A stretch of DNA of 22,740 nucleotides, from IMG/VR virus record IMGVR_UViG_3300007960_000213, positions 1-22,740 of that record, one strand, 5' to 3'. Each line of letters starts with the position of its first letter. Within the stretch, counting starts at the first letter, position 1. This document shows positions 1-22,740 of this stretch, one piece after another. The DNA comes from a virus. Below the pieces are notes generated by a model. The model ran no database searches, was not told the origin of the DNA, and worked only from the letters and a program-made list of their open reading frames with translations. Made by a program: the position numbers and the translations under genes.

Positions 1-151
1 ATGAGGTTGCGGACGCCGGGACGTACTGATTTGACATAAAAATGGTACATTGTAACGCTATTTGAAATCAGCCTAAAAAATAAAATTTCGTAGATTTGTG
101 CAAACACCCTATAAACACTGAGATGTTACGGGGAGATAAAACAGCGTTACA
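1..151 (+). other. Leader upstream of the terminase operon
   Basis: This is a gene-free stretch apart from what may be the last few codons of an upstream gene. Frame 1 reads open from base 1 to a TAA at 37-39, and frame 3 reads open to a TGA at 27-29, so which one is the true gene end cannot be decided here. The first 30 bases are clearly richer in G and C than what follows. The rest holds a TAnnTTTG promoter element and one arm of an inverted repeat whose other arm ends on the terS start codon. In phages, the region just before terS is also the usual place for a cos or pac site. Confidence 0.4.
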
Positions 152-154
152 ATG
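48..154. repeat. 12-bp perfect inverted repeat flanking the terS leader
   Basis: CATTGTAACGCT at 48-59 is the exact reverse complement of AGCGTTACAATG at 143-154. The right arm contains the terS start codon (152-154). A third GTTAC core lies between them at 125-129. The arms are 83 nt apart, so this is either a pair of protein-binding sites (terminase recognition or a late-gene activator) or a long-range RNA stem that would hide the terS start. The repeat is seen directly; its role is inferred. Confidence 0.6.
91..98 (+). promoter_or_regulatory. Bacteroidota-type -7 promoter element (TAGATTTG)
   Basis: TAGATTTG fits the Bacteroidota -7 consensus TAnnTTTG exactly and lies 53 nt before the terS start, between the arms of the inverted repeat. 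No well-spaced -33 TTTG is present: the nearest, at 61-64, is about 26 nt upstream, which is too far. It is the best candidate for a promoter of the terS-portal transcript. Confidence 0.45.
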
Positions 155-769
155 GCAAAGTATTCAATAGAAGAGTTGATGGAGGTATTAGCCGTCAAGC
201 GAGGCAGTATAAGGGTTTGGAAGAATCGTGGTAAGATTGTCTTCAATGAGTTTGATGAGTTTGATACGAGCGTAACGATAAATGCAGAATTTTTCAACAG
301 AAAGCTTGAAGAGAAGCAGGGATTACGGGAGAAGCCAAAGACTCCAACAACAGGTAAGAATAGTAAGGGAGCTACAAAGAAAAAGAAAGATATTACACCG
401 AAAGTAGAGCAGCCTACTCAGGCGAAACAGCCGGAACTTGTTCCTCAAAAATCAGAATACCAAAAGAAGAAAGAGGAATTGGAGCTCATCAAGCTTCAGA
501 GGGATATTGATCTTAAAGATGCCGATCTTGCCAAGAAGCACGGGGACTTTATAAATGCAAAGACAGCAGTAGATGCCATAAAGCGATGGAGTATGGCAAA
601 GGATGATTATCTTCTTCAGCAATTCGAGAAAAGGATTCAATATATATGCGATAGAGAGGCAATCCCTGCCGATAGAGCAGCAAAGTATATTAAGGAGGTA
701 CCTGCAATAATCAATGAGGCAAGCAAAGAAGCAACTGATAAAATGAAAGGAGTGTTCGGAGATGAATGA
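152..769 (+). CDS. terS: Terminase small subunit
   Basis: This is the probable DNA-recognition subunit of the packaging motor, which would bind the cos or pac site and load the large terminase. Residues 5-28 (IEELMEVLAVKRGSIRVWKN) look like a helix-turn-helix. A Lys/Pro/Thr-rich linker follows at about 58-95, then a charged helical region (about 98-200) rich in Glu and Lys that could mediate oligomerisation. The 205-residue length and the position directly before terL, with an 8-nt overlap, fit the role of lambda Nu1-type proteins. Sequence similarity to any particular small terminase is weak by eye, so the call rests mainly on the HTH and gene order. Confidence 0.72.
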   Translation: MAKYSIEELMEVLAVKRGSIRVWKNRGKIVFNEFDEFDTSVTINAEFFNRKLEEKQGLREKPKTPTTGKNSKGATKKKKDITPKVEQPTQAKQPELVPQKSEYQKKKEELELIKLQRDIDLKDADLAKKHGDFINAKTAVDAIKRWSMAKDDYLLQQFEKRIQYICDREAIPADRAAKYIKEVPAIINEASKEATDKMKGVFGDE

Positions 770-2939
770 TATGAATAGGATTTGGGATGCACTGTATAAT
801 CCGATAGAGAGACAGAGTGTAGTAGAGTGGGCCGAAACCAACAGGACACTTACAAAGGAGATAAGTAGTTCCCCGGGAAGGATGAGTTATAGAATTACTC
901 CTTACTTGAAGAAAATAGCCAATTCGGTTATGGCAGACAACCCTGCACAGATCATATCGGTAATGAAAGGTTCGCAGATCGGATGGAGTATCGGTGGGAT
1001 ATTTAGTATCATGGGATGGATCATAGGACAATCTCCGGGAAATATATTGTTCATCACTGAGAATGATGACAAGATTAAAGAACAGATGCAAGGAGCTATA
1101 TCACAAATGATTAACAGTTCAGGACTAGGGCATTTGGTGGGTTCTCATAACCTAAGAGAGTACCGAGAAGCCGGGAACAGGAGAACGGCAGGAACGGGAG
1201 ATACAGTAAAGGGGTTAGATTTTAAGGATGGGAAGTTGTATACATACTCAGGGCAGAAGATAGGAAGTCTTTCTTCTATATCAATTAAGTATGGTCTGTA
1301 TGATGAGGTTGAGAGATGGAAAGGCACATATAAGAAAGCAGGTAGTTTCTTGGGATTGGTAGAGCCAAGGCATAGATCGTTTGGTTCCCAAAGAAAATTG
1401 TTCTTTGGAAGTACTCCTGAAGTAAAACAGACATCTAATATTGAACCGTTGTATAATGACGGAAACCGAGAGAAGTATTCTATTCCATGTAAGCACTGTG
1501 GATCACTTGTAGACTTAAGATGGAGTACTGATATAGACGGGAACCATGCAGGTATAACTTACAAGAGAGACAATATGGGTAAGTATGTTGAGAATAGTGC
1601 CGAATATATTTGCCAGAGTTGCGGTAAGACATTTACTGAGGTTCATAAGTTCGATATGTATGAGGAGGAGTATTATGCATACAGTAACCGAGATCAGGAT
1701 GCAGAAGATTACGACAACTTCAAAACCGATTATGTTTGTCAGTGGATTCCTACAGCAGAGCCAAAGAGTTATATCTATCAAAGTTTTCATATCAGTTCAA
1801 TGTATGCGCCCATGGGATTCTATTCATGGAATGATATGGCAAGGAAATGGTGTGAGCTTCATCCTGTAGATGCTCCTGTTCAAATAAGAGGATTGCAGAC
1901 GTTTATAAATCAGGAATTGGGAGAGACTTGGGAAGAGAAGTCGAGAGATGTGAGAAGTAGCCATCTTCGTAAGAATTGTAGATATTATGATGTTGGTGTT
2001 ATCCCTGATAATTTATCCAAGGCAGATGGAAACGGGGAGATTGTTGCTGTCACATGTGCAGTCGATATTAACGGAATTATGGGAGATAACTACGAAGATG
2101 GAGAGGATGATATCAGAATAGACTACGAAGTAGTTGCATGGGCCGAAAGAGGAGAGAATGAGTTTGTGGTATCATATTCTATAGATCAAGGTTCGATAGG
2201 AAATTTTAAGCGGTCCAGAGACAGAAAGAGGGATGAGAAACAAGGAAAATTAGTAGATACTACAAAATGGACATTAAGGAACGGATATGAGAATAGTGTC
2301 TGGGATGAGTTTGAAAAGAAAGTTCTGTTGAGGGAATGGGATTTTGAATCCAAGGGTGAAAAAGGTGGTCGATCGAGTCAAAGGATTATGCTTTGCGGAA
2401 TTGATACAGGGAACTTCACCACCTATGCTAATGACTTCGTGAGTAAGCATGATGTATGTGTGGGTATAAAAGGGGGATCAGATACCGGCTATACAAAGTT
2501 GAGAGCCATGGATAAGCCTTTTGTTAAGGAGGGGACTAAGCATAAGCTTTATATTGCTGAGGGAAATATAGTCAAGAATGTCATTGCTGATGAGATAGAG
2601 CTTAGTTGGAGTCAGGATGATGGAGTATTGCAGCCAATGGGATTCATGAACTTCCCTTATCCAACCAAGACGAAGTACCAATACAAAACATACTTTAAGG
2701 AGTTTGAGGGAGAGCATAAGATTATGGAAATCGGTTCAGGTGGAGAGGCAGTAGGGTTTAAGTGGGAAAAGAAGCACTCCACATCTCCTAACCACTTTTG
2801 GGACTGTAGATGTTATAATTTTGTTCTTCAACAAATATTAACTAAGATGGTATGCAAGAAGTATAAAATGGATGTTTCATGGAAAAATTATTCGACACTA
2901 ATGGTGTCTATGAAAAATATGCTTAACAAGCAAAAATAA
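762..2939 (+). CDS. terL: Terminase large subunit, GpA family (PF05876)
   Basis: This is the ATPase and nuclease of the packaging motor, which cuts concatemeric DNA and pumps it into the prohead through the portal. The Walker A-like motif KGSQIGWS lies at about 69-76 (compare the lambda gpA deviant P-loop), the Walker B-like LYDEVERW at about 179-186, and the coupling motif FGSTPE at about 215-220. Two CxxC pairs (about C243/C246 and C284/C287) would form a zinc ribbon. The family signature FHISSMYAP is at about 342-350. The nuclease domain carries candidate metal-binding acidic residues at CAVD (about 434), LCGIDTG (about 548) and FWDCRCYN (about 683). The 725-residue length is normal for a gpA-type enzyme, and no truncation is seen. 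Confidence 0.95.
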   Translation: MNDMNRIWDALYNPIERQSVVEWAETNRTLTKEISSSPGRMSYRITPYLKKIANSVMADNPAQIISVMKGSQIGWSIGGIFSIMGWIIGQSPGNILFITENDDKIKEQMQGAISQMINSSGLGHLVGSHNLREYREAGNRRTAGTGDTVKGLDFKDGKLYTYSGQKIGSLSSISIKYGLYDEVERWKGTYKKAGSFLGLVEPRHRSFGSQRKLFFGSTPEVKQTSNIEPLYNDGNREKYSIPCKHCGSLVDLRWSTDIDGNHAGITYKRDNMGKYVENSAEYICQSCGKTFTEVHKFDMYEEEYYAYSNRDQDAEDYDNFKTDYVCQWIPTAEPKSYIYQSFHISSMYAPMGFYSWNDMARKWCELHPVDAPVQIRGLQTFINQELGETWEEKSRDVRSSHLRKNCRYYDVGVIPDNLSKADGNGEIVAVTCAVDINGIMGDNYEDGEDDIRIDYEVVAWAERGENEFVVSYSIDQGSIGNFKRSRDRKRDEKQGKLVDTTKWTLRNGYENSVWDEFEKKVLLREWDFESKGEKGGRSSQRIMLCGIDTGNFTTYANDFVSKHDVCVGIKGGSDTGYTKLRAMDKPFVKEGTKHKLYIAEGNIVKNVIADEIELSWSQDDGVLQPMGFMNFPYPTKTKYQYKTYFKEFEGEHKIMEIGSGGEAVGFKWEKKHSTSPNHFWDCRCYNFVLQQILTKMVCKKYKMDVSWKNYSTLMVSMKNMLNKQK

Positions 2940-2946
2940 ATCATTG

Positions 2947-2954
2947 TATATTTG
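2947..2954 (+). promoter_or_regulatory. Possible internal -7 element (TATATTTG)
   Basis: TATATTTG matches the TAnnTTTG consensus exactly and lies in the 36-nt gap between terL and the gpW-like gene, 21 nt before that start codon. No -33 TTTG is found at the right distance, because the upstream sequence is the end of terL. It may be a secondary promoter or chance in AT-rich DNA. Confidence 0.3.
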
Positions 2955-2975
2955 TATAAATAAATAAAATGTGAT

Positions 2976-3305
2976 ATGAGTATAGAAGTTTATGATGACA
3001 TATGGGAGTGCTTGGATAGCAAGGCAACCGTAAAAGAGCAGATAGCAGTACTACAGGAAGCTATACAGGCATTGCGTATAGCGATGAGGAATTTTGCTAG
3101 TAAGTCTAACGTTGAGGAGTATCAGTTAAATGATGGTCAAACTATAATACGGACTAAATACAGGAGTCTAAAAGAAATGGCTGATGCAATGTTTGTACTA
3201 AAGAGAGATTTGCAGGATCTACTACAGTCTCCAAATGCAATTGGTAGAATATTTAAGCTGAGAGATAGAGATACATTCGGGAAAGGAGGTAATTATGGCT
3301 TTTAA
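2976..3305 (+). CDS. gpW-like head-tail joining protein
   Basis: This 109-residue protein lies between terL and portal, the slot of lambda gpW, which binds the portal after DNA packaging and makes the first layer of the connector. Residues about 1-43 form a helical region (KEQIAVLQEAIQALRIAMRN). About 46-60 read as a beta hairpin (VEEYQLNDGQTIIRTKY), followed by the helix SLKEMADAMFVLKRDLQDLL, giving the helix-hairpin-helix pattern of the gpW fold. It is longer than lambda gpW (68 residues) because of extensions at both ends. The last 11 nt overlap the portal start, suggesting coupled translation. The call is by fold pattern and synteny, not strong identity. Confidence 0.6.
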   Translation: MSIEVYDDIWECLDSKATVKEQIAVLQEAIQALRIAMRNFASKSNVEEYQLNDGQTIIRTKYRSLKEMADAMFVLKRDLQDLLQSPNAIGRIFKLRDRDTFGKGGNYGF

Positions 3306-4956
3306 ATTGAAGTTTTGGGAAAAGGCACCCAAGGTTGAAACTCATGATGAGAAAATGGCAAGAGCACTGATGGGTAACAATGATAATGAAAACGAAATTA
3401 CTCCCGGTATCGGCAAGATGGCCACATTTAATGGCTATGAGTATCCTGTTGTTAATCGTATTTACGATGGAGAGAAAGAGCAAGGAGAGTTAGGTGCTCC
3501 TGTAAGTTGCAATATGTCGTACAGGACATTACAGGCTAGAGGTTGGCAGATATATACAGAGTCAGACATCGCAAAGACGTTGGTAAGAACTCTGGTTGAT
3601 GGAGTATTAGGATCTGGACTAAAATGTCAATCTCAGCCTATTAAGGAGATGATACCTGAGATCGGAGAAAAGCAGTTGGTTGACTTGAAAAAGCAAATGG
3701 AATTAAGGTATAGGTTATACGCTGAGGACAATAACTCTACTTATTCAAAAATGAATAACTTTCATGAGTTAACCAGAGAGCAGTATGAGGCCATGATTGT
3801 TGGTGGTGACTGTCTTCAGGTGTTTAGATATGACAATGGGCCAAACAAGGAGGTTATAGATGGAAGATTAATTCAATCTCCTGATATTTCCATGGAGGAG
3901 AAAGCGAGGAAAAGAGGTAACGTAATAATTAATGGCGTTGAGATAAATAAAAAAACCAGAGAGCATGTTGCTTATTATGTTCTTCAGTCAGATCTTACAT
4001 ATAATAGAATACCAAGAAAATCACCATTAGGAAGGATTCAAGCATGTATGGTATATGGAGATAAGTACAGGTCGGATTCAGTAAGAGGTATGCCATTGAT
4101 GATTAGATCAATTGAAAAGATCAAAAAAATGGATAGATACATTGAGGCAATGGTTGGAGGAGCCGAGGAAAGAGCAAAAATACCTTTCTTCTTCGAACAT
4201 AATCACTTCTCTACAGGTGAGAATCCAATGATGAAAGCTATATTAGATGCTGCCAAAATGGGAGAGGGAGCGCAAAACCTTCCATTGTACGATGGTGCAG
4301 CATTAATAGAGGCAGGAAAGAAAATTGCAGAAGTATCGGGTAAAACACCTGCAAACCTTCCTGTAGGTGCTACAATGAAAGCTATTGACAGTACTGTAGA
4401 ATTGAGACTTAGGGATTTTTGTGACGGTACATTTCTTTACATATGTGCATCGTTAGGTATTCCAATTGAAATAGCATTAAGTAAGTTTGAGCAGTCATTC
4501 TCGGCTTCCAGAATGGCATCTGAGATATGGAAAATGCAGGTTAAATTATACAGAAAGCAGATCGAAAGAAATATATATCAACCATTCTATAACTACTTTA
4601 TAGATACAGAGGTTAAGATTGGAAGATTATCTATACCGGGTTATGAGGCAGCGGTAAGCAGTGAGGATATAATAAAGTTACAAGCATATAGAAGCGCAAG
4701 ATTCACAGGTCATGGTGTTCCTAATGCTGATCCTGTAAAAGAAGTTAAGGCTGTCGTATTGATGTTGCAAAATAATCTCGTATCACATGAGCAAGCAGCA
4801 GAACTATTAGCCGATACAGAATGGGATGCAGTAATTGATAAACTTGGTGCCGAATATGAGGTAATCAAGAGTGTAATCCCGATTGAATATCAGCGACCTC
4901 CAAATGCGGAGACTGATAGTGCAGAGTTGCCTGATGAGGGTGAAAGTGCAGAGTAG
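3295..4956 (+). CDS. Portal protein, lambda gpB family (PF05136)
   Basis: The portal is the dodecameric ring at the capsid vertex through which DNA enters and leaves. At 553 residues it is of usual size. The N-terminal half has the family pattern of a Trp/Arg-rich segment followed by LVRTLVDGVLGSGLKCQSQP (about 95-114), which matches the conserved NTLVDNVVGSGL-type motif. AMVGGAEERAKIPFFFEH (about 283-300) and FEQSFSASRMASEIWK (about 400-415) are also typical. The C-terminus is acidic (ending in DSAELPDEGESAE). It is the last gene of the first block, and a strong terminator begins 25 nt after its stop. Confidence 0.9.
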   Translation: MAFKLKFWEKAPKVETHDEKMARALMGNNDNENEITPGIGKMATFNGYEYPVVNRIYDGEKEQGELGAPVSCNMSYRTLQARGWQIYTESDIAKTLVRTLVDGVLGSGLKCQSQPIKEMIPEIGEKQLVDLKKQMELRYRLYAEDNNSTYSKMNNFHELTREQYEAMIVGGDCLQVFRYDNGPNKEVIDGRLIQSPDISMEEKARKRGNVIINGVEINKKTREHVAYYVLQSDLTYNRIPRKSPLGRIQACMVYGDKYRSDSVRGMPLMIRSIEKIKKMDRYIEAMVGGAEERAKIPFFFEHNHFSTGENPMMKAILDAAKMGEGAQNLPLYDGAALIEAGKKIAEVSGKTPANLPVGATMKAIDSTVELRLRDFCDGTFLYICASLGIPIEIALSKFEQSFSASRMASEIWKMQVKLYRKQIERNIYQPFYNYFIDTEVKIGRLSIPGYEAAVSSEDIIKLQAYRSARFTGHGVPNADPVKEVKAVVLMLQNNLVSHEQAAELLADTEWDAVIDKLGAEYEVIKSVIPIEYQRPPNAETDSAELPDEGESAE

Positions 4957-4980
4957 TAAATAATGGTTTATAACGAAGAA

Positions 4981-5006
4981 GGGAGGCTTAACGGCCTCCC
5001 TTTTTT
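4981..5006 (+). terminator. Intrinsic terminator after portal, with the minus-strand gene ending inside it
   Basis: GGGAGGC (4981-4987) and GCCTCCC (4994-5000) form a perfect 7-bp GC-rich stem with a 6-nt loop, followed directly by TTTTTTATTTT. This is a textbook Rho-independent terminator for the + strand. The stop codon of the converging minus-strand gene lies in the loop, so the hairpin may also slow that transcript, although the U-tract on that side (TTCTTCG) is poor. Confidence 0.85.
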
Positions 5007-5227
5007 ATTTTCTTTAGTTCCTGTTCCAGAACTTCCAGATCTGTTGTTGAGCAGTTGGATAGGAAAGTTTCTATATCTGTGGTTAAGTATTTCTTGTTTT
5101 CAGCTCTTACAGCTCTTGTTATGTATTTGCTTACGTTTGTATCGCCTGATAGCTTCATTGCCCGTCTCATTTCATGGTGAATTTCTAGTGGCATTGTGTA
5201 TCCGGATCTATATATTCCGTTGCTCAT
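4988..5227 (-). CDS. Probable ribbon-helix-helix DNA-binding regulator
   Basis: This is the only gene on the minus strand, 79 residues from the ATG at 5227. The frame is open further, to 5311, but the longer start lies upstream of the gene's own -7 element (5250-5257), so the short start is preferred. Residues about 10-46 read as an Arc/MetJ/CopG-like ribbon-helix-helix: a short strand (YTMPLEI), a first helix (HHEMRRAMKLSG), a turn (DTN), and a second helix (VSKYITRAVRAENKKYL). A charged second helical part (about 50-75) could mediate oligomerisation. It converges with portal over the terminator and diverges from the protease gene. A role as a local repressor or autoregulator of the two divergent promoters is inferred. 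The antitoxin alternative is less likely because no toxin gene is adjacent. Confidence 0.62.
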   Translation of the reverse strand: MSNGIYRSGYTMPLEIHHEMRRAMKLSGDTNVSKYITRAVRAENKKYLTTDIETFLSNCSTTDLEVLEQELKKIKKGGR

Positions 5228-5249
5228 AATGTCTGATGTTTGTGCATTA

Positions 5250-5257
5250 CAAATATA
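5250..5257 (-). promoter_or_regulatory. Promoter element of the minus-strand regulator (TATATTTG)
   Basis: On the minus strand, TATATTTG fits the TAnnTTTG consensus exactly and ends 22 nt before the ATG at 5227, giving a short leader. A -33 TTTG at the standard distance is not present. The element overlaps the palindrome TTTGT-GCATT-ACAAA (5239-5253), a possible operator. Confidence 0.5.
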
Positions 5258-5312
5258 GTGAAATGGACAAAATTCACCTAACGGGTTATTAAATTGCAAT
5301 GAGTGAGACACT

Positions 5313-5337
5313 TACATTTGTTTTGTACGTAAATTTG
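5313..5337 (+). promoter_or_regulatory. Promoter for the protease-capsid-tail operon (two -7 elements)
   Basis: Two exact TAnnTTTG elements occur in the divergent gap: TACATTTG at 5313-5320 and TAAATTTG at 5330-5337, the latter 17 nt before the protease start. A TTG at 5294-5296 is 16 nt before the first element, slightly short for a -33 site. Because the terminator at 4981-5006 isolates the upstream block, a promoter is needed here to express everything from 5355 onward. Confidence 0.55.
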
Positions 5338-5349
5338 TATCAAACAAAT
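5316..5349. promoter_or_regulatory. Inverted repeat over the head-tail promoter, candidate operator
   Basis: ATTTGTTT (5316-5323) is the exact reverse complement of AAACAAAT (5342-5349), and the promoter element TAAATTTG lies between the arms. The pentamer TTTGT also occurs in tandem at 5317-5326 and again at 5334-5338, with ACAAA at 5344-5348. Clustered short half-sites of this kind are typical targets of ribbon-helix-helix repressors, and the gene for such a protein is adjacent. Binding is an inference. Confidence 0.4.
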
Positions 5350-5354
5350 CAAGT

Positions 5355-6332
5355 ATGCCAGATATATACCTATACGAAACGATCAGTGAGTTTTCTGCTG
5401 AGAAAATAAATAGAAGCTTAACGAATAACGAAGGTAACGATGTTACAATCAGAATGACAACCAGAGGAGGTTATACCCCTGCAGGTGCAGCAATGATTAT
5501 GGGTATTGATAAATTCCCCGGGAAAGTAAAGATGAGTGTAGATGGAGATGTAAGCTCTATGGGTGCTATAATGCTTTTATATGCAGACGAGGTGGAGATG
5601 TCAGAAATGGCAGAGGTTATGTTTCATAAGGCTGCATATCCAGACTGGTATATGCCAAGCGATGATGAGAAAGCAAACCTAAAAAGAGAGAATGACAGAT
5701 TCAAAAAGAAAATGGAGAAAAGACTTGGGGAAGCAGGTCAGGCAACCATAGATAAGATATTTGAAGAAGGTAAGCGAAATGACGTTTATTTGACCGCTAG
5801 ACAGGCTAAAAAGATTGGTTTAGTAAATAAGGTCATAACACTTGATCCGAGTCAAAAGGCAGCCGTTAAAATGGCTATGGAAAATATGCCTAAAGAAGGA
5901 GTAGATAATAAAAAATCAAATACTAATATTAATAAAAACGCAAATAATATGTTGGAAATTACCCAAGATCAGTTAGATGCAAAACTAGCTAAAGCGGAAA
6001 AGGCAGGGTATGATAAGGGCCTTGAAGCAGGGAGAAAAAAAGAAGCTGACAGACGTTCAGCTTGGGAACAATTTGCTGATGTTGATCCTGATGCAGTAAA
6101 GACAGGATTAGAATCAGGCGAAGAGATGTCTCGTTCTGAGGAGATCAGAATGATGAGATTGGCAAATCAGAAAGATGCCAAAAAAGAACTAGAGAATGAC
6201 AATGCTGACGGTGTAGAAACCGAAGGACAAGATTCTCCTGTAGATGAGAAGACTGCAGAACAAAAGCGCAAAGAAGCTGTTCGAGCAGAGGTAGAAAAAG
6301 CGTGTGGAATAACAAGTAAAACTAAGGAATAA
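5355..6332 (+). CDS. ClpP-type prohead protease fused to scaffolding domain (lambda gpC/Nu3-like)
   Basis: The N-terminal part (about 1-165) is a ClpP/S49-like serine protease. The oxyanion segment TTRGGYTPAG is at about 35-44. The nucleophile is Ser68 in GDVSSMG (compare GxxxSMG of ClpP), the base is His91 in VMFHKAAY, and the acid is probably Asp143 in NDVYLTARQAKKIGLV. After an Asn/Lys-rich linker (about 182-197), residues 199-325 are charged and helical (KLAKAEKAGYDKGLEAGRKK), as expected of a scaffold released by self-cleavage. Met199 (ATG at 5949) could be an internal start giving free scaffold, as in lambda C/Nu3. It is the first gene after the divergent promoter, and its stop overlaps the next start (TAATG). 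Confidence 0.85.
   Translation: MPDIYLYETISEFSAEKINRSLTNNEGNDVTIRMTTRGGYTPAGAAMIMGIDKFPGKVKMSVDGDVSSMGAIMLLYADEVEMSEMAEVMFHKAAYPDWYMPSDDEKANLKRENDRFKKKMEKRLGEAGQATIDKIFEEGKRNDVYLTARQAKKIGLVNKVITLDPSQKAAVKMAMENMPKEGVDNKKSNTNINKNANNMLEITQDQLDAKLAKAEKAGYDKGLEAGRKKEADRRSAWEQFADVDPDAVKTGLESGEEMSRSEEIRMMRLANQKDAKKELENDNADGVETEGQDSPVDEKTAEQKRKEAVRAEVEKACGITSKTKE
5949..6332 (+). CDS. Possible internal-start scaffold protein (Nu3-like)
   Basis: An in-frame ATG at 5949 begins the scaffold-like part of the protease gene, directly after an Asn/Lys-rich linker. It would give a separate 127-residue helical, highly charged scaffold, parallel to lambda Nu3 nested in C. The upstream bases are A/T-rich (AAAACGCAAATAAT) with no Shine-Dalgarno, which is acceptable for Bacteroidota translation. 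This is inferred from architecture alone. Confidence 0.35.
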   Translation: MLEITQDQLDAKLAKAEKAGYDKGLEAGRKKEADRRSAWEQFADVDPDAVKTGLESGEEMSRSEEIRMMRLANQKDAKKELENDNADGVETEGQDSPVDEKTAEQKRKEAVRAEVEKACGITSKTKE

Positions 6333-6796
6333 TGGCAGATGCATCTATAAGAAACGCAACAGCGAATCAGTTGACAGTTGACTATCAGAGGAATAGACTT
6401 TCCTTAATGTATACTGATACCGTAAGAAGGGATTATGCTAACATCTCAGGATCAGAAGAGAGTGCAGTAATAGGTACACTTATGGGCGTAGTTGCTGCAA
6501 CAGGTAAATATGTTCCTATGCAATCAAACGCTTCGAATGGTTCACAGGTTCCTGTAGCTATATTGTTTCAAAATATTGAGGCAGCAGAAGCAGCAGCAGA
6601 GATTGATAACATTTTACTTCTTAATAGTGGTGATGTTAATAGTAATCTGTTAGTATTTGCTAAGGAGGGAGATACGCTTGATACTCTAGTAGCATCAGCC
6701 GGTGGAGATACTAAATCTGTAAGAGATTGGTTGATTCAGAATTGCAAATCATTAAAGCTTGTTGCCGTTGAGGATTCAAGCGAGTTCGATAACTAA
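6332..6796 (+). CDS. Head decoration protein, lambda gpD-like
   Basis: This 154-residue protein sits between protease/scaffold and major capsid protein, the slot of lambda gpD, which trimerises on the expanded shell and stabilises it. The diagnostic segment is GTLMGVVAATGKYVPMQSNA followed by SNGSQVPVAILFQNI (about 48-82), matching the family pattern of a start-up GTVL.., a P....ASDGS loop and a PVGVL strand. An Ala/Glu stretch (EAAEAAAEID) follows, then a beta-rich C-terminal part. The start is fixed by the TAATG overlap with the preceding gene. Confidence 0.8.
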   Translation: MADASIRNATANQLTVDYQRNRLSLMYTDTVRRDYANISGSEESAVIGTLMGVVAATGKYVPMQSNASNGSQVPVAILFQNIEAAEAAAEIDNILLLNSGDVNSNLLVFAKEGDTLDTLVASAGGDTKSVRDWLIQNCKSLKLVAVEDSSEFDN

Positions 6797-6811
6797 AAAA
6801 AAGAAATTGAA

Positions 6812-7903
6812 ATGAGTTTAACTATAAGAGAAGCGATGAGTGAGTTCTCATATGCCGTAATGCAAAAAGTAGAAGTTCTTCCGGAATTAGATACTGGATT
6901 CAAAAACTTCTTCAAAGAAAACGAAAATGTTACCAGAGGGGTAAAAGTGTTTGTTGAAAGACAGGGTCGTCCGATAGCGAAAGATATTGCTCTCGAAGAG
7001 AAAGGTATCACCACAAGAAGAGATAAGTCAACAGAGAAATTCTATATACCTCCTTACTTTGATTATAAATTCAACTATTCTGCACTTGAAGAGTTTGAGC
7101 CTTTTATGGGAGAGGATAACTCAACAGCTGATATGGGAATCTTACGTGAGTTAGTTGAAAATACAGCTAAAGGAGTTCAGGAGAATGCTGATAGAATGGA
7201 GAGACGTAGAGAGCTTCAAAGAGCACAATCTTTACTTACAGGTATAGTTACCATGGATAATGGTGATAATATCAACTTCCAACGAAAATCTGCATCTCTT
7301 GTAGCATACGATGCAGCTCATGGATGGGATGTAGATACTGTATCTCCTGACATCATACTTAAGCAAGGTGCAGAGTTTCTTATAAAAGAAGGTAAAGTAA
7401 GTACAAAAAGACCTTACAATATCATAGCAGGTTCAGCAGCAATTTCAGCGTTGAAAGATAATCCTATTTTTCAAAAATATACTGACAATAGAAGATATTC
7501 GGAAGGTCAGTTTGAAACGGCAGCACCAACAGAAGGACTTGTAAGTCATGGACGTATTAATGCCGGTGATTTTAGATTTAATCTTTGGGGATACCCTGCA
7601 TATTACGATGATCCTGATACAGGTTTAGATACTTCTTATATGGATACTAACAAGATTATCATACTTCCTGATGCACAGGTGTTCTCAATGCAGTTCTGTG
7701 GTGTTAAAGGATGGGATAGAGATCCGTATCAAGCAGGAGCAGTTCCAAAGATCAAAAAGACTAAAATGTACTCTTATGAGATTAAGTCTATTGAGTCTTG
7801 TGCATTAGAATTAGGTTTGAGATCATCATTTACTCCGATTTTGGATAAAGTAGATGCAGTATTCACAGCTCAGGTAGTAGCAGATCAACAAGGACAGGGA
7901 TAA
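6812..7903 (+). CDS. Major capsid protein, lambda gpE family (PF03864)
   Basis: This is the HK97-fold shell subunit. At 363 residues it matches the size of lambda gpE (341). Segments typical of the family are the N-terminal start SLTIREAMSEFSYAVMQKVE, the strand VKVFVERQGRPIAKDI, the E-loop region KFYIPPYFDYKFNYSALEEF (about 77-96), the long spine helix NTAKGVQENADRMERRRELQ, and the late PDAQVFSMQFCGVKGWDRDP followed by a MYSYEIKSIESCALELGLRS region. There is no sign of an N-terminal delta domain, which fits with the separate scaffold in the preceding protease gene. Confidence 0.92.
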   Translation: MSLTIREAMSEFSYAVMQKVEVLPELDTGFKNFFKENENVTRGVKVFVERQGRPIAKDIALEEKGITTRRDKSTEKFYIPPYFDYKFNYSALEEFEPFMGEDNSTADMGILRELVENTAKGVQENADRMERRRELQRAQSLLTGIVTMDNGDNINFQRKSASLVAYDAAHGWDVDTVSPDIILKQGAEFLIKEGKVSTKRPYNIIAGSAAISALKDNPIFQKYTDNRRYSEGQFETAAPTEGLVSHGRINAGDFRFNLWGYPAYYDDPDTGLDTSYMDTNKIIILPDAQVFSMQFCGVKGWDRDPYQAGAVPKIKKTKMYSYEIKSIESCALELGLRSSFTPILDKVDAVFTAQVVADQQGQG

Positions 7904-8355
7904 TGAAAAAAATAGCATTAATATTGTTGTTAGGTGTAATAAGCCTAACAACATTTTCACAAAGTAGGCCACAGGCTGATCAGAGTTTAAAGTATGGCGA
8001 TACTTGGTCGTTGTACTTAGGTAAAAATGCAGACACTATCGGTGTTGGTGACAGTACATGGACAAGAGTAGTTAATAAATTGACTACTGATAAAGTTGGC
8101 GTTGAATGGAGGATTTATCTTGACAGTCTTTCAGGTACAGCAGACACAGTAGACTTGTTCTTTTACTATTCTACACATGGATTGACGTACACTTTAGAAG
8201 ATACCGTTACATGGTACGGCACTCAGGATACGTTGATTATATTCGATGATGATACTACCAGAGTTGGAGATTACAATAAAGTATTTATACGAGAAAGAGG
8301 TGATAACTTCAAATTCAGAATAGATACTGTCGCAAACAAATTTTATTACGAATAA
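7903..8355 (+). CDS. Signal-peptide-bearing beta-rich protein of unknown function
   Basis: I do not recognise this 150-residue protein. Residues 1-20 (MKKIALILLLGVISLTTFSQ) form a clear Sec signal peptide of the type common in Bacteroidota secreted proteins, with cleavage likely after FSQ. There is no lipobox Cys and no later membrane segment. The mature part is rich in Thr, Asp, Tyr and Val with alternating patterns (DTVDLFFYYSTHGLTYTLED), suggesting a beta-sandwich. There is no other Met in the protein, so a cytoplasmic ATG-started form is impossible in this frame. The start overlaps the capsid gene stop (TAATG), tying it to the head operon. It could be a periplasmic or surface moron, for example for superinfection exclusion, or a structural protein whose signal-like N-terminus is misread. 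Confidence 0.7.
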   Translation: MKKIALILLLGVISLTTFSQSRPQADQSLKYGDTWSLYLGKNADTIGVGDSTWTRVVNKLTTDKVGVEWRIYLDSLSGTADTVDLFFYYSTHGLTYTLEDTVTWYGTQDTLIIFDDDTTRVGDYNKVFIRERGDNFKFRIDTVANKFYYE

Positions 8356-8357
8356 AC

Positions 8358-8783
8358 ATGAAGTACGGAAAGATAATAGCGTTAGCATATTCTCATCGGG
8401 ATAAAAATAAAGTTCTTAAAAGCGGAGATCCTATAAAGGAGACAGATGTTTATAACATCGAAGATGCAATTAAGCAAGGTTTTGTACAAGAAATCAGTGA
8501 GGACGAGTACAAGGAGATTTATCTCGAAAAGAATGGTCAGAAAGTGCCTGAGCCTGTAAAAACAGAGGATGTAACTGAAGAAGAGGATGAGCCTGTAAAA
8601 ACAGAGGATGAACTTAAAGCGGAAGAATTAAGAGAAACCGAAGATTATAAGGCACTTATAAAACTCAACAAGGAGCCATTGCAGGTTATGCTTAAAGACA
8701 AAGGTTTCTTAGGTGAGATACCTGATGAGTGGAAAAAGGACGAATTGGTGATTAAGATTCTGGACTTGAAGGAAGGTGAATAG
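8358..8783 (+). CDS. gpFI-like head protein with halves in reversed order
   Basis: This 141-residue protein lies after the capsid gene, near the slot of lambda gpFI, a helper of DNA packaging. The N-terminal part (about 5-47: IIALAYSHRDKNKVLKSGDP, then IEDAIKQGFVQEIS) resembles the small C-terminal domain of gpFI (ALVKLHTD...G...ARM pattern). An acidic linker of Glu/Asp/Lys/Thr (about 60-92) follows and contains a perfect repeat. The C-terminal part (about 95-139: ALIKLNKEPLQVMLKDKGFL, then WKKDELVIKILDL) resembles the SAP/HeH-like helical unit that lambda gpFI has at its N-terminus. Both resemblances are judged by eye. The protein is strongly acidic overall. Confidence 0.5.
   Translation: MKYGKIIALAYSHRDKNKVLKSGDPIKETDVYNIEDAIKQGFVQEISEDEYKEIYLEKNGQKVPEPVKTEDVTEEEDEPVKTEDELKAEELRETEDYKALIKLNKEPLQVMLKDKGFLGEIPDEWKKDELVIKILDLKEGE
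8549..8610 (+). repeat. Two 23-bp direct repeats in the acidic linker
   Basis: The 23 bases at 8549-8571 recur exactly at 8588-8610, a period of 39 nt or 13 codons, encoding EPVKTEDVTEEED then EPVKTED. A further GAGGATG copy lies at 8583-8589. This perfect DNA identity suggests a recent tandem duplication that lengthens the acidic linker in frame. Confidence 0.85.
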
Positions 8784-9167
8784 ATGGGGACATTGCTAGA
8801 TATAGCGAGAGAAGATGCGAGAAGTTTTGTCAGTGATACTGACGGCTTCTCGACCCCTCTAACTTTCACAACACTTACAGATGAAGAGTTCACAATAAAT
8901 GGCCTTGCATCAGTTCATAGTCAATCATTCGATTCAGATGGATTGCCGGTAATAGGAGATAATTCACACATATGTTTTTCGGAAAAAGATGTGAATGATG
9001 CCGGTTACACAACAAGAGATGCAAATGGTAATGTAAATATAAGAGGTTGGAGAGTTGCATTTAATCACTCCGTTGGGGCAGTAAGTGCAATACTTAGCAG
9101 ACCTGAGCCGGATAGTACGTTAGGATTAATAAGAGTAATGATTACCAATTACAACGACAATGAGTAA
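8784..9167 (+). CDS. Head-tail closure protein, gpFII-like
   Basis: This 127-residue protein sits between the gpFI-like and tail terminator genes, the place of the lambda gpFII or Mu gp36-type head closure proteins that plug the connector and receive the tail. It starts with an amphipathic segment (LLDIAREDARSFVSDTDGFS), then beta-rich sequence (LTFTTLTDEEFTINGLASVH) and a late GWRVAFNHSVGAVSAILSRP. The pattern of a beta-strand domain carrying a Ser/Asp-rich loop fits the family. Its ATG abuts the previous TAG, and its end overlaps the next start by 8 nt. The call is mainly by order and size. Confidence 0.5.
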   Translation: MGTLLDIAREDARSFVSDTDGFSTPLTFTTLTDEEFTINGLASVHSQSFDSDGLPVIGDNSHICFSEKDVNDAGYTTRDANGNVNIRGWRVAFNHSVGAVSAILSRPEPDSTLGLIRVMITNYNDNE

Positions 9168-10398
9168 AATAAGCACGATAATAGAATTTGCGAACCACGA
9201 GAAGGTTAGGGCTAAGATAGCTCAGATACTTGCTGTGGAGATAGCAAATCAGATCAGTCTTATTGATGCTGAATTGGCAGATAGTCCAACTCCTGAAAGA
9301 GAAGAAGTACTGAATATTTACAAAGCTGCATTACCCACAACAGTATGGGATAGCAGATTTTTACAGCCAGGACCGGATGAATTGCCTTTCCTAAATGTTG
9401 TATTCATGAAAAGTCCTCTTGATGGACTTAATACAGTGAGTACTCAGGATGGAATGGTGCAGTTTGTAGTTGAAGCATGGCAGGGAGCCGAAACCGATTC
9501 TGAAAATAGAGGAGATTATTTAGCTTCAATTTATTTGCAAAGACTGCTTGAAGTTGTAAGGTCTATACTTCAATACAGAGGCTATCTTAATCTTGATCTT
9601 GATCCTTATGTGGGTAATATAAATAAGGTAAGTGATATTGAGATAATGCAACCTGAAGATAATGCCGGTAAGAACGCTCAAAACCTTATTTACGGTAAAT
9701 TATCAATTACAATTAGAATTCCTGAGTGTTCAGATAATTTACCCGGGATAGCATGGTTTGAGTCAGTAACAGGTGTTGAACTTAACGAATCAGAGTTAGG
9801 ATATAGTTGGGATGTAATTCAGAGTGAGGACTTTTTATACAATTTGGCAGCAGCAGAAAAGAATATTGCACCTGATGGTTATAGAGTTCCTACCAGAGCA
9901 GATTATTTATTGCTATCATCGACATTATCTAATCCTAAAGGGGAAAAATTAAAATCGACTACAGGTTGGACTAATCCGGGTACTGATGAATTTGGTTTCA
10001 ATTGGCTTAATAAAGGCTACAGACAAGAGGATGGTCAATTTGCAGAGTTAATTCAGGGCTTTTATTCTGGATTAAGATTGCAGCCTAATCCACCGGGTAT
10101 TCCTGTTCCTGCAATGGCTGTTATACCAAACAATCAGGATTTGTTTTCATTGGATGATGTAGGTGCAAAATCAGGATTACCAATAAGGTTAATTAAGGAA
10201 GACTCAACAGACGAAGGTAGTTTTACCGATATTGATGGTAATGTTTACGGAACCACGAAAATAGGCGTTCAGGTATGGGCAACTAAAAATTTCAGATGTA
10301 CTAAATATAATGACGGAACACCTATCCCACGATTGGATAGTGACAGTGATTGGGAAAATGACACAGATGGAGCATATTGTATTTATAATATTAATTAA
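9160..10398 (+). CDS. Tail terminator protein with C-terminal permuted FISUMP domain
   Basis: Residues about 1-195 look like a tail terminator (lambda gpU / Mu gp37 type), which caps the tail tube and joins it to the head: LPFLNVVFMKSPLDGL (about 75-90), FVVEAWQGAETDSENRGDYL (about 102-120), the helix ASIYLQRLLEVVRSIL, and a last strand YGKLSITIRIP. Residues about 220-412 are a FISUMP module. First comes the half usually second (FLYNLAAAEKN, GYRVPTRADYLLLSSTL, LPIRLIKED), then the half usually first (DIDGNVYGTTKIGVQVWATK, YNDGTPIP, DGAYCIYN at the very end). The module must project from the neck ring. At 412 residues the gene is about twice normal terminator length because of the fusion. Module boundaries are by eye. 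Confidence 0.7.
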   Translation: MSKISTIIEFANHEKVRAKIAQILAVEIANQISLIDAELADSPTPEREEVLNIYKAALPTTVWDSRFLQPGPDELPFLNVVFMKSPLDGLNTVSTQDGMVQFVVEAWQGAETDSENRGDYLASIYLQRLLEVVRSILQYRGYLNLDLDPYVGNINKVSDIEIMQPEDNAGKNAQNLIYGKLSITIRIPECSDNLPGIAWFESVTGVELNESELGYSWDVIQSEDFLYNLAAAEKNIAPDGYRVPTRADYLLLSSTLSNPKGEKLKSTTGWTNPGTDEFGFNWLNKGYRQEDGQFAELIQGFYSGLRLQPNPPGIPVPAMAVIPNNQDLFSLDDVGAKSGLPIRLIKEDSTDEGSFTDIDGNVYGTTKIGVQVWATKNFRCTKYNDGTPIPRLDSDSDWENDTDGAYCIYNIN

Positions 10399-10408
10399 AG
10401 GATAAAAA

Positions 10409-11974
10409 ATGGCATCAATAAGCACAAATGTAGACTTGGGAAGAGTCTCAGCAGTAGTTGGCTATGGAATAGAAGCCACATTGGAAGGTATCGGATTGGG
10501 ATTTCTTCCGCAAAGCATCGGAATACCGGCACAGGCCGACACGGTAAATGAATCAACGGCTCCGAGTGTATTGAGTTTTACTTCTTCGAAAGAGGTCGGA
10601 GATGAGTTCGGTTACGGATCACAAGCATATCAGATAGCAAGGATTTTAAGACCAAAATCGGGAGATGTTTTAGGAGGTATTCCAACTAAGATATTAAAAG
10701 TAGCAGCAGCCGGAGGAGGTGCAGCGAAAGTTATAACTACTACTGTATCTGGCACTGCCACAGGTAATGCTACGCATTATCTAAAGGTAAATGGAAGAAC
10801 TCAATTAGATGGTGACTCATATGCATTTTCAGTAGAGACAGGAGATACAGCATCAGAAGTAGCTACAAAGATGGCATCTGCAATGAATGCTGTGCTTGGG
10901 TGTCCTATGACAGGATCAACATCAACAGCAGATTTTATCGCAACAGCGGATTCAGTAGGTGCATTTACCGATGAGTATAATGTAGAGGTTTTAACGCAAG
11001 GTAATGCAGTAGGCATGAGTTATGCAACTGTATCTACAGCATCGGGTTCAGGAGTTCCGTCAATATCTACTGCTCTCGGTAATATCGGAGATGAATGGGT
11101 TACTATGATAGTAAACGGATTTGGATCTGAAGAAACTATTTTAGATGCACTGGAAGACTTCAATGGAGATGCTAATACAAAAACAGGTAGATACGATGCA
11201 ACTATTTTTAAGCCTTGTGTGGCGTTCTTTGGTGATAATAATGTAAGCTTACTCACTGAATCATCAGAGGGTGCAGGAGATGGCATTACAGAAATAACTG
11301 ATACTCCAACAGGAAGAAAGTCTGAGATGACAAATGTATTTTGCCCGGCACCAAATTCTAAAGGTACAGCAGCAGAAGCAGCAGCAAATATGTGTGTTCT
11401 TTATGCTCCATTAGCACAGAGTACTCCGAACGTTGATCCTATTGGATTGAGTTATCCTGACATGCCTATTGATTCAGATACGGATATTGGGGATTTTGCA
11501 GATGTTGCGAAAAGGGATCAGATCGTTAAAATCGGTGGATCTACAGTTAAACTTGTTTCAGGGTTATACAATGTGGTGGATCTAGTTACAACTTATCATC
11601 CGGATAATGAGCCACAAACAGCGGTATTGTTTAGATGGGTTAGAGATGTTGTAGGAGTAGACTTTAACTTCAGATATGCATACAAGTTGCTAGAGGAGAT
11701 CTATGTTGTAGGTAAAACAATCGTACAGCCGGGTGAAAGTTCTGCAACAGGGACAATATCTACAAACAGATGGAAAAGTATACTTGCAAGCCAATATGGC
11801 CCTTCATTAGTAGATAACGCTCTTATGGCTGATTTAAGCTACTTTATTGAGTCGCTTAATGTTCAGATAGGTGAATCGAATCCAAATAGATTTGAGACTA
11901 ATTTCAAGGCAAAAAGAACGGGTACTGCAAGAGTACTTGATACAACTAATCAAACAACTTTTAACTTCGGATAA
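10409..11974 (+). CDS. Contractile tail sheath protein (Mu gpL-like)
   Basis: The sheath subunit surrounds the tail tube and contracts at infection. At 521 residues it matches Mu gpL (about 495). The N-terminal part carries a strand-rich segment with GDEFGYGSQAYQIARIL (about 63-79). A central part has DALEDFNGDANTKTGRYDAT then IFKPCVAFFGD, a typical sheath core. The C-terminal core domain includes TYHPDNEPQTAVLFRWVRDV then VGVDFNFRYAYKLLEE, followed by a last strand TNFKAKRTGTARVLDTTNQT. A Ser/Thr/Ala/Gly-rich stretch (about 100-220) is probably the protruding domain on the tail surface. Together with the following tube gene, it makes this phage a myovirus. Confidence 0.88.
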   Translation: MASISTNVDLGRVSAVVGYGIEATLEGIGLGFLPQSIGIPAQADTVNESTAPSVLSFTSSKEVGDEFGYGSQAYQIARILRPKSGDVLGGIPTKILKVAAAGGGAAKVITTTVSGTATGNATHYLKVNGRTQLDGDSYAFSVETGDTASEVATKMASAMNAVLGCPMTGSTSTADFIATADSVGAFTDEYNVEVLTQGNAVGMSYATVSTASGSGVPSISTALGNIGDEWVTMIVNGFGSEETILDALEDFNGDANTKTGRYDATIFKPCVAFFGDNNVSLLTESSEGAGDGITEITDTPTGRKSEMTNVFCPAPNSKGTAAEAAANMCVLYAPLAQSTPNVDPIGLSYPDMPIDSDTDIGDFADVAKRDQIVKIGGSTVKLVSGLYNVVDLVTTYHPDNEPQTAVLFRWVRDVVGVDFNFRYAYKLLEEIYVVGKTIVQPGESSATGTISTNRWKSILASQYGPSLVDNALMADLSYFIESLNVQIGESNPNRFETNFKAKRTGTARVLDTTNQTTFNFG

Positions 11975-11976
11975 TA

Positions 11977-12378
11977 ATGGCAGCAATAGTAGCAGGAGAC
12001 GTTAAGGAGATAGCAGTAGACCACCCTGGATTGGGTGGCTATGTGTTCGAGCATAAGTCAACAGAAGACTTCAATTTCAGAAAAGGAGGTTTTCAAAACA
12101 GAGATGACGATGGTGATAACACATCATCCGGAACCAAGATATTTGTTAAGGAGAGAAAATCTTGGATGTTAGAAACTACAGTAGGAGCCACAGAAGGTGC
12201 TCATGATTTTCTTCAGCAATTGCATGAGAGTTCTGTAGAGGCAATAGTTACTTTGGTATTTCAGAATGGAAAAACAAGATCGGCTACAGGATTGCCTGTA
12301 GGAGATATTGACCAAAATGCATTTGCAGGGACTATACCTTTTAAGTTTAGTGGTTCTGGAACTTTTGATGAAGTATAA
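11977..12378 (+). CDS. Tail tube protein
   Basis: This 133-residue protein directly after the sheath gene is the expected inner tube subunit, forming stacked hexamers through which DNA passes. It is beta-rich with the loop GGFQNRDDDGDNTSSGTKIF (about 34-53). Further strands follow (VEAIVTLVFQNGKTRSATGL), and it ends FKFSGSGTFDEV, the typical late strand of tube proteins. Its length is close to that of small contractile-tail tubes (about 115-170). The gene starts two bases after the sheath stop (TAA-TA-ATG). Confidence 0.75.
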   Translation: MAAIVAGDVKEIAVDHPGLGGYVFEHKSTEDFNFRKGGFQNRDDDGDNTSSGTKIFVKERKSWMLETTVGATEGAHDFLQQLHESSVEAIVTLVFQNGKTRSATGLPVGDIDQNAFAGTIPFKFSGSGTFDEV

Positions 12379-12401
12379 ACATTATAAATAAATATCAAAC
12401 A

Positions 12402-12881
12402 ATGGAAAATTTACACGGAAGAGAATACGCTGAACAGTTATTGAATGAGTGGTTTGATGAAATAGGCGTAGATGAATCAAGGAGGATAGAGATAGATGAC
12501 GTTGAAGATGCCGAATTAGAGCACGAGACAAGTGATGATGTAGATGTCATCAGAGAGAAGGTGATAATGGCAATACGCCGCAAGCAATTAACTCTGAGTG
12601 ACAACAAGGAGTTCCAGTATAGATTACTTGATCCTATAAAAAAGGATAGTGGAGAAATATTGGTGTCAGATATAACTATCCAAAACCGATACAAACATGC
12701 TGATTTCAGAAGAAATATGGTTGGTGTTAAACAGAATGATATGTTCGGAATGTTTGATGCTCAAATAGCAGCTAGATGTAAGATGTCGAGAATTGCCGTA
12801 GGTAATTTATATGACAGAGATTATGGGTTGCTGCAATCCATAGTGAGCCTTTTTACAAGGGCCGAGTACACTACGATGTAA
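12402..12881 (+). CDS. Tail assembly chaperone, zero-frame product
   Basis: This 159-residue protein lies between tube and tape measure, the slot of P2 gpE, Mu gp41 and lambda gpG, which keep the tape measure soluble during tail assembly. It is acidic and helical at the N-terminus (LLNEWFDEIGVDESRRIEID). The family-like central segment is MAIRRKQLTLSDNKEFQYRL followed by LDPI (about 56-79), matching the pattern of a small beta domain with IR.G.L....G...Y.L..P. The C-terminal part is helical (MFGMFDAQIAARCKMSRIAV). The frame ends at 12881 although the tape measure starts only at 13020. The intervening bases are open in the -1 frame (see the next entry). Confidence 0.75.
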   Translation: MENLHGREYAEQLLNEWFDEIGVDESRRIEIDDVEDAELEHETSDDVDVIREKVIMAIRRKQLTLSDNKEFQYRLLDPIKKDSGEILVSDITIQNRYKHADFRRNMVGVKQNDMFGMFDAQIAARCKMSRIAVGNLYDRDYGLLQSIVSLFTRAEYTTM

Positions 12882-13027
12882 AAAGTTCAATAGCTGTAGT
12901 CGGCTTAGAAACAGGATGGAGTCCTGAGAGACTAGATAATTTGTACATGGATGATTATGATATTTATGGTTTGTATTGGTGGACCAGAGAGATTGATGAA
13001 TTAAACAAACGTAGTAACGATGGGTAA
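12815..13027 (+). CDS. -1 frameshift extension of the tail assembly chaperone
   Basis: The -1 frame relative to the chaperone gene is open from 12815 to a TAA at 13025-13027, overlapping the chaperone's end by 67 nt and the tape-measure start by 8 nt. It has no ATG until 12947. It encodes a protein-like tail: PFYKGRVHYDVKSSIAVVGL, then ETGWSPERLDNLYMDDYDIY and GLYWWTREIDELNKR. The pattern of GW.P..L..L.. plus an aromatic-rich end is like the extensions of other frameshifted chaperones. The likely slip site is the codon pair CTT-TTT at 12849-12854 within CCTTTTTA, where Phe-tRNA can re-pair perfectly in -1. The P-site pairing is imperfect, so this is not a canonical heptamer. The fused product would be about 208 residues. 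Confidence 0.65.
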   Translation, partial: QRLWVAAIHSEPFYKGRVHYDVKSSIAVVGLETGWSPERLDNLYMDDYDIYGLYWWTREIDELNKRSNDG

Positions 13028-14714
13028 AAAAACAACAGCTTGGGTAGAGTTTAGGGCTTTGGAAAGGGTGACTGCTCCTATACGGAAAATGTATAGAGTT
13101 TCTAAGCGTGTTTTTCAGTCAATGCGTTTCGATGTAAAAAAGTTTAGTCGTCAATTAAGAGTAGCTAATCAACAAGTAAATAAATTAACTTCAGGACTGA
13201 GAAGAGTAACACCCGGACTTGGATTACTGAGTGCCGGCGGGTTACTTTTGGGCGGGAAAAACGCTGTGCAAACTTTTGCACAAATAGAGGCATTAGGTAC
13301 ATCTATAGAATTCGCATCCGGTTCAGCAAAGGAGGGTGGCAAGAACATGAAGTTTTTAAAAGATATGTCAAAAGACTTAGCTATTGACTTCATGAGTGCA
13401 GCAGAAGGATTTAAGCTATTTACAGCATCAGCAGCAGCGGAAAAAGTACCAATGGATCAAATTAGAGACACTTTTAAGGGAGTTTCTAAAATGATTCGTG
13501 TTCAGGGATTGGACGCAGAAAAAACAATCTCGATATATCGCGCTCTTGGTCAGATGTATAGCAAAACCCGGGTCATGGCACAAGAAATGAACTTACAGCT
13601 CGCAGAAGCCCTCCCGGGCGGTAAGGCATGGATGGCTATGGCAGGTAAATATAAAAATGTTGCTGAGTTATCTAAGGAGATGGAATTAGGTAATGTAATC
13701 TCAAAAGAAATATTGCCTGAGTTTGGTAAAATATTGGATCAGATTGCATCTCCAGGTGTAATGAAAGCTATGATGACTGCCAACGCTAAAATTACCAACT
13801 TAGCAAACGCTTGGTTATTTTTGAAAATGACAATAGGCGAAATGATAGTTAATACAGGTGTGTTGGAGTATATCGACAAAGTAATATCATCAGTATATAA
13901 GTGGTTAGATGCAAATAAGCAGCTTATCGGTCAGAATATGAAAAAATGGTTCGATAACTTTGTTGATTTTGCTAAGTGGATAATTGTAAATCGAAAGGAA
14001 ATAATATCAATCATAAAAGGGATAACATTAGCATTTATAACATTCAAAGCCGTTATAATAGGAATGAATATTGCTGCATTTTTCACTAATCCTATAGGGT
14101 TGGCAATCGCAGCAGTTGCAGCATTAATCGGATTGTTAACTTACGCGATAGATAAGGGTAGTAATATTCAAAGTGAAATAGTTAGCGGTCAAAAGCACAT
14201 GGTAGGATTTTTGGAGCAATCATTTACTGCATTATCTGTAATGTGGGATGGGATATGGGAGCTTGACATGAATAAAATTATGGGAGGTCTTCACATAATG
14301 TATTTAAGGATTAGAAGAATGTTTAAATCTTTGGAGGCTGTGTGGCACTCAATTAATCCAAGAGGACTAAATTATAAAAAGGAGTTAATGGCAAAGGCTT
14401 TGGCAGAAGAAAGAGCAATAGGAATAAAGCAAGCGCAAATAATCAAAGAGATTAATGCAGGTACTTATTCTTGGGGATCTCATAGTGCAGAAGTAGATGA
14501 AGGTGCATCTATTACTCCTGAAAGAGCTGAACTCCTTGATAGAATATCAAAAAAGATGCCAGATGCTTTGGAAAAATGGGGTGTTACAGATACATCATTA
14601 ATAAATGTAAATCTTAAAAACCTAACAAATACTCCGATGGAAGCAGAAGTTGTAGATAGTGCAGATTATACAAAATTGTGGCTTACGGGACCTAATGGAG
14701 AGATAATAAGATAA
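13020..14714 (+). CDS. Tail tape measure protein
   Basis: This is the rod-like protein that sets tail length and is ejected before the DNA. The 564-residue protein starts with a basic helical region (about 15-65), then a Gly/Leu-rich segment (LGLLSAGGLLLGG). The tape-measure N-terminal family motif is at about 171-206: SIYRALGQMYSKTRVMAQEM then NLQLAEALPGGKAWMA, corresponding to the usual G.v..EEL.QQL.E.lPGA. A long hydrophobic part (about 328-376: IISIIKGITLAFITFKAVII and then IGLAIAAVAALIGLLTYAI) is the expected membrane-inserting segment. At the commonly used ratio of about 0.15 nm per residue, the tail would be roughly 85 nm long, an inference only. Confidence 0.85.
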   Translation: MGKKTTAWVEFRALERVTAPIRKMYRVSKRVFQSMRFDVKKFSRQLRVANQQVNKLTSGLRRVTPGLGLLSAGGLLLGGKNAVQTFAQIEALGTSIEFASGSAKEGGKNMKFLKDMSKDLAIDFMSAAEGFKLFTASAAAEKVPMDQIRDTFKGVSKMIRVQGLDAEKTISIYRALGQMYSKTRVMAQEMNLQLAEALPGGKAWMAMAGKYKNVAELSKEMELGNVISKEILPEFGKILDQIASPGVMKAMMTANAKITNLANAWLFLKMTIGEMIVNTGVLEYIDKVISSVYKWLDANKQLIGQNMKKWFDNFVDFAKWIIVNRKEIISIIKGITLAFITFKAVIIGMNIAAFFTNPIGLAIAAVAALIGLLTYAIDKGSNIQSEIVSGQKHMVGFLEQSFTALSVMWDGIWELDMNKIMGGLHIMYLRIRRMFKSLEAVWHSINPRGLNYKKELMAKALAEERAIGIKQAQIIKEINAGTYSWGSHSAEVDEGASITPERAELLDRISKKMPDALEKWGVTDTSLINVNLKNLTNTPMEAEVVDSADYTKLWLTGPNGEIIR

Positions 14715-15175
14715 TGGAGAACTATTCTATATATGATAACGGTGATGGAGGACAGTTGTTCATTCAGAATAATGACATCCAGAAAAGTGGAGGATTAGGA
14801 GTTGCAGTTTATTTGAAGCTTTTTGGCGGTAATGTTGATGCATCTACTACAGGTCAAGAGGTATCCGGTGAAATAAGAAAAGATTGGTGGGGAAATAACC
14901 GATTTGATACTAGCAGAAAATGGATTAACTCAGAGACAGAAAGAGTACTTAGGGGTGCTTCTCTTACTGATCAGTCATTGATAGATATTGAAGAAGCTGT
15001 TAAGACAGATCTTGAATCGTTAAAGATTTTTGGAGAGATAAGTGTAAGTGTTGCTTATCCGGGATTAAATAGAGTAAGTATAGCGATAACCATTAAGCAA
15101 GTTGCACAGGATGCAGAGATACTTGTTGTATGGGATGCTACTAAAAATGAAATTATACAGAATATTGAAATATAA
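14714..15175 (+). CDS. Baseplate wedge-like protein, Mu gp46 family (PF07409)
   Basis: This 153-residue protein directly before the baseplate J gene corresponds to Mu gp46. Supporting features are the early aliphatic/Gly segment LGVAVYLKLFGGN (about 28-40), the conserved IRKDWWGNNRFDTSRKWIN (about 54-72) and RVLRGASLTDQSLIDIEEAV followed by KTDLESLKIFG (about 77-107). After these comes a beta hairpin (ISVSVAYPGLNRVSIAITI). Together they match the gp46 order of DWW...S.W, a helical unit and a hairpin, which is also related to the gp25/gpW-like wedge fold. Start and stop both overlap neighbours by TAATG. It follows the tape measure directly, where Mu-like phages usually have hub and spike genes. 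Confidence 0.7.
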   Translation: MENYSIYDNGDGGQLFIQNNDIQKSGGLGVAVYLKLFGGNVDASTTGQEVSGEIRKDWWGNNRFDTSRKWINSETERVLRGASLTDQSLIDIEEAVKTDLESLKIFGEISVSVAYPGLNRVSIAITIKQVAQDAEILVVWDATKNEIIQNIEI

Positions 15176-16371
15176 TGGCTGAAAATATACCAAAAATATC
15201 AGAACTAGAAAGTCAATACTTAAACAACTATGCTTCAAGGTTGGGGGTGGATGTTTCGGACTTGGGCGATTCTTACATAGTAGAGGCTAAGACTCAGGCA
15301 GCAGTGGTATATTCTTTGTATCTTAAATTATCTAAGGTTCAGAATAATATATATCCGGACTTGGCAGAGATGGATGTATTGATGAGATACGGATATGCTA
15401 TATTAGGAAGGTATCCTGAACCTGCTACACAGGGCGTATTTTCGGCTATAGCATTGGGCACAGGAACTATTCCTGCACAAACTCAATTTGTGGCGAATAA
15501 TGATACATCGGCAGCAGGTAAATTGTATATAGTTGATCAAGATTGGATAATAAGTACATCGGGTATAATCGAGATAAGAGCATTAGAGGGCGGCATAGCA
15601 TCAGATCTTAATCAGTCCGACAAGTTAACGTCAATACAGCCGTTAACTGGAATTGACAATGAAATAGTGGTTACATTGCCTGTTATTGTAGAGCCTGTAG
15701 ATGCAGAAGATATAGAACAGTACAGGCAGGATGTATTGGCAGGAATAAGAATACTTCCTCAGGGTGGGGCACCGGGAGATTATAGATTATGGACTCTGGA
15801 GATACCGGAAGTTCGCACAGTGTATCCATTTTTGAATACGACTGAGATAGGTGATGTGTTGATTTATGTAGAGGCCACACCGGAAGCGACAAAGGCAGGT
15901 GAAGAGACAGGAGTCCCAACACAGGATACGTTGGATGATGTATATACTGCTCCTTCAGGAGGTAATCCAGAGTCAGGGGCCGTAATATATGACTCGGTAG
16001 AGCAAAGGGGAAGAAAGCCTATTACAGTTAATAATATAATACCTCAGGCTGTGACACCAATACCTGTAGATATAGATTTTACAGACTTGTCAGATGAGAA
16101 TATAGCTGATTCCATAAGAACGGCACTTGATAGTTATCTGTATGAAATAAGGCCATTTGTTGCAGGGGCACAATCGTTGAGGAGTAAAAACGACATATTG
16201 ACAATTGGAGGAATCACAGCACAAATATTGGAGGTATTGACAGGAACAGGCATAACATATACAAATTTGGATATGAGTGTTTCAGGAGTAGGAAGCATTG
16301 CGAGTTTTACATTCCTGTTTGGTAATTATCCATATTTGAGAAATATAAATAACAATGGAAGTCCGATATGA
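15175..16371 (+). CDS. Baseplate J-like protein (Mu gp47 / P2 gpJ, PF04865)
   Basis: This is the wedge protein that links the baseplate hub to the tail-tip and fibre proteins. It has 398 residues. The order of features is the family's own: a helical N-terminus (SQYLNNYASRLGVDVSD), the beta part with G-rich turn (LEGGIASDLNQSDKLTSIQP), and then EPVDAEDIEQYRQDVLAGIR (about 172-191), corresponding to the G.D.E..E..R.R.l signature. Next come LPQGGAPGDYRLWTLEIPEV (about 193-212) and a beta strand GDVLIYVEA. The C-terminal half (RGRKPITVNNIIPQAVTPIP then VDIDF) is the usual peripheral domain. It overlaps the next gene through ATGA at 16368. Confidence 0.88.
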   Translation: MAENIPKISELESQYLNNYASRLGVDVSDLGDSYIVEAKTQAAVVYSLYLKLSKVQNNIYPDLAEMDVLMRYGYAILGRYPEPATQGVFSAIALGTGTIPAQTQFVANNDTSAAGKLYIVDQDWIISTSGIIEIRALEGGIASDLNQSDKLTSIQPLTGIDNEIVVTLPVIVEPVDAEDIEQYRQDVLAGIRILPQGGAPGDYRLWTLEIPEVRTVYPFLNTTEIGDVLIYVEATPEATKAGEETGVPTQDTLDDVYTAPSGGNPESGAVIYDSVEQRGRKPITVNNIIPQAVTPIPVDIDFTDLSDENIADSIRTALDSYLYEIRPFVAGAQSLRSKNDILTIGGITAQILEVLTGTGITYTNLDMSVSGVGSIASFTFLFGNYPYLRNINNNGSPI

Positions 16372-18338
16372 TAAAAGTAACTGACATAATACATAAACTT
16401 GTTTCCGGCCTATATCCAACAGGTAGGGCTTGGCGGTATGGTCGTGACTTTAAGAATATAGGAGCTACAGATATTACCGGGTATGGCTACTTGTATAATT
16501 GGTATGCCATGACTGATGATAATTTTTCAACGATAGAAAACTTTAGGATTCCTAATGATGATGATTGGAATGGATTATTTACTCACTTAGATCCGAATGG
16601 AGGTGTTAAGGCCAGTGGTATATTCGAATTGTGGGATGATGATGTTAGACGTAATTCGGAATATTTCGGACAATCAGGACTTGATTTAGTTGCAGGATGC
16701 AGGAGAACATCAGCAGGAACGTTTGATGGAACATTAGGTGAGTTCGCTGCATATGGATCATCTACAGAAGGTGCTACTCCCAGTTTATGCACATATTGGT
16801 TGCTGTATGCATCGGGAACCATATATCAGGATGTTACAGGAGGTCTTAAAAAACAAGGAAGTTCTGTTAGATTGGTTGCAGACGGAGATTATACATCTCA
16901 AATACTTGAAGATTACGATGGGAACAGGTATGGATCGGTTTACATAAACGGCCAAACATGGCTTACTGAGAACTATAGGTGTACGCATTTATCTGATGGA
17001 ACGTCAATACCAAATGTTACTGATGGTACAGCTTGGGGTGCTTTGACGACATTAGCGTACTGTGCATTTGATAACGAAGAGAATAATGTTACCCGCGAAA
17101 GTTTAAATAATGTGTCTTTGTCAGACAAAACGATGAGTGCTAAAACTCAGGGATATGATGATGTTAATACAAGTATTGGTAATATATTAAATCAGATTAT
17201 TCCAGACAACGATGCATTTGATTTAGATGATATTGAATCTTGGGAACGAGTTTTGGATATTGATAACAGCACCCTTACTAATGACCAAAGAAAAAATATA
17301 ATACTTGCAAGATTGTCATATCCAAATGGACAGTTGTATAGACAGACACAGGAATTTATACAAGAACAATTACGAGCCAACGGGTTCGATGTTTATGTGC
17401 ATGAGAATAGGTTTAATACCGGGACTAATCCTTTCCCGTTTGAGCCTGTAGATATTAATTCTGCAGTATATGGAAATGTGGTGTACGGAGAAACAACATA
17501 TGGCAATGTAGGTGTTAAGTATGATACATTACTATGCAATTATGTGGATAAAACAATTGACGAGGCAAATCAGCCTATAATATCAGATAAACAAAATAAT
17601 ATATTTTTCATCGGAGGAGAAGTTTATCCTGAGCAAGCATATATTGATCCTGCAAGAGAAAAAGAGTTTAGGCACTTGGTATTAAGTTTGAAACCTGCTC
17701 ATAGTGCTGCAGCTTTGATAACAGGCAGTAGTAATGTTGATAGAGGATACTTGTATAATTGGTATGCTTCACAGTTGGTAGGATTTAGTACTATTACAGA
17801 TTTTGATGTGCCAACTGATACAGAATGGGCAGCATTAGAGTCGTATATAAATAATGCATTCATAGACGGGAAAATATTAAAAGCAACGTATGGTTGGCCT
17901 ACGAATCAAGGGATAGATTTACATGGATTTGCAGCATTACCAAACGGATTAAGAAGTGGAACAGGTGTCTTTACTTCGGTAAGTGATAATTGTAGGGTTA
18001 TGTTATTAGACAATGCAACAAGTGCATATAAAGGAGTGTATATGTCTGATGCAGACGGGATAATAAATACAAACCCATTCCCAAATAGTATAGGATATAG
18101 TATTAGGATGATATATAAAGGTGGTGGAACCCCGGATAGTGTTGTTTATGATAAAGATGGCAATGCATATGATGTGGTCCAAATAGGTTCTCAATATTGG
18201 TTAGCACAGAACTACGCATGTACGCAATTGAGTGATGGAACTGAAATACCAAACATAACAGATGATACAGATTGGGGGAATGACACATCAGGAGCAAGAT
18301 GTGCAAGTAATAATGACGAAAGTACTGTTTTTAAATAG
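16368..18338 (+). CDS. gp48/gpI-like tail-tip protein with two permuted FISUMP modules
   Basis: The backbone is a DUF2313-type tail protein (Mu gp48, P2 gpI slot), which links the baseplate to fibres. Its N-terminus LVSGLYPTGRAWRYG (about 11-25) is separated from the rest (about 245-450, with SWERVLDIDNSTLTNDQRKN then IILARLS and IQEQLRANGFDVYVHE) by FISUMP module B (about 39-240). Module C follows at about 459-656 and ends the protein. Both modules begin GYLYNWYA, pass a P.D..W motif and an SVRLV or SIRMI strand, then DGNRYGSVYINGQTWLTENY or DGNAYDVVQIGSQYWLAQNY, and end in LSDGT.IPN. That order is circularly permuted relative to standard FISUMP domains. The middle part also has a repeated YGNVVYGETTYGN. 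The protein is about three times the length of a bare gpI-like protein. Confidence 0.78.
   Translation: MIKVTDIIHKLVSGLYPTGRAWRYGRDFKNIGATDITGYGYLYNWYAMTDDNFSTIENFRIPNDDDWNGLFTHLDPNGGVKASGIFELWDDDVRRNSEYFGQSGLDLVAGCRRTSAGTFDGTLGEFAAYGSSTEGATPSLCTYWLLYASGTIYQDVTGGLKKQGSSVRLVADGDYTSQILEDYDGNRYGSVYINGQTWLTENYRCTHLSDGTSIPNVTDGTAWGALTTLAYCAFDNEENNVTRESLNNVSLSDKTMSAKTQGYDDVNTSIGNILNQIIPDNDAFDLDDIESWERVLDIDNSTLTNDQRKNIILARLSYPNGQLYRQTQEFIQEQLRANGFDVYVHENRFNTGTNPFPFEPVDINSAVYGNVVYGETTYGNVGVKYDTLLCNYVDKTIDEANQPIISDKQNNIFFIGGEVYPEQAYIDPAREKEFRHLVLSLKPAHSAAALITGSSNVDRGYLYNWYASQLVGFSTITDFDVPTDTEWAALESYINNAFIDGKILKATYGWPTNQGIDLHGFAALPNGLRSGTGVFTSVSDNCRVMLLDNATSAYKGVYMSDADGIINTNPFPNSIGYSIRMIYKGGGTPDSVVYDKDGNAYDVVQIGSQYWLAQNYACTQLSDGTEIPNITDDTDWGNDTSGARCASNNDESTVFK
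16488..16507 (+). repeat. 20-bp direct repeat, copy 1 (start of FISUMP module B)
   Basis: TACTTGTATAATTGGTATGC here is identical to 17748-17767, exactly 1260 bp (420 codons) downstream, and encodes YLYNWYA. It marks the start of each FISUMP module in the tail-tip gene. In-frame recombination between the copies could swap or delete modules. Confidence 0.85.
17748..17767 (+). repeat. 20-bp direct repeat, copy 2 (start of FISUMP module C)
   Basis: This is the second copy of the repeat described at 16488-16507. The surrounding module sequence has diverged much more than this stretch, pointing to strong conservation of YLYNWYA, gene conversion, or a fairly recent module duplication. Confidence 0.85.
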
Positions 18339-18345
18339 ATAAGAC

Positions 18346-18948
18346 ATGGCGAGAGATTTAAGTTTAGCAGAAGGAATAGGAAGCGATTCTGATTATATCA
18401 ACGGAAATTTGGTTGACGGTCAGACTAAAATAAATGAATTTATCAATCAGGATATTGTTCAGTTCTTCCAAGGATTGATGGATCAAGCATCTATAACGGC
18501 ATCTGGTGATCCTGATAATGATACTAATGGTTATCAGTTTATTGACGCTTTGGTTTCTAAAATTAGAGATAGTGTGGTTGTTTATAGAGGCAATGCCTCA
18601 GATGTTGATTTTGAATTGTCTGATTTAACATTAGATGCAGGTGAATATAATTTGGATCTTAGCTCGATTATACCATCAGGTGCAAAATATGCACTATTGC
18701 ATATTGATAGCACTACTGAGACTAACGCTGTTGGAGATGGCGGTCTAGTATCGTTTTACAAGGATGCAAGTTCAGGCGAAAATAGATCAACTGTAGGAGA
18801 TAGGTGTAGTAATACATCTGTTCCGGGTTTAGCTTATGCTGATATTTGGGTTTCTTTACAAACAGCTAGATTGATAAGATATTCAGGAGCTGAATTTGGA
18901 AGTGGGTTTGCAACCTTTAATATTACTGTAGGAGGTTGGTTATTTTAA
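18346..18948 (+). CDS. Tail fibre or baseplate-associated protein, unknown family
   Basis: This 200-residue protein is not recognised by family. The N-terminal part (about 1-72) is helical: GNLVDGQTKINEFINQDIVQ then FFQGLMDQA and NGYQFIDAL. This resembles the short attachment segment at the start of small tail-fibre proteins in Bacteroidota phages, judged by eye. The C-terminal part (about 78-200) is beta-rich (YNLDLSSIIPSGAKYALLHI and a last FATFNITVGGWLF) and ends in aromatic residues like a trimeric fibre tip. It follows the tail-tip gene by 7 nt, within the same transcript. A role at the baseplate periphery is inferred from position. There is no signal peptide or membrane segment. Confidence 0.55.
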   Translation: MARDLSLAEGIGSDSDYINGNLVDGQTKINEFINQDIVQFFQGLMDQASITASGDPDNDTNGYQFIDALVSKIRDSVVVYRGNASDVDFELSDLTLDAGEYNLDLSSIIPSGAKYALLHIDSTTETNAVGDGGLVSFYKDASSGENRSTVGDRCSNTSVPGLAYADIWVSLQTARLIRYSGAEFGSGFATFNITVGGWLF

Positions 18949-18968
18949 AATAAATAAAAATTAAAGAT

Positions 18969-19328
18969 ATGTCAGGACAAAAACATTCAGATAAGAGCCT
19001 ATTGGCTAGACAAACAGGAGGTAATGGTTATTATCTCGGAGCAGCAGAGGTATACGATGCTTCCTTAAATGGAGACGTGTTAGTTATGAATATTGATCTT
19101 CTTGATGAGGATGGTACTACATTTAGTGCATTGGAAGCTATCGAAGAGAGTGAGGATAGAGCTGATTACGCAAGTGCAACAGTATTGGTGGGAGCAGGAG
19201 AGACTGACGACATGAATATATCAGGTATTGCTCTTCCAAATACCATTAGAAATTTCACTTATGGTGTCGGATTCTCTAAAGTAACAGCAGATAAAGCAGT
19301 TTGGTTGAACTTAGAAAATAAAATGTAA
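18969..19328 (+). CDS. Small tail-region protein of unknown function
   Basis: This 119-residue protein is not recognised. It has a polar, disordered-looking N-terminus (MSGQKHSDKSLLARQTGGNG), then an acidic middle (LLDEDGTTFSALEAIEESED) and alternating beta-like patterns (SATVLVGAGETDDMNISGIA). The preceding 20-nt gap is made of A and T only apart from one G (AAATAAATAAAAATTAAAG), a typical Bacteroidota translation leader. Its place between fibre-like genes suggests a structural or fibre-chaperone role, but nothing in the sequence proves it. Confidence 0.5.
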   Translation: MSGQKHSDKSLLARQTGGNGYYLGAAEVYDASLNGDVLVMNIDLLDEDGTTFSALEAIEESEDRADYASATVLVGAGETDDMNISGIALPNTIRNFTYGVGFSKVTADKAVWLNLENKM

Positions 19329-19329
19329 T

Positions 19330-19896
19330 ATGCCATATGCATACGGATATAAATATGGAATAAGAGTTGGTCGGTTATTGAAGCCATGCACTGATAATCT
19401 TATATTTTGGTTAGACAGGTATAATGCTGAATATACTGAATTATTAGATAAAAGCGGTGAAGGCAATGATGTTGATGTGTTAAGTAATTCAAAATATCTT
19501 GACGGAACATCAACAATAACGGTATATGATGAGGGAAATTTTGTTCATGTAATTGATACGGTTAGCATTAATCAATCAATAGACAATACTATTTTTTCTG
19601 AAATTGAGTCTTCTTTAGATTCAGAAAACACATTGTTTTTTAAGAATTTTGATGAAAACAAAATAGTTTTTGGTACTGACGGATCGAATAATTTTTCAGG
19701 GTGGTTTGGACAAATTGCGCTTGCAAATAACTATGGCGGTGAATTTATCCGCATTGCAAATTCATCGGGAATAGATGAGGAGGATTTCAATATATTAAAA
19801 TCAAAGGAACAATATTATGTAAATCAAGCCTTCCCGTTTGGCGAAATTAAACCTGGAATGAATATTAATTATAATATGAATGTAACAGCATTATGA
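19330..19896 (+). CDS. Tail fibre-like protein of unknown function
   Basis: This 188-residue protein is not assigned to a family. It starts with a Tyr/Gly-rich segment (MPYAYGYKYGIRVGRLLKP) and then has DNLIFWLDRYNAEYTELLDK followed by SGEGNDVDVL. This resembles the beginning of concanavalin A/LamG-like beta-sandwich domains found in phage fibres (pattern W.D......DKSG.GND). The rest alternates beta strands with Asn/Asp/Ser turns (FGTDGSNNFSGWFGQIALAN). It overlaps the spike gene by 4 nt (ATGA), so the two are probably translated together. A role in carbohydrate contact or spike attachment is inferred. Confidence 0.5.
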   Translation: MPYAYGYKYGIRVGRLLKPCTDNLIFWLDRYNAEYTELLDKSGEGNDVDVLSNSKYLDGTSTITVYDEGNFVHVIDTVSINQSIDNTIFSEIESSLDSENTLFFKNFDENKIVFGTDGSNNFSGWFGQIALANNYGGEFIRIANSSGIDEEDFNILKSKEQYYVNQAFPFGEIKPGMNINYNMNVTAL

Positions 19897-22085
19897 GTAT
19901 AAAAAAAGTATTTAACACAAAAAACGCTGCTTTAGCAATGATGAATTTTATTGATTCAGAAGCAGATAAGATAAATAATCAGGTAGGTTATATATATGAC
20001 AATATTGATAGCTTAGATTTTGGAGCTAACACAGATACTTCGCAGCCAGTTGCGAAGACTATAGAGGCTTTGCCGTCTGATTTCCCGCTTGCCTACGAAA
20101 ATGCAGTTAGATTATACACTACTGCTCCATTGACGAATTTTACTAGAATAGGAGTCAAGACGTTTCATGAATACAAGGCGTTGAAAAACGGCAAAATTAA
20201 ACTATCGTTTTGGGTTGAACAGTATAGTACTGCATATCAGTATAACATTGGTTTGGGAGTTGGTATTGTATACTATAGAGGATTAGCCCCTTCGGTGACG
20301 AAAAGTATAAATTGCGTAATTCCTACACGAACGCTAGTAGACACTGCGATACCTGCAATTGATGCAGGAGGTGTATATAATGAGAGCTTTACTGACTACG
20401 ATATTACCATTAATGACTATGTAACTTATGGAGGTGTTAATTATTTTAATATCCAAGCAGAGATAACAACAGATATTGCTCAATCTGACTTTTTCGAGAT
20501 CTCATGGAATGCATTAGGTGTTACTAACTTTGCCGGTGGCGAAAGTCCTGATATATTAACATTCGGTCATACGGTTGTTGATTTTGATGAAGAAATAAAT
20601 TATAATATTGATTCGTCATTTATTACTCAGATAAAAAACAAATTGTCAAATCAAGAAGACAATTATGTTGATAGTTATGTTTTAGATAACAAGATTATTG
20701 ACATTATGGAAAACTCAGGTTTAGTAAAATATGCAAGTACAGAGGATTTTTCTAATACACACAATGGAAAAATCACATCAGAGCAAACAGACATAACAAC
20801 TTCAGTTGTGTATGACGAATTGTTTAATAAAAAATATACAGTTACAAAGAACACTGGCAACTTAGAAAAGTTTGTTAGTTCTGTTACTCCGAAGTCAGTT
20901 ATGACATTCACTCCCCCTGTGACTGATTCAGATACACTAAAGGATGAAGGTACGTTGTCATTTTGGATTAAACGCTCTGAGCTAAATGGTAACGGCATTA
21001 TATTCACAAATGGAAGTGGTGGAACATGGTTATTAACACAAGCTCATTTATTAGCAGAAGGATTTGTAAAAACCCGTTGGGAGTCTGGCACTGATTACCA
21101 AGAATTACGGGTTAATTCAGTCGATGGAGATTATACACACATAACAATTAAATATAACGCTGATATTTCGATATATTACTTCATACGTGTATCAATTTAT
21201 GATCTCGGCAGTGATGTTAGTACAATTAGTTTATATAACCCTACATTTATTTACTCTGATAATGTTAATCCTTATCACTATTACAAATCACTGTCTGAGA
21301 AAAAAGAAAGTGAACTAAGAGGTAAAAACGCTGTATTGATAGGAGATTCACAGTATAATAATGGTATTGTAGCGTCAAGAGTTGCGAAAGACTTGGGTGT
21401 TAATATCTTTGATGCTCATTTTGGAGGGCATTCCATGAAAATCAGATCAAGTCAGCTTGCATCACCAACTTATCAATCATTTTATCATTATGATTTAAGA
21501 AGCAATGTTTTAGGGCTTGCAGATATAGACTTGTATATCATAACAGCAAGTACAAACGATGGAAGTGGTGGAGGTGTTGCAACTGAGGCATCCGTTAATT
21601 ACGTACTGAACAACTACCCTGTGTACGGCGATGATGCAGGAACTATTGCAGCAAAACAAGCGTTATTCGATGCATTATCAAATCAAGATGTTGATGATAA
21701 CTTTACATACATGGCGTGTTATGCTGCTTACCTAAAGCAGATCTATGAAAATAATCCTGATTCAAAGGTGATTATATGCAGCGTACCAATTTCCGCAATA
21801 GGATTGTTAACAGGCAATGAAGTTGACGGACATGGTGAATGGGATGTTGGCGAAGATGCAGATACCGCAAGAACGGCTTATGAAGCAACGTATGATGCAA
21901 TAAATTCAGAGAATTTAACATTGTCAAAAAGATATAATACATATTACGCTGATTTTGAAAAAAAATGTGGTATGTCATTTGAAAACTTTATCTATAAATC
22001 AATTGACGGCACACACTGGCTTGACAATGTGAGTGAGGCAACTGCATCAACATTAATTAAAGAAATTAAAGGTATAGACTTGTAA
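19893..22085 (+). CDS. Tail spike/fibre with C-terminal SGNH/GDSL esterase domain
   Basis: This 730-residue protein has a short helical head (about 1-40), a beta-rich part (about 60-235), a connector (about 240-325), a probable beta-sandwich (about 326-455, with GTLSFWIKRSELNGNGIIF) and a C-terminal SGNH hydrolase (about 476-730). The catalytic blocks are present in order: GDSQ with nucleophile Ser486 (block I), the Gly of FGGHS at about 511 (II), ASTNDG with Asn555 (III), and SIDGTHW with Asp705 and His708 (V). Such domains remove acetyl or other ester groups from surface glycans. On a phage tail this implies deacetylation of capsule or O-antigen during adsorption, an inference from family and position. 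Between blocks III and V lies an insertion-like stretch (about 560-605). Confidence 0.8.
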   Translation: MSIKKVFNTKNAALAMMNFIDSEADKINNQVGYIYDNIDSLDFGANTDTSQPVAKTIEALPSDFPLAYENAVRLYTTAPLTNFTRIGVKTFHEYKALKNGKIKLSFWVEQYSTAYQYNIGLGVGIVYYRGLAPSVTKSINCVIPTRTLVDTAIPAIDAGGVYNESFTDYDITINDYVTYGGVNYFNIQAEITTDIAQSDFFEISWNALGVTNFAGGESPDILTFGHTVVDFDEEINYNIDSSFITQIKNKLSNQEDNYVDSYVLDNKIIDIMENSGLVKYASTEDFSNTHNGKITSEQTDITTSVVYDELFNKKYTVTKNTGNLEKFVSSVTPKSVMTFTPPVTDSDTLKDEGTLSFWIKRSELNGNGIIFTNGSGGTWLLTQAHLLAEGFVKTRWESGTDYQELRVNSVDGDYTHITIKYNADISIYYFIRVSIYDLGSDVSTISLYNPTFIYSDNVNPYHYYKSLSEKKESELRGKNAVLIGDSQYNNGIVASRVAKDLGVNIFDAHFGGHSMKIRSSQLASPTYQSFYHYDLRSNVLGLADIDLYIITASTNDGSGGGVATEASVNYVLNNYPVYGDDAGTIAAKQALFDALSNQDVDDNFTYMACYAAYLKQIYENNPDSKVIICSVPISAIGLLTGNEVDGHGEWDVGEDADTARTAYEATYDAINSENLTLSKRYNTYYADFEKKCGMSFENFIYKSIDGTHWLDNVSEATASTLIKEIKGIDL

Positions 22086-22740
22086 TGGAACTTACTTACA
22101 TCAATACAACGACTAGCACATCACCAATACCTCTGATTAATTCAAGTCGGGGGTGTTGGGTGTTTCAAAACAATAATACGCCTGATATTCAGAGTGATTT
22201 TATTTATGCAATTATTGATGACGAGGGTAATGCTGTGTTCACGACCAAAACAGGATATACTAAAATATTTGAAGCCCTCGAAAATATACGTGTTGTTTAC
22301 CGTAATGACAGCAAGATTGATCTTACAACTTACGGTTACGGTATTGTATCAGTTGATGAATTGTCGGCACTTACCGATGTAGGCTCAAAAATATTCTTTA
22401 GACGAATATCAGATTATGAGATTGATAGATTATTGATTTATTCAGTAGTTCCAGATTATGATTGCTATAAGAAAATACTGAAATATATTAATGAGCCTTT
22501 AGAGATACCAACATCGGATCTTGTATTTAAGCAATCTGCAATAAGTTCTGGAACAGGTTATATACTAAATGAACTTGGGACAAACAGAGACTACTTATAT
22601 CTTGATGGTACAGCTTCGGTAGATACCGGGTATGTTGGTACAGGTGATGATATTAATGCATTATATGTGGTACTAAACTTAAAGGATGTCACATACGGAG
22701 CAAATCAAGATTATTTGATAGATAATACAAATGGATCTGG
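22085..22740 (+). CDS. Fibre-like protein, 3'-truncated by the window end
   Basis: The frame opens at the ATG overlapping the spike stop (TAATG at 22083-22087) and runs without a stop to the window end, giving 218 residues. The first about 95 residues contain SSRGCWVFQNNNTPDIQSDF, IYAIIDDEGNAVF and KTGYTKIFEALENIRVVYRN. A middle part (DYEIDRLLIYSVVPDYDCYK) follows. From about residue 170, YLYLDGTASVDTGYVGTGDD with LYVVLNLKDVTYG looks like the start of a concanavalin A/LamG-like sandwich. Coupling to the spike gene suggests another host-contact structural protein. The product cannot be named from this fragment. Confidence 0.65.
   Translation, partial: MELTYINTTTSTSPIPLINSSRGCWVFQNNNTPDIQSDFIYAIIDDEGNAVFTTKTGYTKIFEALENIRVVYRNDSKIDLTTYGYGIVSVDELSALTDVGSKIFFRRISDYEIDRLLIYSVVPDYDCYKKILKYINEPLEIPTSDLVFKQSAISSGTGYILNELGTNRDYLYLDGTASVDTGYVGTGDDINALYVVLNLKDVTYGANQDYLIDNTNGS

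Follow-up and report, generated by a model that had tools for sequence, protein, structure and literature searches.

The interval between the portal gene and the head maturation protease gene of this phage is probably a self-contained control cassette, made up of a terminator for the portal unit, a small minus-strand gene of the ribbon-helix-helix (RHH) type, and a divergent promoter region. The preliminary description of this DNA had considered a regulator at this junction a rarity, which is wrong for this phage group; many relatives carry a family of small RHH genes at the same place and on the same strand, together with a short motif at a fixed spacing before the protease gene and an association between that motif and residues of the protein's ribbon. 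Because of this family, motif, spacing, and ribbon association, we regard the portal-protease junction as a recurrent regulatory cassette, most likely in the relatives an autoregulated RHH switch that would make the protease, capsid, and tail genes a separate late unit. The window, as we call the whole stretch of 22,740 bases of viral DNA analyzed here, would carry a divergent version of this cassette, not detectably homologous to the RHH family of the relatives.

The window encodes terminase, portal, ClpP-type protease, decoration, and capsid proteins and a contractile-tail sheath (Table 1). The preliminary description had placed a minus-strand gene, a strong terminator facing the portal gene, and a gap with -7 elements in both directions at the junction, and all three are found there. 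The 398 nt between the portal stop (4956) and the protease ATG contain a single sizeable minus-strand ORF, which starts with ATG and would extend to 5311 from a GTG start, and its last codons are overlapped by the terminator-like hairpin, the RNA fold of which has an energy of -21.8 kcal/mol (z -5.6). The ORF antisense to it is judged noncoding, as its reading frame passes through the terminator hairpin and matches no family (no Pfam match at E 0.1). Elsewhere in the window, FISUMP (PF09603) domains occur in two proteins of the phage tail region, as two stretches at 9160-10398 and as four stretches around a Mu gp48-like core at 16368-18338, and a 138-nt gap (12882-13019) before the large ORF 13020-14714 has a minus-strand TAnnTTTG at 13013 with no minus-strand gene assigned to it.

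Table 1. Features at and around the portal-protease junction, in window positions
Feature	Position	Strand	Evidence or remark
Portal gene, last before the cassette	3295..4956	+	lambda-type, PF05136 E 9e-34; phrog_21
Hydrophobic ORF of 88 aa, antisense to P0001	4963..5229	+	judged noncoding
Intrinsic-terminator-like hairpin at the end of the portal unit	4975..5006	+	14 pairs, T-rich tail
Small regulator-like ORF P0001, probable RHH	4988..5227	-	79 aa, ATG; PF18064 E 2.4e-4, below cut-off
Divergent regulatory gap	5228..5354	.	127 nt, 30% GC
-7-like element TATATTTG of the putative regulator promoter	5250..5257	-	TAnnTTTG match
TTG, possible -33 partner of the 5313 box	5294..5296	+	
Direct repeat of 12 nt, its two copies 17 nt apart, spanning both plus-strand -7 boxes	5310..5338	+	
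-7-like element TACATTTG toward the protease gene	5313..5320	+	TAnnTTTG match
Inverted repeat, candidate operator	5316..5349	.	13-nt arms, 85% complementary
Second -7-like element TAAATTTG, 17 nt before the protease ATG	5330..5337	+	TAnnTTTG match
ClpP-type head maturation protease gene, first of the downstream unit	5355..6332	+	PF00574 E 8.4e-13; phrog_94
Head decoration gene, lambda D-like	6332-6796	+	PF02924
Major capsid gene, capsid E-like	6812-7903	+	PF03864

The promoter-like elements of the gap follow the Bacteroides consensus, reported as TAnnTTTG at -7 and TTTG near -33 (PMC7366714). Three or more such -7 boxes would occur in this gap by chance with a probability of 0.0016 (first-order Markov resampling). 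A TTG at near-canonical spacing is present for the 5313 site only, and the minus-strand box (5257-5250) is without a canonical -33 partner. The best-scoring inverted repeat of the gap, a pair other than the candidate operator of Table 1, is not significant (p 0.099), the TCC-N9-GGA motif of the relatives (see below) is absent from the gap, and an Rfam scan returned matches to MicX and sraA far under the gathering score.

The label "RHH-like" given to the gene in the preliminary description applies well to the family of the relatives and weakly to the window protein, P0001, which from its sequence is by itself a probable RHH protein. Its best match is the ParB C-terminal family PF18064, a plasmid ParB domain, at 21.6 bits against a cut-off of 27, and no curated RHH profile was matched above its cut-off. 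We take PF18064 to be founded on the pCXC100-type ParB. Centromere-binding proteins of that type have been described as containing an RHH domain (PMC5016525). The structure prediction suggested for the 79-residue protein, made with AlphaFold without relatives, placed helices at residues 14-27 and 33-42, as an RHH protein would have, and no strand, at a pLDDT of 51; this model was too poor for Foldseek, which listed no RHH protein and no useful structural match. Against the RHH family of the relatives, hmmsearch gave E 0.06 over a 6-residue stretch and hhalign a score of 9.7, inside the shuffle range, so that homology is not detectable. What P0001 shares with that family is its placement, on the minus strand of the portal-protease interval and divergent from the protease gene; its RHH identity, and the operator in the window, are suggested by this position and by weak similarity.

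The relatives were gathered by terminase and portal alignments and comprise IMG/VR contigs, a Pedobacter genome, and named Flavobacterium, Cellulophaga, and Shewanella phages. The productive searches were those with alignments against IMG/VR and with the terminase large subunit (TerL) alignment against genome contigs; single-protein scans of IMG/VR with the portal and TerL returned nothing, nor did the portal alignment over genome contigs. A profile built from the aligned small minus-strand ORFs and iterated over the ORFs of 239 sequences retrieved 71 ORFs (48 distinct loci and 23 near-copies of those loci and of L143), every one on the minus strand and between portal and protease. Grouped at 90% identity, the portals form 137 clusters, of which 45 have a member of the RHH family at the junction, 17 a gap shorter than 60 nt (including most of those nearest the window), two (the window and L039) an RHH-like gene of another lineage, two (L067 and L158) another small minus-strand protein (phrog_26076), and 28 other contents, mostly plus-strand cargo, with a few short geneless gaps and one minus-strand ORF outside the family (L250); the remaining 43 have no protease within the fetched stretch. 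These counts are not prevalences because one portal search was seeded with RHH-bearing portals. In an earlier, unseeded set of 59 loci, the junction held an RHH gene in 13 (including the window and L039), an HTH-like gene in two, cargo in 26, and no gene in 18, and the RHH label changed five times on the portal tree, with at least three changes forced by supported branches; the window's own row sits on a long branch and its placement is unsure. At L158 (5064-5588 and 5573-5770), a further minus-strand ORF, of 174 aa, comes after the small phrog_26076-like gene, and at L002, L037, L051, L064, and L077 the junction holds long multigene plus-strand cargo. Portals of the window type were found in 1 of 395 Bacteroidota genomes, and the RHH profile (A7) had weak matches in 24 of these genomes, mostly to ORFs of about 117-121 aa. 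The RHH protein of L222, sought in named phages, gave nothing convincing.

Profile and predicted-fold matches to known RHH proteins place the small minus-strand family of the relatives in the RHH superfamily. Taken singly, most members stay below every Pfam cut-off, but L258 matches PF19839 (RHH_9) above cut-off at 5e-8 and the family profile (A8) matches ORF56 (2k9i) at 7.6e-4; L039, of a separate lineage, matches PF01402 (RHH_1) above cut-off at 1.6e-6. About 10 family members are tandem single-chain dimers, with two RHH repeats per chain, and the tandem state requires nine changes for 10 rows on the portal tree. For example, the model of the tandem protein of L228 (pLDDT 68) has as its best Foldseek matches, none below E 0.001, the F-plasmid relaxosome chains 9f0x and 9f0y, which we take to be TraY, and a permuted single-chain Arc (1u9p), to which it aligns with a Z score of 7.8, against about 5 or less for other folds.

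The gaps between the RHH and protease starts of the relatives are mostly near 80 nt. Among 49 gaps (51 anatomies less L121, with no protease called, and L220, with a gap of 1; window and L039 included), TAnnTTTG occurs on the plus strand in 19, against 4.4 expected, and on the minus strand in 28, against 4.1 expected. Further removing the near-copies L156, L230, L244, and L261, the window, and L039 leaves 43 gaps; 38 gaps are of at least 66 nt. Of the 43, 14 contain an inverted repeat centered 44-58 nt before the protease ATG (null 1.6, maximum 6, in 200 resamplings), and 13 contain TCC-N9-GGA (null mean 0.18, maximum 3, in 500 resamplings; a near-match with spacing 10 in L205 excluded), whereas spacings of 7, 8, 10, and 11 and the reversed order occur in 1, 0, 0, 0, and 0 gaps. 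The nulls for boxes, repeats, motif, and ORF length are first-order Markov resamplings, not exact shuffles. The following distances to the protease ATG come from 44 loci (L220 restored) with protease starts set by an N-terminal peptide pattern, the called start of L234 being wrong. In 13 of 13 cases the center of the motif lies 51-54 nt before the ATG, whereas its distance to the RHH start varies (26-57), and of 13 plus-strand copies of TAnnTTTG, 10 have their end 4-9 nt short of the ATG. The motif is absent from the other 30 gaps and so is not strictly defining. The strong results come from position-anchored tests only, and individual tests of the best inverted repeat are weak, with p ≤0.05 in 6 of 45 gaps (window and L039 kept). 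TCC-N9-GGA occurs within 120 nt upstream of the protease in 14 of 44 RHH loci versus 2 of 51 non-RHH loci, both of the latter at other distances from the protease.

The motif also tracks the protein. All 14 proteins encoded beside it have E-x-R in the ribbon strand, compared with 8 of 30 encoded without it (Fisher 5.6e-6), numbers that are descriptive because motif and ribbon residues were noticed by visual inspection of one data set; among tree-independent pairs, about four of six changed the same way and none the opposite way (p 0.125). RHH protein and operator are neighbors and may simply be inherited together. Other arrangements exist. In L253 (4905-5014), an 11-bp repeat (ACGAGTACCTA-like) occurs five times head to tail beside a tandem RHH gene and takes the place of the inverted repeat; L135 and L131, two cases, encode proteins with an R-I-x-I ribbon and have TGTAGC half-sites in their gaps, as a direct and an inverted repeat, respectively. 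In the RHH-less locus L209 (2541-2610), a long perfect palindrome directly follows the portal gene, and a -7-like box precedes the protease gene.

From these sequence features, we infer binding, autoregulation, transcription starts, and an effect on the protease promoter in the relatives. The RHH protein would bind the inverted repeat of the gap, which in several loci overlaps the promoter of the RHH gene itself and would lie across its -33 region, as expected for autoregulation. In the 44-locus set, the frequency of T peaks 38 and 12 nt before the protease ATG, which puts the probable start of the protease transcript within a few bases of this codon. The operator would then be found near position -47 relative to that start, immediately preceding the -33 region of the protease-capsid promoter. 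The fixed distance between operator and protease start favors a direct effect on that promoter. The simplest scheme would thus be autorepression combined with direct activation or repression of the protease-capsid promoter, and RHH proteins such as AmrZ have been reported to do both. In the window, the terminator would close the portal unit, the promoters would start the protease unit, and P0001 may bind in the gap; protease, decoration, capsid, and tail genes would then be expressed as a separately timed late unit. The preliminary proposal that capsid and tail expression is set apart from terminase and portal thus gains support from the RHH genes, the fixed-distance motif, and the ribbon association of the relatives; for the window protein itself, the RHH signal stays weak, and no clear operator was found. 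For its further suggestion, that the structural genes are silenced in the prophage state, we find no support: of the family contigs, many of them fragments, 4 of 25 yielded a tyrosine integrase, 3 of 16 HTH_3, and none of 16 an rve-type transposase.

The gene could instead be a moron-like passenger, with its own promoter and terminator, lodged at a tolerant site of a late operon and serving another end, such as immunity, exclusion, or host regulation, while taking no part in capsid expression. We consider this rather unlikely, although the junction accepts plus-strand cargo in many relatives, the codon usage of P0001 is foreign, and, among the portals nearest that of the window (about 37-40% identity) for which a protease is present, portal and protease genes mostly abut, so that in the window the gene is inserted between genes adjacent in relatives. 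This insertion in a phage operon and the gene's own promoter-like sites fit the moron definition given in PMC2629481. However, while the plus-strand cargo is mixed, what the minus strand encodes is, with few exceptions, a lone small DNA-binding protein, in every case next to the protease gene, and 13 of 43 gaps carry the motif at its fixed spacing from the protease start.

It is unlikely that the inverted repeat of the relatives is an intrinsic terminator for portal read-through that abuts the protease promoter, with the RHH protein acting elsewhere. Such a terminator could itself set the fixed distance, the repeats of L202, L143, and L131 are followed by T runs (those of L202 and L143 being terminator-like), and 6 of 50 loci, the window included, score as plus-strand terminators. 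Most repeats, on the other hand, have short arms and no terminator score, and one spacing (N9) and one half-site recur and track the protein ribbon, which a terminator would not need.

The possibility that the window ORF is a chance run of 79 codons, the interval being only a terminator and a promoter that split head expression, is distinctly improbable. Its codon score (-0.03) is below the 5th percentile of the window genes (0.077) and near that of another minus frame, no homologue was found in IMG/VR, plasmids, or 395 Bacteroidota genomes (in phages, only matches at E 6-8), and the RHH-less loci L204, L209, and L251 have a promoter-like region upstream of the protease nonetheless. Yet the place, strand, and size of the ORF are those of tens of RHH genes, an ATG ORF of at least 79 codons arises in only 1.3% of Markov-resampled intervals, and the ORF has the PF18064 match and a minus-strand -7 box of its own. 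A lone antitoxin or partition-type RHH protein (RelB, VapB, or ParB-like) from a plasmid or toxin-antitoxin system is very improbable since, despite the plasmid ParB domain matched by P0001 and weak matches of L228 and L039 to antitoxin models, all these antitoxin and ParB matches are under cut-off and no toxin or ParA partner was seen at the junction, either in the window or in any listed locus.

The proposed control cassette has partial parallels in known systems. Arc is an RHH protein. The closest precedent is the ant moron of phage P22 (immunity I: mnt, arc, ant, and sar, between genes 16 and 9), which, as described in PMC2629481, likewise places small repressor genes inside a virion-assembly operon, is variable among relatives, and has a reported or suggested effect on late polymerase reading into the tailspike gene. 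The P22 repressors, however, control an antirepressor at a site preceding the tailspike gene, whereas the window has a single gene, which faces the portal gene and points away from the head protease gene, and no antirepressor was seen. The tandem members resemble single-chain Arc and TraY of the F plasmid, but TraY acts at oriT, the tandem genes lie at a phage head-gene junction, and P0001 is not a tandem and lacks a confident model. Aca repressors of anti-CRISPR operons are also small DNA-binding autorepressors that act on inverted repeats, Aca2 being an HTH regulator; unlike the junction genes, they partner an acr gene, and none was seen here. ORF56, a plasmid copy-control RHH protein, and pCXC100 ParB, the matches of the family profile and (below cut-off) of P0001, serve plasmid functions, unlike the junction genes. 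Finally, the bS21 gene of Bacteroidetes-linked phages also lies on the reverse strand among terminase, portal, protease, and capsid genes, but the product described in PMC9723584 is ribosomal and not a DNA-binding regulator, and the phages concerned reach 331 kbp. In a search of the open-licence literature, no description was found of an RHH gene sitting at the portal-protease junction or otherwise among the head genes of such phages.

Together, these data make it an even proposition that the Bacteroidota-linked tailed phages share an undescribed, widespread head-gene switch, consisting of a single minus-strand gene, between portal and head protease, for an RHH or an unrelated small protein and a fixed-position operator upstream of the capsid promoter, in which ribbon and operator change together, single-chain fusion has arisen repeatedly, and the window represents an independent, nonhomologous occupant. 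Head genes are usually regarded as one late block. If the proposed switch is real, a regulator kept at this junction across large divergence would mean that protease and capsid are timed apart from terminase and portal, which would bear on the order and stoichiometry of assembly. The paired variation of ribbon and operator would also make the family a natural library for the rules of RHH recognition, a question accessible with short DNA and 60-residue proteins.

Follow-up and report, generated by a model that had tools for sequence, protein, structure and literature searches.

The window analysed here, a 22.7-kb stretch of DNA, belongs to a tailed phage with a contractile tail. Its genes run in the order portal, head genes, head-closure protein Hc1, gene 9160 (phrog_4671), tail sheath, tape measure, baseplate wedge, Baseplate_J, gene 16368 and tail-fibre-like genes, and its baseplate proteins are similar to those of Flavobacterium phages. 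The product of gene 9160 is probably a neck or tail-terminator protein, because the gene stands between those for Hc1 (phrog_4598) and the sheath (phrog_165). Gene 16368 encodes a member of the Mu Gp48-like baseplate proteins (phrog_4920), as judged from its conserved core, its LYPTGRAW motif and its place after the Baseplate_J protein; the match of PF10076 to this gene (E 6e-4) lies under the cut-off of that family.

Other ORFs of the window deserve mention. Within the head gene cluster, positions 7903-8355 encode a 150-aa protein with an apparent signal peptide (MKKIALILLLGVISLTTFSQ). A long protein at 19893-22085 gives sub-threshold matches to Laminin_G_3 and to GDSL lipase/acylhydrolase families and could be a tail esterase, and the last, truncated ORF (22085-22738) weakly resembles SseK/NleB-type glycosyltransferases (E 0.004-0.008, under the cut-offs).

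Both gene 9160 and gene 16368 additionally carry domains of the FISUMP family (TIGR02145 / PF09603, Fib_succ_major). In what follows, the A half is the N-terminal half of the canonical domain, from DGN to YCxYN, and the B half its C-terminal half, from LYN to SVRLV; AB and BA denote the order in which the halves occur. The three modules found, and the parts of the host proteins around them, are listed in Table 1.

Table 1. Positions of the FISUMP half domains and of the host parts of genes 9160 and 16368 in the window; "profile" in the module rows gives the match of the genome-level profile search.
Feature	Positions	Strand	Remarks
Host part of gene 9160	9160..9804	+	phrog_4671, E 4e-17, residues 1-215, profile 1-198/204
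Module 3, B half (LYN .. VPT .. PIRLI), gene 9160	9829..10194	+	Pfam, genome-level profile and half-domain HMMs; profile 50-142 at 9826-10044
Module 3, A half (DGNVY .. IGVQVW .. DGTPIP .. YCIYN)	10231..10389	+	ends 2 codons before stop; profile 2-41 at 10258-10389
N-terminal host segment of Mu Gp48-like baseplate protein (LYPTGRAW motif), gene 16368	16368..16478	+	
Module 1, B half, in loop after LYPTGRAW, gene 16368	16479..16877	+	profile 45-186 at 16467-16877
Module 1, A half	16914..17075	+	insert ends at about 17090; profile 1-48 at 16938-17093
Core of Gp48-like baseplate protein (phrog_4920)	17157..17711	+	phrog_4920, E 5e-39, residues 264-448
Module 2, B half, after LKPAH at C-terminus of host core, gene 16368	17736..18113	+	profile 50-185 at 17742-18110
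Module 2, A half	18156..18317	+	ends 6 codons before stop; profile 1-45 at 18177-18323

Half order and position of the cut

The modules share with FISUMP its motifs, its two conserved blocks and its extent as a single domain of about 190-200 residues, and both genes score past the curated cut-offs of PF09603 and TIGR02145 (61.7 and 102 bits, cut-off 33.9; 55.7 and 97.3 bits, cut-off 41.65), the PF09603 E-values being 1.4e-16 for gene 9160 and 6.4e-29 for gene 16368. Unlike canonical FISUMP, in which the A half precedes the B half, all three window modules run B then A, with their termini at the loop between YCxYN and YGxLYN and with the old termini linked. In this regard, a profile of the permuted family aligns over its columns 4-136 to columns 61-193, the last 133, of the canonical profile (E 1.6e-49), and this correspondence sets the cut between YCxYN and YGxLYN. 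The E-values of the profile matches exclude chance as the source of the reversed order.

The genome-level profile search gave no FISUMP match in the 22.7-kb window beyond the six half matches of Table 1, and therefore no A half has been missed N-terminal to any module. Half-domain HMMs built in this work likewise read BA, BA and BA, and nothing else in the window. The initial annotation of this DNA had described three FISUMP modules with the same permutation and the same cut, naming an overlooked canonical first half upstream as what would speak against them; Pfam and NCBIfam profiles, the half-domain HMMs and the profile-profile alignment all bear out its description, no such upstream half exists, and the residue ranges it gave were right to within a few residues.

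Insertion into and onto host proteins

FISUMP is absent from all 82 Gp48-like homologs collected, which come from 80 viral contigs and two Flavobacterium phages totalling 0.9 Mb. When the window protein is aligned with 52 non-redundant homologs, these show, in this order, LYPTGRAW or an equivalent motif, a loop a few residues long and a helix, and in the window protein this same loop holds module 1 together with some extra residues. Module 1 is thus a loop insertion, since the homologs show the empty site. Modules 2 and 3, placed after the core with its conserved LKPAH end and after the phrog_4671 part of gene 9160, respectively, are terminal appendages rather than loop insertions, so that within the window the argument for a loop cassette applies directly only to module 1. 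The idea that the permutation lets the fold enter loops of host proteins, advanced earlier for all three copies, stands for module 1, with its empty site, and for internal and nested modules of other phages, and does not apply directly to the terminal modules 2 and 3. Separately, one Gp48-like homolog (L156:7917-8750) carries an unrelated repeat insert, made of YTTEDG units, in the loop that houses module 1 in the window.

Among closed viral ORFs, 24 of 86 BA modules are internal to a larger protein as compared with 1 of 37 AB modules (Fisher p 0.001, rising to 0.006 when one family is collapsed). The canonical domain has a short A-to-B joint, usually of 4-6 residues, which suggests that the chain ends of the permuted module would lie close together in space. 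We propose that, with the old chain ends joined by a linker of 11-29 residues and the new ends placed at the short loop between YCxYN and YGxLYN, the module could enter or extend virion proteins without breaking them, and would be tolerated in or on them because both its ends sit at one loop. In the window, the module is inserted into a loop of the baseplate protein and appended both to that protein and to the probable neck protein; in other phages, the sequences place it inside further copies of itself.

Nested modules

Insertion of BA modules into BA modules, absent from the initial annotation, was found in the present analysis. In many proteins of the order BABA, the second B half is missing its LYN strand, and an additional one occurs 15-23 residues before the first LYN. 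The resulting layout, seen in eight aligned proteins, consists of an outer LYN strand, a complete inner unit (LYN, B, A), the outer B half devoid of LYN and the outer A half. A LYN-less second B half occurs in 12 proteins of a larger set, or in 11 once a near copy is set aside, and a pattern search located the extra LYN before the first B half in all of them except L330 and L331; among controls, the pattern appeared in 1 of 86 single BA proteins, where it is spurious, and in none of 9 spaced tandems. L330 and L331 (1603-3624 in each, one residue apart) were read by eye: three N-terminal LYN strands precede three B-A pairs, LYN being absent from the B halves of the second and third pair, and on this reading the two are doubly nested permuted FISUMP proteins. 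A second site of self-insertion occurs in L294 (2233-3960), where one BA module interrupts the A half of another at profile 28/30. An AlphaFold2 model of the nested protein L010, made with only 8 sequences, reached a pLDDT of 46.7 and is uninformative on nesting, for which the sequences nevertheless make a strong case. As a related observation, about 157 residues of another domain, resembling DUF1566, interrupt the A half of a canonical FISUMP domain in L020/L021 (4902-6734) at profile 38/40.

Distribution in phages and bacteria

The initial remark that the permuted order may not be unique proved right: at least 98 distinct phage proteins with a single BA module were recognised by the half-domain HMMs. 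Over all queries, the deduplicated viral loci comprise these at least 98 single-BA proteins, 45 AB and about 30 multi-module ones. Counted as distinct viral proteins, the permuted query returned 85 BA versus 13 AB and the canonical query 23 BA versus 34 AB, ratios that are not unbiased given that the viral samples were gathered with FISUMP queries; BA makes up a large fraction of viral FISUMP with either query. It also occurs as a stand-alone protein of about 210 aa, RPMD05_88, in the complete genome of Rhodobacteraceae phage LS06-2018-MD05. Viral contigs scanned with a single protein, either the whole gene 16368 product or its core, gave no relatives, and alignment queries were needed.

In 80 bacterial genome loci, a sample of about 110 FISUMP ORFs retrieved by a query biased towards BA, the matches listed include 97 AB ORFs, 7 AB-type tandems and 1 BA. 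That single bacterial BA ORF among the matches listed (L203) lies on a Bacteroidota MAG contig with prophage-type neighbour genes. The permuted form of FISUMP is, then, a phage form of the domain, enriched in phages.

One permutation or several

A free tree inferred from 185 columns of 113 modules explains the BA rows with 6 changes, where shuffling gave a mean of 37.8. When BA was constrained to one clade, the log-likelihood was 5.36 above that of the free search, with a p-AU of 0.551. A single origin of BA is accordingly not rejected and is slightly favoured, not proven, because most branches of the tree have low support. The earlier proposal of one permutation followed by spread is therefore compatible with the tree, its single origin being the part that the weak branches leave unproven. 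Window modules 1 and 2 are sisters (96), consistent with a duplication inside gene 16368; module 3 is placed elsewhere.

Tandem canonical repeats of bacteria (L169, L170, L218) offer a possible route. They share with the phage modules the layout B1-linker-A2, at junctions such as SVRLVKDSIPPLTVTDIDGN, although they begin with A and end with B, whereas the phage modules have B first and A last. Their linkers measure 9-11 aa, nearly the length found in most BA modules (11-17 aa); over 59 non-redundant modules, the range is 11-29 aa. As the B1-linker-A2 junction is already present in a tandem pair A1B1-A2B2, loss of the outer halves would give BA directly, and plausibly this happened once.

Alternatively, tandem AB repeats could have been permuted repeatedly and independently, the loop between YCxYN and YGxLYN being the only permissive cut. 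This possibility, which we consider unlikely without dismissing it, would account for the 6 changes of the free tree and for BA rows (among them L022, L028 and L076) that fall among AB there, and bacteria do possess the required tandems with their short linkers. The tree that keeps BA together is, however, the better one by the log-likelihood difference given above, at an AU value that does not reject it; and, despite the bacterial tandems, BA was seen only at phage-type loci among the bacterial matches listed. A single permutation thus remains the reading that we prefer.

Predicted fold

For module 2, AlphaFold2 supplied with 43 permuted sequences predicts a single closed domain containing both halves (mean pLDDT 91.6, pTM 0.88, about 97 in the A half), and not the two separate incomplete domains that had been named as a way in which the permutation could prove illusory. 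A fold search against predicted viral structures found two proteins that match module 2 in full, over 209-224 columns (TMq 0.85 and 0.83). A third match spans only 130 columns (TMq 0.52), as would be expected in a sequential search if that protein were canonical.

Against the PDB, the fold search with the module model returned no match below E 1.1, and the sequence search no convincing relative of the permuted family. A sequential search can miss permuted folds, and hence the absence of a C-type lectin match weighs little. A likeness of the permuted profile to the UHRF1 SRA domain, with matching motif order (E about 0.03), was treated as chance, the fold search having given it no support.

It could be argued that B and A are independent half domains that are merely adjacent and complete other chains through an intermolecular swap in a trimer or hexamer; virion proteins are oligomeric, and their chains could in principle exchange strands. 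We regard such an arrangement as improbable, in view of the confident monomer model with its single closed fold, the stand-alone 210-aa protein with just one half of each kind, and the fixed order and bounded linkers of the 59 non-redundant modules. The closed, permuted domain is the interpretation retained below.

Putative function

The position of the modules on neck and baseplate proteins, together with general knowledge of the family, points toward surface or glycan binding as the most likely function, an assignment that we hold with about even confidence. Most likely, the module would display a lectin-like, surface-binding domain on the tail.

In human microbiomes, Fib_succ_major is among the target domains of diversity-generating retroelements (DGRs), and it is similar by HHsearch to DUF1566, also a DGR target (PMC4159848). 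On these grounds, and since a reverse transcriptase occurs in 3 of 43 FISUMP-bearing records, the modules might be DGR targets, as some canonical FISUMP and DUF1566 proteins are, with the permutation serving hypervariation. We judge this very improbable and rejected the link: no reverse transcriptase is present in the window record, itself incomplete, or in 39 of 42 related records, and the adenine-specific repeat pairs of the three records that have one lie outside the permuted genes. The modules share with the DGR-diversified C-type-lectin-like phage proteins (Mtd, Tentaclins, DUF1566) the likeness between Fib_succ_major and DUF1566 and the DGR targeting of both families (PMC4159848), and differ from them in these respects; the fold search, which can miss permuted folds, found no C-type lectin structure. 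DGR-like repeat pairs, differing at template adenines, were noted in L015 (7258 and 7449), L023 (7247 and 7413) and L249 (503, 906 and 1102), phages that also carry permuted FISUMP genes and have the variable copies in other genes.

Finally, that the modules are ordinary canonical copies with an overlooked first half, or an assembly artefact, can be practically dismissed, given that the window has only six half matches and that the arrangement recurs in many independent contigs as well as in the complete genome of a named phage.

Discussion

Taken as a whole, our results make it highly probable that the window encodes complete, permuted FISUMP domains belonging to a phage lineage of plausibly single origin, and that they act as a cassette in or on virion proteins, likely displaying a lectin-like domain. 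The wider reading, to which we incline only slightly, is that one ancient permutation would have produced a phage-specific plug-in cassette with both ends at one loop, which spread among virion proteins and inserted into itself, giving nested and doubly nested forms.

Portable surface domains are familiar in phages. Immunoglobulin-like decoration domains, of a different fold, occur on or in many phage structural proteins much as the FISUMP cassette does; to our knowledge, neither circular permutation nor nesting of the same domain is known for them. The FISUMP family is itself known, and what is new is its permuted, nested phage form, which differs from the canonical one in occurring in phage virion proteins, often inside them. 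A literature search, with subscription literature outside its scope, found no description of permuted or nested FISUMP domains. Annotation pipelines hide permuted modules, because profile searches report them as two partial FISUMP matches.

Permuted domains generally come to light in single proteins. In the present case, by contrast, permuted modules rival canonical ones in phages, are all but missing from the bacterial loci sampled and correlate with insertion inside other proteins. These features make testable in nature a long-assumed rule, namely that domains whose ends meet are those that get inserted, and the nested copies constitute a natural experiment in which a domain has been inserted into itself.

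Follow-up and report, generated by a model that had tools for sequence, protein, structure and literature searches.

A predicted phage tail terminator with a circularly permuted FISUMP domain and its possible display at the neck

Introduction

What does a FISUMP domain do at the C-terminus of a predicted tail terminator? The question is raised by a 412-aa protein encoded in a 22,740-nucleotide stretch of viral DNA, here called the window (the whole stretch that was analysed). The source is a single 22,740-base contig, a fragment from an uncultured virus, and the phage is known from its sequence alone. Most work on phage adhesion concerns the tail tip. Should the terminator ring naturally carry binding domains, it would be a defined, six-fold and genetically simple site for adhesion at the neck in Bacteroidota-type myophages. 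We found no open-access paper on FISUMP together with phage. A limited search by title and abstract, which is no proof of novelty, returned nothing on circular permutation with C-type lectins and phage, and nothing on tail terminators with lectins or carbohydrate binding.

Results

Gene neighbourhood of the 412-aa protein

Open reading frames and Pfam and PHROG searches showed that the window holds a structural module from a phage with a contractile tail. The terminase, portal, protease and capsid genes were named by their place and by the annotated gene order of phage FCV-1, not by family search. The features used below are:

8784..9167, + strand: Hc1 head closure (phrog_4598, 2e-24), next gene upstream and marker of the neck module
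9160-10398, + strand: predicted tail terminator with FISUMP, 412 aa, a single uninterrupted open reading frame
9160..9816, + strand: predicted tail terminator domain, residues 1-219 (phrog_4671, AF2 model, structure matches)
9820..10398, + strand: permuted FISUMP domain, residues 221-412, with core 225-346 and hairpin 351-410 (PF09603, half-domain HMMs, AF2)
10409..11974, + strand: tail sheath (phrog_165, 3.4e-61), next gene downstream, with a product that presumably contacts the terminator arm
starting at 11977: tube, structural module
starting at 13020: tape measure, structural module
starting at 14714: baseplate wedge, structural module
starting at 15175: baseplate J, structural module
16368-18338, + strand: gp48-like baseplate protein, 656 aa (phrog_4920, 5e-39)
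16485..17075, + strand: permuted FISUMP copy 1, residues 40-236 of the gp48-like protein, inserted after the conserved LYPTGRAW segment
17742..18314, + strand: permuted FISUMP copy 2, residues 459-649 of the gp48-like protein, C-terminal, after the conserved KPAH segment

The PHROG search gave the order phrog_4598, terminator gene, phrog_165 and phrog_4699 around the 412-aa protein. This slot order (head closure, terminator, then sheath or tube) is shared with FCV-1, FL-1 and SFCi1.

Three other genes of the window were also noted. Directly after the major capsid gene, the head cluster encodes a protein of 150 aa (7903-8355) whose N-terminus resembles a signal peptide (MKKIALILLLGVISLTTFSQ) and which has no Pfam match. 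A protein-like open reading frame of 107 aa lies on the minus strand of the late gene cluster, between the portal and protease genes (4988-5311). In the tail region, a 730-aa protein (19893-22085) matched a GDSL-type lipase/acylhydrolase (1.1e-5) and a LamG-like domain (5.1e-4), both under the curated cut-offs, and is possibly a surface polysaccharide esterase.

The N-terminal part resembles tail terminators

Residues 1-215 matched phrog_4671 (E 4.1e-17), a family annotated in PHROG as of unknown function, and a sequence search of the PDB with the terminator profile gave no match. A combined alignment of both domains placed terminators wrongly onto FISUMP, so the two domains were modelled separately, as monomers. 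For residues 1-222, an AF2 model based on 41 relatives reached a pLDDT of 84.7 and a pTM of 0.83, with low confidence at residues 191-205. Foldseek with this model returned tail terminators almost exclusively (best 1.3e-4), with lambda gpU, T5 p142, the P74-26 neck, the E217 neck and the Mu terminator at the top. The VIA alignment gave Z scores from 13.3 to 7.5 across 50 entries, nearly all of them tail terminators (T5 p142 13.3, R2 pyocin collar 11.6, lambda gpU and Mu 11.3, E217 gp29 10.3, T4 gp15 9.5), and the terminator fold spanned residues 8-193. The gene position pointed the same way: 76 of the 79 detected terminator entries sit 1-22 nt upstream of a sheath gene. In the fold of residues 8-193 (VIA Z 13.3-10) and in the position upstream of the sheath, the predicted protein is like lambda gpU, T5 p142, Mu, E217 gp29 and the R2 pyocin collar.

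These results support the assignment of the N-terminal part as a tail terminator by modelled fold and gene position. The initial annotation had proposed this for residues 1-195, and both the fold (Foldseek, VIA Z 13.3) and the slot between head closure and sheath agree with it. The fold matches go beyond chance and also suggest a likely function for phrog_4671, which, with the position, is likely the tail terminator family in these phages.

The terminator domain ends in a C-terminal beta-hairpin, in which residues 206-211 and 214-219 form the strands of the AF2 model. This hairpin (about 206-219) is conserved at the C-termini of the orthologues; T211 is near-invariant and G214 invariant in the alignment of 41 orthologues.

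The C-terminal domain is a circularly permuted FISUMP

The Pfam-A search assigned the C-terminal domain to PF09603 (Fib_succ_major) with an E-value of 1.4e-16 and a score of 61.7 bits (cut-off 33.9). This match, with both halves found, confirmed the earlier reading of the domain as FISUMP. It came in two stretches, residues 224-295 and the C-terminus. The profile search of the contig showed that 9826-10044 corresponds to profile positions 50-142 and the following 10258-10389 to positions 2-41. FISUMP is thus present but permuted, and the domain does not follow the colinear Pfam order (1-187). It is like PF09603 in scoring above the curated cut-off and in having both halves, but differs in that profile 46-186 stands ahead of 1-45 and in its fusion to a predicted phage structural protein. 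By sequence, it is a circularly permuted variant and not a standard member of the family, a point missed in the initial annotation. A colinear profile splits such a domain into two weaker matches, and may miss or misplace it.

Half-domain HMMs were used for the core (A) and the N-terminal hairpin of the Pfam profile (B), so that AB denotes the permuted and BA the standard order. The terminator domain was AB; in the gp48-like protein, one AB unit preceded and one followed the protein's own body. Standard tandem repeats seen out of register could mimic permutation. This was ruled out in the window: all three units are isolated between non-FISUMP sequence or protein ends, so the circular permutation is genuine and does not stem from repeat phase. 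Modelled with AF2, residues 214-412 reached a pLDDT of 84.9 and a pTM of 0.83 (hairpin part 95-97). The structure matches of this model in BFVD were viral proteins, with TMq of 0.82-0.85 to phage FISUMP proteins, and two of them are named FISUMP of uncultured Caudovirales.

Two further copies are located on a baseplate protein

The window phage has three FISUMP domains, one on the terminator and two on the gp48-like protein. The latter also matched phrog_203 (baseplate wedge, 2.6e-4) and PF10076 (Phage_Mu_Gp48, 6.4e-4, under the curated cut-off). PF09603 matched its two copies in the orders 45-186 then 1-48, and 50-185 then 1-45. The orthologues of this protein, FCV-1 gp33 and that of FL-1, are about 260 aa long and free of FISUMP. 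The domain had been described as lying far from the baseplate. That fits one copy, predicted at the neck, but modules of this type belong to the baseplate as well. Three copies suggest that the virion may grip surfaces at the neck as well as at the tail tip.

Domain order in phages and cells

The order of the two halves was compared in viral and cellular samples picked by similarity. At the viral loci, 46 open reading frames were AB, 7 ABAB and 1 ABABAB, versus 21 BA and 4 BABA. On genome contigs the counts were 94 BA, 14 BABA and 3 BABABA versus 5 AB; the core-first order was found in 5 of 121 open reading frames on bacterial contigs. The queries were in AB order, which enriches the viral set for AB, and its ratio is no census; the genome search also put AB-like hits at the top, yet nearly all that it returned were BA. 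A portal gene (1.1e-68) adjoins one of the five AB genes from genome contigs (contig L162), a tape-measure gene (6.4e-16) adjoins another (L167), and a third has an endolysin-type neighbour (L160); the neighbours tested for the other two had no PHROG match. The Pfam profile itself gave the permuted order in all 8 AB records tried, the colinear order in four BA virus records, and mostly colinear 1-187 matches on three bacterial genomes. The AB unit also exists as a stand-alone protein of 209 aa in Rhodobacteraceae phage LS06-2018-MD05. In the sets retrieved, the core-first order is dominant among phages and rare on bacterial contigs.

BA domains are real in viruses too, mostly at protein C-termini. 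Standard-order phage copies (L109-L127, with 308-aa proteins, L147 and L156-L159) lie mostly at the extreme C-terminus, and permuted ones are found in loops as well.

A tree of 111 FISUMP units (190 columns, weak branch support) showed strong clustering of the AB/BA label, which changes 5 times in total, and of the phage AB group (10 changes versus a shuffled mean of 36.7). The terminator copy was the most divergent of the window's three, with an end branch of 1.61. Holding the 55 AB units together gave a log-likelihood 38 units above that of the free quick search (p-AU 0.827). A single origin of the AB form is thus compatible with the AU test, though unproven. It is tempting, but decidedly tentative, to propose that the permuted FISUMP has a single origin in tailed phages, was derived from the cellular form and became a portable display unit for loops and C-termini of virion proteins; here, on the terminator's sheath-contacting arm, it would form a ring of neck binders that moves on sheath contraction. 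A largely phage-specific permutant, with its ends expected close together, would explain insertion into loops of unrelated tail proteins. The permuted phage FISUMP also offers a testable contrast to the cellular proteins of standard order.

The fusion is rare but does not look like an artefact

The terminator profile found 77 other loci, some near-identical, and all of 198-228 aa. None of these has FISUMP or another extra C-terminal domain of 190 aa, so that the fusion was seen in 1 of 78 terminators, that of the window phage. PF09603 was also absent from 50 records of sheath relatives. Together these make the window phage the sole FISUMP carrier of its tail lineage as far as seen. No viral contig matched peptides of the 412-aa protein itself, so the search revealed no close relative that shares the fusion.

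A chimeric assembly was considered and found no support. The GC3 of the fusion gene (0.244 versus 0.265 in neighbouring genes) and its codon usage (z 1.15) fit its neighbours, the spacing to the sheath gene, which starts at 10409, is normal, and the same contig contains two further copies. On these sequence features, the fusion does not appear to be an assembly artefact.

The domain could still be a passenger that recombines among virion genes, is tolerated at a C-terminus, possibly cleaved, and has no function at the neck. The occurrence in only one terminator fits this idea, as does the lack of a close relative that would show retention over time. However, the frame is open, the core residues are intact, the codon usage is adapted to the phage, the modelled fold is complete and the copy has diverged deeply from the other two. 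These features suggest that the domain has long been retained and did not arrive by accident recently, and we regard a mere passenger as improbable.

Diversity-generating retroelements

FISUMP has been reported among the targets of diversity-generating retroelements (DGRs), with similarity to DUF1566 by HHsearch (PMC4159848, PMC8143477). FISUMP and DUF1566 genes are known targets in Bacteroides phages as well, and the DGRs concerned were assigned to the class that targets C-type-lectin folds (PMC4159848, PMC8143477). The domain studied here might thus be a hypervariable neck binder. A permuted FISUMP gene does adjoin a complete DGR on a contig of a Bacteroidetes MAG (L168, 2569-6472). The reverse transcriptase there lies at 5510-6472, the template repeat at 5282-5406 and the variable repeat at 5091-5215 within the gene 3988-5229, with 22 of 27 differences at template adenines. 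However, that gene is not the FISUMP gene. In the window, itself a contig fragment, no reverse-transcriptase gene was found by open reading frames, Pfam or PHROG, and no TR/VR-like repeat was present. Reverse transcriptase was also found in 0 of 50 virus records with FISUMP; many of these viral contigs are fragmentary, so that the absence of reverse transcriptase, or of FISUMP, from such records counts for little. In addition, the permuted order places the core before the hairpin, and a 3'-terminal variable repeat of the usual kind would miss the core. DGR diversification of the window domain is therefore unsupported, and we consider it very improbable.

Fold of the FISUMP domain

A Foldseek search of the PDB with the FISUMP model gave nothing significant (none below E 1), and a sequence search of the PDB found no solved relative. 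UHRF1, the sole sequence match (E 0.03 or worse), was taken as chance. After re-alignment of 566 chains only three reached Z 2, and all three are C-type-lectin-like: the snake protein ZK002 (Z 4.4), CLEC9A (3.5) and rhodocytin (3.2), aligned to the model core 11-136. The best of them has a low score (Z 4.4, rmsd 3.0 over 84 residues). A C-type-lectin-like fold had been suggested earlier. The identity of the three chains speaks for it, the low Z and the lack of a Foldseek match against it, and the model of the permuted domain thus supports such a fold weakly.

A possible display of FISUMP at the neck

In phage E217, residues 172-182 of gp29 reach outward and join the sheath to complete a beta-sheet; during contraction they swing through about 25 degrees (PMC10329688). 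Residues 1-167 of gp29 aligned with residues 8-193 of the window terminator (VIA). The alignment ends at 193, and the conserved hairpin and then FISUMP follow at the position of the arm. By analogy, the hairpin at about 206-219 is likely a sheath-contacting arm. FISUMP starts at about residue 221, at the end of this presumed arm.

Combining sequence, models and analogy, we read the 412-aa protein, with moderate confidence, as a contractile-tail terminator whose C-terminus has gained a binding domain that is displayed at the neck. The terminator part would form a hexameric ring that caps tube and sheath, and the conserved hairpin would reach outward and bond to the first sheath ring. FISUMP directly behind the arm would then put up to six permuted modules on the outside of the neck. 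The copies at neck and baseplate may provide additional low-affinity contacts with a surface polysaccharide or matrix, and these could keep the virion on or near its host before the main receptor is engaged. The hexamer, the outward position, the binding and its ligand are all inferred; glycan or mucus binding and an uncleaved state in the virion are plausible. Counting against neck display, the fusion was seen once, in one uncultured 22.7-kb fragment, and in the most divergent of the three copies.

The same position behind the presumed arm would also suit a purely structural role, in which the domain, with no outside ligand, determines sheath stability or braces the joint where the terminator meets head closure and first sheath ring. 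The strongest divergence of the terminator copy agrees with this, but 77 orthologous terminator loci manage without FISUMP, and the module at two sites of a baseplate protein better suits a portable binding module. We regard the structural role as rather unlikely.

Among the relatives, three (L015 1567-2877, L047 2560-3870 and L033 6505-8172) have another, unrelated gene between terminator and sheath. Its products share the N-terminal 157 residues, and their C-termini are divergent and fibre-like. These genes have no family match; by sequence their products are candidate neck display proteins. They fit a habit of neck display in the lineage, which is not proof of it.

Comparison with known systems

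The Ficleduovirus Flavobacterium phages FCV-1 and FL-1 have the same gene order as the window (Hc1, terminator, sheath, tube, tape measure, wedge, J, gp48-like). Their terminators (201-209 aa) and gp48-like proteins lack FISUMP, whereas the window phage carries it in both. The Bacuni phages of Bacteroides, whose DGR variable proteins are surface proteins, use the same or a related FISUMP/DUF1566 family (PMC8143477). In contrast, no DGR was found in the window phage, its domain order is permuted and its carrier is the predicted terminator.

In 936 lactococcal phages, carbohydrate-binding modules occur at neck, tail and baseplate, and two of them, one from the tail and one from the neck, bound host cells (PMC6669499). 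As in the window phage, fusion or insertion has brought modules of the binding type into structural proteins at both neck and baseplate within one virion (PMC6669499). The 936 phages differ in being siphophages of Gram-positive hosts with a BppA-like module in the neck passage structure, the major tail protein and Dit (PMC6669499). Their neck carrier is a separate neck-passage protein, and that of the window phage is the predicted terminator. Binding modules at neck, tail and baseplate are thus already known, and the permuted FISUMP on a terminator appears to be a new variant of this arrangement.
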